Shown: positions 1 through 64,000 of the stretch, one piece after another
Layout of the letters: the number at the start of each line of letters is the position of its first letter
Position numbering within the stretch: position 1 is the first letter of the stretch
Assembly (NCBI GenBank): GCA_009695195.1
Contig: SIBJ01000007.1
Span: 1-64,000 of the forward strand
Direction of reading: 5' to 3'
Source: Pedosphaera sp.
Lineage (GTDB): Bacteria; Verrucomicrobiota; Verrucomicrobiia; Limisphaerales; JADLHS01
DNA length: 64,000 nt
Notes under the pieces: model-generated
What the model saw: only the letters and a program-made list of their open reading frames with translations
What the model was told of the DNA's origin: nothing
Databases searched by the model: none
Translations under genes and position numbers: made by a program

Positions 1-219
1 CGAACCGCGCATGAGGAAACGGAGGCCGAAAAACTTTCCCTTGTTGATGCGCCCCCGGCAGGAAATCATTGCCGAAGCCACCCAGAAAAAATCAACGACA
101 CATGCCCTTAACTAAGCGCCATTCCCGTCACCCGTTTTTAATCACACCCGCGTGGTTGGAGTCCGGGCTTCAGCAGGCGGGACGCCCGCTGGACACTCGC
201 AGATGGGACGTCTGCGCCA

Positions 220-1029
220 CTACACCACCACGCGCGGCTTCGCGGCGACGGTCATCGCGTAACGGGAGCCGGATTTGCGAACCGAGAGGCGCGCGGAGAA
301 CGCTTGCGACAAAAGTTTTGCCGCGAGCACAGCCGGCTTTTTTCCGGCGGCCAGCACGCGCCCCGCTTTCAGCACGAGCACGTGCGAGAACACCGGCATG
401 ATTTCCTCGACGTGATGGGTCACGAGGACGAGCGCGGGCGAAGTTTTGCTGCGACCGAGGCGCTGGAGAAATTGCAGGAAGTGTTCGCGCGCGGCGGGGT
501 CGAGGCCGGCGCAAGGTTCGTCGAGGATGAGCAGTTGCGGCTTTGCCATCAGCGCGCGGGCGATCAACACGCGCTGGCGTTCGCCCTGCGAGAGGACTCC
601 CCACGGGCGGTCCGCGAGGTACGCGCACTCGATCTGCTGCAACAGCCGCGACGCGTGTCCGCGGTCGGCGCGCGTGGCGTGGCCCCGGAAATCAATCACC
701 GCGTACTTGCCGCTCACGACGGTTTCGAGCGCTGGTTCGTCGTCGGCCATCAATTGCCTCACGGCGGAGCTGACGAGGCCCACGTGTTTCCGCAATTCGC
801 GCCAGTCCGCGTGACCGAAGCGGCGACCCAGCAAAAAGATTTCTCCGTCCGTCGGCGTGAGGTAGCCGGTGAGCGCGCTGAGGAGCGAAGTTTTGCCGGA
901 ACCGTTCGCGCCGAGAATGGCCCAGTGCTGTCCGCGTTCGATGCGCCACGAGATGTCGCGAAGAATTTCCACGTCGCCGCGGCGGACGGTCAATCGCTCC
1001 ACGGACAACACTGGGCGTTTGATAATCAT
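220..1029 (-). CDS. ABC transporter ATP-binding protein
   Basis: A single nucleotide-binding domain of about 269 residues that would hydrolyse ATP to drive a membrane partner. Visible motifs are the Walker A GANGSGKT, the signature LSQGERQ and the Walker B LLILDEPCAGLD, followed by the switch histidine in VTHHVEE. Overall it looks like the ModF or iron-complex type of ATPase. The start is taken at the ATG giving MIIKRPVLSV. The reading frame stays open 29 codons further upstream, but that stretch is purine-rich repeat-like DNA. It is the last gene of a minus-strand group that begins with lpoB, and no permease gene lies next to it. The substrate cannot be told from the sequence. Confidence 0.9.
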   Translation of the reverse strand: MIIKRPVLSVERLTVRRGDVEILRDISWRIERGQHWAILGANGSGKTSLLSALTGYLTPTDGEIFLLGRRFGHADWRELRKHVGLVSSAVRQLMADDEPALETVVSGKYAVIDFRGHATRADRGHASRLLQQIECAYLADRPWGVLSQGERQRVLIARALMAKPQLLILDEPCAGLDPAAREHFLQFLQRLGRSKTSPALVLVTHHVEEIMPVFSHVLVLKAGRVLAAGKKPAVLAAKLLSQAFSARLSVRKSGSRYAMTVAAKPRVVV

Positions 1030-1138
1030 TCCGTTGAGGCCGCCATCAGGAGGAACAGGAGAGAACAGAGGGAACGGAGACGGAAGAGAATTCGGTCGGA
1101 GAGGTTTGCAAATCAAACGACTCGCGCGCCAGCGTCAT

Positions 1139-1259
1139 GGAGTGCGGTGGGTGAGGGGCGAGGGCACACACCGCTTTGGCATCGTAAGGGCCGACCAACG
1201 TTCTCGGCGTGCGAACGGAAAGCGGTGTCAGCCCCTTTCCCCGCCAGCCACCGCACTCC
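1139..1259. repeat. 121-bp palindromic intergenic repeat
   Basis: The element is bounded by a perfect 12-bp inverted repeat, GGAGTGCGGTGG and its complement, with a second inner pair around CACCGCTTT/AAAGCGGTG. It fills the space between the TPR gene and the ABC ATPase gene. It resembles the element at 28221-28325 in end sequence and inner CACCGCTTT box, so both may belong to one MITE-like family. No reading frame is conserved in it. Confidence 0.8.
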
Positions 1260-1299
1260 AAAACCTTGCGGCGCTTCGACCGTCGGTTTGAAAGGGGAT

Positions 1300-1803
1300 T
1301 CACAATTCCGCGATTTCCGGCCACAGCGATTTGAGGTCTTCGTCGGCGAGCGCCATGAATTTGATTTTTTTCTTCCCGCCGATCTCGACGGCGCGATGGA
1401 ACCATTCGCGCGCTTCGTCGAGCTTTCCCAATTGACAGGCGTAGCACGCGAGGTTGAACGGGATGACCGGCTCGGCGGGAAATTTTTCCGCGGCGGGCTT
1501 CAACGCTTCCGCGGCTTGCGCCACGCCGCCGTCACGCGCGCGACGCAAGGCGTAGGCGTGATGCAGCCAGCTCAACTCGTGCTCGGGGGTGCCGCGCAAC
1601 AGTTCGCGGGCGACTTCGAGCGCGGCGTCCCAGCGGCCATCCTGCGCGCGGAGCGTCCAGCGCAAACCGAGCACTTCGGGATGTCGCTGGGTCGCGGGCG
1701 CGAGCGAATCCAACTCCGCCTCGGCCTCGGCGCGGAGGCCAAGTTCGGCCCAACCCTGGGCGGCGCGAAGGCGATGCGCGTCGGACGGCTCCAGATTTTG
1801 CAT
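1300..1803 (-). CDS. TPR-repeat protein
   Basis: A 167-residue soluble protein rich in Ala, Leu and Glu with at least three tetratricopeptide-like helix pairs, for example around EPVIPFNLACYACQLGKLDE and the HAYALRRARDG segment. TPR proteins are protein-interaction scaffolds. No signal peptide or catalytic motif is seen, so the function is unknown. It lies 21 bp downstream of the ycfL-like gene on the same strand and is probably co-transcribed with the lipoprotein cassette. Confidence 0.75.
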   Translation of the reverse strand: MQNLEPSDAHRLRAAQGWAELGLRAEAEAELDSLAPATQRHPEVLGLRWTLRAQDGRWDAALEVARELLRGTPEHELSWLHHAYALRRARDGGVAQAAEALKPAAEKFPAEPVIPFNLACYACQLGKLDEAREWFHRAVEIGGKKKIKFMALADEDLKSLWPEIAEL

Positions 1804-1824
1804 GAAAAAAAATGTGGCGACGGA

Positions 1825-2244
1825 TCAACGGGCCTGGCGCACGCGGATCGTGTATTTTTTCGCCGCGATGGTTGAGGCCGTGAACTTCACCTGCTCGGTG
1901 GCGTTCTCGGTGAGGATCATGGTTTGAAACGGCGTCTCGTCGCTCGTGCTCACGCCATTGCCGTCTTTGAAGACACAGTTGGCCTGGATTTCGAGGCGGC
2001 GGTTTTCGCGATTGCGAATCTGCGCGGTGACTTCGAGCCGGCCGTCGGGGAGCGTGGCTTCGTTGATGCCAGTGCAGGTGATCGAGTGTTGCGCGCCGGG
2101 ATCGAGCAGCACGAAGCGCTCGGTGTTTTCGTAGGCCGGCGTTTTGGATGTTTGCGGCAGATACGGGCCTTTGTCGTGGGTGGTTTCACAACCGGCGACG
2201 AGCAACGTCGCGGCGGGGATGAGGGCGAGGAGTTTTGTTTTCAT
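1825..2244 (-). CDS. YcfL-like outer-membrane lipoprotein (DUF1425)
   Basis: A 139-residue protein with a lipoprotein signal peptide ending in the lipobox LLVAGC. The mature part has the beta-rich layout of the YcfL/DUF1425 family, including the RLEVTAQIRNRENRRLEIQ segment that recalls a strand-repeat domain. YcfL-type genes usually sit beside lpoB and a COG3014 gene, and that is the case here. Its start codon overlaps the stop of the preceding gene by 4 bp (ATGA). A role in the envelope linked to peptidoglycan synthase activation is inferred from this context. Confidence 0.75.
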   Translation of the reverse strand: MKTKLLALIPAATLLVAGCETTHDKGPYLPQTSKTPAYENTERFVLLDPGAQHSITCTGINEATLPDGRLEVTAQIRNRENRRLEIQANCVFKDGNGVSTSDETPFQTMILTENATEQVKFTASTIAAKKYTIRVRQAR

Positions 2245-3428
2245 TGCGTTTGTGGCGTTGTGGAACTGTCGCTGACGAACACGACTTTGTCACGAGTCGT
2301 GTCCGCGATGTTCACGGTGATTTGTTTGGTCAACTTGGCGACGACCTTGTCGCCAGGTTCGAGAAATTCCACCGTCACGTTGTGTGTGCCGGGCAGCAAC
2401 GACATCGTGGCGTAGCTGATGAATTGCGGGAGGTTTTCCCACGTGCGCGTGTCGGCCTCGGGCGTGGCGCGGGCGGAAGCGATCTTGCTCGCGAGGCCGG
2501 CGAGAATGAGACCGAGGCCGACTTCGTCCGCGGCGCTTTTCCGGCGATGACCGCCGTTCGCCAGAATCGCGCCGCTGATGATTGCGGCGTCTCCGGCGGT
2601 GTCGGTCGCGGCTTTGAAGACGGCTTTGTTCGCGAGGATGTGATCCATCACGCGACCGCCGCGCGTCGTGGCTTGAAAATTTACGTCGTCGCAAGGGGCG
2701 ACGGAGAGGTTGACGCCGTCGGTTTTGATGCGGGCAGAAACGAGTGACGAACTGCGCGTGCGTATGCGCAAGGCTTCACCGTATTGGCCGGTCGCGTACT
2801 TGACGGGGCCGGGACCGAACTCGACGATGAAAAGCACGTTCGCCTTGGGATTGTAATCGGGCAGGTTGATGTTTTTGGAATTTCTCTTCGCGCGCTTGAA
2901 TGCGTCCGAGCCGTCGCCGGCGAGTTTGGTCGTGACAAGGCCGTCGAGGTAATCGGGCAACACCCAGTCGCCGGCGAATTCCTTATTCTCGGCGTCGCTG
3001 TCCTCGAACTCAGCGGTGCGAAAACAGGCGCGGGCGTTGTCCGGTTCGCCATTCATCCAGTAAATCACGCCGCGATAAAAATACGCCATGCTGCGCTCGT
3101 ACGGCTCGCCGATGAAGGTCTTGCGCGCTTCGCGCGAGAAATAGCTGCGGGATTTTCGTGCCTCTGCGTCCTTGCCGTAAATGCCGCCGAGCGTGAGCAA
3201 CGCGTCATCAAGCAATGGCTTTGCGGTGGCGAAATCTCCGCGGCGCATGGCGGCGGCGGCGGTGCGGTATTGCCAGAGGACTTTGTCACGCGGCGGGCCC
3301 TCGGCAATCATCTTCGGCCCGTCCACCAGGATGTCACCGGTCAACGCGACATGATGCGTCGGCGTGGTGGCGCAGCCAACACTCCCCAGCAGGAGAAGGC
3401 ACAAAGCGCGTTGAAAGTGAAATTCCAT
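2241..3428 (-). CDS. COG3014-like lipoprotein
   Basis: A 395-residue protein beginning MEFHFQRALCLLLLGSVGC, a lipoprotein signal with the cleavage cysteine at residue 19. The first half has TPR-like helices (AAAAMRRGDFATAKPLLDDA and a later YFYRGVIYWMNGEPDNARAC). The second half is beta-rich and ends in a strand pattern reminiscent of a carboxypeptidase-like domain. Proteins of this kind occur with LpoB and YcfL in many Gram-negative genomes and are thought to act at the outer membrane. The ATG is preferred over a TTG four codons upstream because it fits the signal peptide better. Confidence 0.75.
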   Translation of the reverse strand: MEFHFQRALCLLLLGSVGCATTPTHHVALTGDILVDGPKMIAEGPPRDKVLWQYRTAAAAMRRGDFATAKPLLDDALLTLGGIYGKDAEARKSRSYFSREARKTFIGEPYERSMAYFYRGVIYWMNGEPDNARACFRTAEFEDSDAENKEFAGDWVLPDYLDGLVTTKLAGDGSDAFKRAKRNSKNINLPDYNPKANVLFIVEFGPGPVKYATGQYGEALRIRTRSSSLVSARIKTDGVNLSVAPCDDVNFQATTRGGRVMDHILANKAVFKAATDTAGDAAIISGAILANGGHRRKSAADEVGLGLILAGLASKIASARATPEADTRTWENLPQFISYATMSLLPGTHNVTVEFLEPGDKVVAKLTKQITVNIADTTRDKVVFVSDSSTTPQTQ

Positions 3429-3468
3429 TTCAAAAAACAAATATTGGATGAAGTGACAGAGCCACCAA

Positions 3469-4029
3469 CTAAGTTTTGTTGAACGCTTTTTTCATTTCCT
3501 CGTAGAAAGCAATCCGAGCACTGCGCACGCCTGCGGCAGCTTCAGGAAGTCCAGAGAGCTCGTATTTTTTCCCGTCAAAACGGCAACTGTTTTGGGCAAC
3601 GCTGATCGCCCCATGAAGAGCTTCAGCCTTCTCTACGCATTTCTTCTCCCCAAGTAACAGCAGTTGCGCTTGGCCCGTAAGGCTGTTCTGTATCTTCCCC
3701 GCGAGTTCAAGCTGAAGATACATCGCCTGAGAGGAAAATTTTGCCATGAACTCTGCTTGTACAATTTCACCAGCCGGACTCTTGGGAGGCTTTGACATTG
3801 CGTCAGTCATTCCTGCTACGTGCGAAGAATACGCGACAAAAGCTTGGAAGAATGTTTCATATTGCTGTGCAACTTCAGAAAGTATTTTTGAGCGACGCTC
3901 AAAATGTAACCGCTGCATCGTACTGCTGCTTGTATGTTTAGCTACAAGCCATGCGAAGACGCCGCCGATGAGGCCGCTAGCGCCTATTTTAATGGCGTCA
4001 TCAACTACCGGAATCCACTCCTTATCCAT
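3469..4029 (-). CDS. Hypothetical membrane-anchored protein, AT-rich
   Basis: A 186-residue protein with one N-terminal hydrophobic segment (IKIGASGLIGGVFAWLVA), followed by a helical, probably coiled cytoplasmic part. No family is recognised. It lies 18 bp after lpoB and 40 bp before the COG3014-like gene, so it splits a cassette whose members normally touch. Its base composition is clearly lower in GC than both neighbours and its codon use differs, which points to later acquisition. Confidence 0.7.
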   Translation of the reverse strand: MDKEWIPVVDDAIKIGASGLIGGVFAWLVAKHTSSSTMQRLHFERRSKILSEVAQQYETFFQAFVAYSSHVAGMTDAMSKPPKSPAGEIVQAEFMAKFSSQAMYLQLELAGKIQNSLTGQAQLLLLGEKKCVEKAEALHGAISVAQNSCRFDGKKYELSGLPEAAAGVRSARIAFYEEMKKAFNKT

Positions 4030-4047
4030 GAGGGTGATTAAGCTCCT

Positions 4048-4674
4048 TTACCGATACGCTGCGTCCTCCAGCCCCTGTTTTTTGATTTCCGCGTTGTCTT
4101 CCCAAACGATGGCGCTGGTGCGCGCGTCAATCAGATGGAAATCGTAGAGGATGTAATCGCTCGTGCCGGCTTTGGTGCGCGTGGACAGGCCTTTCAATTC
4201 GCCGGTCAGAAAATAATCCGCGCCCTTAAATTCCTGTTTCTGCGGATCGTTGCTCGCGGTCACGGCGCCTTCGCGCTTGAGGTTGCGCTCTTTTTCCAGC
4301 GCGGCCATGCGTTCGCGCGCGAGGAACGTCACCTTGCCGCCGGATTTTTTGACCAGTTCGCCACGTATGCGCGAGAGAAAGATGTCCTTGTTGATCGGGA
4401 AACGCGTCTCGTTGTTGACCGGGTCGAGCACGATGACGACCGGCGTGGTGGCGCCGGCGATTTGTGATATCGCCAGGATGCTGCGCGACATTTTGTCGGT
4501 GACGGCCACGAGGTCCTGCGATTCGACGCCCGTCCCGGCAACGAAGCCCTGCTCGTCGGCATTCATGCGCGTGACGGGAACGCCGGAGGGATTTTTCACG
4601 CCGCTGGACGCGCAGCCCGCGACGAACGCGGCGGCGATGAGGGGAACAAGGAGTTTGATGATGGAGTGCTTCAT
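4048..4674 (-). CDS. lpoB: Penicillin-binding protein activator LpoB
   Basis: A 208-residue lipoprotein with the lipobox FVAGC (cysteine 21). The mature domain shows LpoB-family features: VVIVLDPVNNETRFPINKD, the later ARERMAALEKERNL stretch, and the C-terminal TGELKGLS...YILYDFHLIDARTSAIVWED core. LpoB is an outer-membrane lipoprotein that reaches through the periplasm to activate the peptidoglycan synthase PBP1b in E. coli. The neighbouring ycfL-like and COG3014-like genes are the usual company of this family. Confidence 0.85.
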   Translation of the reverse strand: MKHSIIKLLVPLIAAAFVAGCASSGVKNPSGVPVTRMNADEQGFVAGTGVESQDLVAVTDKMSRSILAISQIAGATTPVVIVLDPVNNETRFPINKDIFLSRIRGELVKKSGGKVTFLARERMAALEKERNLKREGAVTASNDPQKQEFKGADYFLTGELKGLSTRTKAGTSDYILYDFHLIDARTSAIVWEDNAEIKKQGLEDAAYR

Positions 4675-4710
4675 GTTTGGTGAATGGTTAGATCGTGAAA
4701 GGTTAAATGG

Positions 4711-5454
4711 TTAAAACTTCGGCGCGTCGGGCACGCGGGCAGCATCGGCAATCTGCGGGCGCGAAGTCCAGTGATACGTTGAGGTCGGACCCGGCTTGGA
4801 AGTCACCTGGTTGTTCGAGTCCTGAGTCCTGAGTCCTGAGTCCTGAGTCGGTGGCGATGGTGCGGTCACTTGAACCTGCGGTTGCGGCGGGGGTGCGGGA
4901 GTTGATTGAAGTGCTGCCGCGGTCCTTTGTTCACGATTTCGCGCCGAGGCTTCGGCCACGCCACCCAAAACCAGTCCCGCCGCCGCGCCGATGGCCGCGC
5001 CTTTGCCGGCGTCGCGCGTACCCGCGCCGATCAAAGCGCCAGACGCCGCGCCCAAGAGCGTGCCGCTGACAGCGTAGTTGGGTCGTGCAGCGCGGTAGTA
5101 ATAGTTCGGCGCGCAGTAACTGTTCGGCGACAAATAAACGAATGCGGAACTGCCGCATCGGCTGTAGCCGTACCCGAAATTTACACTCGGCACGGCAGGA
5201 GAGGAATAAGCGTAGCCGGGTGTGTCGTAGTAATAATTCCGTCGAGCGTCGCCGGCGATGGCCCCCGCAAGCAAACCCACTCCCGCACCGATAGCTGCGC
5301 CATTGCCTGAGAATCCATGCCGGCAATCGCCGCCTGTGATTCCGCCAATCAAGCTGCCCCATAACGCGCCGTTGAGGGACTCAGGACTAAAAAGCTGCGC
5401 CCGCGCCGCGATGAGCGCGCTGGCCGCAAGGCAACTGAGCATCATTCGTTTCAT
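4711..5454 (-). CDS. Glycine-zipper envelope protein
   Basis: A 247-residue protein starting MKRMMLSCLAASALIAARA, a signal peptide. Three GxxxG-rich segments (ALWGSLIGGITGG, GAAIGAGVGLLAGAIAG and GTLLGAASGALIGAG...GLVLGGVA) are typical of glycine-zipper proteins that insert in or span the outer membrane. A Tyr/Asn-rich loop lies between them. The C-terminal tail contains a short tandem repeat at about 4815-4850, built from copies of TCCTGAG and read as LRTQDSG units. The start is chosen 14 codons inside the longest frame because the signal peptide begins there. Confidence 0.75.
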   Translation of the reverse strand: MKRMMLSCLAASALIAARAQLFSPESLNGALWGSLIGGITGGDCRHGFSGNGAAIGAGVGLLAGAIAGDARRNYYYDTPGYAYSSPAVPSVNFGYGYSRCGSSAFVYLSPNSYCAPNYYYRAARPNYAVSGTLLGAASGALIGAGTRDAGKGAAIGAAAGLVLGGVAEASARNREQRTAAALQSTPAPPPQPQVQVTAPSPPTQDSGLRTQDSNNQVTSKPGPTSTYHWTSRPQIADAARVPDAPKF

Positions 5455-5710
5455 AACTGTGTGCCTTCGACGATTTCTTGATTCCTTTATTCGCACGGAG
5501 GGTAGTTTGGGACTGGCGGCAGGTAAATCTTCTCTACGCGAGTGCGTGGTTAATCATTTGTGAATTGACGCGCTTCGAGCAGCCGGCGGTGGCACACTCA
5601 CCGGGATTTGAGTTGTTCGTGGCGTCCCGCATGGTAAAAAAGTTCGGCTCAATTTGCTTGCTCTGCGAGAGCGTCAGCATTATCGGAAAACCCGGCTAAG
5701 ATAAGATTTT

Positions 5711-6451
5711 ATGAATTACTCGAGTCAAGTCCATTGGGCGCGTGTTAAGAGATCCCATTATTACTATCCGAGCATTGATTTGGCGTTGAACCTGAGCAAT
5801 ATGGGCATGGCTGATGGATTTGCCGAGGAGATGGAGGCTCGAGTCCAGGATGCGTTCGGCGAGAGGGAGATTCTCGGAGGGGGCACGACGGCAAACTCAG
5901 ATGGGAACCGAATGGCCGGCCATTATTGGTTGCGTAACCCCGACCTCTTGCCAAAAGGTGCGATTCGCGGGGAAATCGAAGCGGCAATTGACCAAGTAAG
6001 AAGTTTCGCAGGAGATGGCCACTCCGGACGAATTCAAGGTCAAGCTGGAATCATCAGGGATAGCCTACTCATTGGAATTGCAGGGGCGGCATGTGAGTTG
6101 CAGTTTCCGGTTCATTCCATCGGTAATCCCTGCACCGACGAGATCAAACCTTTTTTCTTCGATAACGCTGACCCTTATGGAATGTATCGGGCATTGCAAA
6201 CAACCGGACACGAGTTGAATCAAACGCTGTGCATAGTGGGATTCAAGTCGGGAGCTACGGAAACTCGAAACGGAATGTTGAATGCACAGCCGCCAGAATA
6301 TGACGCAGGTTTAAACTTCGGGATTCAACTCGAAGCAATCACCCACCAGGACAGCGAACTCGCATACTTCGCCACTGAGGAATCGTGGATCGAGTGGCTC
6401 CAGATGTGGGATTTGGCCAAAGGACGAACGAGCGAGTCGCTGGTTGTCTAA
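5711..6451 (+). pseudogene. pgi: Truncated, decayed glucose-6-phosphate isomerase
   Basis: The 246-residue frame matches the first half of the cyanobacterial-type phosphoglucose isomerase from end to end. HYWLRNPDL, the IRGEIEAAIDQVRSFAGDGH segment, KPFFFDNADPYGM, KSGATETRNGML and the terminal WDLAKGRTSE all have clear counterparts in order. Normal enzymes are about 530 residues, so this one stops just after the GGRTSE region. Sugar-phosphate-binding positions are also altered: the usual GIGGSALGPQF reads GIAGAACELQF, and the SKSGGT motif reads FKSGAT. I therefore call it a remnant. It is AT-rich relative to the window. Confidence 0.75.
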
Positions 6452-6791
6452 TATGTAATATATTTAGGTGCAAATATTTACGACTATTATATGTCTAAGT
6501 ATGACAAAGTCACGTGATGAAGTTACCAAGCGAGTATCCATTCTAAAGACCAAGCAAGGCTGCTATCGTTGACTTGGTATAGCACTGGCAAATGTGCGAG
6601 TGAAAATAGTTTTGGCCTGATCTTTAATGTGGAAATGTTGGAATCATTCTCAAAATATATCACAGGCAATTATGAAAACTTTCGGAATGGACCGGGACTT
6701 GTCTGGCGAGTTCGTTTACAAAGGAATTTCGCAGTCATGCACAGCCGTCAGACACGAATTCTAAATGGGTTTGGCCTTGAGAGAGTCAATT
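6452..6791. other. AT-rich gene-free stretch
   Basis: About 340 bases between the pgi remnant and mnmG. Only short open frames are present and none has a convincing start, codon pattern or homology. No continuation of the isomerase could be followed past its stop codon in any frame, which suggests deletion of the second half rather than a simple frameshift. Confidence 0.6.
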
Positions 6792-8753
6792 ATGTTTGTT
6801 TACCCTGAAAAATATGACGTCATTATAGTCGGAGCGGGCCACGCTGGGGTCGAGGCTGCCATTGCTTCAGCAAAACTTGGATGCAAGACACTGTTATTGA
6901 CGATGAATTTGGATAGCATCGGGCAAATGTCATGCAACCCGGCAATCGGAGGGTTGGCCAAGGGACATCTGGTTAGAGAGATTGATGCATTGGGTGGAGT
7001 CATGGGACGCTGCGCGGACATGACGGGCATCCAGTTCAGAATGCTAAACACAAGAAAAGGGCCTGCGGTGCAAGCGCCACGCTGCCAAAGCGACAAAAAG
7101 GCTTATCAATTCAGATTGAAATGGCAGTGCGAACAACAAGACAATCTATCGGTAAAACAAGAGCAGACTGCGCGAATACTTCACTCGGATGGCACTGTTG
7201 GCGGTGTGGAAACCATACTTGGGACGCGATATCTCTCCTCAGTTGTAGTAATTACCACTGGCACATTCCTTCAAGGGTTGCTTCATGTCGGTGAATCCAA
7301 ACAAAGCGGCGGCCGAGCCGGAGATAATGCCTCAAACTCACTCTCTGATTCGTTACGTCAACTTGGACTTTCGCTAGGCAGGTTCAAGACTGGCACTCCG
7401 CCTCGCATCTTAAAGCGCTCGATCGATTTTACAAAAACCGCGCCACAACCGGGAGACACCCCGCCTCCGTTGTTCTCTTTTTGGTGGGATGAGTTGTTCC
7501 ACATGGAACACTCGTCCACCACCGAACGATCAAAACCAAGAAACGCTAATCAATTTAAGTCATGCAGTTCAGTTTTGGCGCGAATCGGAAAACAGCGGGA
7601 TTGCTATATCACGCACACAACCCGCGAAACCCGTGAATTTGTCGAGGCAAACCTGTACCGCTCTCCGCTGTACAGTGGTATGATTAAAGGAGTCGGGCCT
7701 CGATATTGCCCTTCAATTGAAGACAAAATAGTTAGGTTCAGAAACAAAGAATTCCATCAAGTTTTTCTCGAACCCGAGGGATCGGAGACTGACGAATTCT
7801 ACGTAAACGGTTTTTCAACGAGCTTCCCGTACGAGATTCAAGTGATTTTAGTTAGAACTATCACGGGGTGTGAGAACGCGGAAATAATTCGCCCGGCATA
7901 TGCGGTCGAGTATGATTTTGTTTATCCGACTCAACTTGACTCGACTCTGCAAACAAAAGTTTGTTGCGGGCTCTTCCTAGCCGGACAAATCAATGGAACT
8001 TCTGGTTATGAGGAGGCTGCAGCACAAGGTTTGGTCGCCGGGATTAACGCTGCAATGTATGTCAAACATTTAACCCCGTTAATATTGCGTCGCGATCAAG
8101 CTTACATCGGAGTATTAATTGACGACTTGGTAACCAAAGGAACACTGGAACCTTACAGAATGTTTACTTCGCGATGTGAACATAGGCTAATGCTAAGGCA
8201 TGACAATGCCGACCTGAGACTCTCAGATCTCGGCAACGAGGTTGGCCTCTTGCCGAAGGCGGATCACGCGAGATTTGTGTTCAAACGAGATAAAATCAGC
8301 TCTGAAATACAACGCTTAAATCAAACCAAGATCGGCACTCATACACTTGCACAGTTGTTGCGCAGACCCGATATGGAGTATGATAAACTCCCCGGCCTTG
8401 ATGCGTCATTGCCGGAAACTGTTCGGAAACAAGTCGAAACTGCAATCAAATATGAAGGCTATATTGCAAGACAAATTGCTGAAGTGGAACATGTTAAATT
8501 AATAGAATTGAAGCAAATCCCATCCACGTTGGATTACAATCTGGTTCCTAGCCTGAGATTTGAAGCCAGACAAAAACTTACCAAAATCAGGCCGACTACA
8601 ATTGGTCAAGCCACAAGAATATCAGGCGTTTCGCCGGCAGATATCGGCTGCCTCATTGTTTGGCTGAAACGTGGGTTTTCAACAACCAGAATCCAACCCC
8701 AATCGGTTGAAGTTGACGAGGACTCTTGTCAGACTGATGGAGGCGAAGGCTAA
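6792..8753 (+). CDS. mnmG: tRNA uridine-5-carboxymethylaminomethyl modification enzyme MnmG
   Basis: A 653-residue FAD protein which, with MnmE, installs the cmnm5 group on wobble uridine 34 of certain tRNAs. The FAD-binding GAGHAGVEAA, the IGQMSCNPAIGGLAKGHLVR family signature, the RFKTGTPPR motif, PRYCPSIEDKI and the late GQINGTSGYEEAAAQG motif are all intact. The C-terminal helical domain that contacts MnmE/tRNA is also present, so the enzyme should be functional. The start is taken at the ATG before FVYPEKYDV. The gene is much more AT-rich than most of the window, like the pgi remnant upstream, which suggests a shared origin. mnmE is not in the window. Confidence 0.93.
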   Translation: MFVYPEKYDVIIVGAGHAGVEAAIASAKLGCKTLLLTMNLDSIGQMSCNPAIGGLAKGHLVREIDALGGVMGRCADMTGIQFRMLNTRKGPAVQAPRCQSDKKAYQFRLKWQCEQQDNLSVKQEQTARILHSDGTVGGVETILGTRYLSSVVVITTGTFLQGLLHVGESKQSGGRAGDNASNSLSDSLRQLGLSLGRFKTGTPPRILKRSIDFTKTAPQPGDTPPPLFSFWWDELFHMEHSSTTERSKPRNANQFKSCSSVLARIGKQRDCYITHTTRETREFVEANLYRSPLYSGMIKGVGPRYCPSIEDKIVRFRNKEFHQVFLEPEGSETDEFYVNGFSTSFPYEIQVILVRTITGCENAEIIRPAYAVEYDFVYPTQLDSTLQTKVCCGLFLAGQINGTSGYEEAAAQGLVAGINAAMYVKHLTPLILRRDQAYIGVLIDDLVTKGTLEPYRMFTSRCEHRLMLRHDNADLRLSDLGNEVGLLPKADHARFVFKRDKISSEIQRLNQTKIGTHTLAQLLRRPDMEYDKLPGLDASLPETVRKQVETAIKYEGYIARQIAEVEHVKLIELKQIPSTLDYNLVPSLRFEARQKLTKIRPTTIGQATRISGVSPADIGCLIVWLKRGFSTTRIQPQSVEVDEDSCQTDGGEG

Positions 8754-8927
8754 CGCAATTCAGATGGGAAGAACATTTCACGCACACGTCTTCTCCGGTT
8801 ACGTTCGAGAAGAAGAAAGATGCGACCTCGAAATGGGTTCGGATCACAACGCCACTGGACTAGATTTGAAACGGTTAGACCCAGTTCCTTTCCGCGGTTG
8901 TTGTTTGGAACTGAAACCCCAAAGACC

Positions 8928-10601
8928 ATGGACCCGGTAAACGATCGCTGGCCACGTCAGATCAAGTTCATTGTCGGTAATGAAGCGGCCGAGCGTTTCA
9001 GTTTTTACGGGATGAAGAGCATCCTCGCGCTCTACATCACGACAGCGCTGCTCCAGACCAAAGACCGCGCCACCACGATCATTCACTTGTTCGTGTTCGC
9101 CGTTTACTTCATGCCGCTGTTTGGCGCGTGGCTCTCAGACCGCATCTGGGGGCGTTACCGCACGATACTCTGGATTTCGCTGTTCTACTGCGCCGGGCAC
9201 GGAGTGCTGGCCACGAGCGATCTGTTCACCTCGGTGGACGCGAAGTTGATCTGTCTTTATGTGGGGCTGAGCCTGATTGCTTTCGGTTCGGGTGGCATCA
9301 AGCCCTGCGTGAGCGCGTTCATGGGCGACCAGTTTGAATCCACCCACAGCACGCTGGTTCGCAAAGCCTACGCCGCGTTCTATTTTTCAATCAACTTCGG
9401 TTCGTTCTTTTCGTACCTCGTGATTCCATGGGTCGCGGCCAAGCCAGCGGAACTGGCGCAGGACGCGGGCACTCTCGACCGGTGGTTGTGGCAACTCAAG
9501 CACGCAGGCTTCACGGGCTACAGTTGGGCGTTCGGCGTGCCGGGAATTTTGATGGCCTTGGCGACGCTGATTTTCTGGCTGGGCACAAAGCATTACGTCC
9601 GCAAACCGCCAGCGCGCGAAACCCGCACGGCGGGTTTCTTTATGGTCTTCCTCGCCGCATTCCGCAACCTGAGCGGCGGTGCTTCCGGCTTGCGGCTGTC
9701 GGCGTTGGCGAGCGCGCTGACTTCTGCTGTGCTCCCGTTGCTGGCGATGGTCGGGATGGTCTTTGTGGCGCTGCAACAACACCTTTCTCCCGTGGCCAAA
9801 GTGATTGGTTGGACCGCGTTGGGCTGCATCGGGCTTTGGTACGTGCTGTTGCTGGTTGCGAGCGTTTCCAAACGTTCCGAACTTCCGGACGCCTTCTGGC
9901 AATGCGCGGGTCGGCGCTTCTCCGCAACTGAAATCAACGCCGCCAAGTCCGTGTCACCGATTCTCGGGGTGTTTGCCTTCGTGGTGCCGTTCTGGGCGCT
10001 GTTCGACCAATCCAATTCCACTTGGGTATTGCAAGGCGCGCAGATGCAGCCGTTCCAGTTTGTGGGTTTGACCATCGGCGCAGAACAGATGCAATCGCTC
10101 AATCCGCTGCTGGTGATGATCCTCGTGCCGCTGCTCACCTGGGGCGCGTATCCCTTCTGCGAGAAACTGGGATGGCGCGTCTCCCCGTTGCGGCGCATCT
10201 CGGTGGGATTGCTGATGACGGGCTTTTCGTTCGTAATGGTGGCCTGGTTGCAACAACGCCTCGAAACGGGTCACACGTTGAGCCTTGCGTGGCAGTGTTT
10301 TCCCTACGTCATCCTCACTGCGGGTGAAGTGCTGGTGTCCACCACGGGACTGGAATTCGCCTACACGCAGGCCGCGCCTTCCATGAAAAGCACCATCATG
10401 AGTTTCTGGCTGCTGACGATCGCGATGGGGAATCTGCTGGTCACGACCATCACGCAACTGGGCGGTGGCCACGGCGACGCGAGCGTTTCCTCGGGCCGGT
10501 TTTATCTCTACGCCGGAATGATGATGGCGGCAGGGGTGTTGTTCGTTTTCATCGCCGCTCGCTATCACTACCGCGACGAGGCGACACCTTCCGGCAGTTG
10601 A
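8928..10601 (+). CDS. POT-family proton-coupled peptide transporter
   Basis: A 557-residue polytopic membrane protein of the POT/PTR2 family, which imports di- and tripeptides with protons. The family motif ExxERFxYYG appears as NEAAERFSFYG near the N terminus. The second signature covers GSGGIKPCVSAFMGDQF, and EVLVSTTGLEFAYTQAAPSMKS in the C-terminal half corresponds to the conserved POT helix 10 region. About 12-14 hydrophobic segments can be counted. The start is the ATG before DPVNDRWPRQIKF. The open frame upstream is not transporter-like. GC content returns to the window norm here. Confidence 0.9.
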   Translation: MDPVNDRWPRQIKFIVGNEAAERFSFYGMKSILALYITTALLQTKDRATTIIHLFVFAVYFMPLFGAWLSDRIWGRYRTILWISLFYCAGHGVLATSDLFTSVDAKLICLYVGLSLIAFGSGGIKPCVSAFMGDQFESTHSTLVRKAYAAFYFSINFGSFFSYLVIPWVAAKPAELAQDAGTLDRWLWQLKHAGFTGYSWAFGVPGILMALATLIFWLGTKHYVRKPPARETRTAGFFMVFLAAFRNLSGGASGLRLSALASALTSAVLPLLAMVGMVFVALQQHLSPVAKVIGWTALGCIGLWYVLLLVASVSKRSELPDAFWQCAGRRFSATEINAAKSVSPILGVFAFVVPFWALFDQSNSTWVLQGAQMQPFQFVGLTIGAEQMQSLNPLLVMILVPLLTWGAYPFCEKLGWRVSPLRRISVGLLMTGFSFVMVAWLQQRLETGHTLSLAWQCFPYVILTAGEVLVSTTGLEFAYTQAAPSMKSTIMSFWLLTIAMGNLLVTTITQLGGGHGDASVSSGRFYLYAGMMMAAGVLFVFIAARYHYRDEATPSGS

Positions 10602-10636
10602 TCCGCAAATCCCCGGGCGGTATGCGGCAAACCGTC

Positions 10637-10957
10637 TTAACGGAAAGACGGATGGCGGCTCAATATTCCGGCGACCGTTACGCGCCCGCTGCGTTGGATG
10701 TCTTGTTGCGTGATGACCACGACGGGCGAGGCGGTCTTCAGGATGCGCTGCGAGGGATCAATCTTTTGCGGGATGTTTGAACCCGTGATGATCACCTTGG
10801 TTTCCTTTGGTGTCTTCTTTTTTGCGGACGACGCGGCGGCTTCCTTCGATTTGGCGTCCCCGGCGCTCGCAAGGCTGGGCGAGAGACACGCGCCCACCAC
10901 GGCGAGGCAGCAGATCATCCGGCGGTAACGGTGCTGATGTAGTGGATGAATTTTCAT
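10637..10957 (-). CDS. Small TonB-receptor plug-only protein
   Basis: A 106-residue protein with an N-terminal signal (CLAVVGACLSPSLASAG), a Lys/Ala-rich linker and the start of a TonB-receptor plug, ETKVIITGSNIPQ followed by SPVVVITQQDIQRSG. It then ends at RHPSFR without any beta-barrel. It lies downstream of the large receptor on the same strand, beyond a hairpin terminator. It may be a remnant of a second receptor or a genuine stand-alone plug protein. The frame is clean, with a plausible signal peptide and a normal stop. Confidence 0.55.
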   Translation of the reverse strand: MKIHPLHQHRYRRMICCLAVVGACLSPSLASAGDAKSKEAAASSAKKKTPKETKVIITGSNIPQKIDPSQRILKTASPVVVITQQDIQRSGRVTVAGILSRHPSFR

Positions 10958-11008
10958 GGTGCTGTGAATCTATCCCACCGGATTCCCGACGCAACGGCTT
11001 TTTTCAAG

Positions 11009-11046
11009 ACAAACAAAAAGGCCGACTCCGTTTCGCGGAGTCGGCC
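11009..11046 (-). terminator. Rho-independent terminator of the TonB-dependent receptor gene
   Basis: A perfect 11-bp stem with a 5-base loop (GGCCGACTCCG and its complement, 11020-11046) is followed, on the minus strand, by a T-rich run TTTTTGTTTGTC. It lies 20 bases beyond the stop codon of the receptor gene, in the expected place and direction. Confidence 0.9.
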
Positions 11047-11066
11047 CGTGGCGGCAAGTGGCCGGC

Positions 11067-13829
11067 TTAGAATTTCTTGGTGACCGAAACGTACCAGAAT
11101 CGCTGGCGCAGGTCGTGCGTGTCGCGGTCGTAGTTGTCCGCAAAGGCACCGATCACCAACGGCGGTACTTCGTCGGTGACGTTGATGCAACCGACCGTGA
11201 ATTTGGTGTTGTTCGCCCATTCGTGCTTGGAATCTTTGATTTCGTAGCTGGCCTGCAGGTCCAGCGTGATGACGCTGTCCACGCGGCGTTTGAAGCCGAT
11301 GGCAGCGGTGTCATCCAGATACGAATCAATGTAATAAGCCGTGGCCCCGAACTCGAAGCCGTTCATTGCCCAGATGCCGGCGATGTTGCCGCGCAGACGC
11401 GGAATCGTGCCCAAGCCGAATCCCTGTGAAGGATCAACGAAGTCACCAAGGCGGTCGCTGAGACCCTGGCCCGGAACGTTCTCCTGATCGAAGCGATACA
11501 CGTAGCTCGCGTCCAACGCGAGGGTGAACGTACCGTATTTCTCAGTCGGGATGTCGTAGCGGGCGCCGAAGTCAAAGCCTTCAATGATGCGCTGGCTCAA
11601 ATTGAGCGTGGGTGAGGAGAGCGATTGATAGATTTCCGGACTGTTCGGATCGGCGACGATCCGGTTGGCAAACACCGCGTTCGGGTCAAACGGCCCGCCA
11701 TCCGCGAAGTTCTGGTCCAGAATCAACTGGTCCGCCGAATTCGGCACGTTCTCCTGTTCGATGCGATACCAGTCCAGGCTGACGGTGAGGTTCTTCAAAC
11801 CATTGGGCGTGAAAACGATGCCGGCGGTGAAGTTCTCCGCCGTTTCCGGTTTGAGGTTCGGATTGCCCGAGCGAATCGTGCGAATCTGCGTGAAGGCGAA
11901 GGGATCGGTCGGTCCGCGCATGGGATCGGCGAAGACGACCGGGTTGCGCAGTTCGGGGAAGTCTTCGCTGGGCAGCGTGTAGAGGTCCGAGAACGTGGGG
12001 GCACGGAACGACGTGGAATAGGAGCCACGAACGGTGAGGCTCTCGTCAATGGGCTGCCATCGGACCGTCACCTTGGGATTCCAAGTCTCGCCGAAGTCGC
12101 TATACCTGTCATAGCGACCGGCGGGCCTGATTTCGAGACTGTGGAACGCGGGAACTTCCTTCTCCTTTGAAAAGATCGGAATGTTCACTTCGGCGAAAAT
12201 GCTGCTCACGTTGCGCGTGCCATACAGCGGGGCCGCCTGATTGAAACCGACCAGATTGCCGCTCTGTTGCAGGAAGTCCGGCTCATACGCCAGCCGCTCT
12301 TCCTTGTAGCTGGCGCCTACCGCGAAGGCCACCGGGCCGGCCGGCAGGTCAAACGAATCGCCACGCACGGTTGCGTCCACGCTCCAGAGGTCTTGGTCGG
12401 CGAAGGTGAACATGGGTTGCCGGATTTCGTCCAGAAGAGCCGCCGAAACGGTTTGGCGACCGAACGGATTGAAAGCGTCAGACGTCGTGCGATTGATGGC
12501 TGTCTGGGCAGCGGCGATACTGAAGTCGCCGCCGAGTCTTTCCACGCGTCGGTCACGGGCGTAGAGGAACGCCGTTTCCCAGTTGATCGAGGTATCCGGG
12601 ACCTGGCCGCGGACACCGGTCACGATACGGAACGCGTCCGCCGAGATTTCATCCGTGCGCGGTCCGAGTTCGACCAGGCGGTAGGACCAACTGCTGATGG
12701 CCACACCGAACGGATTGTAAAAATTGTCCGCGGGAATCGTTGCGGGCGAGAACGCCGAGTTGAATGGCGTGGGTGCCGATTGGTTGTAACTCAAGGTGTG
12801 GGAATAGCTGCCCTCGGCGAAGAACTTCAGCGCGTCTCCGATCAACTGCCGTTCGCCATTGGCGAAGAAGTGATAGCGTTCGGACGGGCGAATCGCCGGG
12901 GTGTACAGCGGGAAGGGGAAACGATCCGAGTTCACGAACAAGCGATAGTCGCTGGCCGAAAAGCGCCCGTCCTCATCGGGCACGGCATTATTATTGACAT
13001 GCACGCGAACGAGCGCGTCGGGGGTCTTGTTCTGGTCGTAGAGACTTTCATTGTTCGCCGCGTCGTTGCGCACGTTGAAACCGCCGGGATTGCTCGTCGC
13101 GCTCGTGCTGGAGGTGTTGTTGAGGTCTGGCTTCGAACGCGAGCGGTCGCTGCTGTAAAGCGCGTTCTGCTTGTAGAAACTGGCGCCCACCAGCAAGGAA
13201 GATTTCTCGTCCGCGCTGCCGGTGATCACCGAATACGTCTGGGTGCCGGCGTCGGTGTCGGTCGTGTTGCCGTAGTAGGCGCTGAAATCAGTGCCGTTGT
13301 AGTTTTTCTTGAGGATGAAGTTCACCACGCCGGCCACGGCATCCGCGCCGTAGAGGGCTGAACCGCCATCCTTGAGAATTTCAACCCGTTCGATCGCGGC
13401 CAGCGGGATCGTATTGAGATCCACGGTCGAGCCGTCGAAGAAGGAGTTGGGGGAGGTGCGTCGTCCGTTGATGAGGACGAGCGTGCCGCCGGGGATGCCG
13501 CGCAGGGCGATGGCGGCCGAACCGTCGCCGCCGTTGCCGCGCGAGGAACCGAAGTTGCCGCCGCCGATGGCCGAGGGGATGATCTTGGCCAGTTGTTCGA
13601 GCGTGCGAATGTCGCGCCGTTCCAATTCCACCGCGTTGACCACGGTCACGGGCGTCGCGCCAACCGTCTCTGCGGTTGGGATGAGCTAGCCGGTCACCAC
13701 GACCGTCGGGAGTTTGGAGGGCGTGTTTTGCGCGAGAACGGTCGTCGCGAGGAGAGTTGCGCCACCGAGAACAACTCCCATCAATTTGCCGGCAATACGT
13801 GTGTGTGTTAGAAGCGATTGTTTGCTCAC
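11067..13829 (-). pseudogene. TonB-dependent outer-membrane receptor interrupted by an in-frame TAG
   Basis: Downstream of 13649 the frame encodes about 860 residues of a TonB-dependent receptor: plug (LRGIPGGTLVLINGRR, VEILKDGGSALYGADAVAG) and a 22-strand-type barrel ending in aromatic FWYVSVTKKF. The signal peptide is missing from that frame but lies directly upstream in the same frame. A GTG at 13829 starts SKQSLLTHTRIAGK, then a hydrophobic segment ending TVLAQ, then LPTVVVTG. Next comes TAG (13688-13686), then LIPTAETVGATPV. Receptors of this kind read VTGSLIPTAE, so one serine codon has become amber. Either the gene is dead, the stop is read through, or the base call is wrong. tonB-exbB-exbD lie divergently upstream. 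Confidence 0.8.
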
Positions 13830-14066
13830 AACTTTCTTGGATTAGGGTTAACCGTGTTTTCGAGGCGTATTTATCTCCGCTCGCGCCGCGATGCAAGAGA
13901 AATTTACTCACCGGCAAAAGATTAAGTTGCGCCGTCGCCGGACGTAATTAACCTTTCCCCGCTGGCCGGTGCGGAAATCCACCCGTTCTGCCCGCTAAAG
14001 CACGCATGTTATTGCAGTTACATTTCGGCCAAACCTGATTCCCCGGGCTTCGGCGACACAATTCTC

Positions 14067-14783
14067 ATGGACTTCCCCACCGCCACCGCAAACGCCGGTT
14101 CGTTCACCGAGGCCTCGGATCTGTCCAAACTCTGTCTCCCGCTGGAGTACCAGGACGCCAATCGTCGTCTCGCGTGGATCAATTCCATCTGCGTTTTATT
14201 CCTCGCCATCGGATTCGTCGGCCTCAAACCGCCCCAGGTTCACGTCCGGCTTTTGTCTGAAGTCACCGAAATTATCCCCATCGTCATCACGCCGCCCGAC
14301 GACACCCCGCCGCCGCCAAAAACCGAACAACCCCCGGACCCGGAACCGCAAGACCTCACGACGGAAACTCCGGTCGTGGCCGTCGTGGTCGCCGCCGACC
14401 CCGCCGCCGCCGCCTTTGCCGTGCCCGTGGAAGGTCCGGTCATTCTCGCGCCAGCGCGCTATGCCGCTCCGCCACCGAAAAATCTCAGCCCGCCGAATTT
14501 GAAACCGACCGCGTTAAACTCCTCCGAGGAAGATTGGGGCGGAGCTTCGGGTAAAATCGAGTATCCCGCCCTGGCATTGCGAAATCGCTACCAAGGCACC
14601 GTCTCGATGGAAATCACGTTTGACGCCTCTGGCGGACTTATGTCTGTTAACGTAACCAAGAGCTCTGGCTACAGCATTCTCGACAACGCGGCGGTGGAGA
14701 AAATTAAAAGCGGTCTTCGCTTGCGCGTAGCCCCCGGCCAAATAAAGGTGGTCACAAAGGATTACGTCTTCCGCCTGCCGTGA
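14067..14783 (+). CDS. tonB: TonB energy-transducing protein
   Basis: A 238-residue protein with one membrane anchor (INSICVLFLAIGFVGL, residues about 38-54). A Pro-rich spacer with PPDDTPPPPKTEQPPDPEP and Ala/Val-rich stretches follows, then a C-terminal TonB domain (YPALALRNRYQGTVSMEITF...VTKSSGYSILDNAAVEKIK). It couples the proton-driven ExbB/ExbD motor to outer-membrane receptors. exbB and exbD follow in order on the same strand. The likely client, the interrupted receptor, is encoded divergently about 240 bp away. The cytoplasmic N-terminal segment is longer than in E. coli TonB. Confidence 0.88.
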   Translation: MDFPTATANAGSFTEASDLSKLCLPLEYQDANRRLAWINSICVLFLAIGFVGLKPPQVHVRLLSEVTEIIPIVITPPDDTPPPPKTEQPPDPEPQDLTTETPVVAVVVAADPAAAAFAVPVEGPVILAPARYAAPPPKNLSPPNLKPTALNSSEEDWGGASGKIEYPALALRNRYQGTVSMEITFDASGGLMSVNVTKSSGYSILDNAAVEKIKSGLRLRVAPGQIKVVTKDYVFRLP

Positions 14784-14894
14784 ATCAACCCCAATTCATC
14801 ATGGACAACCCGATTCCTCTTTTCTTACGCTGAAAAATCGAACGAACCAAAACTAATTGCTGATCCAAAACCCGTTTGAATCAAACTCTGTCGT

Positions 14895-15551
14895 ATGTTT
14901 GCCAACATCCTCATCCATTACTTTGAAGCCGGCGGCCCGATCATGTGGCCCATCCTGGTTTCGGGCATCGTCGCCGTCGCCGTCGTCGGCGAACGCTCCT
15001 TCTGGTGGTGGCGCGAAAGCCGCCGCCGCGATCCCCAGACCCTCGAAAAACTTTTCGCCGCGCTCGAAGGCGGTGACTTCGCCGAAGCCTCCCGACTTTC
15101 CAAGGGCTCCGACGATCCGGTCATTCGCATGATCTGGCACGGCATGAACCATTACCACTCCTCGCTGACGGGCGCGCTCACCGTCGCGGCGGGTGCCGAA
15201 CTGCAAAAAGCCGGGCGCTTCCTCGTCGTCATGGACACGCTCGTCACCCTCGCGCCCTTGCTCGGACTGCTCGGCACCGTCGCGGGAATTTTCCGCACCT
15301 TCATCGCGCTGGGCAGCCAAAGCGTCGAAGGTGCCATGGGCTCGATCACCGGTGGCATCGGCGAAGCGCTCATTGCCACCATGTGCGGTTTGGGCATTGC
15401 GATCGTGGCGCTGGTGCCCTACAACTTCTTCACCCGCAAAGTCGCCCAACTGCACTTTGAACTGGAATCCGGCGCGACCAACGTCGAAGTCATGGTCGCC
15501 ACCGCGAAGCAACGCGGATTTGAAACCCAGGTCTTCCGCCGGGAAAACTGA
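14895..15551 (+). CDS. exbB: ExbB/TolQ/MotA-family proton channel protein
   Basis: A 218-residue membrane protein with three hydrophobic segments (about residues 15-33, 111-135 and 155-180). It contains the family core LVTLAPLLGLLGTVAGIFRTF and the downstream GGIGEALIATMCGLGIAIVA helix that lines the channel with ExbD. It forms the pentameric stator of the TonB motor in the inner membrane. Its position between tonB and exbD supports the ExbB assignment over TolQ. Confidence 0.9.
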   Translation: MFANILIHYFEAGGPIMWPILVSGIVAVAVVGERSFWWWRESRRRDPQTLEKLFAALEGGDFAEASRLSKGSDDPVIRMIWHGMNHYHSSLTGALTVAAGAELQKAGRFLVVMDTLVTLAPLLGLLGTVAGIFRTFIALGSQSVEGAMGSITGGIGEALIATMCGLGIAIVALVPYNFFTRKVAQLHFELESGATNVEVMVATAKQRGFETQVFRREN

Positions 15552-15584
15552 ACCGCGCCCGCCCCGCCGGCGACCTTCCACACC

Positions 15585-16004
15585 ATGAAATTCGGCTCTC
15601 CTCTCCCGGAAAAAAAAGCGCGCATCGAGATCATCCCGCTCATTGACATCATGTTCTTTCTCCTCGCCTCGTTCATGATGGCCAGCCTCACGATGATCAA
15701 GATGCAGTCCATCAAGATGGACCTCCCCACCGCCACCATGGCCTCGCGCGATTTCAAACCCGACATCGTCAACATCTCCGTGGACAAATCCGGCGAAGTC
15801 TTCGTCGAAAAAAAACAGGTGAATGTCGTGGACCTGCGCAGCTACCTCTCGAACAAATTCCGCGTGAACACCAACGTCCCCGTTTACATCAGCGGCGACA
15901 AGGACGCCACGCACGGCGCCGTCATCCGCGTGTTGGACATTGTCCGGCGGGAAGGCATCCAGAAAGTCTCCTTCGCCATCTCGCCGCCGCAGCCAACGAA
16001 ATAA
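15585..16004 (+). CDS. exbD: ExbD/TolR-family biopolymer transport protein
   Basis: A 139-residue protein with one N-terminal transmembrane segment carrying the conserved proton-carrying aspartate, in IEIIPLIDIMFFLLASFMM. A periplasmic ExbD domain follows (INISVDKSGEVFVEKK..., then VPVYISGDKDATHGAVIRVL). It is the ExbB partner in the TonB motor. The gap to exbB is 33 bp and the genes form a tonB-exbB-exbD operon. Confidence 0.9.
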   Translation: MKFGSPLPEKKARIEIIPLIDIMFFLLASFMMASLTMIKMQSIKMDLPTATMASRDFKPDIVNISVDKSGEVFVEKKQVNVVDLRSYLSNKFRVNTNVPVYISGDKDATHGAVIRVLDIVRREGIQKVSFAISPPQPTK

Positions 16005-16057
16005 TCCCGCCGCCTTCCGCAACATCTTCGGGAATGGGGTAGTCGGTGGTGATGCAT

Positions 16058-16157
16058 TTCGGCTGTAGGGCACGACGTCAGGAGTGCTTCAGCGGAACGA
16101 CTCGTCACCTCGTCACCTACAATCCCTGAAAACGTACCACTACCGGGTCGTCCGTCG
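16058..16157. repeat. 100-bp dispersed repeat, copy A
   Basis: This intergenic sequence is about 85 percent identical by eye to 45537-45637, from TTCGG-TGTAGGGCACGACGT through CCTACAATCC-TGAAAACG to the C-rich end. It is itself an imperfect palindrome, with TGTAGG at one side and CCTACA at the other. It occupies the gap between exbD and the convergent coiled-coil gene. The second copy lies inside a coding region of the ubiquitin-like operon. Confidence 0.85.
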
Positions 16158-16189
16158 CCTTGGGGCAAATCTGACGGAAGCAAACGAGC

Positions 16190-16717
16190 TTATTTTTTCG
16201 CCGGCGGCGCGTTGGTGGCGGCGGCTTGCGCGTCGTTCCACTTTTGCGCCAGTTCGTTGAACTCCGTGATCAGCTTGTTGTATTTCACCACCGCCTCGTT
16301 CCGGTCGTCGCTCAACTTTTTCATATCTTCGTTCTGCTTCTTCACGTCCTCGTTCTGCTTCTTGATGGCTTCGTTCGCCTGCGCCAGCGCGGCTTTGTGC
16401 GCTTCAATTATTTTCAACCCCTTCTCGACCTCCAGATCGCCCTTCTCCAGGTCCTTCATCATTTTCGCGATCTGGGTCTTGTTGCTCTTCACCGTCTCGG
16501 TCAATTCGTTCTTGAGGCCGTCGAGCCGTTTGATCTCCTCGTTGTTCCGCTTCACATCGGCCTGGAGCGCCTGGATGCTTTCCTTCAGGTCATGCTGGAC
16601 GTCTTCGCGCTTCTGGATGTTCGTCCGCAAGCCGGCTTCGACATGCCATTGGTAAACGCACAAGGCGCAGAGACTCAGCGCCAGAACGATCAACAGGGTT
16701 TGCAGCGGATTCTTCAT
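16190..16717 (-). CDS. Membrane-anchored coiled-coil protein
   Basis: A 175-residue protein with an N-terminal hydrophobic segment (TLLIVLALSLCALCVYQW) and a long, highly charged helical region from residue 35 to about 165, rich in Glu, Lys and Asn. Repeats such as KKQNEDVKKQNEDMKKL are typical of coiled coils. A short Ala/Pro tail ends it. It probably sits in the inner membrane with the coil in the periplasm. No family or function is recognised. It is convergent with exbD and 155 bp upstream of the NamZ-like gene on the same strand. Confidence 0.7.
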   Translation of the reverse strand: MKNPLQTLLIVLALSLCALCVYQWHVEAGLRTNIQKREDVQHDLKESIQALQADVKRNNEEIKRLDGLKNELTETVKSNKTQIAKMMKDLEKGDLEVEKGLKIIEAHKAALAQANEAIKKQNEDVKKQNEDMKKLSDDRNEAVVKYNKLITEFNELAQKWNDAQAAATNAPPAKK

Positions 16718-16795
16718 GTTCGTCTGATAGAATGTGCTTTGAGGTTCGCAACTTCCCGCGCGCTTGTCAAAGTTTCCATCCCGCCGGGCATTGCC

Positions 16796-18034
16796 TCAAT
16801 ACAACAAATACTTCCGCCGCCGCTCGCGAAATTTCTCCTCGCCCGCCCGCCACGACGCCACGATCTCGGCCGCCGATTTGCCGGACTGCAACGCCAGCCG
16901 CGTGGCGTCCGTGCCGTTGACCTTGTCGAACATGTCGAACTTTTTGTTCGCCTTCACCGCTTCGTCGAACAGATCGCGGCCCGCCACTTTCTTCAACGCC
17001 TCCATCGCGTAAAAGTTGATCGCCGTCAGCGGCACCTTGCGCGCGTCGGTGAAATAAATCTGCACGCCGGCGATGGGCTGGTTCGAGAACGAGAAATAAT
17101 ACGGCTTGTAACTCACCGGCACGAACTTCACGCCGGGCAGTTGATACGCGTTGAGGGTTTCCGCCAGCTTGTGCTTGTCCACGTCCGGCGCAGCCACACA
17201 TTGGAACGGCAGCGTGTAACCGATGCCAGTGTTCACGCCGCCGATTTCGCCGAGCACGCCCGTCGCGACATAAAACAATGGCGACTCATCGTGCGGCACG
17301 TGCGGCGAACTCGGCGTCCATGGCAATCCCGTGTCGCGCCAGACCATCGAACGCTTCCACCCTTTCAGCGGCACGACCGTGAGCTGGCACGGATTCTTGA
17401 TCCAGCCTTCGGCGTTGATCATGCGCGCCAGTTCGCCGCACGTCAGGCCATAGACGTAAGGCACGTCCCATTTGCTGACGAACGAACGATATTTCTCCGC
17501 CCCGATCATCGGCCCTTCGATGCGTTCGCCGCCGACCGGATTCGGCCGGTCCAGCACGATGAACTCGACGCCGTTCTCCGCGCACGCTTCCATCGCCACG
17601 CCCATCGTGGCGACGAACGTGTACGAACGGCAGCCCGTGTCCTGCAGATCATAGACGAGCGCGTCGAGGCCCTTGAGCATTTCGGCCGTGGGCTTGCGCG
17701 TCTTGCCGTAAAGCGAATGCACCGGCAAGCCCGTGCGCGGGTCCGTGCTGCTCGCGATCTTGTCGCCGGCCCAAACGTCGCCATAGACGCCGTGCTCCGG
17801 CCCGTAGAGCGCAACGAGTTTCACACCCGGCGCCGCGCGCAGAACATCAATCGTGGATTCGAGCCGCGAGTTGATGCCGGACGGATTGGTGATAAGCCCG
17901 ACGCGTTTGCCGGCGAGTTCCTTGAATTTGTGTTGGGCAAGAACTTCGCTGCCGAGTTTGACGCGCGCCGTCTGCCCGGCCGCTACCCACACCGACGACA
18001 AGACAACCATGAGGCCGAGGACAAACTGTTTCAT
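16796..18034 (-). CDS. Exo-beta-N-acetylmuramidase NamZ-like protein (DUF1343)
   Basis: A 412-residue secreted protein: signal peptide MKQFVLGLMVVLSSVWVAAG, then a DUF1343 domain through to the end. Family marks are KRVGLITNPSGI, LVALYGPEHGVYGD, PVHSLYGKTRKPT, LDALVYDLQDTGCRSYTF, VLDRPNPVGG and GEIGGVNTGIGYTLPF. Characterised members (NamZ) remove terminal N-acetylmuramic acid from peptidoglycan fragments during wall recycling. The start is taken at ATG 18034 because the signal peptide begins there. A GTG seven codons upstream is possible. The stretch up to galE holds a palindromic repeat. Confidence 0.87.
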   Translation of the reverse strand: MKQFVLGLMVVLSSVWVAAGQTARVKLGSEVLAQHKFKELAGKRVGLITNPSGINSRLESTIDVLRAAPGVKLVALYGPEHGVYGDVWAGDKIASSTDPRTGLPVHSLYGKTRKPTAEMLKGLDALVYDLQDTGCRSYTFVATMGVAMEACAENGVEFIVLDRPNPVGGERIEGPMIGAEKYRSFVSKWDVPYVYGLTCGELARMINAEGWIKNPCQLTVVPLKGWKRSMVWRDTGLPWTPSSPHVPHDESPLFYVATGVLGEIGGVNTGIGYTLPFQCVAAPDVDKHKLAETLNAYQLPGVKFVPVSYKPYYFSFSNQPIAGVQIYFTDARKVPLTAINFYAMEALKKVAGRDLFDEAVKANKKFDMFDKVNGTDATRLALQSGKSAAEIVASWRAGEEKFRERRRKYLLY

Positions 18035-18135
18035 GCGGCGACGATAAACACGCACACTCCCGCTGCCAACTGTTTTGGTAAATCAACTCCTCGGCGACGC
18101 GGTGACGCTGCCGGGCCGGCGACCGAAGAATTAAA

Positions 18136-18208
18136 CAGAAGCAAACAAAGGAAACGAAGCCATGGGCAAAGCCTGCCTCGATCTCTTCGTTCCCTTCGTT
18201 TCCTTCTG
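18136..18208. repeat. Inverted repeat between namZ-like gene and galE
   Basis: Two 24-base arms at 18136-18159 and 18185-18208 are complementary with four mismatches; the first begins CAGAAGCAAACAAAGGAAAC. They lie in the 236-bp divergent space between the two genes. The purine-rich wording resembles the single arm near 1055-1090. It could form an RNA hairpin in the galE leader. No gene is seen in this gap. Confidence 0.7.
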
Positions 18209-18270
18209 TAGAACTTTGCTGATGAACTTCCCGATTGTGAGTCGCGCTGTTTTCAAACACTCTTTCGCGC

Positions 18271-19242
18271 ATGAACGTTTTCGTCACCGGCGGCGCGGGT
18301 TACATCGGCTCGGTTTGCGTCGAGGAACTGCTCAACGCCGGGCACGCCGTCACGGTGTTCGACAACCTCACGGAGGGACATCGCTCCGCCGTGGACTCGC
18401 GCGCGACATTCGTTCACGGCTGCCTGAGCGATGCCGCGCTCGTGAAACAATCCGTGCGCGCCGCGAAGGCCGAAGCCGTGCTCCACTTCGCCGCCAACGC
18501 GCAGGTCGGCGAATCCATGACGAATCCCGGAAAATATTTTCGCAACAACGTCGCCTCCGGCTTGAATCTCCTCGATGCCGCCGCCGAATGCGGCGTGAAG
18601 AAATTTGTTTTCAGTTCCACCTGCGCCACCTACGGCCCGCCCGAGCGCGTGCCGATGACCGAGGATTTGCCGCAGCGCCCGATCAATCCTTACGGCGAAT
18701 CCAAACTCATGTTCGAGAAAATGCTGTTGTGGTACGAGCAGATTCACAAACTCGAGTTCGTCGCGTTCCGTTATTTCAACGCCGCGGGCGCGAGCGAAAA
18801 ATTCGGCGAGCATCATCGCATCGAGACGCATCTCATCCCGAACGTGTTGCGGGTCGCGCTCGGCCATGCGACGCACTGCGAGATTTACGGCACCGATTAT
18901 CCCACGCCCGACGGCACGTGCATCCGCGATTACATCCACATCGCCGACCTCGCGCAGGCGCACATCCTCGGCCTCGCGCCGGGCCAGCGCGGGTTCTTCA
19001 ATCTCGGCAACGGCGACGGCTACTCGGTGAAGCAGGTGATCGAAACGTGCGAAAAACTTTCCGGCAAAAAAATCCCGACGGTCGAGAAACCACGCCGCGC
19101 CGGCGACCCGCCCCGGTTGGTGGCCGCCGCCGGCAAAGCCGTACAAGAACTGGGTTGGCGTCCGAAATATCCCCGGCTGGAAAACATTGTTGCCACCGCG
19201 TGGGCGTGGCATAACAAAAATCCGAATGGATACCCGGATTGA
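18271..19242 (+). CDS. galE: UDP-glucose 4-epimerase
   Basis: A 323-residue extended short-chain dehydrogenase that interconverts UDP-glucose and UDP-galactose with bound NAD. The NAD-binding TGGAGYIGS is at residues 6-14. The catalytic pair is in the SSTCATYGP / NPYGESKLMFEKML region (Tyr-x3-Lys). RYFNAAGAS, DGTCIRDYIHIADL and NLGNGDGYSV are GalE-type substrate-binding segments. The length is normal. It precedes the double-receiver gene by only 24 bp, so the two may share a transcript. Confidence 0.93.
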   Translation: MNVFVTGGAGYIGSVCVEELLNAGHAVTVFDNLTEGHRSAVDSRATFVHGCLSDAALVKQSVRAAKAEAVLHFAANAQVGESMTNPGKYFRNNVASGLNLLDAAAECGVKKFVFSSTCATYGPPERVPMTEDLPQRPINPYGESKLMFEKMLLWYEQIHKLEFVAFRYFNAAGASEKFGEHHRIETHLIPNVLRVALGHATHCEIYGTDYPTPDGTCIRDYIHIADLAQAHILGLAPGQRGFFNLGNGDGYSVKQVIETCEKLSGKKIPTVEKPRRAGDPPRLVAAAGKAVQELGWRPKYPRLENIVATAWAWHNKNPNGYPD

Positions 19243-19266
19243 ACGAAATCTTTTAAGGACTGCGCC

Positions 19267-20430
19267 ATGACCAAAATCCTGCTCGTAGATGATGACCCGA
19301 TCGTGGTCGAGATTTATCGAAAAAAACTCCAGCAGCACGATTACGAGGTCGCCGTGGCCGAGGACGGGCTGGCGGCCATCAAGACCCTGCAAACTTCCCA
19401 GCCGAACCTCGTGGTGCTCGACATCATGATGCCCAAGCTCAGCGGCGTGGAAGTCCTCGAATTCATCCGCTCGAAATCCGAGCTGAAGAACACCCGCGTC
19501 GTCGTCCTCTCCAATTATTACATCAGCGGCGAGGACCGGCAGGCCGCCACCGCCAAGGCCGATCTGCATTTTCAAAAATCCGCCTGCACGCCCACGCGGC
19601 TGTTGGCGGCGGTGTCCACCTTGATGGCCGGCAGCCCGCCCGCCCTCGCCAGCGCCGACACTCCACCCGCCGCCCCCGGAATCGAAAACCAGCTCGATGC
19701 GAAGGTCCGCCGGGATTTCTTGCGCGACGCGCCGATGACGATGGCCACGTTGCGGCAATTGAACGGCGCGTTCATCCGCACCGAGTCCCCGCCGGCGCGC
19801 GATCTGATGTTGCTCGATTTTTACCGCAAGGTCCATTACGTGACCGCCATCGCCGGCATGGCCGGCAGTCCGGAGATCGCGCACCTCGCCAGCGCGTTCG
19901 AGGCGCTGCTCTTGGAATTGCACGAGAAGCCGGATGCCATCGGGCCGTCCACGCTCCAGACGATCGCGTTCACGCTGGATTTTCTCGGACTGCTTTTCGC
20001 CAACGCCGGCCAGGCCGCCAGCGCGCCCAAGAAAACTCCGCGCGTGCTGGTGGTGGACGACGATCCCATCGCCGTCCGCGCCGCAGCTATGGCGTTGCAA
20101 CGCGCACATCTCGACGTCACCGGTTCCCAGGACCCGGCCGCCGCGCTCCAACTGCTCGCCGGCGAACCTTTCGATCTGATCCTGCTCGACATTCTCATGC
20201 CCGGCATGGACGGCCTGGAACTTTGCAAACGGATCCGCGCGCTGTCGGCGTACCGCCGGACGCCGATCATTTTCGTCACCGCCCTGACCGATTTTCAGAA
20301 GCGACTCCAAAGCGTCCGCAGCGGCGGAAACGATCTCATCGCCAAACCGATCTTCCCCATCGAACTCGCCGTCAAAGCCGTGACTCATCTCCTGCGCGCG
20401 CAGTTGCCGGAAAATCTCGCATTGGCGTGA
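19267..20430 (+). CDS. REC-Hpt-REC response regulator without output domain
   Basis: A 387-residue cytoplasmic signalling protein. Receiver 1 covers residues 1-120 with ILLVDDDP, the phospho-acceptor Asp in LVVLDIMMP and a lysine in HFQKSAC. Residues about 140-255 look like a histidine-phosphotransfer bundle, with a possible phospho-His in YRKVHYVTAIAGMAG. Receiver 2 covers about 260-380 with VLVVDDDP, LILLDILMPGMDG and IAKPIFP. There is no DNA-binding or enzymatic output, so it probably passes phosphoryl groups in a relay. It follows galE closely. No histidine kinase lies nearby. Confidence 0.85.
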   Translation: MTKILLVDDDPIVVEIYRKKLQQHDYEVAVAEDGLAAIKTLQTSQPNLVVLDIMMPKLSGVEVLEFIRSKSELKNTRVVVLSNYYISGEDRQAATAKADLHFQKSACTPTRLLAAVSTLMAGSPPALASADTPPAAPGIENQLDAKVRRDFLRDAPMTMATLRQLNGAFIRTESPPARDLMLLDFYRKVHYVTAIAGMAGSPEIAHLASAFEALLLELHEKPDAIGPSTLQTIAFTLDFLGLLFANAGQAASAPKKTPRVLVVDDDPIAVRAAAMALQRAHLDVTGSQDPAAALQLLAGEPFDLILLDILMPGMDGLELCKRIRALSAYRRTPIIFVTALTDFQKRLQSVRSGGNDLIAKPIFPIELAVKAVTHLLRAQLPENLALA

Positions 20431-20587
20431 TCCGGTTCTTGCGGAGCGCGCCCGTCCCCGGGCGCAGCAACGTACCTCCGCGTGAAGATCCACGATTCTC
20501 AAAAGGCGCGGGTTCGCTCAGCCCGTGAAGTTTGCTTTGCGCTTCGGCGCAACTTCAAGCAGAGTCGCGCCGCCAAATTCGGTAATT

Positions 20588-21265
20588 ATGATTGCAGCCC
20601 TCACAGGATTGATCGCCGGCGCCGTGCATGTGTGGTCCGGGCCGGACCACCTCGCCGCCCTCGCGCCGCTGGCCGTGCGCCGTCCGCGCCGCGCGTGGGC
20701 GCCGGGCGCGCGCTGGGGCTTCGGTCATTCCGCCGGCGTGGCGGTGATCGGTCTGCTCTCGCTCTGGCTGCGCGACTGGCTGCCGGTGGATTTACTCTCG
20801 ACGTGGGGCGAACGGATGGTCGGCGTGATGTTGTTCGGCATCGGGCTGTGGGCCTTGCGCCGCGCGCTCAAACACAACGTCCACGCGCACGAACACGAAC
20901 ATGACGGCGACCGGCACGTCCATCTGCACACGCACGGTCACGGACACGCGCACGGCCAACCCGCGCCGCATCGCCACACGCACGCCGCCTTCGCCATCGG
21001 CATTCTGCACGGGCTGGCGGGCAGTTCGCATCTTCTCGGCGTGCTGCCAATCCTCGCGTTCCCGACGACGACGCAAGCCATCGCCTACCTCGCGGCGTTC
21101 GGCGTGGGTACGGTGATTTCGATGGCGTCGTTCTCGTGGGTGATGGGCGCGATCACAACGCGGTTCGCCGTGGGCAGCGTAAAACTGTATCGCGGCTTGC
21201 TGGGTTTCAGCGCGGCGGCGGCGATGGGCGTCGGCGCCTTCTGGCTGGCGACGAGTTTTCGTTGA
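20588..21265 (+). CDS. NiCoT/UreH-like metal transporter
   Basis: A 225-residue membrane protein with about six hydrophobic segments. The first carries GAVHVWSGPDHLAAL, which matches the HxxxxDH-type motif of nickel/cobalt transporters and UreH proteins. A His-rich cytoplasmic loop (about residues 100-140, alternating HxHxH) could hold metal, and a second HGLAGSSHLLGVLP motif follows. The start is the ATG before IAALTGLIAG; the 21 codons upstream do not resemble the family. No urease or hydrogenase genes are near, so the substrate is unknown. Confidence 0.8.
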   Translation: MIAALTGLIAGAVHVWSGPDHLAALAPLAVRRPRRAWAPGARWGFGHSAGVAVIGLLSLWLRDWLPVDLLSTWGERMVGVMLFGIGLWALRRALKHNVHAHEHEHDGDRHVHLHTHGHGHAHGQPAPHRHTHAAFAIGILHGLAGSSHLLGVLPILAFPTTTQAIAYLAAFGVGTVISMASFSWVMGAITTRFAVGSVKLYRGLLGFSAAAAMGVGAFWLATSFR

Positions 21266-21339
21266 ACTGACATCGCGTCGGCTGCCGGTAAATTTCCTGT
21301 CGAACTCCGCCCCCGGGTTGGTAATCTCGTTCACGAACC

Positions 21340-22773
21340 ATGTCGCTTATGAACACCACGAACTCCTTCGCGAAGTTGCCGAAGCTCGCCGGCCTCGGCT
21401 CGCTCGCCGACGCGCAAAAACCCGGCCTCTCCGTCGAGCAATGCGTCGCCCGCCTCAAGCGCTATCACTACGCCTTCAAACGGCTGCACCAGATTTTCAT
21501 CGCGCGCATCGCCGGCGAACCGCTTTACGAATTAAAAATGGGTTTCAGTCTGCACGCGCATTATTGCGCCGAACACGTCGCCGCGCTGCGCCGGCGCGTC
21601 AGCGAAATGCGCGAGCCGCCGCTCGGTCTCGATGTCGTGCCGGATGCGAACCTGGAAATTTTCTTCGACGAAATCCTCGCCGCACCGACGACGGAGGAAT
21701 TGTTGCTCGGCCTTTACGAACGGGCATTGCCGGAACTGGAGCGGGCGTTGGAACAACATCAGACCGACACCAATCCGCTGGCGGATGCGCCGTCGGTGCG
21801 CGTCTGCCGGTTCGCGCTGCTGGAAATTGGCGACATGGCGGAATTCGGCGCGCAATGTATCGCGGGTCTCGTTGACCGCAACGCTCGCCAACGCACGGAC
21901 AGTTGGCTGGCGTTGCTCGACGATTGCCTCACCGCCGCCGGCGAACTGGACGGCACCCAACCGCCCAGCGGCAAAATCATTTCGCGCCAACACTCCGCGA
22001 AACCGTATCGCTACGACGGCACGCCGAAACGCGACGCGCGCTTCCCCGATCCGTTCAACATGGGCGTGAACGCCGAGCTGTTTCTCTACGACGAACAATT
22101 TCCACCGCAGCCGAAAACACTGATGATGTTTTACAAACGCCTGCGCGAAGTGGACGTGCCCGAGATGATGTCGAGCATCATCACCGAGACGCCCGGCAAG
22201 CCGTGGGAATATTACCGCGACCTGACGCGCCAGCTCTGGGATGAAGCCCGCCATGCGATGATGGGCGAGGTCGGCTTCGCGAGCCTCGACATTGATTGGG
22301 GCAGCAAGGTCATGATCAATTTCACCTGGTCGCTCGCGCTGAACACGCAGCTCAAACCCATCGAGCGCCACGCCGTTCTGTATTTCATCGAGCAAGGTTT
22401 GATGCCGAAGAACGGAAAGCGTTTCGAGTGGGAAGTCGCGCAGGCCTCGCAGAATCCGCTCTCCACGCTGTTCCAGGATTACGATTGGGCCGACGAGGTG
22501 TTGCACGCGCGCGTCGGGCGCGACTGGTATCTGAAGGATTTCCCGAACGCGTCGGAAGCCGTGCGCTACGGCGACGAATGTTGGTCGCGCGTGCTGATGG
22601 GTTGGGCGAGCTGGCGCACGCAAGGACTCACGCAACATCGCAACTGGTGGCCGGAAGTTTATCAGGCCGCGTGCAAAACGTGGGGCATCGAGCCGGACCC
22701 GACCATCCTGGCGTACGACAAAACTTACGAAACCGTGCGCGCGGATTTGAAGGACCTGACCGGTTCGGCGTAA
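21340..22773 (+). CDS. Ferritin-like protein, function unknown
   Basis: A 477-residue soluble, mostly helical protein. Metal-ligand-like pairs are seen in FSLHAHYCAEHVAAL (residues about 69-83), LWDEARHAMMGEVGF (about 303-317) and WADEVLHARVGRDW (about 386-399), the ExxH pattern of ferritin-like di-iron proteins. The spacing and length are unlike ferritin, rubrerythrin or ribonucleotide reductase. The ORF is complete and GC-rich like its neighbours. An oxidase-like or iron-binding role is only an inference. Related long ferritin-like proteins of unknown role occur in Verrucomicrobiota as far as I can recall. Confidence 0.65.
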   Translation: MSLMNTTNSFAKLPKLAGLGSLADAQKPGLSVEQCVARLKRYHYAFKRLHQIFIARIAGEPLYELKMGFSLHAHYCAEHVAALRRRVSEMREPPLGLDVVPDANLEIFFDEILAAPTTEELLLGLYERALPELERALEQHQTDTNPLADAPSVRVCRFALLEIGDMAEFGAQCIAGLVDRNARQRTDSWLALLDDCLTAAGELDGTQPPSGKIISRQHSAKPYRYDGTPKRDARFPDPFNMGVNAELFLYDEQFPPQPKTLMMFYKRLREVDVPEMMSSIITETPGKPWEYYRDLTRQLWDEARHAMMGEVGFASLDIDWGSKVMINFTWSLALNTQLKPIERHAVLYFIEQGLMPKNGKRFEWEVAQASQNPLSTLFQDYDWADEVLHARVGRDWYLKDFPNASEAVRYGDECWSRVLMGWASWRTQGLTQHRNWWPEVYQAACKTWGIEPDPTILAYDKTYETVRADLKDLTGSA

Positions 22774-22784
22774 ACGAGCCGCCC

Positions 22785-23477
22785 TCACGCCGCAACGACG
22801 AAGGCGCGGATCAACGGATGATTTTCTCCGCGCAACGCGGCGCGCTCCGGCTGAAAAAGTGTCGCGACGAAGAATGGATGACCCCGCAGTTCAAACGCCC
22901 GCACTTCGCCGTTCTCATCCCAGCCGGTGAATTCCAGTCCGCCGCTTTCCAACCGCGATTGAAAAGCGGGATTCAATCCGAAGCGACAGTTATAGCCTTC
23001 GACAATTTGTTCGGTGCGACAAGCGTTGCGGATTCGCGAGTTCTCCTTCAACCGGATCGCGCCGGTCTGTTCGACCAGCGAACAAGCGAGCGGCGAGATG
23101 ATTGAATTGAGCGCATCAGGATTTGTCTCCGCGTGATCCGCGTCGCAAATGCCGACAACGTTACGCGCATACTCGATCAGCGCATGTTGAAACCCGCCGC
23201 AGGTGCCGAGAAACGGGATTTTATTTTCGCGCGCGAACCGGATCGCCCACAGCGCGCCCGCCATGCTCGCATAAGGACTTGCCGGCACGCACCACAGTCC
23301 GGCGAAATCCGCGAACTGCCGCGCATCATTCAAAACAATTTTATCCGTCGCGAACCACACCGGTTCGACTTCGCAGCCGACGTCCGCCGCCGCCAGCGCG
23401 AGCGCCTTTGGAATCGCCCGGTGCGCGATCACGTCCGGATTGAAATCACCGATGAGGCCAATGCGTTTGGCTGCCAT
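22785..23477 (-). CDS. CTP-synthase-like class I glutamine amidotransferase
   Basis: A 230-residue protein that resembles only the C-terminal amidotransferase domain of CTP synthase. The domain starts KRIGLIGDFNPDVIAHRAIP, and the nucleophile region reads FLGTCGGFQHALIEYARNV (Cys about 98). Near the end is HPFFVATLFQPE, where CTP synthases have FHPE, so the catalytic histidine position holds Gln. No synthase domain is encoded. A known stand-alone family of this type has Cys or selenocysteine at the nucleophile position. Its reaction is not established. The start at ATG 23477 avoids 131 codons of repeat-derived sequence upstream. Confidence 0.75.
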   Translation of the reverse strand: MAAKRIGLIGDFNPDVIAHRAIPKALALAAADVGCEVEPVWFATDKIVLNDARQFADFAGLWCVPASPYASMAGALWAIRFARENKIPFLGTCGGFQHALIEYARNVVGICDADHAETNPDALNSIISPLACSLVEQTGAIRLKENSRIRNACRTEQIVEGYNCRFGLNPAFQSRLESGGLEFTGWDENGEVRAFELRGHPFFVATLFQPERAALRGENHPLIRAFVVAA

Positions 23478-24957
<1,480 letters not shown>

Positions 24958-24966
24958 GTTATTACA

Positions 24967-26051
24967 TTGAGTCCGCGTTCTCTCGGTGTCGAGCCGGAAA
25001 CGATACTGGGAGAGAACAAGGAGCGGGTCAAATGTTCATCGGATACGGAATGAAGACTTCCTAATTCTTTTCACTATAAGACTTTTGATGCTCTCGCCAC
25101 CACTTCATTGCGTTGTTCACAGTAGTCTGAAAGAAGCTGACATTAAGACCGTGCTCATCCTTATATTCCGGAAGATGTTGGTCAGGCATAAATGGGCTAG
25201 CACCTTCGCGAATCGGTTTGATTCCAATAAACCTGCCGAGGTCCATCGCGAGAAAATATCCTTTTCCTGATTCTCCATTATCTATCGATGTCAACAGCTT
25301 GAATCCATAGTTAAGGAAGAGCTTGGTGTTCGCATCCGATAGTTTTCCCGACAATCGTACCGTCGCATCGCGAAACCTCTCCGACCGCACCAGCGGATCT
25401 TTAATCTGTTCGCAGGATTCTATCAAGACCTGCAAATATGCGTTCGGATCTGCTTTCTGGACAAGGATTGTGGCAGCGTGAACGCGTATTTCTGCCGGCT
25501 CCGATTTACCGCTGGCAATCCGCTCCAATATTGGTTTCGCTGAATCAGTGTAAAATCCATCGAACCGCAGCGCACTTAGATACCTCGTACGCTCACAATC
25601 TGAGCCAACCAAACTTAGTTCGGCCAATAAAACGGAAATCAAGCTGGAATCAGTATGATTCAGAACTCGATGCCAAATCGCGCCAGCCGCGAACCAGATT
25701 CTATGTTTCTCAGGACATCGCTCTTCCAGCCACGGCTTTGCAGTCTGAGGGTTGTAATAATAACCCTCTTGATTCGCGCAAATTGTTCGGACCGCTTGTG
25801 TGCCGACTTCTGAGAATGAGTAAGTAGACAATTCCGTCACCAAGGCGTCGCGACGTTCTCCCGAAGTTCCAGGTGTTGCTAGTTCTTTGAATAATGCGTC
25901 GACGTTTTCGCCCGCGAAAGCATTGGCGACAGCGCAGCTTGCCACAATGGCCCAGACAATTTGGCGAGACCAAACCGGAGGTTGTTTACCCTCACCTTTG
26001 AGGTTCATGGGACGAAATTGAGTCCGCATTCGCTCACTGTCGAGCCGAAAA
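24967..26051. mobile_element. AT-rich cassette flanked by 34-bp imperfect direct repeats
   Basis: The sequence at 24967-25000 (starting TTGAGTCCGCGTTC) recurs at 26018-26051 (starting TTGAGTCCGCATTC), with 29 of 34 positions equal. Between the copies lies one AT-rich minus-strand gene whose composition differs sharply from tgt and moxR outside. No transposase, integrase or inverted repeats are visible. The layout suggests an inserted gene cassette, but a duplication by other means is possible. Confidence 0.5.
25061..26008 (-). CDS. Hypothetical secreted protein, AT-rich
   Basis: A 315-residue protein starting MNLKGEGKQPPVWSRQ, with a hydrophobic segment IVWAIVASCAVANAFAG that fits a signal peptide. 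The mature part is helical and may contain weak HEAT-like helix pairs (TKLFLNYGFKLL, ETRARLD-like spacing is not regular), but no family is recognised. It ends in a charged NNAMKWWREHQKSYSEKN. Base composition is clearly lower in GC than the flanking genes and it sits between direct repeats, so transfer is likely. Two in-frame ATG codons upstream (26029 and the longest frame) are alternatives. Confidence 0.65.
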   Translation of the reverse strand: MNLKGEGKQPPVWSRQIVWAIVASCAVANAFAGENVDALFKELATPGTSGERRDALVTELSTYSFSEVGTQAVRTICANQEGYYYNPQTAKPWLEERCPEKHRIWFAAGAIWHRVLNHTDSSLISVLLAELSLVGSDCERTRYLSALRFDGFYTDSAKPILERIASGKSEPAEIRVHAATILVQKADPNAYLQVLIESCEQIKDPLVRSERFRDATVRLSGKLSDANTKLFLNYGFKLLTSIDNGESGKGYFLAMDLGRFIGIKPIREGASPFMPDQHLPEYKDEHGLNVSFFQTTVNNAMKWWREHQKSYSEKN

Positions 26052-26125
26052 TATTTTGCTGACGGCGCTGGCCGCAACAATCGCTTGGCTTGTCTCCCCG
26101 CCGTCCGCTGTTAGATTCCCCGCAC

Positions 26126-27106
26126 ATGAGCAAACCGCTGAAAGAACAGGTCGCAGAAACGACCGCGTGGATTCGCAAGCTGCGCGAGGAAGTCGCGCGC
26201 GTCATCGTCGGGCAGGAACAACTCGTCGAGCGATTGCTCGTCGGCCTGCTCGCCAACGGCCACGTGCTGCTCGAAGGCGTGCCCGGTCTCGCCAAGACCA
26301 TGTCCGTGCGCACGCTTGCCGCCGCGGTGCAGGCGAGTTTTCATCGCATCCAATTCACGCCCGACCTTCTGCCCGCCGACATCACCGGCACGCTCATCTA
26401 CAATCCGCAGGACGGAAAATATCACGCCACACGCGGCCCGATCTTCGCCAACTTCGTTCTCGCCGATGAAATCAATCGCGCGCCCGCCAAAGTTCAAAGC
26501 GCGCTCCTCGAAGCCATGCAGGAACGCCAGGTCACGCTCGGTGGTGAAACGATGAAGCTACCGTCGCCGTTCCTCGTGCTTGCGACCGAAAATCCGATTG
26601 ATCAGGAAGGCACGTATCCGTTGCCCGAGGCGCAGGTGGACCGCTTCATGTTCAAGGTGATTCTCGATTACCCATCGCCGGAGGAGGAACGGCGCATCCT
26701 CGACCGCATGGCGTTCACTTCGCCCGAGACCGAGATCAAACCCGTCGTCTCGCTCGAAGAAATTCTCCAGACGCGAAAGCTCGTGGACCAGATTCACGTG
26801 GACGAAAAAATCCGCGACTACATCGTGAAGGTCGTCTTCGCCACGCGCCGGCCGGACGACTACAAACTCGACCTGAAACATTTCATCCAGTTCGGCGCGT
26901 CGCCGCGCGCGACGATCTATCTCACGCTCGCCGCCAAAGCCTGGGCGCTCTTGCAAGGCCGCGATTACGTGACGCCCGAAGACGTGAAAAGCATCGGCCC
27001 GGACGTGCTCCGCCATCGCATCATCGTCACCTACGAAGCCGAGGCGCAGGCGGTGACGACGGATGCGATCATCAAGAAAGTTTTCAACGCCGTGCCTGTG
27101 CCCTAG
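26126..27106 (+). CDS. MoxR-family AAA+ ATPase
   Basis: A 326-residue AAA+ protein. Visible motifs: Walker A-like GVPGLAKT, LPADITGTLIYN, the Walker B FVLADEINRAP, sensor 1 LATENPIDQEGTYPLPEAQ and arginine-rich sensor 2 ASPRATI. MoxR ATPases act as chaperones that mature or activate partners with VWA domains, and such genes follow in this operon. The start is the ATG before SKPLKEQVAETTAW. The stop is TAG at 27104-27106, the first base pairs of which abut an inverted-repeat element. Confidence 0.92.
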   Translation: MSKPLKEQVAETTAWIRKLREEVARVIVGQEQLVERLLVGLLANGHVLLEGVPGLAKTMSVRTLAAAVQASFHRIQFTPDLLPADITGTLIYNPQDGKYHATRGPIFANFVLADEINRAPAKVQSALLEAMQERQVTLGGETMKLPSPFLVLATENPIDQEGTYPLPEAQVDRFMFKVILDYPSPEEERRILDRMAFTSPETEIKPVVSLEEILQTRKLVDQIHVDEKIRDYIVKVVFATRRPDDYKLDLKHFIQFGASPRATIYLTLAAKAWALLQGRDYVTPEDVKSIGPDVLRHRIIVTYEAEAQAVTTDAIIKKVFNAVPVP

Positions 27107-27623
27107 TCCAAAGCCCAAAGTCCAATGTCCAAAGTCAACCAATTCGTGCGCTCTTCAGATTTCCGTCCGTTAAACCAACAACCCCAAAAACCGCATGAGC
27201 AAAATCGAAAAGTTTGAAGACATCGTGGCGTGGCAAAAAGCCCGAGTGTTGACGAAGGACATTTATACCGCCTCGAAAATCGGAGGGTTTGCAAGGGATT
27301 TTGGTCTCCGCGATCAAATCCAGCGCGCATCGGTGTCCACGATGTCCAACATCGCCGAGGGCTTTGAACGGGGTGGAGACAAAGAGTTCATTCAATTCCT
27401 TTCACACGCAAAAGGCTCGAGCGGAGAAGTTCGCTCCCAACTCTACGTCGCATTGGATCAAGGCTACATTGCGCCAGCAGGTTTTGACGAACTGAGCGGA
27501 CAAGCTACGGAAGTTAGCCGACTCATCGCCGGCTTTATGTCCTACCTCCAAAGCTCCGACCTGCGCGGAAAAAAGTACCGATGAACGCGCGACTTTGGAC
27601 CTTGGACTTTGGACTTTGGACTC
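27105..27623. mobile_element. 519-bp inverted-repeat element carrying a four-helix-bundle gene
   Basis: Terminal arms at 27105-27136 and 27592-27623 are 32 bases each and complementary at 30 positions; the left arm begins AGTCCAAAGCCCAAAGTCC. They enclose exactly one gene and start at the moxR stop codon. The rest of the moxR-DUF58 operon normally has no gene here. The design (a helix-forming repeat pair with an S23-like ORF inside) resembles intervening sequences of 23S rRNA, but here it lies between protein genes. Confidence 0.75.
27195..27584 (+). CDS. Four-helix-bundle protein (S23/IVS-encoded family)
   Basis: A 129-residue protein with the family opening KFEDIVAWQKARVLTKDIY, the middle DFGLRDQIQRASVSTMSNIAEG and FIQFLSHAKGSSGEVRSQLY, all conserved in the S23 family of small four-helix bundles. 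Members are encoded inside 23S rRNA intervening sequences or as stand-alone genes. Relatives include the accessory Avd protein of diversity-generating retroelements. Its biochemical role is not settled; nucleic-acid binding is likely from the related Avd proteins. It is bounded by a 32-bp inverted repeat. No reverse transcriptase is present. Confidence 0.88.
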   Translation: MSKIEKFEDIVAWQKARVLTKDIYTASKIGGFARDFGLRDQIQRASVSTMSNIAEGFERGGDKEFIQFLSHAKGSSGEVRSQLYVALDQGYIAPAGFDELSGQATEVSRLIAGFMSYLQSSDLRGKKYR

Positions 27624-27636
27624 GGCCCGCCTTCCC

Positions 27637-28665
27637 ATGACTGCGACCGAATTATTGGAATCCGTCCGCCGCGTCGAGGTGCGCACCAATCGGCTCGTCA
27701 ACGACGTGATGGTCGGCGCTTACCTGAGCCACTTCAAAGGCCGCGGGATGGACTTCGAGGATTTGCGCGAATACATGCCCGGCGACGAAGTGCGCGACAT
27801 TGATTGGAACGTCACCAACCGCATGGGCCGCCCATTCGTGAAACGCTTCCGCGAAGAACGCGAACTCGCCGCCGTGCTCGCGGTGGACGTTTCCGCGTCG
27901 TCGCTGTTCGGCTCGGGCGAAAAAACCAAACGCGAGTTCGCCGCCGAAGTCGCCGCCACGCTCGCCATCTCCGCCGCGCGCAATGGCGACAAGGTCGCGC
28001 TGTTGCTCTTCACCGATAAAGTGGAGTTATTTCTTCCGGCGCGCAAAGGCCGACGCCACATCCTCCGGCTAGTCCGCGAGATGCTCGCGTGTGAACCGAA
28101 GCGGAGCGGCACGAACATCCCGGCGGCGCTGACGTTTCTGAACCACGTTGTCCGCCGCCGCGCGATTGTTTTTCTGCTCACGGATTTTTTGCATAGCTTC
28201 GAGAATCTCCCCGAGCGTTTTGGACTGCGGTGGCAAGCGAAGCGCGACACCGCTTTGGCACGCGATACCGAGCACGAATACCATCCCAAAGCGCCGTCGT
28301 CGCTGCGCTCTGCCGGCGCAGTCCAAGATGTTCGCGGCCAGCGCGATGTCATCCAAGAACTTGGCCTCACGAACACGCGCCACGATCTCGTCTGCCTGCA
28401 CCTGCACGATCCGCGCGAAAGCACGTTACCGGACGCCGGCCTGCTCACCATCGAAGACGCCGAAACCGGCGAACTTCTTGAACTGGATTCCACACGCGAT
28501 GCGGTGCGCGAGCGTTTCGGCCGCACGAATGTCGAACGCCTGGCGGAACTGGATCGCGCCTTCAATCGCACCGGCGTGGATACGTTGCGGCTCAACACCG
28601 GCGAATCGTTCGCGCCGAAGCTGCAAAGATTTTTCGAACTCCGCCGCGGAAGGAGACGGGGATGA
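27637..28665 (+). CDS. DUF58 protein of the MoxR/Bat operon, with internal repeat
   Basis: A 342-residue cytoplasmic protein with the DUF58 core GRGMDFEDLREYMPGDEVRDI and a VWA-like fold with a MIDAS-type AVDVSASS followed by conserved LLLFTDKVELFLPARKG. It is a presumed client of the MoxR ATPase. Residues about 196-230 are encoded by a palindromic element that adds exactly 35 codons without breaking the frame. The start is the ATG just after the four-helix-bundle element. It overlaps the next gene by 4 bp. Confidence 0.88.
   Translation: MTATELLESVRRVEVRTNRLVNDVMVGAYLSHFKGRGMDFEDLREYMPGDEVRDIDWNVTNRMGRPFVKRFREERELAAVLAVDVSASSLFGSGEKTKREFAAEVAATLAISAARNGDKVALLLFTDKVELFLPARKGRRHILRLVREMLACEPKRSGTNIPAALTFLNHVVRRRAIVFLLTDFLHSFENLPERFGLRWQAKRDTALARDTEHEYHPKAPSSLRSAGAVQDVRGQRDVIQELGLTNTRHDLVCLHLHDPRESTLPDAGLLTIEDAETGELLELDSTRDAVRERFGRTNVERLAELDRAFNRTGVDTLRLNTGESFAPKLQRFFELRRGRRRG
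28221..28325. repeat. 105-bp palindromic element inside DUF58 coding sequence
   Basis: The ends TGGACTGCG and CGCAGTCCA are inverted, and an inner CACCGCTTTGG/CCCAAAGCG pair follows. The wording is close to the 1139-1259 repeat. The length is a multiple of three and the translated piece (WQAKRDTALARDTEHEYHPK and onward) does not fit the DUF58 fold, so it is an in-frame insertion in a tolerant loop. Confidence 0.8.
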
Positions 28666-29288
28666 ATGTCGGAAGTCAGAAGTCAGAAGTCAGAAGTCGG
28701 AACTTTGCTTTCGATGGGTGGCTCATAATCTTTCCGGTTTTGACATTGCTCTCATTCGCTGCTTCCGCGCAGTTGACCAACGACATCCCGCCGCTCACCC
28801 CGGCGTATCCCGAAATTCCGCCGACGTTTTGGGAGCAACACGGAATCACAATCACGCTGGCAGGGCTTTTAGCGCTGCTCGTGATCGGAATTCTCGTTTG
28901 GTTGCTGCTGAAGCCGAAACTGGTTGCGCCGCCATTGCCGGAAGTTCACGCCCGGCGCGCGCTGGAAAATCTTCGCCAGCGGAGCGAGGATGGAAGCGTG
29001 CTGAGCGAAGTCTCCCAAATCCTCCGCCGCTATCTCGTCGCGACGTTTGCAATACCACGCGACGAGTTGACCACCGCCGAACTTTGCACCGCGCTGGAAG
29101 GCAATCCAAAGGTCGGCGACGAACTGTTTGCGGCGGTCTCAGATTTTCTTCGGCGTTGCGACGAACGGAAGTTCGCTTCGGCGACCACGCCCGCGCCGCC
29201 GGGTGCGGCCGCTCAAGCACTCGAACTCCTCGAACGCAGCGAAGCGCGCCGCGCCCAACTAAAACCAGTCCTCGTTCCCCGCGCATGA
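28662..29288 (+). CDS. Bat-operon membrane protein (DUF4381-like)
   Basis: A 208-residue protein. After an N-terminal piece derived from a tandem GTCAGAA repeat (28668-28700) comes a signal-like hydrophobic stretch (IIFPVLTLLSFAASAQ). A Pro-rich stretch and a transmembrane helix follow (ITLAGLLALLVIGILVWLLL), then a cytoplasmic helical domain (ARRALENLRQ...SQILRRYLVATFAIPRDELTTAEL). This layout matches the small DUF4381-type protein found in MoxR-DUF58-VWA operons. It overlaps both neighbours by 4 bp. Its exact role in the complex is unknown. Confidence 0.75.
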   Translation: MNVGSQKSEVRSRNFAFDGWLIIFPVLTLLSFAASAQLTNDIPPLTPAYPEIPPTFWEQHGITITLAGLLALLVIGILVWLLLKPKLVAPPLPEVHARRALENLRQRSEDGSVLSEVSQILRRYLVATFAIPRDELTTAELCTALEGNPKVGDELFAAVSDFLRRCDERKFASATTPAPPGAAAQALELLERSEARRAQLKPVLVPRA

Positions 29289-30325
29289 ACGACAGCTTCG
29301 AGTTTCAATATCCGTGGTTGTTGGCGTTGCTGGCGTTGTTGCCGGTCTATGCGTTTTTCCTCGGCAAGTCCGGCAAACTCTCGGCGTTGAAATTTTCCAG
29401 CGCCGACATCGCGCGCGCGGCGGGCGCGCAGGCGAAGTCTGCCGCCGGCAGGTTGATGTTGTTTCTCCGTTTGCTGGCCATCGCGCTGGCCATCGTGGCG
29501 CTGGCCGGGCCGCGACTGGCCGAGCACCGTTCGGAAACCGAAACCGCCGCGCTCGACATCATGCTCGCGCTCGATCTTTCGTGGAGCATGATGGCGGTGG
29601 ACATGGGCAAGCCGTCGGAAAAAGTGACGCGCTTCAACATCGCCAGCGAGGTATTGCAGGATTTCGTGCGCAAGCGGCCCCATGACCGCCTCGGCCTCGT
29701 CGTGTTCTCCGCCGTGCCGTATCTCGCCAGCCCGCTCACGCTCAATCACGACTGGCTCATCGAAAACATGCGCCGCCTCCACATCGGCATCCTGCCCGAA
29801 CTCGGCACCGCCATCGGCGACGCCATCGCGATGTCGGCGAAGCGACTGAAAGATTCGCCGAGCGCGAAGAGCCGCATCATCATTCTTCTGACCGACGGCG
29901 ATAACAACAAAGGCGAGATTGATCCCGTGCCCGCCGCGCAACTCGCCGCGTCACTCGGTGCGAAGGTTTACACCATCGGCATCGGCATCGAGCAGCCGTG
30001 TCATCTGCCGAAGTTCGAACCGGCCACCGGCAAATTGCTGCTCGACGCCGGCGGCAATGTCATCCCCACGCTCACGTTGCAACCGGCGAATTATTCCGTG
30101 CTGGGGAAAATCTCCGACCTGTCGCGCGCGAATTCCTACCGCGCCATGAATCGCCGCGACCTGGAAAACATTTACAACGCCATTGACCGGCTGGAAAAAT
30201 CCGAGGTGAAGCTCCGCCGCTTCGCGATCTACAAACCGCTGTTCCAATGGCCGCTGCTGGCGGCGTTCGGATTGCTGGCGGTGGAACTGGTTTTGGGCAA
30301 CACTCGTTACCGCCGGGTACCATGA
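29285..30325 (+). CDS. BatA-like VWA membrane protein
   Basis: A 346-residue protein: N-terminal membrane segments (YPWLLALLALLPVYAFFLG and LMLFLRLLAIALAIVALAG), then a von Willebrand A domain with a MIDAS motif in ALDLSWSM (DxSxS) and ILLTDGDNNKG, then a final membrane helix (PLLAAFGLLAVELVLG). BatA-type proteins are implicated in aerotolerance and envelope stress in Bacteroides and are partners of MoxR. The start is the ATG overlapping the previous stop (ATGA). A longer open frame begins much further upstream but covers other genes. Confidence 0.87.
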   Translation: MNDSFEFQYPWLLALLALLPVYAFFLGKSGKLSALKFSSADIARAAGAQAKSAAGRLMLFLRLLAIALAIVALAGPRLAEHRSETETAALDIMLALDLSWSMMAVDMGKPSEKVTRFNIASEVLQDFVRKRPHDRLGLVVFSAVPYLASPLTLNHDWLIENMRRLHIGILPELGTAIGDAIAMSAKRLKDSPSAKSRIIILLTDGDNNKGEIDPVPAAQLAASLGAKVYTIGIGIEQPCHLPKFEPATGKLLLDAGGNVIPTLTLQPANYSVLGKISDLSRANSYRAMNRRDLENIYNAIDRLEKSEVKLRRFAIYKPLFQWPLLAAFGLLAVELVLGNTRYRRVP

Positions 30326-32319
30326 TGAACTTCGCGCATCCACACTTTGAAGACCCGCGCTGGCTCTGGCTGGCGTTCGCCGGGCCGGTGCTGCTGGTGT
30401 TGCTGCATCGCTACGCGGCGGCGGCGCGGCGGCGGCAACTCGCGCGCGTGGCGACGGAACATTTTCTCGCGACGCTGACGCAATCGCACAGCGCGGTGCG
30501 GCGCGCGGTGAAAAGTTTTCTGCTCGTGCTCGCCGTCGCGGGTGTGGGCCTCGCGCTGGCGCGGCCGCAATGGGGCACGGTGGAAACGAAAAGTGAATGG
30601 GCGGGCGAGGACGTGGTGTTCGCGCTCGACTGTTCGCAAAGCATGGTGGCCACGGATGTTTTGCCGAACCGATTGGAGCGCGCGAAATTTGCGGTGCGCG
30701 ATTTCGTCCGGCGACAGGCGCGCGGCCGCGTGGGCCTCGTCGCGTTCGCGGGCAGTTCGTTTTTGCAATGCCCGCTGACGTTCGATCACGATGCGTTCGA
30801 GGACGCGTTGTCGGCGGTGGACGCGCGGACGATCGCGGTCGCTGGAACGGATCTGGGCCGCGCGTTGAAGGAGGCGAATCGCGCGATGGAAAAACAGAGC
30901 CGCCGCAAAGTCGTGGTGCTGCTCACCGACGGCGAGGACCTTGAGAAGGGCGGCGTGGCGACCGCGCAATCGCTCGCGACGAATGGCGTGGTGGTGTTCA
31001 CGCTCGGCGTGGGCACGGCGGCGGGCGATCAGATCCGGGTGCTCAACGACGCGGGCCAGCCGGATTTTCTGCGCGACCGCGACGGCAAGATTGTTCTCAG
31101 CCGGCTCGACGAGGAAACGTTGCGCGCCATCGCCAGCGCGACGGGCGGAGAATATTTTCCACTGGGTCGCCTTGGCGAAGGCCTGGCGAAAGTTGAGCGT
31201 TCGCTGCAAGCGCGACAAACTTCCTTGCACGCTTCGCAGTCGCGGTCGCTGGGAGTCGAACGGTTTCACGTTCCGATCGCGGCGGCGCTGGTGTTGTTGG
31301 TGCTGGAGCCGTTGCTCGGCACTCGGCGGCGCGCGCCCAGGAGCGCGGGCGGCTCGCCCGCGAGTCACGGTGCAGCGATCGCCGCGCTGATGCTATTGGC
31401 GTTCGCATCCGTTGCGGCGGCAGCGACGAACGAAACGACCAACTCCGCCGCAGTGAGGTCGCCGGCCCCGCCGCCGAAGACAGCGCGGGATTTTTACAAC
31501 GCCGGCACACACAAGCTGCGCGAAGGGAAATGGGACGACGCCGAGCCGTTGTTGAAAGCGGTGCTCGCGAAACAGGACGAGCGCTATCAGCCCGCGGCGG
31601 TTTACAATCTCGGCCACGTCCGCTTCGCGCAGGGCAGCGAGGCGCTGAAAAAAACTCCGGCGAACCGACCGACCCCCGCCCGCGTGCGGACGTTGCAGGA
31701 AACGGGCGCGCGCGCGGCGCAGGAGATGCAGGCCGCGCTCGCGAGCAACGACACGCAGAAAATGGTGGACGCCTATCGCGCCGGGCGCGGTGCGCGCCGC
31801 GAAGCCCGCGCGATGGCGGAGGCGTTCCGCCGCGCGATGGAAGTTTACGGCGCCACGCTGCTCAAGTGGCAGCGGTCGCTCGGCGATTTCCGCGGCGCGG
31901 CGGAGTTGAATCCCGCCGATACGAACGCGGTTCGCAACGCCGAGATCGTCGAGCGTCACATCGCGAAGTTGATTGATAGCATCCGCGAGATGCAGCAGGC
32001 GATGATGCCGATGGTGGGCGCGAAATCCAAATTCGGCGACTTGATGAAGGAACTGAAAGGAAAAATTCCCGGTGACAAAATGCCGCCCGGCGCGCCCGGC
32101 GACGACGATGACGAAGACATCACGCTGGACGGCTTGCGCGGACTCCAAGAGGGCGTGGGCAAAGAGGGCAACGAAATGGAACTACCGCTCTCGCCGGATG
32201 AAGCGGGCAACCTGCTGGACGGCTTGAAGCTCGGCGGCGAAAAGCGATTGCCGATGGGCCGGGGCGAAGGCGGCGAGGAAGAAGGCCCGCAGAAAAAAAA
32301 GCAGCGGCGTCCGTGGTGA
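30322..32319 (+). CDS. BatB/BatC-type VWA-TPR fusion protein
   Basis: A 665-residue protein joining what are two genes in Bacteroides. The first half has membrane segments near residues 15-30 and 60-80, and a VWA domain with VVFALDCSQSM and VVLLTDGEDLEKGG, closed by a membrane helix around 330. The second half is secreted or periplasmic, with a TPR part (DFYNAGTHKLREGKWDDAEPL). The C-terminal tail is acidic and Met/Gly-rich (DDDDEDITLDGLRGLQEGVG), as in BatC. It begins with an ATGA overlap. The order DUF58-BatA-BatB/C-BatD-BatE is preserved. Confidence 0.85.
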   Translation: MMNFAHPHFEDPRWLWLAFAGPVLLVLLHRYAAAARRRQLARVATEHFLATLTQSHSAVRRAVKSFLLVLAVAGVGLALARPQWGTVETKSEWAGEDVVFALDCSQSMVATDVLPNRLERAKFAVRDFVRRQARGRVGLVAFAGSSFLQCPLTFDHDAFEDALSAVDARTIAVAGTDLGRALKEANRAMEKQSRRKVVVLLTDGEDLEKGGVATAQSLATNGVVVFTLGVGTAAGDQIRVLNDAGQPDFLRDRDGKIVLSRLDEETLRAIASATGGEYFPLGRLGEGLAKVERSLQARQTSLHASQSRSLGVERFHVPIAAALVLLVLEPLLGTRRRAPRSAGGSPASHGAAIAALMLLAFASVAAAATNETTNSAAVRSPAPPPKTARDFYNAGTHKLREGKWDDAEPLLKAVLAKQDERYQPAAVYNLGHVRFAQGSEALKKTPANRPTPARVRTLQETGARAAQEMQAALASNDTQKMVDAYRAGRGARREARAMAEAFRRAMEVYGATLLKWQRSLGDFRGAAELNPADTNAVRNAEIVERHIAKLIDSIREMQQAMMPMVGAKSKFGDLMKELKGKIPGDKMPPGAPGDDDDEDITLDGLRGLQEGVGKEGNEMELPLSPDEAGNLLDGLKLGGEKRLPMGRGEGGEEEGPQKKKQRRPW

Positions 32320-32331
32320 GTTGATTCCAAC

Positions 32332-34299
32332 ATGCGCGCGATTTTTTTCAACGCGGTATTGCGACTCGTGCGTGCGAGGGGCGGCGCGCGGCGTTCACGC
32401 CGCTTCAAGGTCCGTTGCGAAGAAGCGCCAGAAGGTTTTGGCCGGCTGACGTTTTGGCGAGTGAAACGGCGTGAACGCCGCGCGCCGTTCAGATTCGCGG
32501 CAGCTATGGTTTTCGGAGCCGTGCTGTTGGTCCGGGCGCAGAATCCGTCGCCGACGGAATCGAACACGATGATGCAACTGATGATGTCGCAGGCGCCGGT
32601 GGACATTTCGTCGCCCGTCGTGGTCACGGCGACGTTCGATCCGCCGGTGGTGCGGCCGGGCGAACTTTCGGTTTATCGTATCACGCTCAACGCCACTGAG
32701 GCCGCCATCAAACTGCCGGCGCAAATCCGCGTGCCGAAGGAGTTGACGGTGCGGCCCACTTCGCAGGGGCAGTCGCTCCACGCGGCGAACGGAATGATCC
32801 GGCCGATGACGACGTTCAACCACGCCGCGCGCGCGAGCCGGCCGGGGTTTTACGGCGTGCCGGCTTTCTACATCGAAGTTTATGGCAAGGCCGTCGTCGT
32901 GCCCGAGGCGCAGCTCGAGGCGCTGGAGGAATTGCCGGCGGACCACGAACCGGCGCGGCGGCTGGTGGTCGAGACAACCGGCACAAATTTTTTTGTCGGT
33001 CAGAGCATCGGCGTGCGCGCCTGTCTGTTCGGTTCACGCGCGAATACCATCGAAGGCTTGGCGCAATTGCAGATCAATGGCGATGGTTTCGTGGCGGACA
33101 AAAATTTCCGCGCGTCGGTCGAAACCATCGAGCGCAGCAACCGCGCGGTGGCGACGTTGGTTTACCAGTCCACGGTCAAGGTCGCCGCGACCGGACTATT
33201 GAAGTTGTCCGCGCAGGCGTTCACGGCGGGGATCGATTTCGGCGGGCCGATCGTCATCCGCGGCCAGGTGACGATTCCCGGCGGCCCGGCGCGAAACATT
33301 TTGCTCGATTCCGATCCGCTCGTCATCAACGCGCGCCCGCTGCCACCCGGAGAACTCGCGGGCTTCACCGGCGCAGTGGGAAAATTCAGTTGCGATCCGC
33401 CGCGACTGGAAACGAACACGGTGCGGCTCGGCGACCCGGTGCAATTGAGCGTCGTGATCCGCGGCGAAAACGGCGCCGGCCAGATCGTGCCGCCACCGCC
33501 GCCGCGGTTGAAATCGTGGCAGATTTTCCCGGCCTCCGCTGGCGAGCCCGTGCCCGCGACCGAAAGCAAACCGCCCGGCGTCGCTTTTCGTTACACGTTG
33601 ATTCCGGTGTCCGCCGAAATCCGCGCCACGCCGGCGATCCCGTTCAGTTGCTTTGACCCGCAGACGGAAAAATACCTGGACCTCACCGTCGCCGCCGTGC
33701 CGGTCACGGTGACCGGCGAGGCCCTGCCCGCCGAAATCGCGGCGACTTTGTCCAACACGGAACTCGAATCTGAACCGGCAAAAAAACTTTCACTCTCGGG
33801 ACTGGCGCTCACGCCGGGAAAAACAGCGGGCAGCCTGACGCCGGTCCAATCGCGCGGTTGGTTCCCCTTCGTGCAGCTCTCGCCGGTGATCGTGTTTCTC
33901 GGGCTGTGGCAGTTCGAACGGCGGCGGCGTTTTCTGGAACTGCACCCGGAAGTTGTGCGGCGGCGGCGGGCGCGGCGGGAACTGCGTCGCACGCGGCGTT
34001 TGTTGAATCGCGCCTGCGCCGCCCGCGACGAGGACGGATTCGTTCGGCGCGCGATCCAGGCGTTGCAAGTGGCGTGCGCGCCGCATTACCCAGCCGAACC
34101 GCGCGCGCTGGTCTGCGGCGAAGTGACGGCGCTGCTCGATCCAGCGGATCGCGACGGGCGGGGCGGGGAAATCGTGCAGCAGTTTTTCGACGCGGCCAAT
34201 GCGGCGCGGTTCGCGCTCACCACTCAACCTGGCGGCGACTTGTTCGCGCGGCAAACCGAATTGGACGCCGTGCTGCAAAAACTGGAGGCGCGATTGTGA
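32332..34299 (+). CDS. BatD-like oxygen-tolerance protein
   Basis: A 655-residue protein. After the signal region comes a series of beta-sandwich domains (VVVTATFDPPVVRPGELSVY; FFVGQSIGVRACLF; later PPRLETNTVRLGDPVQLSVV), a transmembrane helix (FPFVQLSPVIVFLGLWQF) and a positively charged helical cytoplasmic tail with an RRRRARRELRRTRRLLNRAC run. This is the BatD layout. The N terminus is odd: a palindromic repeat at 32383-32486 splits the signal sequence, placing about 35 Arg-rich residues between MRAIFFNAVLRL and the hydrophobic FAAAMVFGAVLLVRAQ. The true start may be internal. Confidence 0.83.
   Translation: MRAIFFNAVLRLVRARGGARRSRRFKVRCEEAPEGFGRLTFWRVKRRERRAPFRFAAAMVFGAVLLVRAQNPSPTESNTMMQLMMSQAPVDISSPVVVTATFDPPVVRPGELSVYRITLNATEAAIKLPAQIRVPKELTVRPTSQGQSLHAANGMIRPMTTFNHAARASRPGFYGVPAFYIEVYGKAVVVPEAQLEALEELPADHEPARRLVVETTGTNFFVGQSIGVRACLFGSRANTIEGLAQLQINGDGFVADKNFRASVETIERSNRAVATLVYQSTVKVAATGLLKLSAQAFTAGIDFGGPIVIRGQVTIPGGPARNILLDSDPLVINARPLPPGELAGFTGAVGKFSCDPPRLETNTVRLGDPVQLSVVIRGENGAGQIVPPPPPRLKSWQIFPASAGEPVPATESKPPGVAFRYTLIPVSAEIRATPAIPFSCFDPQTEKYLDLTVAAVPVTVTGEALPAEIAATLSNTELESEPAKKLSLSGLALTPGKTAGSLTPVQSRGWFPFVQLSPVIVFLGLWQFERRRRFLELHPEVVRRRRARRELRRTRRLLNRACAARDEDGFVRRAIQALQVACAPHYPAEPRALVCGEVTALLDPADRDGRGGEIVQQFFDAANAARFALTTQPGGDLFARQTELDAVLQKLEARL
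32383..32486. repeat. Inverted repeat in the batD signal-peptide region
   Basis: Arms of 24 bases at 32383-32406 and 32463-32486 are complementary at 23 positions, with the core GCGGCGTTCACGCCGCTTC. The same core forms the element in gspK (60464-60572), so these two belong to one family. In both cases it lies within the first 60 codons of a membrane or secreted protein gene. Confidence 0.88.
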
Positions 34300-35078
34300 A
34301 AGTGCGCGGCGCGATATTTTTTCTGCTCGCGAGCCTGACGATGCTTTGCGCCGCGGCGAACGACGCGCCGACGGGCGATGAAAGTTTTCGCGAAGGCGTT
34401 GCGGCGTTCAACTCCGGCGATTTTTCCAAGGCGGCGCAAACTTTTCGCGCCTCGTCCGAGCAGCATCCGTCGTCCGGCGCCTTGCTCGACCTCGGCCTCG
34501 CGGAGTGGCGACGCGGACGCGCCGGCCCGGCGGTCCAGGCATGGGAACAGGTGTTGTGGCTTGATCCCTTCAATGGCGCGGCGCGAAACAATCTGCGTTA
34601 CGCGCGGCAGTTCGCCGAGATGAGCGACCCTGAATTGACCTGGAATGAAGCCGCCTCGACGTGGCTGCCGACAAACGGCTGGGCGTGGATCGCGGGTGGG
34701 AGCCTGTGGCTGGCGGTGGCGCTGGTGTGGTTGCCCGGCCTGTTGCGCTGGCGCCGGGCGGGCTGGCAACAGGCGCTCGCCGCGGCGAGCCTCGGAATTT
34801 TTCTGTTGAGCCTGCCGGCGCACGTCGGAATCGTCACGCGGGCGAAGATCGGATTCGTGCTCGAACGAAAGGTGGCGTTACGCCTGACTCCGACCGAGGA
34901 ATCGGAAACGGTGGCGACGTTGCCCGCGGGCGAACCGGCGCGCAAAGTCGGCGAGCGCGGCGAATATTTTTTGATTCGCGCCGCCCAGGGTCTGGGCTGG
35001 GTGGAGCGAAAACAATTTGGATTGATCGCCGCGCCGGCACGGGCGGTGAGCGCGCGAAAACCGGAACGTTCGCCTTGA
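34296..35078 (+). CDS. BatE-like TPR-SH3 protein
   Basis: A 260-residue protein starting at a GTG that overlaps the batD stop (GTGA). It has a signal peptide (AIFFLLASLTMLCAAA), TPR helices (ESFREGVAAFNSGDFSKAAQ and SSGALLDLGLAEWRRGRAG), two membrane segments around WIAGGSLWLAVALVWLPG and LGIFLLSLPAHVGIV, and a C-terminal SH3-type domain (LRLTPTEESETVATLPAGE...GLGWVERKQFG). This is the BatE order of domains. It closes the MoxR/Bat operon; tRNA-Thr follows 50 bp later. Confidence 0.85.
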   Translation: MKVRGAIFFLLASLTMLCAAANDAPTGDESFREGVAAFNSGDFSKAAQTFRASSEQHPSSGALLDLGLAEWRRGRAGPAVQAWEQVLWLDPFNGAARNNLRYARQFAEMSDPELTWNEAASTWLPTNGWAWIAGGSLWLAVALVWLPGLLRWRRAGWQQALAAASLGIFLLSLPAHVGIVTRAKIGFVLERKVALRLTPTEESETVATLPAGEPARKVGERGEYFLIRAAQGLGWVERKQFGLIAAPARAVSARKPERSP

Positions 35079-35128
35079 CGAAGCGCCGGAGGAAAGGTTT
35101 GCTATGCCCTGCACGGAAGTGCCTAGCA

Positions 35129-35203
<75 letters not shown>

Positions 35204-35320
35204 GTTTCGCGCGGCGGCAACAGGCGGTCGCCGACCGGATGCCTGTTAATAACTTCCTGGCTTCTTCCCCTCGAAACAGGTGACAACGACCGCGCCGGGT
35301 GATATGAATTCCCGTTAGCC

Positions 35321-37696
35321 GTGCGGAAAGACCTTGAAACAACCACACCATCGCGCCTGTTCGCCGGGCAGTCGTGGCCCGAGGTGGAGTTCATCCCGCC
35401 CTTGATCGCCGCCGCACCGGCGACAGCGCAGACATCACCGCCGTCAGAAGCTCCGGCGAATCTGCGATTTCAGCACGGCTGGCCGGTGCCTTCGACGATC
35501 TGTCCGCATCCCGACGAAGCGCGCGCGTGCATCCTGTTGCCGGAATTCGGCGCGACGTTGCTGGAGAAGGCGCGGGTCATCTCCAGCCGCTTTCCGTTCG
35601 CCGAGGCGGAGTACCGGAACTCGCGCGGAAAAGCGCCCGTCACCGAGGAGGCAGAGATTCCGCACTTTGAAAAAGTTTTCCGCCTCGCCGCGGCCATCGC
35701 GAGCGTTCCCAACGTCAGTGAGCTTCGCGACTACGACGAACTGCTCATCCTCACGGCCTGGCATTGCGTGCGACCCGGAGTCGAAGGGTTTCTCGGCTCC
35801 TATCCCAAATCACTGCTCTGTCCGTTGTCGCACGCGGCGCCGCCCATCGCGCTCGACTCGCTCTCCAGCGCGAAGCGATTCATCTTCGACCGTCGCGCGC
35901 CGATTTATCTGCGTTACCTGCTCTGCGAAAAATTTGGTCTGCGCTCGTGCGCCGATCTGGAAAATGCCGATTTGCGTCATCTGCTCCGGAGCACGGGTTT
36001 CCGGCTCATCCGTTCCAGCGCGGTGCCGGAAGTGGCGTTCGCCGGCATCACGCGGGGCGAAGACCCGGCGGTGCGCCCGTGGAAGCTGACGCTCCGGCAG
36101 GAACTCAGCGATGATCGCGCCGCGGAATTGCTGATCAACGCCGCGCTCTGGCAGATCAAACACGGGCTGCGGCTCGTGACCTTTGAGCGCGGCCAGCCGC
36201 GCTGGAATATCGGCGCCTTCGAGCGGACGGATTGGGAGGACGCGTTTCTGTCGCTCGGGGTGCGGGTGGCGCCGGCGCTGACGCGCGAGAGCGGGTTGTT
36301 GGATTGGCGCGCGGTGCTGGGGCGCTGCCTCGACGAGATCGGCACCGGCAATCTGCCGCCCGAATTGCTGGGAAAAATTTCCGCCCTGCCCCAGCGCGTT
36401 TGTCACGACAGTCAACAGGCCATCTGGGACGTGCTCGACCGCGTCGCCGGCACCGTGTTGCAACAAGTGCGCGGGTCCGAGCCGCAGCTTTTTACCGACG
36501 ACGGCGGATTGAACTACGAAACCGCGCGCTCCTTCCGCCGCTGGGCGCGGCTCTTCGACGAAGTGTCGCCGCAAATCTTGTCCCGCTTCGGCGTGTCGGC
36601 TTTCACCGCGTTGCATCGCGTGGCGCCGCAATATTTCGGCTGGGGCCGCGCCCATCTCAAACCGTGGGAACTGGAACAGGAGTACGGAAAATGGAAAGGC
36701 TCGCGGGGTCGCGCCCTGTTGCGGAGCGCGTACGCGTTCGCGCTTTACGAAACCGGCCTCGGCAGCATCGAGCACCAGGAGGAACAAGTCGTCTGGCAGT
36801 GCAGCTTGAATCAATTCTCCGCGTGGTCCGCGCGCAAGGCCGAACAGGAGATCAGCGCTTATGAATTTTTATACGGCCTGGCGAGCCGACACGGTTTGAC
36901 GCCGTTGTTGAGCCGGGAGATCACGCACACCGCGGCGGTGTCGTTGCTCGCGGGCATGAATCTGCACGCGAACCTGCCGCGGATCGAAGGCTGTTGGGAC
37001 GTGTGCCTGCGCGCCGCGCTCGAACGTCACGGCGGCAAACTGGAAGTGCGCCTGGTGCTGCCGGACTTGGTGCCGTTGCCGTTGCGTCTGCGCAAAGCCG
37101 TCCTCACGCCGCTCAGTTACAGTTATCTCCACAAAGAAATCCGGCTCGTCCGGGATTTTGATCTGCGCATGGCGCGGGAAAGCCACCGCAAGCTCGAAGA
37201 GATCCCCGGCTGGTGGGAAGACGAACGCATCGCGGGCACGCCGCTCGTCGCGAGGCTCAACGATAAGACCGACCCGGCCCGCGCGGTGCTCGCGCGGTTG
37301 GACCCCGAACCCTGGCTCGAACCGCCCACGCAGCGGATCCGGTTTCGCGCGCTTCACCTCCTCATCTCCAAACGCGCGACGGATCGAACGTCGCCCGGCG
37401 ACTCGGGGCTTTCCGCCGACGAAATTCGCGTCCTGCTCCGGCTCGCTTTGGACCCGACGCTGGAACACACGAACATCGCGCACGTTTCTTTCCCGGCCAT
37501 CCGCCGCGGCTTCGAGCGCATCCTCGCGCGCGACGACACCCGCGAAATGCTGGATTCCTTGCTGCTGCACATCGGCACCGCCTACGAAACCGAAATCTGG
37601 GGCCAGGTGCGCAAGTTCATCGTGCTCGACGTCATCAACGACCTGCTCGCGCTCACCGTCCGGGGTTCGCTGCTGCATCTGATGAGTTCGGAATGA
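35321..37696 (+). CDS. Large unrecognised protein (791 residues)
   Basis: An uninterrupted frame of 791 codons starting at GTG, with window-typical GC-rich codon use. No transmembrane segment or signal peptide is seen, so it is probably cytoplasmic. It is mixed alpha/beta with several Trp-rich stretches (WELEQEYGKWKGSRG, IPGWWEDERIAG). Residues about 640-660 are rich in Arg/Lys and the final 100 residues are helical. I recognise no domain. It ends 49 bp from the convergent end of the pafA-like gene. Whether it works with that operon is unknown. No ribosome-binding site is obvious before the GTG. Confidence 0.7.
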   Translation: MRKDLETTTPSRLFAGQSWPEVEFIPPLIAAAPATAQTSPPSEAPANLRFQHGWPVPSTICPHPDEARACILLPEFGATLLEKARVISSRFPFAEAEYRNSRGKAPVTEEAEIPHFEKVFRLAAAIASVPNVSELRDYDELLILTAWHCVRPGVEGFLGSYPKSLLCPLSHAAPPIALDSLSSAKRFIFDRRAPIYLRYLLCEKFGLRSCADLENADLRHLLRSTGFRLIRSSAVPEVAFAGITRGEDPAVRPWKLTLRQELSDDRAAELLINAALWQIKHGLRLVTFERGQPRWNIGAFERTDWEDAFLSLGVRVAPALTRESGLLDWRAVLGRCLDEIGTGNLPPELLGKISALPQRVCHDSQQAIWDVLDRVAGTVLQQVRGSEPQLFTDDGGLNYETARSFRRWARLFDEVSPQILSRFGVSAFTALHRVAPQYFGWGRAHLKPWELEQEYGKWKGSRGRALLRSAYAFALYETGLGSIEHQEEQVVWQCSLNQFSAWSARKAEQEISAYEFLYGLASRHGLTPLLSREITHTAAVSLLAGMNLHANLPRIEGCWDVCLRAALERHGGKLEVRLVLPDLVPLPLRLRKAVLTPLSYSYLHKEIRLVRDFDLRMARESHRKLEEIPGWWEDERIAGTPLVARLNDKTDPARAVLARLDPEPWLEPPTQRIRFRALHLLISKRATDRTSPGDSGLSADEIRVLLRLALDPTLEHTNIAHVSFPAIRRGFERILARDDTREMLDSLLLHIGTAYETEIWGQVRKFIVLDVINDLLALTVRGSLLHLMSSE

Positions 37697-37745
37697 GTCG
37701 TCGCCCCGCCGGCGGGGAGTTGCGGTTGTTCCCTTCGCAGCGTTG

Positions 37746-40082
37746 CTACAATCCCCAAAACACATCGCCGTTCTCCAGCACGCTTCGATCACGGCTCCAC
37801 GATTCCCAGCGCGCGAGGATTTTTTGGAACAATTTGCACGTCGCCAGCGCGGGGACTTCGGGGGCGAGCGCGAGGATGGCATCGTTGCCGTGCGGGGCCG
37901 CGGTGCTCGAAGCGGCGAGGCGCGCTTCGAGCAGCAACGTGCGGATGAGGCCGAGGCGGTTGTGCGCGCGGGACTGCGTCAACTTCGTCTCGGAGAGCAA
38001 AATGATGGCGGCGGACGGATCGGTGGGAGAAAAAAGTTTGGCGAGGTTGGCGTTGGTGAAATCCGTGAGGTCGCCGAGGTAACGGTTTTCCCGTTGGTGC
38101 GCGCGGGCTTCTTCGAGCAGCGCGCGGGCCTCGTCGGTTTTTCCGAGCAGCCGTTTCGCGTTGGCCAGCGTCGCGCGGCAGCGATTCAGAACGCGCGACT
38201 CGTCGCCGCGTGCGTTCACCGCGGTTTCGAGAATCGTTTCCGCCTCGTTCAAGCGGCCCTGCGCGAGGAGATACGCGCCCCAATGTTCGCGGAAACCGAC
38301 GGGCAGGTCGGCGAGGTCGCGGTCGGTGCGGCCATTCAGAACCGACTGAATGTGCGCCTCCATTTCGGCGCGCGGCGCCAGGCCGGCGAAACGCAGCACC
38401 AACAGATAATCCGTCACCTGACCCGTGTTGAGGTTCTGCGTATCGCTGATGTGGTTGAGAATCTCGACGCCGTCGAGGTGGCCGCGGCGCGCCTGCACCC
38501 AGGCCTTCATGCGCGCGAGCCGGATGCGTTGGAACGCCGGCATCAGCGCCAGGCGTGATTCCACGTTCCGGATTTCCTGGCTGGCGTCCTCAAACAAACC
38601 CTGTTCGTAAAGGCTCTCGACCCGCGACAACCGCCGGTCGAACAAAAGTTCCGCGCCCGTGTCCTCCGGCGCCGCGGCGGGCGTGGGAGCGGTTTTCCAT
38701 TCCTCGGTCGTCGCGAACGGGCGGGAGAGATCGAGCCACCGGCTGCCGCTCGCGTCCCAGACGCCGTCCCAATCGCAGTAGTGTTTCGGCTCGCGCCCGG
38801 AATATTTCTTGATGACCTCGCCGCGGATGCGCGCGCGCCCGAGGTTCGGCGGATTCGCCATCGCGTGCGGAAAATTATCCACGCCCGGAAACTGGTGCTG
38901 CAAAACTCCGGCGCGGTCCAGCCCGGCGAAGATGCCGCGCTCGCCGAGCTGGCCGAAGCGGACATCAATCTCGAAAAGTTCCTGCCGCAATTTCTCGTAC
39001 TGCGCGCCGCCGCCGCGTTGCGCTTCCTCCCAGTTCAATCCCCGCCGCGCCGCGCGGTCTGTGAAGAGCGAATACTTGATCGCCCAATCCAACGTCGTCG
39101 CAACGGACTCGGGCGCGCCCTGCGCGAGCCGGTCCAGAATCGCGCGCCAATGCTGGCAGACCTGCGGCGCCCACGGCGGCATGAAGTCCGCGTGCAGATG
39201 CGCCTCGGCGAGTTGCAGATAATGGCGCTGGATTTCAATCGCGCTGATCATGCCGCCGCGAAGCAACGGCACGCGCGCGCGGCAAAACGGATCGCGCGTG
39301 AAGGACTGCATCGCGTCCACCGGCTCGACGAGCGTGACTTTTTTCCCGGGCTTGAGTCCGCCGTCCGTGAGCGCCACGACCAGCGCCGTCGTCGCCGAAC
39401 GCAGCCACATGCTCGTGTGCGAGGAGAGCGATTCGCCGCAGATGACGTGCAGGCGGCGGAAGCCTTCGCCCGCGAGCGGTTCGTCGCGCGTGTTGAAGAG
39501 CGGGCGGTCGTGTTCCGTGCCGACCGAGATGGATTGCGTCAGATGCGCGACGCGCGGCGAGAGCATGAATTCGATGCCCGAAGTCAGCGCATTGAACCCG
39601 CCCGCGCCGGTGAAGATGATGCGCGACGCGAGGTGCGGCAGCAGATGTTCCGGCAGCGCCGGGATGGGCGTGCGCGTGAGATAAGATTCGTGCGTGCCCC
39701 AGCTCGTGTGCGTGCCGCTGTAATCCACGTTGTGTTTGAAATAGAGCGCCTCGCGCAGACGCGCGTCCTCGCGCAGCAATTCGCCCGTGAGTCCGAGCAG
39801 GATCAGTTCGTTCGCCACGATGTAGCGGACGGCGTCCCACGGATTCGGACATTCCGGCGTCGTCATTTCCTGGTGTGCGTCGCCGTTGCTGAAGTCGCGG
39901 TAAAAGCGCGAGCCGTTGCCGAGAAAAATTCCACGTTGCGCGCGCGCGCGGAGGTGCGGGAGACGCTTCTCCGCCAGCCGCTCGATCTGCGTCATCACCG
40001 GGCGCGCTTCCGCCACCGAACCGTCGCGGTGAAACGCCACGAAGGCGTACTCCGTCTCCACGCCCATCAAGCGTTCCGTCAC
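37746..40082 (-). CDS. PafA-like Pup/UBact ligase with helical-repeat C-terminal extension
   Basis: A 778-residue protein. Residues 1-480 match the Pup ligase/Dop superfamily: GVETEYA (residues 7-13; nucleotide/metal-binding Glu), LGNGSRFYRDF, TTPECPNPWDAVRY, HNVDYSGTHTSWGTHESYL, TEHDRPLFNTRDEPL, RRLHVICGESL and the late RARIRGEVIKKY...DWDGVWD. Pup ligases join the modifier's C-terminal Glu side chain to a lysine of the target using ATP. About 290 extra residues form TPR-like helices (SLYEQGLFEDASQEIRNVE, QRIRLARMKAWVQARRG), which normal PafA (about 450-480 residues) lacks. They could recruit substrates. It is the last gene of the operon and starts at GTG two bases after the UBact stop. Confidence 0.85.
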   Translation of the reverse strand: MTERLMGVETEYAFVAFHRDGSVAEARPVMTQIERLAEKRLPHLRARAQRGIFLGNGSRFYRDFSNGDAHQEMTTPECPNPWDAVRYIVANELILLGLTGELLREDARLREALYFKHNVDYSGTHTSWGTHESYLTRTPIPALPEHLLPHLASRIIFTGAGGFNALTSGIEFMLSPRVAHLTQSISVGTEHDRPLFNTRDEPLAGEGFRRLHVICGESLSSHTSMWLRSATTALVVALTDGGLKPGKKVTLVEPVDAMQSFTRDPFCRARVPLLRGGMISAIEIQRHYLQLAEAHLHADFMPPWAPQVCQHWRAILDRLAQGAPESVATTLDWAIKYSLFTDRAARRGLNWEEAQRGGGAQYEKLRQELFEIDVRFGQLGERGIFAGLDRAGVLQHQFPGVDNFPHAMANPPNLGRARIRGEVIKKYSGREPKHYCDWDGVWDASGSRWLDLSRPFATTEEWKTAPTPAAAPEDTGAELLFDRRLSRVESLYEQGLFEDASQEIRNVESRLALMPAFQRIRLARMKAWVQARRGHLDGVEILNHISDTQNLNTGQVTDYLLVLRFAGLAPRAEMEAHIQSVLNGRTDRDLADLPVGFREHWGAYLLAQGRLNEAETILETAVNARGDESRVLNRCRATLANAKRLLGKTDEARALLEEARAHQRENRYLGDLTDFTNANLAKLFSPTDPSAAIILLSETKLTQSRAHNRLGLIRTLLLEARLAASSTAAPHGNDAILALAPEVPALATCKLFQKILARWESWSRDRSVLENGDVFWGL

Positions 40083-40084
40083 GG

Positions 40085-40285
40085 CTACTCGCCTCCCTGC
40101 TGGCGGGCGGATTCGTTGAACTTCGTGCTGTCGCCGGACATCACATTATCAATCGCCGCGTCCGCCGCCGCGTAAAACGCCTGCGCGCGCTGCCGAAGCT
40201 GGTTCAAGTTCCCGCCGCCGACCGGCAGGGACGGATCCGCTCCGCCGGGATTGCTTCCGTCATTGGTGCGTTCTCGTTCGTTCAT
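40085..40285 (-). CDS. UBact/Pup-like protein modifier
   Basis: A 66-residue, polar, probably disordered protein ending RQQGGE. A C-terminal Gly-Gly-Glu is the ready-to-conjugate end of Pup and of the UBact family of Gram-negative Pup analogues. A glutamate end means no deamidation step is needed. The middle (LNQLRQRAQAFYAAADAAID) looks like the short helix that Pup folds when it binds the ATPase coiled coil. Only one lysine (Lys55) is present. The ATG has a strong ribosome-binding site (AAAGGAGA, 6-8 bases upstream) and overlaps the stop of the Dop-like gene by 4 bp. The pafA-like gene follows two bases later. Confidence 0.88.
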   Translation of the reverse strand: MNERERTNDGSNPGGADPSLPVGGGNLNQLRQRAQAFYAAADAAIDNVMSGDSTKFNESARQQGGE

Positions 40286-41946
40286 ATCGGTTTCTCCTTT
40301 CCGTTGGAATAGATTGCAACGGCGGTGCTCGTCGCCGTCGCGCTGGTAGCCGGCCAAAGGTCCTGGGACGATTCGTTCAAGGTTTCGATCACCCCGGCCA
40401 GACCGGGTGCGCGTTGAAACAGATTTTCATTCTCGGCGCGACCCGAAGCGAGCGGATCGGGCAGCCAGACTTGTTCGCGCATCGGCCAGCCGTCGCGGTC
40501 GCGCACGCGGAAAGAAATCTCATCCCAGTCCACGCGCTCGATCTCCTCGGGCTGCGCGTGACGGAGCAACATCGCGCGCGTCCAGGCCCGCGTGTCCTCG
40601 GGCGGTTGCTGCGTGAAGTGCTCGATGCGCTCGTCGCTCACGACCGGCTCGATCACGCCCTGCCGTTCGCACGCCCAGTAAAGTCCGTTGCGCAGGCTGC
40701 CGTACATCAAGTCCAGCCGCTTCAACTCCGGCGATTCCCACGTCCAATCCGGATGCTGGTGCCGCGCGCGGTCGAGCAGCGACGCTTTCAGAATCCAATC
40801 CACCCGCGACGTCAGCGCCGGAAAATCTTTGCGCGAAAGTTTTTGCAGCGTGTCGCCCCAGAGTTCTAAAATTTCTTTCGCGCGCGGCACGAAGCCTTCA
40901 CAGCCGCCGTCGGCCACGAACGCGCTGGCCTCCGCGAAGAAACGCAGTTGCAACTCCACCGCCGTGAGTTGCTGACCGCCGATCAACTCCGCGCACGCGT
41001 CCAGCGCGGGATCGTGACTCCACTGCTGCACCGCCGCCAGCGGGTGGTCGAGGATGAGTTCAGGATTCACGCGGCCGGCCTCGATCATCGCCAGCACGAT
41101 CTGCATCACGCCGACTTTCAGCAACGACGCCACCGGGCAAAGCGTATGGTCGTAAAAGATCACGTGCAGCCGCGCCATCTCCAGCGCCGGAATCTTCCTG
41201 CGCACCACACGCCGGAAGCCGCCGCACAACGCTTCGTTGCGCGAGTTCACGATGGGCCGCCGCTGCGTCGTCTCGATGCTCGACAGCGTCTCAAAAAAAT
41301 CCGCCCGCTGCGAAATCTGGTACGCCACCGCGGGCGCGCGGTTTTCCGAACCGACCTTGCCCTGACCGGTGAACACGATGCTCGACGCCTGATAGCTCGC
41401 GAGAAATAGCAGAGTGTGCATCCGGCTGAAAAAAAGTTCATCCCACGCGCGGCGGGTGATGAGGAAATTCAGATGGCTGCCGTAGCTGTTGCCCTGGCCG
41501 TCCGAATTGTTCGCCAACACCTCGATGATCTTTCCGTCGGTTGATTGCACGTTGGCGGCAGTCTGCGCGCGGCGGGCGAGCCGCAGCATCGCCTGCGCGC
41601 ACGCGACGTGATCGAACGCGCTCAACGTCTCGGGCTGCGCAAGTTCGAGGTGATCGAGATCAATGTAAATGCAGCCGCCGTTCTCCTTGAGATATTTCCG
41701 GCCCCAATCCTGATCGTCGTACGTCACGCCGCCGTCGCGCCGCGCGCCCGTCGGGAAGCCGTGGATTTCCCGCAGCAACAACCTCGACGCCAGCGCGCCC
41801 GTGCCGCCGACCGCCGCCGCGCCAGTGATAAAATTTCCCAGCTCGACATCCGCGCCGCACAATTTCGCCAGCCGTTCGGCGCGCGGTTTTTGTTTTGCCG
41901 CCGCGCGCGCCGCCGGATCGGAGACGTTGGAGAAAATATTTTTCAC
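40282..41946 (-). CDS. Dop-like depupylase/deamidase homologue
   Basis: A 554-residue member of the Pup ligase/Dop superfamily, starting at a GTG that overlaps the ATPase stop (GTGA). It has a divergent metal/ATP motif GADVELGNFITG (residues 31-42; family GxxTEYG), a Dop-like NNSDGQGNSYGSHLNFLI and ISQRADFFETL...ETTQRRPIVNSRNEAL, and a C-terminal TRAMLLRHAQ...VDWDEISF. Dop enzymes cleave the isopeptide bond, or deamidate Pup ending in Gln. Since the modifier here already ends in Glu, removal is the likely task. Several catalytic-site positions differ from classical Dop, so activity is uncertain. A pseudo-enzyme is possible. Confidence 0.75.
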   Translation of the reverse strand: MKNIFSNVSDPAARAAAKQKPRAERLAKLCGADVELGNFITGAAAVGGTGALASRLLLREIHGFPTGARRDGGVTYDDQDWGRKYLKENGGCIYIDLDHLELAQPETLSAFDHVACAQAMLRLARRAQTAANVQSTDGKIIEVLANNSDGQGNSYGSHLNFLITRRAWDELFFSRMHTLLFLASYQASSIVFTGQGKVGSENRAPAVAYQISQRADFFETLSSIETTQRRPIVNSRNEALCGGFRRVVRRKIPALEMARLHVIFYDHTLCPVASLLKVGVMQIVLAMIEAGRVNPELILDHPLAAVQQWSHDPALDACAELIGGQQLTAVELQLRFFAEASAFVADGGCEGFVPRAKEILELWGDTLQKLSRKDFPALTSRVDWILKASLLDRARHQHPDWTWESPELKRLDLMYGSLRNGLYWACERQGVIEPVVSDERIEHFTQQPPEDTRAWTRAMLLRHAQPEEIERVDWDEISFRVRDRDGWPMREQVWLPDPLASGRAENENLFQRAPGLAGVIETLNESSQDLWPATSATATSTAVAIYSNGKEKPI

Positions 41947-43637
41947 GACGCGCGCGCTCCGCCGTTGTGGTGGCTTGAATTGTCGCGCGTCTTGCGTTGG
42001 ACCGGTTGCAAACTCACCACGTCCATGTCCTGCGGCAGGTCGGTGAGGTGATGCCGGCAGTTCGCGGGTGTCAACGACTTCACGGCCGCATCGAACGCCT
42101 CGGCCATCGCGCCGGCGACGTCCTCGAACCGCAGGCCGCGCTCGCCGGTCTCGATTTCGCGCACGCACGCGCGCTCTGACGCCGAGGAAACGATGTTCGC
42201 GATCAGCGCGCCGCTGACGAGGTCCGCCGCGCGCACCGCGCGTTTCTTGCCGTCGCGGAACTGGAGCATCGCCAGTTCGCTGTCGCCGTTCGGCGCGTAA
42301 ATGCGCGCGACCGCCGCCTCGAGGATTTCCTCGCGCGTCGCGGCGAAGTCGTCGCCGTGGCCGTTGCGCGCGTACGGGATTTCCGGGTGCAGGTGCTTGG
42401 CGAAAATGTCCCGTGCCGCGTTGCGCTTCGGGCGGGTGATCTCGAGGACCAGATCGCCGAACCGGCCCGGTCGCAACAACGCCGGATCCATCGCCGAGCG
42501 CCGGTTCGTCGCGCCGATGACGATGATGTTTCCGCGCGCCGCAAGCCCGTCGAGTTCGGTCATGAACGCCGTCAGCACGCGGTCGTCCACGTGCGCGTTG
42601 GCCGCGCCGCGCGACATCCCGACGGAATCAACTTCGTCGAAGAACATCACGACCGGCGATTTCGGGTCCGCCGCCGCGGCCTCGCGCGCAAGCCGGAAGG
42701 CCTCGCGATAATTCTGCTCGGTCTGGCCGTACCACATCGTGTGCAATTCCGACGGCTTGATGTTCATGAACCGCGCGCGCCCGCCGGAACTCAGCGTGCC
42801 GAGCCAGTTCGCGATCGCCTTCGCGATCATCGTCTTGCCCGTGCCCGAAGGACCGACGAGCAGGATGGAACCCTTCCGCGCCAGCCGGTAGGATTTCGCC
42901 GTCTCCGCGTGGAAGAGGTGCAGGTTGATCGCGCGCTTGATGCGCTCGATCTGCGCGCCGAGACCGCCGATCTCGTCGAAGCGGGTCGTCGGGGAATCCT
43001 CGAGGAAATATTGTTTGCCCTTCGAGCGCTCGATTTTCTCGAACGCGATCCACGCGGCGCGGTCGCACCGCACCAGATCGCCGGCGACGAACTCCACCCC
43101 TTTCAAAATCACCGCCGGGTCCATCACGACTTCCTCGTCGCGGAAGCGCAGCACCATGCGCCCGCCCTCCGTCCAGCGCTCGAACACCGCCGTCTCGCCG
43201 CCGCGCGGCGTGGGGTTCGGCGATTTCGCCACGATGACGTTCAATTCGCTGCTGAGAAAAACTTCGCAGCCGACGCCGAGCGCGGCGCAGTCCACGCCCG
43301 ACGCGAAGTCGACGACGCGCCGCGTATTTCCCAACTGCACGATGGCGCGCGGGCCGTCCGGCGTTTCGCACGCCTGGACGAACGTGGCCGGGTACCACGG
43401 CGTCGTCGTTAATTTGTCGAGCATTTCCTTGATTCGGCGTTGGTGAAGGCGCGCTTCATCGAGTCCTTTGTGCATGGCGTTCAGGCGTTCGAGAATGGCG
43501 CGGTCCAGTTGACAGCTCACCTCGGCGTTCTGGCGCAGCGCGCCGAGGTGTGCGACTTGTTCGTCGAGACTCAGGCCGTTGCGCTCGCCGCCGAGCAGTT
43601 GATCCAACACGAGTGATTCAATCGCAGGCTTCTTCAT
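41943..43637 (-). CDS. ARC/Mpa-type proteasomal AAA+ ATPase
   Basis: A 564-residue ATPase. An N-terminal coiled coil (about residues 30-78) is where Pup docks in Mpa. It is followed by an OB-like domain (about 80-140) and an AAA+ module: Walker A GPSGTGKT (262-269), pore-loop-like MWYGQTE, Walker B VVMFFDEVD (329-337), sensor 1 GATNRR and arginine fingers RPGRFG. It would form a hexamer that unfolds tagged proteins. The C terminus ends NGGARAS and lacks the QYL/HbYX-type tail that opens the 20S gate. The start is the ATG after GGAGAAAAAC. It overlaps the JAB gene by 20 bp and the Dop-like gene by 4 bp. Confidence 0.88.
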   Translation of the reverse strand: MKKPAIESLVLDQLLGGERNGLSLDEQVAHLGALRQNAEVSCQLDRAILERLNAMHKGLDEARLHQRRIKEMLDKLTTTPWYPATFVQACETPDGPRAIVQLGNTRRVVDFASGVDCAALGVGCEVFLSSELNVIVAKSPNPTPRGGETAVFERWTEGGRMVLRFRDEEVVMDPAVILKGVEFVAGDLVRCDRAAWIAFEKIERSKGKQYFLEDSPTTRFDEIGGLGAQIERIKRAINLHLFHAETAKSYRLARKGSILLVGPSGTGKTMIAKAIANWLGTLSSGGRARFMNIKPSELHTMWYGQTEQNYREAFRLAREAAAADPKSPVVMFFDEVDSVGMSRGAANAHVDDRVLTAFMTELDGLAARGNIIVIGATNRRSAMDPALLRPGRFGDLVLEITRPKRNAARDIFAKHLHPEIPYARNGHGDDFAATREEILEAAVARIYAPNGDSELAMLQFRDGKKRAVRAADLVSGALIANIVSSASERACVREIETGERGLRFEDVAGAMAEAFDAAVKSLTPANCRHHLTDLPQDMDVVSLQPVQRKTRDNSSHHNGGARAS

Positions 43638-44706
43638 GTTTTTCTCCGATGATCGCCTCGCTCGAAATGGCTTCCGCCACGGCCCGGGAGGCATTCAGGA
43701 CGTGGAATCCCCGTTGCACGATCAAACCGTGACGCCAGCCGAACATCGCGTAGCGCATCCCCGCTTCCGCGTGCGTCACCACCAGCGCGGCACCGTAGGC
43801 CTGGGGAAAAACCGTCCGGTGCAGCGCGCAATCTTCGCCGCTGAAAAAACTGCGCGCGAGCGGACACTCGCGCCGCGCTTCGGGGCCGCAATTGGGCGAA
43901 CACCAGAATTTCGCCGGGTGCGAATGAAACCAGCCGAGCATGATCTCGCGCCCGCCGCGCAGCCGGATCGCCGACTCCGCGGCCGTCCACGTCTCCGCCG
44001 TGAACGTGACCGCCGTCAACTCGGAGCGCGTGTGCTTCGCGGGAATCAAATCCGTCGCCTCCACGAACAAAACCTGATCGTCGGCGTCGCGACAGACGTG
44101 GCCGATGAGGACGCCGGCGGTTTCGTCCGCGCCGGCGGCGCGCGTGAGGGCCGCCGCGTCGTCGAGCACGCGTTGCGGCACGAACAACGGCACGTCCGCC
44201 GCGTGCGCCGGGCCGAACGGCGTCGCCTGCGCGAAGAGTTCGCGCGACGACGCCGTTTTCACGATGAGCGGCGACGCCACTTCCTCAATGGTGAACGCGC
44301 GCTTCGCTTTGGCCGGCTCGCTCCTTGGCGTCCGGAAGGCAACGACCGAATAATGGAACTCCTCGCGGGGTTGCAGGATTTTCTGCGCGACGAGGCCGCG
44401 GCTGGCCTGCTGGGCGGCGGCGCGAAAATACGTGAGCGGCAGGTTCACCGCCGTCGCGCCGTTCCCGTTTCCGCCCAGCACCACGCGCACGCTGCCGACG
44501 TGCGGTTCGCCGCGGGATTCTTCCCATGCCGGCTCGACGGTGACCTCGCCGGTGTTCGGCAGCGCGACGAGGTTGTGCGCGCGGAGCGCAGCGAAGCGCG
44601 CGCACTCGCACGCCGGCCCCCAATCCATCGCCGCCGGGAACTGCCCGAGACTCGTGTGGTCCGGGCGTTCCAGGTCGAGCGCGTATTGATATTCGTCGAG
44701 CGGCAT
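43618..44706 (-). CDS. JAB/JAMM metalloprotease (deubiquitinase-like)
   Basis: A 362-residue protein. The C-terminal half is a JAMM domain with the zinc ligands His261 and His263 in WFHSHP and Asp292 in SGED, and the catalytic Glu195 in DETAG. JAMM enzymes cleave ubiquitin-like tails or isopeptide bonds. Between HSHP and SxxD there is an unusual insertion of about 20 residues with Cys269, Cys273 and Cys281 plus Cys293 nearby, perhaps a second metal site. Residues 1-170 are an unrecognised domain. It sits between the ubiquitin-like gene and the ATPase gene, as an Rpn11-like role would require. Confidence 0.88.
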   Translation of the reverse strand: MPLDEYQYALDLERPDHTSLGQFPAAMDWGPACECARFAALRAHNLVALPNTGEVTVEPAWEESRGEPHVGSVRVVLGGNGNGATAVNLPLTYFRAAAQQASRGLVAQKILQPREEFHYSVVAFRTPRSEPAKAKRAFTIEEVASPLIVKTASSRELFAQATPFGPAHAADVPLFVPQRVLDDAAALTRAAGADETAGVLIGHVCRDADDQVLFVEATDLIPAKHTRSELTAVTFTAETWTAAESAIRLRGGREIMLGWFHSHPAKFWCSPNCGPEARRECPLARSFFSGEDCALHRTVFPQAYGAALVVTHAEAGMRYAMFGWRHGLIVQRGFHVLNASRAVAEAISSEAIIGEKHEEACD

Positions 44707-44733
44707 GGGTGGTTTTTGTTTGCGCGGATTGGT

Positions 44734-45018
44734 TTATTTGGCGCCGGCGTTGATCTCGGGCTGGAGCACGAGCCGGTCGTGGGGCATCAGCGTGTCGCCG
44801 ACGAGTTCGCTGGCGTGCAGATGACGACCGTCGCGGTCGAGCAACGCCTGATACGAGAGCGTGCGCCCGCCGTTGTCGTTGGCCGGCATGTTCATGCGCG
44901 GGAGCAAACCCTCGATGAGTTCGCCGATGGTCGCGTCGTTGGGTGCGTCTTTCACGTCCACCAGTTTCTGGCCGGTGACGTCCGAGACCCGGATGGGTAT
45001 TGTCAGTGCTTGGATCAT
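44734..45018 (-). CDS. Ubiquitin-like beta-grasp protein
   Basis: A 94-residue protein with the strand-helix-strand pattern of ubiquitin: IPIRVSDVTGQKLVDV (hairpin), TIGELIEGLLPRM (helix), TLSYQALLDRDGRHLHASELV and the final DRLVLQPEI strand. It ends INAGAK and has no Gly-Gly. If it is conjugated through the C terminus, trimming of the last two residues would leave Gly92. The start is the ATG after AAAGGAC; an earlier in-frame codon exists. It follows a 66-residue ORF with a 4-bp overlap and precedes the JAB gene by 27 bp. Confidence 0.8.
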   Translation of the reverse strand: MIQALTIPIRVSDVTGQKLVDVKDAPNDATIGELIEGLLPRMNMPANDNGGRTLSYQALLDRDGRHLHASELVGDTLMPHDRLVLQPEINAGAK

Positions 45019-45215
45019 GGTTTTGTCCTTTCGTGTTTTGGTTTGGTGAGGTCCGCGGTCCACCCGCGGACGGTGAGATAATCCTTGGCGAGCCTTTCCG
45101 ATTGCAGCGCGGCGAACGATTCGCCGGCGGCGCGGCCCGCGGCGGAAAGTGAAATGAAACCGGCGTCCAATTCCGCCGCCGTCGGAATTTCCGCCCAGAA
45201 AATTTCAAACAACAA
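45015..45215 (-). CDS. Small unknown protein of the ubiquitin-like operon
   Basis: A 66-residue frame starting with TTG three bases after the previous stop and ending in a 4-bp overlap with the ubiquitin-like gene. The sequence LFEIFWAEIPTAAELDAGFI and RAAGESFAALQSERLAK looks like two amphipathic helices with a basic tail. No family is recognised. The spacing is what one expects of a real operon member. It could instead be the frame-shifted end of the upstream gene. Confidence 0.5.
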   Translation of the reverse strand: MLFEIFWAEIPTAAELDAGFISLSAAGRAAGESFAALQSERLAKDYLTVRGWTADLTKPKHERTKP

Positions 45216-45218
45216 TTT

Positions 45219-45998
45219 TCACGAGTCCGAGTCCGCGCTCGCGCGAACGAACGGGGTCAGGTTGGTTATCTCCAGTGCCAACGCCGCCGCCGCCGTCCGG
45301 CTGAGCGAAGAAAACGAACTCAAATCCGCCAACTCAGCGACCACACGGACGCCGCCGCCAACCGAAGTCACTGTGGCTTGCAACGCGAGCGTGACCTCCA
45401 ACGCGACGGTCAACCGCCCGGAGGAGCGCCGCACGCAGCGCCAGCCGCTTTCTTCGCAAAGGTTTTCCAGTTCGGTGGCACGCTCGCCGGCGGGCGCCGG
45501 CGCCGGGCGCAAATCGTTTTGAGAGGTGTGGGCCGTTTCGGTTGTAGGGCACGACGTGAGGAGTGCTTCGCCCGAACGACTCGTTACCTCGTCGCCTACA
45601 ATCCTTGAAAACGCACCGCTACCGGTTCGCCCGACGGTCTGAAAAGTTTTCACCAGCGCGCACACGCGCGACTCCACGTCCAGTTCCTCCGTGAGCAGCA
45701 AGTCCGCGCGCAACTCCAGCGTCCGCCCGGTGGTCAACGCGAGTTTGATTTCCGCCGGCAACCCGGCGTTCTTGCGCACGGCGGCCCAAAGATTTCCGAA
45801 CATGGACGGACTCGTCGCCAACTCGTGTCCGGCGGCGAACCACAGCCATTCGCCGTCGAGTTGCACAATCAGCGGGTGACGCGCGCCGCTTGACATCGGC
45901 AGCGACCAGCGAACGGCGGAGCGACGCTCGAGTTTTGCCGATTCGCTCCGCAGCGCGCGCTCGACACTTTCAATCGAAGTTTCGGCGAGGTAGTTCAT
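45219..45998 (-). CDS. Unknown protein between E2 and UBL genes, with repeat insertion
   Basis: A 259-residue protein. The N-terminal part (residues 1-125) has alternating strands and helices (HPLIVQLDGEWLWFAAG, LTTGRTLELRADLLLTEELD) that recall small chaperone-like or YbjN-like folds, but I cannot assign it. Residues about 121-155 are encoded by a dispersed palindromic repeat (45537-45637) that reads through in frame. The rest is a second strand-rich segment (GRLTVALEVTLALQAT). It overlaps the E2 gene by 4 bp and is surely in the operon. It might be a modifier- or substrate-binding partner. Confidence 0.7.
   Translation of the reverse strand: MNYLAETSIESVERALRSESAKLERRSAVRWSLPMSSGARHPLIVQLDGEWLWFAAGHELATSPSMFGNLWAAVRKNAGLPAEIKLALTTGRTLELRADLLLTEELDVESRVCALVKTFQTVGRTGSGAFSRIVGDEVTSRSGEALLTSCPTTETAHTSQNDLRPAPAPAGERATELENLCEESGWRCVRRSSGRLTVALEVTLALQATVTSVGGGVRVVAELADLSSFSSLSRTAAAALALEITNLTPFVRASADSDS
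45537..45637. repeat. 101-bp dispersed repeat, copy B, inside a coding region
   Basis: Matches 16058-16157 over its whole length, apart from scattered substitutions. The translated peptide (IVGDEVTSRSGEALLTSC) equals what the other copy would give in the same frame. It replaces normal coding sequence in the unknown gene of the ubiquitin-like operon, so this family can enter genes without ending them. Confidence 0.88.
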
Positions 45999-46552
45999 TT
46001 GTTTTCCTCCACGGCGACGGGTTGAACTTCGAGCTTCAATTTGCGCCGGCGCAGCGGACGGCGATCAATCGGAAACCACGTCGGGTCCTGATGCCTTGCC
46101 CATTGCGCGGCGGCGTGATTGAGACCTTCGTCGCCGGTGTACTTCACCCGCCACGTGAACAGCTCGTAACAATTGTAGAGAATGTCCACGAGCCGCGTGC
46201 CCGGCGCGATGTGCGTGCAAATGAACGGAGCTTTGATGTTCGGATGCCACGGGCGCGGCGCCGGCCCGAAATAGGTGACGATGAGCGACTCATCCACGCG
46301 CCGCAGATAATCTTCCGGAAACCAGATGCCGACGACGAAGCGGTTGAACTCCGCGACTTCGCCCGCGTCGTTCTGCACCAGGCCACGACAAATAAATTCG
46401 GCGATGTAGCGGTCGGACAGATGACCGTTCTGCGGCATCAATTTCAGGATGTCGCTCTCCGCCGCCAAGGCCATGCCTTCCTGATATTGCCGCCCGAGGA
46501 ATTCCCCGAAGATGCGGTCGGTCGGCGGCGATAAATTGATTTCGGCGTTCAT
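45995..46552 (-). CDS. E2-like ubiquitin-conjugating protein
   Basis: A 185-residue protein with a UBC-type core. Strands around EFNRFVVGIWFPEDYL and ESLIVTYFGPAP lead to WHPNIKAPFICTHI, where His103-Pro104-Asn105 and Cys112 reproduce the E2 HPN...C active-site pattern with one residue less between Asn and Cys than in eukaryotic E2s. A helical tail follows (LVDILYNCYELF), then a basic C terminus. It would accept the ubiquitin-like protein from the E1 as a thioester. Its start overlaps the E1 stop by 4 bp and its stop overlaps the next gene by 4 bp. Confidence 0.85.
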   Translation of the reverse strand: MNAEINLSPPTDRIFGEFLGRQYQEGMALAAESDILKLMPQNGHLSDRYIAEFICRGLVQNDAGEVAEFNRFVVGIWFPEDYLRRVDESLIVTYFGPAPRPWHPNIKAPFICTHIAPGTRLVDILYNCYELFTWRVKYTGDEGLNHAAAQWARHQDPTWFPIDRRPLRRRKLKLEVQPVAVEENK

Positions 46553-47667
46553 GTGTTCACCAATTCAAAGGCGATGCGGCTGTTTTCGCGGTTTGTAAAA
46601 ATCACATCGCCGGCGACGAGGCCGAGTTCGGACAGCGGTTTCGCGAGTTCCGGCGGCGTCAGCGTCCGCTCGCACAACGACGGAAGCGACACGAAGCCGA
46701 CGGGCTGCATCGTTCCATTGCAACGGCGACAAGCGCGATCCTTCGCCGCCGTGCGGCCCGCGAGCGCGAGCACCGCCTGCTCCGCGCCGCACACGCAGCG
46801 CCACTGGCGCTCGAAGGGTTTGCCGTCAAGGTGGAGCCGGACTTCCTCCGCGCCGTCGATTTCTTTTTGGACGGCGGCGAACAGTTCGCGCAGCGGGAAA
46901 TTGCCCGGCTCACATCGCACCGGCTGAAGCTGAAACGTGCGATGGTCGAATTTGCATTTCGGATTCCGGCGAAAGGACATCGAATGCAACTGGTGCGAAC
47001 CGGCGGCGAGGGTGATTTGTTTTCCGACGGCGGCGGATTTCAAATCGCCGGACAAAATTTTCTCGACCTCGATGGCTTGCAGCGATGCGGCCAGGCTCCC
47101 GAGCGAAGCCGGCGCGTGCGTTGGCGCGGCGCTGCCGTGCGGCTGACAGGGCTGTTTCACTTCCATCGTTTCGTAGTCGCGCTTGCTCCACGCGCACTCA
47201 TAGCAGGGCTGGTCGTCGCCCGGCAGATAAACATTCACACGCGCCAACCGGCCCTCCGCCGCCACGCCAGCGTCCACCCACGGAACATTCAATCGCCACG
47301 CGGGCTGGCTGACGTGTTGGCGACCCCACTTTGAATCCACGCACGCCGCGATCACGTCGGCGCGCAAACGCGCGAGGGGAACGTCTTCCACCGCGGCGTG
47401 GATCGCTTCGACTTGCAACGCAGGATTGATCTGACCCGCGCGCTCGGCCTGGACCAAAACTTTCGGGCGGCCCACGTCGCTTGGAAGTACCGCCTGGCCG
47501 CGCAGATTGGATTCGTCGTAGGCGTCGTGGTCCACGAGCGTCAACCGGTTCACGAATTCCAGGCGCGCGAGCAGTTCGACCAGCGGCGAGCCGATGTTGC
47601 CGAGGCCGACCACGACGACGTGTTTGCCGGCGGCGGCGTTCGGAGAAATGTTTTCGTTCGTTTCCAT
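46549..47667 (-). CDS. E1-like (ThiF/MoeB-type) adenylating enzyme
   Basis: A 372-residue protein. The ATP-binding Rossmann motif GLGNIG (residues 21-26) is followed by VDHDAYDESNLRGQ, with Arg56, Lys69 and Asp111 at the expected adenylation positions. Structural zinc is likely held by CYEC (155-158) and the NPKC / His242 region. Cys174 in VKQPCQPHG is a candidate catalytic cysteine. The tail holds an extra CVC...CRRC zinc ribbon (291-316) and a domain ending GDVIFTNRENS. It would activate the ubiquitin-like protein and pass it to the E2 gene product encoded next, with a 4-bp overlap. Confidence 0.9.
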   Translation of the reverse strand: METNENISPNAAAGKHVVVVGLGNIGSPLVELLARLEFVNRLTLVDHDAYDESNLRGQAVLPSDVGRPKVLVQAERAGQINPALQVEAIHAAVEDVPLARLRADVIAACVDSKWGRQHVSQPAWRLNVPWVDAGVAAEGRLARVNVYLPGDDQPCYECAWSKRDYETMEVKQPCQPHGSAAPTHAPASLGSLAASLQAIEVEKILSGDLKSAAVGKQITLAAGSHQLHSMSFRRNPKCKFDHRTFQLQPVRCEPGNFPLRELFAAVQKEIDGAEEVRLHLDGKPFERQWRCVCGAEQAVLALAGRTAAKDRACRRCNGTMQPVGFVSLPSLCERTLTPPELAKPLSELGLVAGDVIFTNRENSRIAFELVNT

Positions 47668-47668
47668 T

Positions 47669-48202
47669 TCAAAGTTCCTCCGGCGTCCAGCGCAGGCCGG
47701 TGTCGAACGCGGTGGGTTGATCGCACAACGGACAGGTCGGGCCGTAAGTCCAGCAGGGCTTGGCTTCCGATTGTTCGCACCAATGCCCGCAGCCAGGGCA
47801 CCGCACCGCGGGGGTTCCGGACTGAATTGGTTGTCTGCAACGGGCGCAGAACACCGGATGTTCGCCCGCCGTGAACGGCTCGACCTTCGCGAGTTCTTCC
47901 GTGGAGAAATAAAACCGCGTCCGGCCCGCGATCAAAATCTCGTCGCGGTCGCGCAACACGCGCAGGCCGCCGGCGAGCGGCTGACCGTTGACCCAGACGT
48001 GGGCTTCCGCCGCGCCGAGCAACGCCCAGAGCGGCGGCAATTCTCCGCGCGCATAACAGCCAAGCACCGCCGGCCCGTCCGCCGCCGCCAGCGCCGCGAG
48101 CGTGCGCACCGGCATTTCGGGATGCGCGCCGAGCACGGCGTGGCTGCCGCTCAACGGCTGCCGGACCCACTTCGTCCCGTCAATTTGCCAAAGGCTGGCC
48201 AT
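47669..48202 (-). CDS. FHA-RING protein, predicted E3
   Basis: A 177-residue protein. Residues about 10-105 look like a forkhead-associated domain (PLAGGLRVLRDRDEILIAGR and AHVWVNGQPL are typical strands), which binds phosphothreonine peptides. Residues about 119-160 are a RING-like double zinc site: CARC (119-122), CPGCGHWC (135-142) and CPLC (157-160), with Cys150 as a further ligand. Prokaryotic RING families of this kind occur with E1, E2 and JAB genes and are predicted E3 ligases. The start is ATG 48202; a TTG 11 codons upstream is open. The E1 gene starts one base after its stop. Confidence 0.82.
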   Translation of the reverse strand: MASLWQIDGTKWVRQPLSGSHAVLGAHPEMPVRTLAALAAADGPAVLGCYARGELPPLWALLGAAEAHVWVNGQPLAGGLRVLRDRDEILIAGRTRFYFSTEELAKVEPFTAGEHPVFCARCRQPIQSGTPAVRCPGCGHWCEQSEAKPCWTYGPTCPLCDQPTAFDTGLRWTPEEL

Positions 48203-48366
48203 AATTTTTTTGTCGCGCGCCGGGTTTGGTTTCAACGGCGCTGTGTGACGCGCGCGATAATCGCATGACTCCGGTGAAAAAAATCCTGAGCCGCAACGCT
48301 CACAGAAATCGGATGCGCCGCTCGTGCGGAAATTGTGGGGCCGGGTGGCATTTTATTTTTCATCGC

Positions 48367-48984
48367 TCACAACGGCTCTTGCCCCTTCACAGGCGCGCGC
48401 CGCTGCGCGAACCGCAATCCCAACTGCTGGTGCGTGTGCACAAAAAAGGGGTTCACGCCGGCGGCGGCGAGGGCGGCGCGTAAACGCCACACGAGTTCAT
48501 GCAGCGCGTGGCGCGAGAACGGGCGGCCCATCCGCGCCTGCATCACGCGGCTGACTTCCGCGTGTGGTTTCCACCGGATGAGTTTTCCGCCGTCGGTGGC
48601 CCCGTCGAGCAACAGCGTTTCCAGAAACGCCGCGAGGGTCGGCGACAGGCGAAATTCCTTTCCGCTGTTCACCCGCACCATCGCCGCGCCACGGGCGAGC
48701 GGACGCACCTCCAGTTTTTCCGCGCCCTCTTCGCCGGCAATTTCAAGAATGGCCTCGCTTTCCGAGGACGCAGGGCGCGGCTTTGCCGGGATGACCGGCA
48801 CGACCGTGAGCTTGCTACAGGCGTGCGGGATGGAGTGTTCCAGCGCGAGGAGGTCTTGCAGCAAAGCGTCCGCGCGTTCCTCGCTTTGAGCCAGGGCGTC
48901 GCGTAATTTTACCAATTCGACCTTCAACCGGCGCAAGGCCGCCCGCAGGTTGCCTTCGTTCTCGTTTCCGCTCTGGTCGGCCAT
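48367..48984 (-). CDS. Coiled-coil/winged-helix protein
   Basis: A 205-residue protein. The first 55 residues form a coiled coil (LRAALRRLKVELVKLRDALAQ and SEERADALLQDLLALEH). The C-terminal 85 residues resemble the winged helix of OmpR-type regulators: SPTLAAFLETLLLDG, HALHELVWRLRAALAAAG and a final VHTHQQLGLRFAQRR, like the TxxGxGYRF ending of that family. No receiver domain is present. It probably binds DNA and may control the operon, which continues 164 bp downstream on the same strand. Confidence 0.65.
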   Translation of the reverse strand: MADQSGNENEGNLRAALRRLKVELVKLRDALAQSEERADALLQDLLALEHSIPHACSKLTVVPVIPAKPRPASSESEAILEIAGEEGAEKLEVRPLARGAAMVRVNSGKEFRLSPTLAAFLETLLLDGATDGGKLIRWKPHAEVSRVMQARMGRPFSRHALHELVWRLRAALAAAGVNPFFVHTHQQLGLRFAQRRAPVKGQEPL

Positions 48985-48991
48985 AACAAAA

Positions 48992-49129
48992 TCATTTTTG
49001 GGTTTCGCACGTGAATGGGTTGATGCGATTCACGCCGGGCAAGTTAAGCGCGACGACGGCGCGCAAAACCGTTGCATCCACAGCCGGGCTGACTGGCGGG
49101 ACAGAAATCATTTTGAAGTTTCGTGGCAT
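48992..49129 (-). CDS. Small ORF in the operon leader (45 residues)
   Basis: Frame starting MPRNFKMISVPPVSPAV, ending RINPFTCETQK. It begins two bases after the stop of the 62-residue ORF and ends seven bases before the coiled-coil/winged-helix gene, which is the spacing of coupled genes. There is no homology or motif I recognise and no clear ribosome-binding site, so the call rests on layout alone. Confidence 0.35.
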   Translation of the reverse strand: MPRNFKMISVPPVSPAVDATVLRAVVALNLPGVNRINPFTCETQK

Positions 49130-49131
49130 GT

Positions 49132-49320
49132 TCAGTTTGATCCCGGTGGTTTCGCCCGTAGCTCGCGGAGCACGCCGCGCAGATGCCAGCGAAAATTCTT
49201 CCGGCTCCTCGCCAGCGTGCTCAAATGCAGCACCACGCGCCCGCCGCGATGGGCGGCGAGCCGGAGGCCGAGGCGTTGAAAGTGTGGTGAGAGGAAGGGG
49301 CGGCGGGATTTGCATGGCAT
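49132..49320 (-). CDS. Small basic protein at the head of the operon (62 residues)
   Basis: Frame starting MPCKSRRPFLSPHFQRLGL, rich in Arg (about one residue in five), ending RAKPPGSN. The ATG is preceded by AAAAAGGAACCGAC, a good ribosome-binding site. The stop is two bases before the next small start codon. It could be a nucleic-acid-binding peptide. The first likely gene of the long minus-strand train, it faces the divergent HTH-type gene across about 300 bases. Confidence 0.45.
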   Translation of the reverse strand: MPCKSRRPFLSPHFQRLGLRLAAHRGGRVVLHLSTLARSRKNFRWHLRGVLRELRAKPPGSN

Positions 49321-49517
49321 GTCGGTTCCTTTTTGAACGGGAAGTGAAGACGGGAGGGCGCGGCGCACCGCCGCCGGGTTGGTGGCCGGCGGGGGCGGCG
49401 GAGTCTGGATGGTTGCGCGCGTCGTCATTGAAAACGCCGCCAATTTACCATGCGTCGTTCGCGCGCGTCCCGGCCAGTCGTCGTTGATTTTGGTTTGCGG
49501 ACGGGCAGTCACCGTCG

Positions 49518-49579
49518 GTGCACGAGCAAAAATTGTCCGCCGGTCAGCACTCACTGCCCGTGCGCGAGCAAAAATTGTC
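49518..49579. promoter_or_regulatory. Paired 20-bp direct repeats, candidate operators
   Basis: GTGCACGAGCAAAAATTGTC at 49518-49537 recurs as GTGCGCGAGCAAAAATTGTC at 49560-49579, one mismatch in 20, with a period of 42 bases (four helical turns). Weaker similarity continues about 12 bases upstream of each copy (CAGTCACCGTC and CACTCACTGCC). They lie in the roughly 300-base divergent gap between the small basic ORF and the HTH-type gene, where a regulator of both would bind. No firm -35/-10 pair was found. Confidence 0.65.
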
Positions 49580-49626
49580 AGTAATACAATCTTGCCAACT
49601 TTCACGTGTCGTGTCGGAATGCCTTC

Positions 49627-50721
49627 ATGTTCACCAAACCTCCATTCCGCATTTTCACCCTCGTCGCGAAGGCGGTTAAGCTCGAGGGCAGCATCTACGC
49701 GCTCGCGCAGGCCATCGAAGCGGCCAACCAGGAAGTTGACTCCGGCCTCCGGATCACACGCAGCATGATCAAAAAAATTCTCGACCATAATGAGAGTGTG
49801 GGATTCACCTGGGACAACCTCACGGCGCTGAACAATTATTTCCGGAAGCAGGGCGACAGTTTGCAACGGTTGCCCATCCTCGAAACGGCCGGCGTCCTGG
49901 AGGTGTTGGTGGAAGCCGAGAAACTCGTGTTCATGTACGGTGCCAAAGGCCGGCGCCGAGAACAACGCACCGATTTGAGCTGGTGGGATCACGAATCTTT
50001 TTCGCAGATCCAAGTGGGGGCGGCCCGCCTTGGCCGGAACCAAATGTCGTCCAATGCCCCGGTCCTGTGGCACAACCCCGCGACGCTCAAAGCCATCCAG
50101 GGCGAGAATTGGTTTCAGGTCATTGCGGAAGACCAGGCCTCGGTGGTTTCCATTGGCTCACCCCTGGCCGCCTTGAGCAGCGAGATCATGCTCGCGCGCA
50201 TGTTCGGCGTGGAGCCGTTTGTGCCGCCGCACGTCACCAGTGTCCGGCCCCTGCCGTTTTTCTTCGTGTGGCGACCGGATCTGGCGGGCAATTTCCGCAG
50301 CGCCTTCGGCCTGACCTGGCGCGACCTGGAAGCCGACTATCCCGAGCTGGCGAAACGCAACAAGTTCAACAAGTCGTCCGCCTTCGTGCTCGATGGCAAG
50401 GCGCATGAATCGCCGACCCGCGCCACCGAATGGACCATGCACGGCATCATCGCGGCGCAACGCCGCGCGGCGGGCAACGTCTGGCTCGTGGTGTCCGGGC
50501 TGGCCGGGCCGGCGACTTTCGGGACGGCGACGATGGTCAAAAAGCTCGCCGAAGAATTGCCGTGGTCCTCCGGTTCTGCCTCGAAAGTGCTCTGGGTGCC
50601 CGTCAAGGTGAAGATCGAAGCCGGCAAGGCGCGGTCCGACGATGAAGGCGACATCCGCCAGGTCAAGGGTTCTGAATTCGACGGCCCCCCGCGCATGTGG
50701 CCGGAGCCGGTGGCGAGGTAA
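49627..50721 (+). CDS. HTH-type regulator-like protein with unknown C-terminal domain
   Basis: A 364-residue protein divergent from the ubiquitin-like operon. Residues about 18-80 resemble a Cro/C1-type helix-turn-helix: YALAQAIEAANQ, LRITRSMIKKILDHN and WDNLTALNNYFRKQG. The rest is alpha/beta with VVSIGSPLAALSSEIMLARM and WLVVSGLAGPATFGTATMV, which look like ligand- or nucleotide-binding loops, but I do not recognise the fold. It may be a sensor-regulator acting at the 49518-49579 repeats. The start is the ATG before FTKPPFRIF; an earlier ATG seven codons upstream is possible. Confidence 0.65.
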   Translation: MFTKPPFRIFTLVAKAVKLEGSIYALAQAIEAANQEVDSGLRITRSMIKKILDHNESVGFTWDNLTALNNYFRKQGDSLQRLPILETAGVLEVLVEAEKLVFMYGAKGRRREQRTDLSWWDHESFSQIQVGAARLGRNQMSSNAPVLWHNPATLKAIQGENWFQVIAEDQASVVSIGSPLAALSSEIMLARMFGVEPFVPPHVTSVRPLPFFFVWRPDLAGNFRSAFGLTWRDLEADYPELAKRNKFNKSSAFVLDGKAHESPTRATEWTMHGIIAAQRRAAGNVWLVVSGLAGPATFGTATMVKKLAEELPWSSGSASKVLWVPVKVKIEAGKARSDDEGDIRQVKGSEFDGPPRMWPEPVAR

Positions 50722-50754
50722 AGTCGGTGGTCGGCAATAACACATGAACCACGT

Positions 50755-53217
50755 ATGAATTTCCATTCACCGCTCGCCGCCGTGCTCCTTGCCACTGGCA
50801 TTCTCGTCGCGCGCGGCGAGAATTCCGCGCGCGTGGAGAAGCCACTCGTCACCGTTTCCAATCCGCCGCCGGTGCAGATGCTCGTGCCGGGTTTCACCGT
50901 GCGCGAACTGCCGCTCGCCTTGAACAACATCAACAACCTCGTCTTCGCGCCGGACGGACGACTCTTCGCGCTGTGCTACGACGGAAATGTTTTGCAGTTG
51001 AAGGACGCCGACGGTGACGGTCTCGAAGATACGGCCACCCATTTTTACAAGAACGACAAGAATGAAATCCCGCCGAGCATCGGCATGTGCTGGGGACCGG
51101 GCGGACTTTACATCGCGTCGCAAGGCCGGGTGATCCGGCTGCGCGACAAGGGCGACGGCACGGGCGAACTCGAAACCGTCACGGGCGGTTGGGTGAAACC
51201 GACGGGCGTGGCAGGATCGAATCTGGATGCCGTCGGCATCGCGGTGAACCCGGCGGGCGAAATTTTCTTCGGCCTCGGCTGCGACGCCTGGAATCAGGCC
51301 TATCGCGTGAACAAAGAGACCGGCAAATCAGATTACAATCTTCACAGCGAGCGCGGGACGATTTTGAAAGTCTCGCCGGATTGGAAGAAGCGTGAAGTGG
51401 TTTGCACCGGCATCCGCTTCTCGATCGGGATGGCGTTCAACACCGCGGGCGATCTGTTTTGCACGGACCAGGAGGGCGCGACGTGGCTGCCGAACGGAAA
51501 TCCATTCGACGAATTGCTGCACATCCAGCCGGGACGGCACTACGGCTTTCCGCCGCGGCATCCGAAGTATTTGCCGGACGTGATTGACGAGCCGAGCACT
51601 TTTGATTTCGCGCCGCAACATCAGTCCACATGTGGGCTACACTTCAACGACGGCAAAAAAATCTTTGGCCCGGAGTGGTGGCGCGGCGATGCGTTCGTCA
51701 CCGGTGAGTCGCGCGGGAAGATCTGGCGGACAAAACTGGTGAAGACGGCGGCGGGTTACGTCGCGCAGAACAATCTCATCGCGTGCCTGACGATGCTGAC
51801 GATTGACGCCGTGCCGACGCCGCAAGGTGATTTGCTGGTTTGCGGTCACAGCGGGAAGCCGGATTGGGGCACGGGGCCGCAAGGGAAAGGGAAGTTGTTC
51901 AAGATTTCTTACACCGACAAAGGGGCACCGCAGCCGGTGTTGACCTACGCGGTCAGCCCGACGGTGACGCGTGTCGTTTTCGATCGCAAATGGCGCGGCG
52001 ATGCAGCTCCCGCCACCGCGAGCGCCGTAGCCGTCGGCAAATACGTGACGACGGGCGAGCGTTTCGAGTCGTTTCGGCCTGGCTATCAAGTGGTGATGAA
52101 CCAGAAGACGATGCCGCGATTTGAACTGGCAACCGAAGCGACCACGTTTGCGCCGGACAGACGCTCGCTCACGCTGAAAACTCCGGAGCACACCGAAGCA
52201 GTCAATTATGCCCTCACGCTTGGGAGCGCGACGGATGTGATGCACGACCTCACGGGCGTTGTGTGGAGTTCAAGACCGTCAGACCGTTCATCAAGCGCTT
52301 ATTGGGTCGGATGGCTGCCGCATTTGGATCTGGCGGCGGTGCGCGGTTTTACGGCCGGCAGCGAACATCACGAAGGATTTTTCAATCTTTTGAAAAAGCA
52401 AGGCACGCTTACATTGCGCGCACAGCTTGACTTGTATTCGATGTTGCATCCCGCCGTGCAACCGGACGCGAAGTTGGATTACGAATATCCGCCCGAACGC
52501 GTCACGCTCGTGCTGAGGTCAGATTCAAAATTCGATTTGAAAGCTGGCGGCAAAATGGTGTGCGCGGGCGAACGTGAAGCGCGCATCACAATTCAACCGG
52601 AACAAAATCGCTGGCTGCCGCTCGAAATCACACTCACGACCGGTGGCGGCGAACCGCGGCTGGACGTGAGTTGGTTCACGGCGGAAGATTCGCGTCCGCG
52701 TCCGCTGCCGTTGCGGCGCGTGCTGTTGCCGTGGGCGAAACCTTACGTGGCCGTGGCGATGGCGAAGCCCACGCCGGAACTCGAAGGCGGCGACTGGGAG
52801 CGCGGCAAAAAGATTTTCTTCAGCGAACCGGCAACGTGCTTCAAGTGCCACACCATCGGCGGCGAGGGCGGCGGCATCGGTCCGAACTTGTCGAACCTGA
52901 TCTATCGCGATTACGCGTCCGTGTTGCGTGACATCACGGAGCCGAGCGCGGCGATCAATCCCGATCACATTTCCTACAACGTCACTTTGAAAGATGGCGC
53001 GGTGGAAACCGGCGTGCTGTTGAAGAACGATCGCGACGAGGTCGTCCTAGGCCAGGTCACCGGCAAAGAACTCAAGCTTCCGGCGGAAAAGGTCGCCGCG
53101 GTGAAAGCTTCGGCGATTTCGCTGATGCCGGAGGGATTGCTTAAGGGACTGGACGCGCAGCAGCAAAAGGATTTGATGACGTTTCTGCTCACAACTCCAT
53201 CGGCCAAATCGAAATGA
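50755..53217 (+). CDS. PVC-type beta-propeller / cytochrome c protein
   Basis: An 820-residue secreted protein with a signal peptide (SPLAAVLLATGILVARGE). It carries a six-bladed sugar-dehydrogenase-like propeller (residues about 40-400; INNLVFAPDGRLFAL, GGLYIASQGRVIRL, GMAFNTAGDLFCTDQEG), a beta-sandwich middle and a C-terminal cytochrome c module with CFKCH near residue 697, the haem-binding CxxCH. Proteins of this plan are abundant in Planctomycetes and Verrucomicrobia and are thought to oxidise sugars or related compounds in the periplasm. A ThuA-like gene follows 22 bp later. Confidence 0.88.
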   Translation: MNFHSPLAAVLLATGILVARGENSARVEKPLVTVSNPPPVQMLVPGFTVRELPLALNNINNLVFAPDGRLFALCYDGNVLQLKDADGDGLEDTATHFYKNDKNEIPPSIGMCWGPGGLYIASQGRVIRLRDKGDGTGELETVTGGWVKPTGVAGSNLDAVGIAVNPAGEIFFGLGCDAWNQAYRVNKETGKSDYNLHSERGTILKVSPDWKKREVVCTGIRFSIGMAFNTAGDLFCTDQEGATWLPNGNPFDELLHIQPGRHYGFPPRHPKYLPDVIDEPSTFDFAPQHQSTCGLHFNDGKKIFGPEWWRGDAFVTGESRGKIWRTKLVKTAAGYVAQNNLIACLTMLTIDAVPTPQGDLLVCGHSGKPDWGTGPQGKGKLFKISYTDKGAPQPVLTYAVSPTVTRVVFDRKWRGDAAPATASAVAVGKYVTTGERFESFRPGYQVVMNQKTMPRFELATEATTFAPDRRSLTLKTPEHTEAVNYALTLGSATDVMHDLTGVVWSSRPSDRSSSAYWVGWLPHLDLAAVRGFTAGSEHHEGFFNLLKKQGTLTLRAQLDLYSMLHPAVQPDAKLDYEYPPERVTLVLRSDSKFDLKAGGKMVCAGEREARITIQPEQNRWLPLEITLTTGGGEPRLDVSWFTAEDSRPRPLPLRRVLLPWAKPYVAVAMAKPTPELEGGDWERGKKIFFSEPATCFKCHTIGGEGGGIGPNLSNLIYRDYASVLRDITEPSAAINPDHISYNVTLKDGAVETGVLLKNDRDEVVLGQVTGKELKLPAEKVAAVKASAISLMPEGLLKGLDAQQQKDLMTFLLTTPSAKSK

Positions 53218-53239
53218 CGGATAACTGTCGAAACCCAAC

Positions 53240-53983
53240 ATGAAAAAAATTCTGGTGTTTGGTTTGGCGCTGCTGGCTGGCGCGCCGGGTCTCGCCGCGG
53301 AAACCGGCGCGAAGTTCAAAGTGCTGGTTGTCACCGGCGGACACGGCTTCGAGCAGGTGCCGTTCTTCAAAATGTATTCGGACAACCCGAACCTCGCGTT
53401 CACTGCGGCGGCGCACGCGGCGACCACCAACGCCACGGTTTTCGAGCGCGAGGATTTGTTGAGCTACGATGCGATCGTGCTCTACGACATGATGCAAGGA
53501 ATCACCGAGACGCAGAAGGCGAAGTTTCTTTCCCTGTTCGACCGGGGCATCGGCCTCGTGGTGCTGCATCACGCGCTCGCGTCGTATCCACATTGGGCCG
53601 ATTACGAACGAATCATCGGCGGACGTTACACCGAACCGGATCCGAATAAACCGGGGACGGTCACGGAGAAAATCGGCTGGAAGCATGACGAGGAAATTCC
53701 CGTTCTGATCATGACGACGAACCATCCGGTGACGGCGGGTCTGAAGGATTTCACGATTCACGATGAAATCTACTGGGGCTATCGCACGAGCAAAGATGTG
53801 ACGCCGCTCATCACCACGACGCATCCGAAGAGCGGCAAGCCGCTGGGCTGGCACCGCACGGAAGGCCGGTCGCGCGTGGTTTACCTTCAACTCGGTCACG
53901 GCCACGAGGCGTTTGAGAACGAAAATTATCGGACACTCATCTCGCAAAGCATCCGCTGGGTGGCGACCCGGGAAACCCGTTGA
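53240..53983 (+). CDS. ThuA-like secreted protein
   Basis: A 247-residue protein with a signal peptide (ILVFGLALLAGAPGLAAE) and a ThuA-like fold related to class I amidotransferases: KVLVVTGGHGFEQVPFF, LSYDAIVLYDMMQ, RGIGLVVLHHALASYPHW and RVVYLQLGHGHEAFEN. The amidotransferase cysteine is absent, as in ThuA. ThuA proteins take part in trehalose or other sugar use, probably with dehydrogenases, which agrees with the propeller/cytochrome gene just upstream. The 223 bases after it hold no supported gene. Confidence 0.87.
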   Translation: MKKILVFGLALLAGAPGLAAETGAKFKVLVVTGGHGFEQVPFFKMYSDNPNLAFTAAAHAATTNATVFEREDLLSYDAIVLYDMMQGITETQKAKFLSLFDRGIGLVVLHHALASYPHWADYERIIGGRYTEPDPNKPGTVTEKIGWKHDEEIPVLIMTTNHPVTAGLKDFTIHDEIYWGYRTSKDVTPLITTTHPKSGKPLGWHRTEGRSRVVYLQLGHGHEAFENENYRTLISQSIRWVATRETR

Positions 53984-54206
53984 GTTGGGAGTTGAATTTC
54001 GCGGCGCGGTCTGTTTGCGGCTGCAAACGGTGCGCAGCGGAAGGCTTCGTTCGCGCAATTGTTGCGCGAAAAAAAATCCGCGGGCGGGAAACAGGCCGTT
54101 TTTCCACTTGGCACTTCAATTGCATTGGTCGCTCCATCGGCTGATGGCGCAAATGTTCGCGCCGGATGTGCATTCACCCAGAACCAAAAAATAGTTGGAG
54201 ATCAAA

Positions 54207-54776
54207 ATGAAAAAACTCAGTCAGTGGCTGACAACAGCAGGTGTGGCGGCCGCGTTTCTTGTGAGCGCGGGAAATCTTGTGGCTCAGGACAGCAAAGCCG
54301 CTCCGCCGGCGGAAGGCGACCGCGGCGGTCGTGGTGGTCGCGGCGGTCCCGGCGGTGACCCGGCGCAATTCCAGCAGCGCATGATGGAAAATCTGCGCGA
54401 GCAGATGAAGGTCAAGGACGACGCGGAATGGAAAGTTCTCGAAGAGCGCATCACGAAGGTGTCGGAAGCCCGCCGCGAGGTCGGCTTTGGCGGAGGTGGC
54501 CGCCTGTTCCGCCGCCCGGGCGGTGACACGAACAACAACGGCGGTCAAGGCGGTGGCCGTGGCGGTTTCGGCGGCCAGGCGAATCCCGAACAGGAAGCGC
54601 TCGACAAAGCGATTGATTCGAACGCTTCGAAAGAAGAGATCAAGGCGGCAATGTCAAAACTCCGCGCGGCCAAGAAGGAAAAGGAAGCCAAGCTGGCGAC
54701 CGCGCAGGAAGAATTGAAGAAGGTCCTCAACACCCAGCAGGAAGCCGTCGCGCTTTCCGCGGGTCTGGTGAAGTAA
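54207..54776 (+). CDS. Secreted Gly/Arg-rich helical protein
   Basis: A 189-residue protein starting MKKLSQWLTTAGVAAAFLV after a GGAG ribosome-binding site, with a signal peptide ending around LVAQ. Two Gly/Arg-rich runs (RGGRGGRGGPGG and GGQGGGRGGFGG) enclose a charged helix (MMENLREQMKVKDDAEWKVLEERI), and a second charged helix ends the protein. The layout recalls periplasmic helical stress proteins, but no family is assigned. It precedes gspE by 31 bp on the same strand. Confidence 0.7.
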   Translation: MKKLSQWLTTAGVAAAFLVSAGNLVAQDSKAAPPAEGDRGGRGGRGGPGGDPAQFQQRMMENLREQMKVKDDAEWKVLEERITKVSEARREVGFGGGGRLFRRPGGDTNNNGGQGGGRGGFGGQANPEQEALDKAIDSNASKEEIKAAMSKLRAAKKEKEAKLATAQEELKKVLNTQQEAVALSAGLVK

Positions 54777-54807
54777 AATTCCCAGCCGATCCGAACCGCG
54801 CGCTGCC

Positions 54808-56559
54808 ATGAATGCCGTTGAAACAAGTGTTCCGCCGATGAGCGAATTGCTGGCGAAGATGGTTGCTGAAAAGCAGCTTTCCGCCAGCGATGCCCGTTCA
54901 TTGACACGGCCAGGCAGCGTCGCGGTCCGGTCGGAGGAGGAGGTCCTCCGCTGGCTCGCGAAGGAATACGGCCTCGACTTCACCACGCTCGATGACCTCG
55001 AGCCCGACAAGGAAGTGCTCTCGCTTTTCCCGGCGCGCATTTTGTTGAAGGACGAATTGCTCCCGCTCCGCCGCGTCAACGGCACGGTGGAGATCGCGAC
55101 GAGCAAACTTTTCGCGACGCAAGGCCTCGACACGCTCAAGAGCATGACCGGCCTGCGCCTCAAGCCCGTCCTCGCGCCGAGCGAAGCGATCCAGCGCGAG
55201 ATGAAGAAGCGCCTCGGCGTCGGCGCGGACACCATCGGCACGCTCGACGAGGAAAAGCCGTTCGAGGTCGTTGACGAGGACAAACTCGAAGACACGGACC
55301 TCGACAGCGCGGCGGAAGACGCTTCGATCATCAAGTTCGTCAACCAGGTTTTGCGCGACGCCATCGAACTGCGCGCGTCGGACATCCATCTCGAACCGTT
55401 CGAGGACGAGTTCCGCATCCGTTATCGCATTGACGGCGTGTTGCAGGAAGTGCCCGTGCCGCCGCAATTGAAACGCTTTCAGCCCGCGATCGTCTCGCGC
55501 GTAAAAATTTTGAGCCACCTCAACATCGCCGAGAAACGTCTGCCGCAGGACGGGCGAATCAAAATCCGCGTGGACGACGCCGAGGTGGACATCCGCGTCT
55601 CGGTGATCCCGATGCTCCACGGCGAGGCGGTCGTGATGCGTCTGCTCCGCCAGAACTCCACGCTCCGCGGCCTGGAAGACCTCGGCATGGACACGCGCGA
55701 GAAAAAATGTTTCAAGCACGTGCTCGAAATGCCGCACGGCATCATCCTCGTCACCGGCCCGACGGGCAGCGGTAAAACTTCCACGCTTTACACCGCGCTC
55801 AACGAGATCAACGACGCCGTCCGCAAGATCATCACCATCGAAGACCCGGTCGAGTATCAGCTCAAGGGCGTGAACCAGATTCAAGTTTCCGAGAAGGCCG
55901 GCCTTACGTTCGCGCGCGGACTGCGTTCGATTTTGCGCCACGACCCGGACGTGATTCTCGTCGGCGAAATCCGCGACAAGGAAACGGCACAGATCGCCGT
56001 GCAGTCCTCGCTCACGGGCCATTTGGTTTTCTCCACGCTCCACACGAACGACGCGCCGGGCGCGGTCACGCGGCTCGTGGACATGGGCGTCGAGCCGTAT
56101 CTCGTCGCGTCGTCGCTCGAAGCCGTGCTTGCGCAACGGCTCGTGCGCGTGCTTTGCAAACATTGCAAGGTGGTGGATGACTCGCCCACCGCGCGCGCGC
56201 TGAAGGTGCAGCTTGGCATTGCGGCGGAGACCACGATTTACAAATCCGTCGGCTGCCGCGAATGCCGCAACACCGGCTTCCATGGCCGGCGCGCGATTTT
56301 CGAGTGGATGGATTCCGACAACGAGATCCGCCAGCTCGTCTTACGCAACGCTTCCAGCGACCAGGTCCGCGACGCCGCGCGACGCGCCGGCATGAAGACG
56401 CTCGCTGAGGACGGCTGGCGGCTCGTGCGCCTCGGCGTGACGACGGTGGACGAAGTTTTGAGCGTGACCACGGCGAAGGAAGTTTCGCTGACGATGGATC
56501 AATCGGCGGAAAACGCGCCGGAGAACGCGCCGCACAGCATCGCGTTGAAGAGGCCGTAA
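54808..56559 (+). CDS. gspE: Type II secretion / type IV pilus assembly ATPase
   Basis: A 583-residue GspE/PilB ATPase. The N-terminal GspE-N domain (residues 1-150) precedes the ATPase: ASDIHLEPFEDEFRIRYRID, GPTGSGKTSTLYTALNEI (Walker A), TIEDPVEYQL, RSILRHDPDVILVGEIRD (Asp and Walker B boxes), LTGHLVFSTLHTNDAPGAVTRL (His box) and the zinc motif CKHC...CREC. It powers pseudopilus growth from the cytoplasm. gspF to gspK follow in order. Family members are hard to split into GspE and PilB; the pseudopilin set downstream favours secretion. Confidence 0.93.
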   Translation: MNAVETSVPPMSELLAKMVAEKQLSASDARSLTRPGSVAVRSEEEVLRWLAKEYGLDFTTLDDLEPDKEVLSLFPARILLKDELLPLRRVNGTVEIATSKLFATQGLDTLKSMTGLRLKPVLAPSEAIQREMKKRLGVGADTIGTLDEEKPFEVVDEDKLEDTDLDSAAEDASIIKFVNQVLRDAIELRASDIHLEPFEDEFRIRYRIDGVLQEVPVPPQLKRFQPAIVSRVKILSHLNIAEKRLPQDGRIKIRVDDAEVDIRVSVIPMLHGEAVVMRLLRQNSTLRGLEDLGMDTREKKCFKHVLEMPHGIILVTGPTGSGKTSTLYTALNEINDAVRKIITIEDPVEYQLKGVNQIQVSEKAGLTFARGLRSILRHDPDVILVGEIRDKETAQIAVQSSLTGHLVFSTLHTNDAPGAVTRLVDMGVEPYLVASSLEAVLAQRLVRVLCKHCKVVDDSPTARALKVQLGIAAETTIYKSVGCRECRNTGFHGRRAIFEWMDSDNEIRQLVLRNASSDQVRDAARRAGMKTLAEDGWRLVRLGVTTVDEVLSVTTAKEVSLTMDQSAENAPENAPHSIALKRP

Positions 56560-56564
56560 TGAAA

Positions 56565-56710
56565 CATCCAAGCTCCAACATCCAAGCTCCAGAGCAGCAC
56601 CAAACTTCAAGCTCCAAGCTGCGCAGGTTTGATGTCGCGCGGAATGGCTCGGGTTTGGTGTTTGCTGGTTGGAGCTTCTCTGGATGTTGGAGCTTGGAAT
56701 TTGGAGCTTC
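56565..56710. repeat. Inverted repeat between gspE and gspF
   Basis: Runs of the word CATCCAAGCTCCAA on the left (56565-56620) are complementary to TTGGAGCTTGGA-type runs on the right (56655-56710). The arms are rich in tandem copies of a 7-8 base unit. The element fills the whole 155-bp gap and ends just before the gspF ATG. Confidence 0.85.
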
Positions 56711-56714
56711 CTGA

Positions 56715-58001
56715 ATGCCGACTTTTCATTACCGAGCATTGCAAGCAGACGGCCAGATCGCCGAGGGCAAATTGGAAGCCGGCGGGCGCGCGGAGGCTTT
56801 TCGCCAGATCGAGAGCCAGAGCTTGCGGCCCATCAGTTTGAAGGAAGGCGTCAACGGCAAATCCAAACCTCTCCTCAATGAGTCCCCTGCCCAAGTCGCA
56901 ACCGCGCCCCCGTCCGACGCCAAGTCCGCCGCGTCCGACCTGAAGTTTTCCCTCGGCTCGAACAAGATTTCAGCGCGCGTCCTGGAAAATTTCACGCGAC
57001 TGCTTTCGAGTCTCCTCGCCGCCGGCGTGCCGCTGAGCCGCGCGCTGGTGATTTTGCAACGCGAAGCCGCCAACCCCACCGCGAAGGCGAAGTGGAAGGA
57101 AGTCCACGACCTCGTGGTGGACGGCATGACGCTGGCCGACGCGATGAACAAGTCGCCGGAAACGTTTCCGAAGGTTTACACCGCGATGGTCGAAGCCGGC
57201 GAAACGGGCGGCTTCCTCGACGTGGTGCTCGCGCAGATCGCCGACTTCCAGGCGCGGGAAAAAGAAATGCGCGGCAAGGTGATGAACGCCATGCTTTATC
57301 CAACCATTTTGTTTGGCCTGGCGCTTTGCGTTTTAGTCTTCTTGCTGACTTATTTTATTCCCAAGTTCCTGCTGCTCTTCGCCAATTTGGGCGGACAACT
57401 GCCGTTGCTCACGCGCATCATTGTCGGTGCGAGTGATGTTTTGCGCTCCTACGGACTGTTGGTCGCCGTGGTTTTGGTGGTCGCCGGATTTCTTACCCGC
57501 GCATGGGTCGTGTCGCCAGTCGGCCGGCGTGCGTGGGAAGGGATGATTCTCCGCGTGCCGATCATCGGCGATCTCGTGGCACAATTCGCCATGTCGCGCT
57601 TCTGCCGGATGCTCGGCACGTTGCTGGGCGCCGGTGTGCCGCTCATCAACGGACTCAACGTGGCGCGTCGCTCCATCGGCAATCAGATTCTCGTGGACGC
57701 CGTTTCCAACTCGATTGATCGCGTGAAGGAAGGCAAGGCGCTCGGTGTGAGTCTGGGGGAATGTCGCGCGCTGTTCGCCGGCTCGGTGCTGGAAATGATT
57801 TCCGTCGCCGAAGAAAGCGGAAAGCTCGATCAGGAACTTGTACGCATCGCGAACGTCACCGAGGGCGATCTCGACCGACAGCTCAAGACGGCCGTGGCGC
57901 TGGCCGAGCCGTTGATGTTGTTTTTCATCGCCGCGTTTATCGGGACTATTTTCGTCGGCATGGTTTTGCCGATATTCACTTTGCAGGACTACATCAAATG
58001 A
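56715..58001 (+). CDS. gspF: Type II secretion inner-membrane platform protein
   Basis: A 428-residue GspF/PilC protein. The N terminus (FHYRALQADGQIAEGKLEAG) is the usual cytoplasmic start. Then come two T2SF domains, LENFTRLLSSLLAAGVPLSRAL and MSRFCRMLGTLLGAGVPLINGL, and membrane helices at about residues 195-220, 245-265 and 395-420 (MLFFIAAFIGTIFVGMVLPIF). It anchors the ATPase to the pseudopilus base. A low-complexity insert (about residues 50-80) precedes domain one. Confidence 0.92.
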   Translation: MPTFHYRALQADGQIAEGKLEAGGRAEAFRQIESQSLRPISLKEGVNGKSKPLLNESPAQVATAPPSDAKSAASDLKFSLGSNKISARVLENFTRLLSSLLAAGVPLSRALVILQREAANPTAKAKWKEVHDLVVDGMTLADAMNKSPETFPKVYTAMVEAGETGGFLDVVLAQIADFQAREKEMRGKVMNAMLYPTILFGLALCVLVFLLTYFIPKFLLLFANLGGQLPLLTRIIVGASDVLRSYGLLVAVVLVVAGFLTRAWVVSPVGRRAWEGMILRVPIIGDLVAQFAMSRFCRMLGTLLGAGVPLINGLNVARRSIGNQILVDAVSNSIDRVKEGKALGVSLGECRALFAGSVLEMISVAEESGKLDQELVRIANVTEGDLDRQLKTAVALAEPLMLFFIAAFIGTIFVGMVLPIFTLQDYIK

Positions 58002-58020
58002 AACCAACGATTCTCAAGAC

Positions 58021-58545
58021 ATGAAAATCACAATCACAAAACCAAATCCGAATGACGAAGCTCGAATGACGAATGGGCAATCGTCCGCCGCCAATTCGTC
58101 ATTCGTCATTCGTCATTCGTCATTCCGCCGCCGAGGCGGTTTCACCCTCATCGAACTGCTGCTGGTGATGGTGATTCTCGGCATCCTCGCGGCCATCGTC
58201 GTGCCGAAGTTCGCCAATCGCGGCGAGCAGGCGCGGCAGACCGCGGCCAAGACCCAGATCGGCGCGTTCTCCACGGCGCTCAGCGCGTTCGAGGTGGACA
58301 ACGGCTATTATCCGCGCGGCAAGGATGGTCTGATGGCATTGATGAAACCGCCGAGCGACGCACCCAGTTGGAAAGGTGCGTATCTCGAGGAAAAGGGCGG
58401 CATCCCGACCGACCCGTGGGGACGCCCCTATCTCTACGAGTGCCCGGGCAAACACAACACGAGCGGCTACGACATCAGTTCCGCCGGCTTCGATGGCCGT
58501 GAAGGCAATGAAGACGACGTGACGAACTGGCAGCAGGGAAAATAA
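58021..58545 (+). CDS. gspG: Major pseudopilin
   Basis: A 174-residue GspG with the prepilin signature RRGG-FTLIELLLVMVILGILAA, cleaved after Gly40. The C-terminal part has the calcium-binding GspG region (TDPWGRPYLYECPGKHN...SAGFDGREGNEDDVTNW). The leader is about 40 residues, far longer than the usual 5-10, and most of it is translated from an inverted repeat. This is the main subunit of the secretion piston. The start at ATG 58021 is the only good one. Confidence 0.93.
   Translation: MKITITKPNPNDEARMTNGQSSAANSSFVIRHSSFRRRGGFTLIELLLVMVILGILAAIVVPKFANRGEQARQTAAKTQIGAFSTALSAFEVDNGYYPRGKDGLMALMKPPSDAPSWKGAYLEEKGGIPTDPWGRPYLYECPGKHNTSGYDISSAGFDGREGNEDDVTNWQQGK
58050..58125. repeat. Inverted repeat within the gspG leader
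   Basis: Left arm 58050-58074 (GAATGACGAAGCTCGAATGACGAAT) pairs with the right arm at 58094-58125, a tandem run of TCATTCG units. It is translated as part of the prepilin leader and removed with it. Confidence 0.85.
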
Positions 58546-58547
58546 CC

Positions 58548-59177
58548 GTGACGATTGACGCGACAACTCAGCGTAGCGGCGTCTCGGCAGAGCGCCGCAA
58601 ACCGTCTTTGTCCAGAATGGCGGCGCTCTGCCGAGACGCCGCTACGTCGGCTGGTTTCACTTTGATCGAATTGATCCTCGTCCTCGCGCTGCTCGCCGTC
58701 GTGCTCGCGATTGCCACGCCGTCGTTGTCGCGGTTCTTCAGGAGCCGCAATCTCGATTCAGAAGCGCGGCGGTTCATGGCGTTGACGCGCGCCGCGCAGG
58801 CCCGCGCGGTTTCCGACGGCGTGCCGATGGTGCTGTGGTTCGACACCAAGTCGCGCACTTACGGCTTGAACGCGGACAAATCTTTCGTCGAGGACGACAC
58901 GAAGGCGGAGCAGTTCTCCGTGGATGAAACTTTGGAAATTGAAGTGCGCCATTCGTCGGAAGCGATCGCCGCGAGCCAGGCGAGCCAGTTCACGAACGAG
59001 AAGCTGGACACGTCGGGGCTTTACACCCTGCGATTCAATCCAGATGGCTTCGTCACTGCGAGCAGTCCGGAAGTCGTGGTGTTCCGGCAGAAAGACAACG
59101 GCGAGTTGTGGGTCGCGCAGAGTCGCAACCGTTTGAACTATGAGATTCAACCCGGCAAACCAATTGCGAGCCGCTGA
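58548..59177 (+). CDS. gspH: Minor pseudopilin GspH-like
   Basis: A 209-residue protein starting at GTG two bases after gspG, with the prepilin motif SAG-FTLIELILVLALLAVVLAI (cleavage after Gly36) and a GspH-type beta-rich body (ARRFMALTRAAQARAVSDGVPMVLWFD). The 36-residue leader is repeat-derived: a perfect palindrome covers codons 9-33. It forms the pseudopilus tip complex with I, J and K. Confidence 0.85.
   Translation: MTIDATTQRSGVSAERRKPSLSRMAALCRDAATSAGFTLIELILVLALLAVVLAIATPSLSRFFRSRNLDSEARRFMALTRAAQARAVSDGVPMVLWFDTKSRTYGLNADKSFVEDDTKAEQFSVDETLEIEVRHSSEAIAASQASQFTNEKLDTSGLYTLRFNPDGFVTASSPEVVVFRQKDNGELWVAQSRNRLNYEIQPGKPIASR
58572..58646. repeat. Perfect 27-bp inverted repeat within the gspH leader
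   Basis: Arms 58572-58598 (CGTAGCGGCGTCTCGGCAGA...) and 58620-58646 are exact complements, with a 21-base loop. Translated as a positively charged leader segment that ends just before the prepilin cleavage site. Confidence 0.95.
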
Positions 59178-59616
59178 GCGGAGCGCCGAGCACCGTCTCG
59201 GCCCGTCGGGGGAACGAATCCGGTTCGAGCCGAGACGGTGCTCGGCGCTCCGCTCGCAAGCCGGCTTCACGCTGGCGGAAGTGCTCGCGGCGCTGCTGTT
59301 CATGGCCATCGTGATCCCGGTGGCGGTGCAAGGCCTGCACATCGCGAGTCGCGCGGGTTCGGTCGCCGAACGGAAGGCGGTGGGTTCGCGGCTGGCGGAG
59401 CGGAAATTGAATGAGTTGCTCGTGACGGGCCAATGGCAGTCGTCCGCGCAGAAGGGCACGATGCAGGAAGGGCTGATGAGTTACTCGTGGAGTTTGCAGT
59501 CCGAGCCGTGGGCCGAGGACGGCGCGATGAAGCTCGTGACCGTGCATGTGAGCGTGCCGGTGCAGGGACGGGATTACGACGTGAAGGTGAGCACGCTGGT
59601 GGATGCGACGCAGTGA
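59140..59616 (+). CDS. gspI: Minor pseudopilin GspI-like
   Basis: A 158-residue protein with the prepilin motif SQAG-FTLAEVLAALLFMAIVI (cleavage after Gly42). The body has GspI-like sequence (AERKAVGSRLAERKLNELL, and WQSSAQKGTMQEGLMSYSWS). The start overlaps the gspH end by 38 bases. Its leader contains a perfect 27-bp palindrome. Confidence 0.85.
   Translation: MRFNPANQLRAAERSAEHRLGPSGERIRFEPRRCSALRSQAGFTLAEVLAALLFMAIVIPVAVQGLHIASRAGSVAERKAVGSRLAERKLNELLVTGQWQSSAQKGTMQEGLMSYSWSLQSEPWAEDGAMKLVTVHVSVPVQGRDYDVKVSTLVDATQ
59176..59255. repeat. Perfect 27-bp inverted repeat within the gspI leader
   Basis: Arms 59176-59202 (GAGCGGAGCGCCGAGCACCG...) and 59229-59255 are exact complements around a 26-base loop. 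The left arm begins at the gspH stop codon. Confidence 0.95.
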
Positions 59617-59617
59617 G

Positions 59618-59727
59618 GAATGAAGAAGGAAGAATGTAGAATGAAGAATTGCCGAATGAGTTTGAAGGTTGGAAACCGGGCCGCGCGCGACCGGGTTTCT
59701 TCATTCTTCATTCTTCATTCTTCATTC
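59618..59727. repeat. Inverted repeat within the gspJ leader
   Basis: Arms 59618-59648 and 59697-59727 are complementary at 29 of 31 positions; the right arm is four tandem TTCATTC-type units. The first arm covers the gspJ start codon, so the start could be masked in a folded mRNA. Confidence 0.9.
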
Positions 59728-60429
59728 AGCTCTCGCCGCCGCGGCTTTACGCTGTTGGAGTTGCTCCTCGCCGTGCTCGTGTTTTCCATCGTGCTCGCGG
59801 CGATCCACACCGTTTTCTTCAGCGCGTTCAAGTTGCGCAACCACACTGCCGACGCCGTCGAACGCGCGCTGCCGTTGCAGCAGGCGCTCGGCATCATCAA
59901 GCGCGACCTCGCGAATCTCGCGCCACCCGGCGGCGCATTGTCCGGTCAGTTGCAAAGCACGCCGACCACTTCGGCCACCGGCGGCGCGGCGGCGGCGATG
60001 AATCACTCGAGCGGCCCGCAATTTTACACGGCGGTCGGCCTCGTGGACGACAACGCGACTTGGGGCGAGATCGAGCGCGTGTCGTATTTTCTCGCGGCGG
60101 CCACCAACAGCACGCCGGGCATGGACTTGTATCGCTCGGTCGCGCGAAATCATTTGCCGCTGATCCAGGACGAGACGAGCGACCAGTTTTTGATGAGCGG
60201 CGTGGACGCGATCGCGTTTCAATATTACGACGGCAACGCGTGGAAGGACACGTGGGACTCGACACTTGCCGACACGGCGACCGGCCTGACGAACAATCTG
60301 CCGCGCGCGATCAAGCTGGCCTTGCAACTTCACAACGAAAAACAATCGCTCGGCACACCCGCGCCGGTGGAACTCATCGTGGCCGTGATGGTGCTGGCGC
60401 GAACCAACCTGACGGCGGTGATCGAATGA
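59620..60429 (+). CDS. gspJ: Minor pseudopilin GspJ-like
   Basis: A 269-residue protein with the prepilin motif RRRG-FTLLELLLAVLVFSIVLA (cleavage after Gly42) and a long beta-rich body (WGEIERVSYFLAAATNSTPG, ELIVAVMVLARTNL). The 42-residue leader is built on a TTCATTC tandem repeat read as SSFFILHSSFS. It overlaps gspK by 4 bp. Confidence 0.85.
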   Translation: MKKEECRMKNCRMSLKVGNRAARDRVSSFFILHSSFSSRRRGFTLLELLLAVLVFSIVLAAIHTVFFSAFKLRNHTADAVERALPLQQALGIIKRDLANLAPPGGALSGQLQSTPTTSATGGAAAAMNHSSGPQFYTAVGLVDDNATWGEIERVSYFLAAATNSTPGMDLYRSVARNHLPLIQDETSDQFLMSGVDAIAFQYYDGNAWKDTWDSTLADTATGLTNNLPRAIKLALQLHNEKQSLGTPAPVELIVAVMVLARTNLTAVIE

Positions 60430-61910
60430 GACTGGGCATGACAAATCGTTCCAGCAACGCGGTCGGAGCGCGGCATTCACGCCGCTTCGACGAACTTGGC
60501 ATACAAGTGACCCAGATTAGGAGCGGCGTGGTTGATTTTTCTACGGTGAAGCGGCGTGAACGCCGCGCTCCGTCTCGCAACGAATCCGGCTCGCTGCTCA
60601 TCATCGTGCTTTGGATCGCGTTCGGCCTCGTGGCGCTCACGTTGTACTTCGCGCACTCGATGAATCAGGAATTGCGCGCCTCGGACAATCGCTCCGCCGC
60701 CGTCGAGTCGAACCAGGCCATTGACGGCGCAGCGCGTTATCTGAGCAATGTCATCGCGACCGTGGCGTATCCGGGCGTGATGCCGGCGCCGGCGGACTTC
60801 GCGTGCGAAGCCGTGCCGGTGGGCGAGGCGAAGTTCTGGGTCCTCGGCCGCGACACGAACGATTGGGAAATCAATCTCAGCAAACCTGCGTTCGGGCTCG
60901 TGGATGAAGCCTCGAAAATAAATCTCAACGCGCCGTGGCTCACGGCGGAGATGATCCAATATCTCCCCGGCATGACGGCGGAAATCGCCGCCGCGATCAT
61001 GGACTGGCGCGATGCCAACACCGACATCACGACCGGCGGCGCGGAGGACGAAACTTACGGTCGCCTCACGAAGCCGTACAAAACCAAGAACGCTCCGTTT
61101 GAATCCGTGGAAGAACTTCGACTCGTGGCCGGCGTGACCACGGAAATTCTTTACGGCGAGGACGCGAACGAGAACGGCATCCTCGACGCGAACGAGAACG
61201 ACGCCGAGAACTCGGCGCCGAACGACAACCGCGACAGCCGGCTCGATGCGGGGCTGATGGAATACTTCACCGTGTACAGCCGTGAACCGGCCAGCGGCAC
61301 GAACATCAACAGCCAGCCAGAGTTGGGGAATTTGGTCACCAACACCTTCGGCGACAAGCGCGCGGGCGAAATCATCGGTCAACTTTTCCCCCGGCGTGGG
61401 CAGCGCACTCCCCCGGCCACGCCGATGGGCAGCGTGATGGAATTTTATTTACGCAGCGGCATGACAGCGGATGAGTTCGCACAGGTCGCTGAGTATTTGA
61501 CCGCGGCCACGAACAGTTTCACCGAGGGCCTGGTGAACGTGAACACCGCGACCGAGCCGGTGCTGGAATGCATCCCCGGCATCGGCGTGGATTACGCGGC
61601 GCAGATGGTTTCCTATCGCGAATCGAATCCATCAAAGCTCACGACCATCGCGTGGGTGGCGGAAGTCATTGGCGATACGAACGCGATCGCCGCCGGCCCG
61701 TGCATCACGTCGCACAGCTATCAATACACCGCGGACATCGCGGCGGTGGGCCATCACAACCGCGGCTATCAGCGTGTGAAATTTGTTTTCGACACGAGCG
61801 AAGGCGCGCCGATGATCATTCGTCGGCAGGACCTCACGCATCTCGGCTGGGCGCTCGGCAAGGAAACGCGGACGGAACTTTTGGCATCCAAGGAGACGCA
61901 GACACGATGA
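60426..61910 (+). CDS. gspK: Minor pseudopilin GspK-like
   Basis: A 494-residue protein. Hydrophobic prepilin-like segment GSLLIIVLWIAFGLVALTLYF, preceded by a 55-residue leader of which most is a palindromic repeat. The body has GspK features: LVDEASKINLNAPW with helix-hairpin-helix, IMDWRDANTD, GLVNVNTATEPVLECIPGIG. It forms the tip of the pseudopilus. The start is the ATG overlapping the gspJ stop; the longer open frame upstream covers gspJ. Confidence 0.88.
   Translation: MRLGMTNRSSNAVGARHSRRFDELGIQVTQIRSGVVDFSTVKRRERRAPSRNESGSLLIIVLWIAFGLVALTLYFAHSMNQELRASDNRSAAVESNQAIDGAARYLSNVIATVAYPGVMPAPADFACEAVPVGEAKFWVLGRDTNDWEINLSKPAFGLVDEASKINLNAPWLTAEMIQYLPGMTAEIAAAIMDWRDANTDITTGGAEDETYGRLTKPYKTKNAPFESVEELRLVAGVTTEILYGEDANENGILDANENDAENSAPNDNRDSRLDAGLMEYFTVYSREPASGTNINSQPELGNLVTNTFGDKRAGEIIGQLFPRRGQRTPPATPMGSVMEFYLRSGMTADEFAQVAEYLTAATNSFTEGLVNVNTATEPVLECIPGIGVDYAAQMVSYRESNPSKLTTIAWVAEVIGDTNAIAAGPCITSHSYQYTADIAAVGHHNRGYQRVKFVFDTSEGAPMIIRRQDLTHLGWALGKETRTELLASKETQTR
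60464..60572. repeat. Inverted repeat within the gspK leader
   Basis: Arms 60464-60488 and 60548-60572 are complementary at 24 of 25 positions. The core GCGGCGTGAACGCCGCG is shared with the repeat in batD (32383-32486). Confidence 0.92.
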
Positions 61911-62137
61911 AACTCAACGTCAAAATCGAATTCAAGCGGTGGCAGAAATTGCCCGCCCTCACCCCGGCCCTCTCCCCCGGGGAGAGGGAGAATCGTCTGC
62001 CGTCTCTACGCGCAACCAAGCGCGGTGATTGCTCAAGCGTATCTCGAACAAAACGAAACATTCGTCTGCTGCTCCCTCTCCCCGGGGGAGAGGGCCAGGG
62101 CGAGGGCGAGCGTCACACAAACTTATTAGCGAGTTAA
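61907..62137 (+). CDS. Short repeat-filled ORF between gspK and the pilM-like gene
   Basis: A 76-codon frame starting MKLNVKIEFKRWQK, overlapping the gspK stop (ATGA). From about residue 17 it runs through an inverted repeat (61955-62107, arms like CCCTCTCCCCCGGGGAGAGG) and ends after it. The first 14 codons look like a normal gene start. The repeat may have cut the original 5' end of the next gene off, after which a downstream ATG took over. Confidence 0.4.
   Translation: MKLNVKIEFKRWQKLPALTPALSPGERENRLPSLRATKRGDCSSVSRTKRNIRLLLPLPGGEGQGEGERHTNLLAS
61955..62107. repeat. Inverted repeat upstream of the pilM-like gene
   Basis: Left arm around 61955-61990 (GCCCTCACCCCGGCCCTCTC...) is complementary to the right arm around 62071-62107 with few mismatches. 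The core is CTCTCCCCGGGGGAGAG. This wording is common in several bacterial phyla as a dispersed element. Confidence 0.88.
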
Positions 62138-62151
62138 TTTTTTTGACGACC

Positions 62152-63600
62152 ATGATTGATTTGAAACAACTCGACAAACTGTTCCAGCGGCAACCCGGCA
62201 GTTCGCTGCTCGGGCTGTCGTTCGACGGGAGCCGGCTCGAAGGCGTGCTGGTGCGCCGCACAAACGGCTCGGTGGAGATCAAAAAAACTTTTACCGCGTC
62301 GCTCTCGCTCGATCCGCTCACGGCGGAAGTCGAACTCGTGGGCCGCGAGATCCGCAACCAGCTCGACGCCGCGGACATCCGCGAACGCTGGTGCGCGGTC
62401 GGCCTGCCGTTGAACTGGGCGCTGACGCTCACGGTGAAGCTGCCCGAAATTCCCGAGGAAGCCGTCGCGGACTTTTTGCAGATCGAGGCCGAACGCGGAT
62501 TTCCGTACGGCCCGGATGAATTGATGCTCGCGCACTCGCGCTTCACGGCGGGCGGCGGGCACTTCGCGACGTTGGTGGGGATTCCGCGCGAACACGTCAC
62601 ACGGCTCGAAGCCGTGCTGGCTGCGGCGCAGCTCCGGCCCGTGACATTTTCGCTGGGCCTCACGGCGCTGCAACGCCCGGACGCGGAGTCCGGCGACGGC
62701 ACGCTGGCGTTGCTGCCCGGCGAAACGAGCGTCGCGATGCAAATCTCCTGCGGCGGCGGCATGGTGAATCTGCGCGCGCTCGATGGCGCGTTTGAACAGG
62801 TCGGCGCCGGGCGCGAACTCCAGACGGACCACATCGCGCGCGAGTTGCGCATCACGCTGGGCCAGTTGCCAGCGGAAGTGCGCGAGGCGATGAAGCGCGT
62901 GCGCGTGTTCGGCCGCAGCGAGGTCGCGACGCAACTGGCCGAGGAATTACGCGGGGCGGCGCAGGATTGGGGGCTGAAGATCGAACACGTGCGCGAGCAC
63001 GCGGCGGAGGAATTTGGCGTGAAAATTCCGACGGGCACGGCGGTCTCGGCGGCGTTGAGTGTAGCAGTGCGACGGTTGACAGCGCAGGCGGGAATGGAAT
63101 TTTTGCCGCCGAAGATCAGTCCGTGGAAGCAATTTTCACAGCGCTACTCCTCCGGCAAGCTCGGCTACGCCGGCGCGGGCGCGGGCGCGGTGGCGGCCAT
63201 CGTCCTGCTCGCGTTTTTGATCCAGCAAATTGTTTTGTGGCACTGGGAATCGAAGTGGTCTCACATGGCAAAGCCGGTCGCCGAGCTGACGCAGATGCGC
63301 GATCAGATCCGGCGCTATCGCCCGTGGTACGACGAATCGGTGCGGACGCTAAGCATTTTGAAACGGGTGACGGAGTCGTTCCCCGAGGACGGCGCGGTCT
63401 CGGCCAAGACGATCGAGTTGCGCGAGCCGTCGCGCGTGACGTGCTCGGGCACGGCGCGGAATCGCGAGGCGTTCAACCGCGCGCTCGACAAGCTGCGCGG
63501 CGTGCGGGAGATCTCGGACGTTCACGTCGAGATGTCGCGCGGCACCACGACGGTGGAATTCACCTTCAACTTTCAATGGGGAGGCCCGGCTGGATTATGA
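62152..63600 (+). CDS. PilM/GspL-like actin-fold protein
   Basis: A 482-residue protein. The first 330 residues have an actin-like GspL/PilM fold (LLGLSFDGSRLEGVLVRR, CAVGLPLNWALTLTVKLPEIPEEAVADFLQIEAERGFPY, AMQISCGGGMVNLRAL). One transmembrane helix (AGAVAAIVLLAFLIQQIVLW) and a PilN/GspL-type periplasmic domain (AVSAKTIELREPSRVTCSGTA...) follow. It links the ATPase to the inner-membrane platform. It overlaps the next gene by 4 bp. Confidence 0.87.
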   Translation: MIDLKQLDKLFQRQPGSSLLGLSFDGSRLEGVLVRRTNGSVEIKKTFTASLSLDPLTAEVELVGREIRNQLDAADIRERWCAVGLPLNWALTLTVKLPEIPEEAVADFLQIEAERGFPYGPDELMLAHSRFTAGGGHFATLVGIPREHVTRLEAVLAAAQLRPVTFSLGLTALQRPDAESGDGTLALLPGETSVAMQISCGGGMVNLRALDGAFEQVGAGRELQTDHIARELRITLGQLPAEVREAMKRVRVFGRSEVATQLAEELRGAAQDWGLKIEHVREHAAEEFGVKIPTGTAVSAALSVAVRRLTAQAGMEFLPPKISPWKQFSQRYSSGKLGYAGAGAGAVAAIVLLAFLIQQIVLWHWESKWSHMAKPVAELTQMRDQIRRYRPWYDESVRTLSILKRVTESFPEDGAVSAKTIELREPSRVTCSGTARNREAFNRALDKLRGVREISDVHVEMSRGTTTVEFTFNFQWGGPAGL

Positions 63601-64000
63601 CCCTGACCAAACAACAAAAAGTCCTGGCCGTCGCCGCGCTCGCGATGGTGGGGCTTTTCCTCGGCGACAAGATCGTGATCACGCCGCTGACGGCGAACTG
63701 GAAGGCCCGCTCCGAACGCATCGCGAAGCTCAAGGAGCAGGTGCGCGACGGGGAAAAAACCTTGAGCCGTGAGCGCGCCGTGCGCGAGCAATGGGACACG
63801 ATGCGCACGAACACGCTCGCCTGGGAAATCATGCAGACAAAAAATCTCGCTGGCGCGAAGCCCGAAGCCGAGAGCCAGATGCTTCGGGCGTTCGAGCGCT
63901 GGTCGCGGGATGGCGGCGTCTCGGTGAGTTCCATCCGGCCGCAATGGAAGGAAGCCGAGGACGATTACAAGACGCTCGAGTGCCGCGCGGACGTGAGCGG
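63597..64000 (+). CDS. GspM/PilO-like protein (partial, runs off the window)
   Basis: The frame from ATG 63597 is open to the window end (134 codons). It starts MTLTKQQKVLAVAALAMVGLF, one N-terminal membrane helix, then a charged coiled coil (RSERIAKLKEQVRDGEKTLSRE) and the beginning of a ferredoxin-like domain. This matches GspM/PilO, the partner of GspL/PilN. The gene is cut by the window edge; gspD is expected beyond. Confidence 0.82.
   Translation, partial: MTLTKQQKVLAVAALAMVGLFLGDKIVITPLTANWKARSERIAKLKEQVRDGEKTLSRERAVREQWDTMRTNTLAWEIMQTKNLAGAKPEAESQMLRAFERWSRDGGVSVSSIRPQWKEAEDDYKTLECRADVS

What the first reader, a model, noticed from the sequence alone, without database searches (positions are those of the whole stretch)
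37746..49320. One operon combining a pupylation-type and a ubiquitin-type conjugation cascade
On one strand, with 1-27 bp gaps or 4-20 bp overlaps from 48202 to 37746, lie genes for FHA-RING (E3-like), E1, E2, an unknown, a small protein, UBL, JAB protease, ARC-type ATPase, Dop-like, UBact/Pup-like and PafA-like proteins. Each half is known from other bacteria: UBact/Pup loci with PafA/Dop/ATPase, and E1-E2-RING-JAB-UBL operons predicted by comparative genomics. The tight overlap of the two, with the shared ATPase in the middle, implies two protein tags feeding one unfoldase. I do not know of an experimental description of such a unit.
Basis: partly seen in the sequence, partly recalled or inferred. 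Interest (0 to 1): 0.96.

Follow-up and report, generated by a model that had tools for sequence, protein, structure and literature searches.

The report
Ubiquitin-type and Pup-type tags, one operon
One compact gene cluster in this bacterium, found in the same order in genome records named for several other phyla, holds the parts of two unrelated protein-tagging systems (one like ubiquitin, one like Pup) around a single ring ATPase that is predicted to unfold tagged proteins, so the two tags likely work together.

Summary
Window 37746-48202 (minus strand) carries RING, E1, E2, an unassigned protein, UBL, JAB, ARC-type ATPase, Dop, Pup and PafA genes, with junctions of -20 to +27 bp. The halves are not neighbours by chance: 20 loci, the window included, have Ubl and Pup genes side by side, in records named Verrucomicrobia, Acidobacteria, Planctomycetes and Deltaproteobacteria; 11 of 12 named loci with room downstream of E2 do. 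Active-site residues are kept; 17 of 17 UBLs carry a C-terminal AG, 17 of 17 Pups end in GGE, GGQ or SGE. The E2 models as an E2 fold; the unassigned protein models as two tandem secretion-chaperone-like domains. The window genome has no 20S or HslV match and the ATPase lacks a terminal docking motif, so delivery to a proteasome is not supported. Crosstalk between the tags is inferred, not shown. One sentence in a 2020 eLife paper already notes a Ubl system coupled to Pup conjugation; I found no experimental description. Verdict: a real, conserved dual-tag operon; new variant of a known kind.

The parts
48367..48984 (-). 205-aa protein 164 bp upstream of the operon; C-terminal part looks like an OmpR-type winged helix (by eye, no call); possible regulator
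   Evidence: ORF; only a sub-threshold Pfam hit. Homologues in 3 of the 14 named loci: L023 (directly upstream), L032 and L033 (other strand, downstream)
47669..48202 (-).
   Evidence: Seven Cys invariant in 14 of 14 aligned, His ligand in 10 of 14 but not in the window; profile hits EL5 RING E 0.009 and PHD fingers, behind classical zinc fingers at E 5e-5 and 0.003; ATG 48202
46549..47667 (-). E1-like ThiF-fold adenylating enzyme with C-terminal zinc-ribbon Cys
   Evidence: PF00899 E 4e-33; ThiF-type catalytic Cys in 21 of 21 rows and six further Cys in 21 of 21; ThiF structure hits
45995..46552 (-). E2-like enzyme, HPN motif and catalytic Cys112
45015..45998 (-). Tandem secretion-chaperone/YbjN-like protein, split in the window by an in-frame TGA at 45219-45221 into ORFs 45219-45998 and 45015-45215
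44734..45018 (-). Ubiquitin-like modifier (UBL), ends ...NAG-AK
   Evidence: Family C-terminus AG in 17 of 17; weak in-register profile hits to SAMP1 and MoaD, E about 0.9
43618..44706 (-). JAB/JAMM isopeptidase with a Cys-containing insert
   Evidence: PF01398 E 2e-6, over cut-off; HxH, S and D in 20 of 20, E in 19 of 20
41943..43637 (-). ARC/Mpa-type AAA ATPase
   Evidence: TIGR03689 pup_AAA 315 bits (cut-off 505); Walker A Lys and Walker B Asp/Glu in 21 of 21; no GQYL-like C-terminus
40282..41946 (-). Dop-like depupylase/deamidase
   Evidence: PF03136 304 bits; TIGR03688 Dop 256 bits above the PafA model 218 bits, neither over cut-off; groups with canonical Dop
40085..40285 (-). Pup/UBact-like modifier, 66 aa, ends GGE
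   Evidence: Direct reading; family of 17 ends GGE, GGQ or SGE
37746..40082 (-). PafA-like Pup ligase with C-terminal TPR region
   Evidence: PF03136 281 bits, TPR about residues 600-668; PafA model 208 bits, Dop model 202 bits, neither over cut-off; groups with canonical PafA

Best explanation
The cluster encodes the parts of a ubiquitin-type cascade and of a Pup-type cascade around one ARC-type ring ATPase, and the two tags likely act in one pathway in which that ATPase would unfold or pull apart tagged proteins, probably without a 20S proteasome. Step by step (all inferred from family knowledge unless marked). JAB trims the UBL precursor to its conserved Ala-Gly end (the AG end is shown). 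E1 adenylates that Gly and passes it through its Cys to Cys112 of the E2 (residues shown, chemistry inferred). The RING protein places the loaded E2 at a substrate, and JAB can remove the UBL again. Dop converts Gln-ended Pups to Glu where needed, PafA ligates Pup to lysines, and Dop removes it. The tandem chaperone-fold protein, whose start overlaps the E2 stop, would hold the substrate and hand it over. The ATPase, encoded between the two cassettes, would recognise one or both tags and thread the protein. Nine of 17 Pups have no lysine, so UBL-on-Pup chains are unlikely as a general mechanism; the likelier design is two separate marks on a substrate read by one machine.
For: Same ten-gene order with tiny gaps or overlaps in records named for several phyla. 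Of 14 named loci found by E2 alone, 12 have room downstream and 11 of those carry ATPase and Dop there. All 14 genomes carry a Pup_ligase match (12 of 12, plus G397 and G394), against 11 of 387, 8 of 297 and 33 of 294 in phylum samples, each sample counting its own centre genome. Ubl-half and Pup-half distances agree: Mantel r 0.95 over 18 loci, 0.80 over 16, 0 of 20000 permutations as high. The 20 operon-type Dop rows lie on one side of a branch apart from canonical Dop (support 100). Active sites kept. UBL end AG 17 of 17, Pup end G[EQ] 17 of 17, lysine-free Pup 9 of 17. E2 fold. Chaperone-like fold.
Against: No result shows that the ATPase binds either tag, or that one protein carries both. 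In L027 and L028 PafA lies on the opposite strand, and L033 has no PafA at the site. L035 keeps RING, E1, E2 and the chaperone-like gene without the Pup half, with only Pup-ligase fragments elsewhere in its genome. L077 shows no RING or E1 upstream. Both halves exist alone: Pup without Ubl in the stretches of all 9 canonical loci of the own phylum (L084-L092), and a YukD-like UBL-E1-JAB-FHA-RING-E2 set in L094, whose genome G038 has no Pup_ligase match. The agreement of distances is also expected from mere linkage, and two deeply divergent loci (L154, L155) raise the Mantel value. PafA rows need two changes on the tree, which is a quick one with flagged long branches. RING and UBL profile hits are weak and not the top rows. 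In the window the chaperone-like gene carries a stop, so this copy may be damaged.
Confidence: 0.52

Rival explanations
1. Two independent tagging systems share an operon only because they are co-regulated or moved together; the ATPase serves the Pup half alone and the UBL conjugates regulate something else.
For: Both halves occur alone in other genomes. The ATPase is next to the Pup genes and is nearest the pup_AAA model. PafA can be inverted or displaced.
Against: The junction JAB-ATPase-Dop recurs in loci named for several phyla; the four E2 hits above 130 bits in the Planctomycetota sample are all in combined operons.
Confidence: 0.27
2. The operon is a conflict or antiphage module, like other bacterial Ubl operons (Bil, type II CBASS, FtsH-ternary systems), with tagging used to disable or switch on a target.
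For: Ubl systems occur in conflict systems (PMC7159879, passages); E1 matches PADLOC E1-E2 models generically (best E 9e-11); distribution is patchy.
Against: No effector gene seen in the ten-gene unit; no PADLOC hit for RING, E2, the unassigned protein, UBL, Dop, Pup or PafA. Pfam scans of flanking genes show housekeeping or unassigned proteins.
Confidence: 0.13
3. The window copy is decaying: the in-frame TGA ends the chaperone-like protein early and the operon is no longer fully functional in this genome.
For: In-frame TGA at 45219-45221 where the 8 of 9 relatives that reach it read on; the window ATPase lacks the PHRY-type tail of many relatives; the window RING has Glu where 10 of 14 have the His ligand.
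Against: The other genes are open with the looked-up active-site residues kept; the sequence is a draft assembly, so the TGA may be an error; a TTG codon that could restart lies just after it.
Confidence: 0.25
4. The UBL half is a sulfur-carrier or cofactor pathway, not protein conjugation.
For: E1 is closest to ThiF and MoeB by sequence; the UBL has weak hits to MoaD and SAMP1.
Against: A separate E2 with HPN and Cys, a RING-type protein and a JAMM protease in the same operon.
Confidence: 0.03

Closest known systems
[quoted passage not shown] passages read)
   Same: Ubl conjugation genes coupled with Pup conjugation genes; planctomycetes among the hosts.
   Different: One sentence without gene order in the passages that I read. 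Here: ten-gene order, records named Verrucomicrobia, Acidobacteria and Deltaproteobacteria, separate UBL and E2, AG end, chaperone-fold protein, proteasome survey.
Pup-proteasome and UBact loci outside Actinobacteria (Iyer et al. 2008, PMC2588565, abstract and passages; UBact papers recalled, not seen)
   Same: Pup ending in G[EQ], two PafA/Dop paralogues, ARC-type ATPase.
   Different: No 20S match in the window genome; Ubl cascade attached; Dop and PafA outside the canonical groups.
Bacterial and archaeal E1-E2-RING-JAB-UBL operons (Burroughs et al. 2011, recalled, not held; PMC4197634, passages; archaeal operon PMC5654768, passages; L094 here)
   Same: Same five protein roles in one operon; PMC4197634 mentions related operons in Actinobacteria, Planctomycetes and Acidobacteria.
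   Different: No Pup half named in those passages; L094 has a YukD-like UBL, a UQ_con-type E2 and a separate FHA gene.
Bil (BilABCD) and other bacterial Ubl systems (PMC11354881, passages)
   Same: E1, E2, JAB chemistry.
   Different: The Bil operon there has four genes and no RING or Pup gene; BilA has two ubiquitin-like domains, the window UBL is 94 residues.
Class I type III secretion chaperones and YbjN-family proteins
   Same: Predicted fold of each half of the unassigned protein.

Membership tests
Pup/UBact conjugation system | Small modifier ending in G[EQ] next to a PafA-family ligase | tested here: met
Pup/UBact conjugation system | Two paralogues, one Dop-like and one PafA-like | tested here: met
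   the Dop rows and PafA rows fall on the two sides of one branch (98) with their canonical namesakes; equivalog cut-offs not reached
Pup/UBact conjugation system | Pup covalently joined to substrates | not testable with these tools
   Needs biochemistry
Pup-proteasome system | 20S proteasome genes in the genome | tested here: not met
   no PF00227 match in G000 (90.8% complete). Among 14 relatives, 20S beta recognised only in G387 and G391, away from this operon
Pup-proteasome system | ATPase C-terminal GQYL/HbYX docking motif (motif recalled) | tested here: not met
   window ends NGGARAS; many relatives have PHRY followed by 3 or more residues
E1-E2-RING-JAB-UBL conjugation operons | E1 of ThiF fold with catalytic Cys | tested here: met
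E1-E2-RING-JAB-UBL conjugation operons | E2 fold with HPN and catalytic Cys | tested here: met
   no direct Pfam UQ_con hit
E1-E2-RING-JAB-UBL conjugation operons | RING-type zinc finger | tested here: inconclusive
   Ligand pattern and EL5 RING hit E 0.009, but classical zinc fingers rank higher, Pfam RING only E 0.46, and the window lacks the His ligand kept in 10 of 14
E1-E2-RING-JAB-UBL conjugation operons | JAMM protease motif | tested here: met
E1-E2-RING-JAB-UBL conjugation operons | Beta-grasp UBL with usable C-terminal Gly | tested here: inconclusive
   C-terminal AG 17 of 17; fold only by weak profile hits, behind a chance-like HslU row; not modelled
Bil / type II CBASS | Known defence models match the set | tested here: not met
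   only generic E1, JAB and AAA hits
Class I secretion chaperone / YbjN-like fold | Predicted fold match over a whole domain | tested here: met

The most novel reading that the evidence does not exclude
This is a two-key protein-fate switch: a ubiquitin-type mark and a Pup mark, evolved independently, are written on the same proteins by one operon, and a dedicated ring ATPase with a built-in tandem chaperone acts only on doubly marked proteins, remodelling them without a proteasome. It would be the first natural pathway in which ubiquitin-type and Pup-type chemistry are integrated, and an old one, since one gene order spans several phyla.
Probability: 0.2. Interest if true: 0.93.

Novelty: new variant of a known kind. 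Interest (0 to 1): 0.8.

Why it matters
Ubiquitin-type tagging and pupylation are regarded as convergent inventions and are usually studied apart. A conserved operon that holds both, with one ATPase between them, makes it directly testable whether two unrelated tags can be read by one machine, whether a bacterial ubiquitin-type cascade feeds an unfoldase, and what tagging does in bacteria without a 20S proteasome. It also supplies a compact E1-E2-RING-UBL-JAB set for reconstitution.

Tried and rejected
Single-sequence scan with the 67-residue Pup reading found no relative, so the E2 alignment was used instead. Pfam, NCBIfam and PADLOC for E2, UBL, Pup and the unassigned protein: nothing over a cut-off. 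The homologue search for the unassigned protein scored a capped list of 7996 candidates and returned 10; the E2 list shows 120 of 391, of which 29 went into the alignment. A UBL-JAB fusion suggested by L032 was rejected: the ORF runs through unread bases (X). UBL-on-Pup chains as the general mechanism: rejected because 9 of 17 Pups lack lysine; Pup-on-UBL cannot be general either, because the L022 UBL reading has no lysine. Delivery to HslV: 8 of 10 proteasome-like proteins scanned are HslV, but the window genome has no match. My E1 'Mg Asp' lookup hit the neighbouring column and is not used; one PafA lookup there found no fragment, and the PafA and Dop lookups were not mapped to published residue numbers. 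Rows dropped: L032 from UBL counts (unread bases); L154 and L155 from Pup counts (no Pup found by the model), L154 also from UBL counts. One search used only the 18 loci with Dop, E1 and JAB. Not classified: PF00227 matches L049 and L051-L054. The Planctomycetota E2 search had 14 further genomes with hits at 33-63 bits, which I read as other E2 families and did not follow. An E2 search of the Acidobacteriota sample was planned and not run.
Full report
What is there. On the minus strand of the window, 48202 to 37746, lie ten genes in the order RING protein, E1, E2, an unassigned protein, UBL, JAB, ARC-type ATPase, Dop-like, Pup-like, PafA-like. Their nine junctions run from a 20 bp overlap to a 27 bp gap, and 5 of 9 are 4 bp start-stop overlaps. 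In 8 of 9 database relatives the second is the C-terminal part of the first (the ninth is too short), so they are one gene, split in the window by an in-frame TGA at 45219-45221. Whether that is a mutation or an assembly error cannot be told here.

Tag ends and active sites. In 17 UBLs read, all carry Ala-Gly near the C-terminus; 6 stop exactly there and 11 have tails of 1 to 11 residues, as a JAB-trimmed precursor would (L032 left out because of unread bases). In 17 Pups read, the end is GGQ in 10, GGE in 5 and SGE in 2; 9 of 17 have no lysine. E1 catalytic Cys 21 of 21, E2 Cys 20 of 20, JAB HxH, S and D 20 of 20, ATPase Walker Lys, Asp and Glu 21 of 21.

Conservation. A scan of species genomes with the E2 alignment alone gave 14 named loci. 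Six have all ten genes on one strand (L023, L026, L029, L031, L032, L034); L027 and L028 have all ten with PafA inverted; L033 lacks PafA at the site; L022 and L024 run to Dop near the contig end; L025 and L030 end within the gene after E2; L035 has RING, E1, E2 and the chaperone-like gene only. So 11 of the 12 with room downstream carry the ATPase and Dop there. All 14 genomes have a Pup_ligase match (for 12 of 12; for the other two), in L035's genome only fragments. Record titles name Verrucomicrobia, Acidobacteria, Planctomycetes and Deltaproteobacteria, one only 'bacterium'; these are metagenome assemblies, so titles may err.

Reverse direction. Pup_ligase matches occur in 11 of 387 genomes of the own phylum, the window's included and one of them a short fragment; the E2 search of 387 gave 4, three of them weak; only the window genome is in both lists. 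Nine canonical Pup loci there show no Ubl gene within the stretches fetched around Dop (L084-L092). In the Acidobacteriota sample 8 of 297 genomes match, the centre included: L032's genome, L077, L078 and L079 show Ubl-half genes beside the Pup genes (in L079 only JAB, at the contig edge); L080 ends at the contig edge; three show none. In the Planctomycetota sample 33 of 294 match, the centre included: 6 have the Ubl half adjacent (G394, G709, G712, G746, and the divergent G715 and G962), 3 have Dop and PafA without it (G733, G747, G888), and 24 show a PafA-like match only in the stretches fetched, some on short contigs. In all, 20 loci including the window show Ubl-half and Pup-half genes side by side. 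The four strong E2 hits in that sample (132-196 bits; 18 genomes hit in all) are all combined operons.

One lineage. In a quick tree of 70 Dop and PafA rows the 20 operon-type Dop rows lie on one side of a branch (support 100), with three ungrouped planctomycete rows among them, beside canonical Dop; PafA rows need two changes; long branches are flagged. Distances of the Ubl half and the Pup half agree over 18 loci (r 0.95) and over 16 without the two divergent ones (r 0.80), with none of 20000 permutations as high. This fits long joint inheritance, but linked genes would give the same without any functional contact.

Proteasome. PF00227 has no match in the window genome (90.8% complete), nor in G388 and G395. 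Of ten proteins scanned from relatives, eight are HslV and two are nearest 20S beta, below its cut-off. The two 20S genes (G387, G391) lie beside Pup-ligase-family genes on contigs other than the one with the combined operon, so those genomes have a second, canonical-looking system. The ATPase C-termini lack a GQYL- or HbYX-like end (motif recalled). Hence a proteasome is not a part of this unit.

How it likely works. Two tagging routes converge on one ATPase. The convergence is inferred from the constant central position of the ATPase gene and from co-inheritance. The main rival, two systems that merely share an operon, is not excluded.

Prior work. Kaur et al. [quoted passage not shown] Iyer et al. 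2008 (abstract and passages) describe Pup loci outside actinobacteria; the passages that I read link no Ubl genes to them. PMC4197634 (passages) mentions Ubl operons in planctomycetes and acidobacteria. Burroughs et al. 2011 is not held, so I cannot say whether it covers this operon. The nine paper searches that were answered showed no other mention in their listings and the passages read.

Noticed in passing
window 26126-34299, + strand: MoxR ATPase, two BatA/VWA proteins and a BatD-like protein in a row: an ordinary-looking Bat (aerotolerance) operon a few kb from the finding.
   Followed up: partly
window 35321-37696, + strand: 791-aa protein convergent with the PafA gene; no Pfam family over its cut-off.
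   Followed up: no
L040 (G387) and L041 (G391): The genomes of L022 and L026 carry a second, canonical-looking Pup locus with a 20S beta-like gene next to Pup-ligase-family genes.
   Followed up: partly
L027 and L028: PafA is inverted relative to the rest of the operon in two related Acidobacterium records.
   Followed up: no
L035 and G400:C106: RING, E1, E2 and chaperone-like gene without the Pup half, and only Pup-ligase fragments elsewhere: perhaps a decaying copy.
   Followed up: partly
L154 and L155: Very divergent versions of the combined operon; L154 has an HPN...C stretch in the E2 position; no Pup found by the model.
   Followed up: partly
L130, L131, L133-L153, L157-L159: Planctomycetota loci with a PafA-like gene but no Dop, ATPase or Pup detected in the stretch; one paper used single-copy planctomycete homologues as an outgroup (PMC7947786, passages).
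   Followed up: no
L094 4105-10352: Stand-alone operon in the own phylum: trypsin-like, YukD-like UBL, E1, JAB, FHA, RING and UQ_con-type E2 genes, no Pup genes.
   Followed up: partly
window JAB gene 43618-44706: Three Cys in an insert between the HxH and S..D motifs, kept in 19 of 20 rows: possible extra metal site.
   Followed up: no
window 38079-38285: The PafA-like protein has a C-terminal TPR region; several relatives (L029, L031, L032) are much shorter.
   Followed up: no
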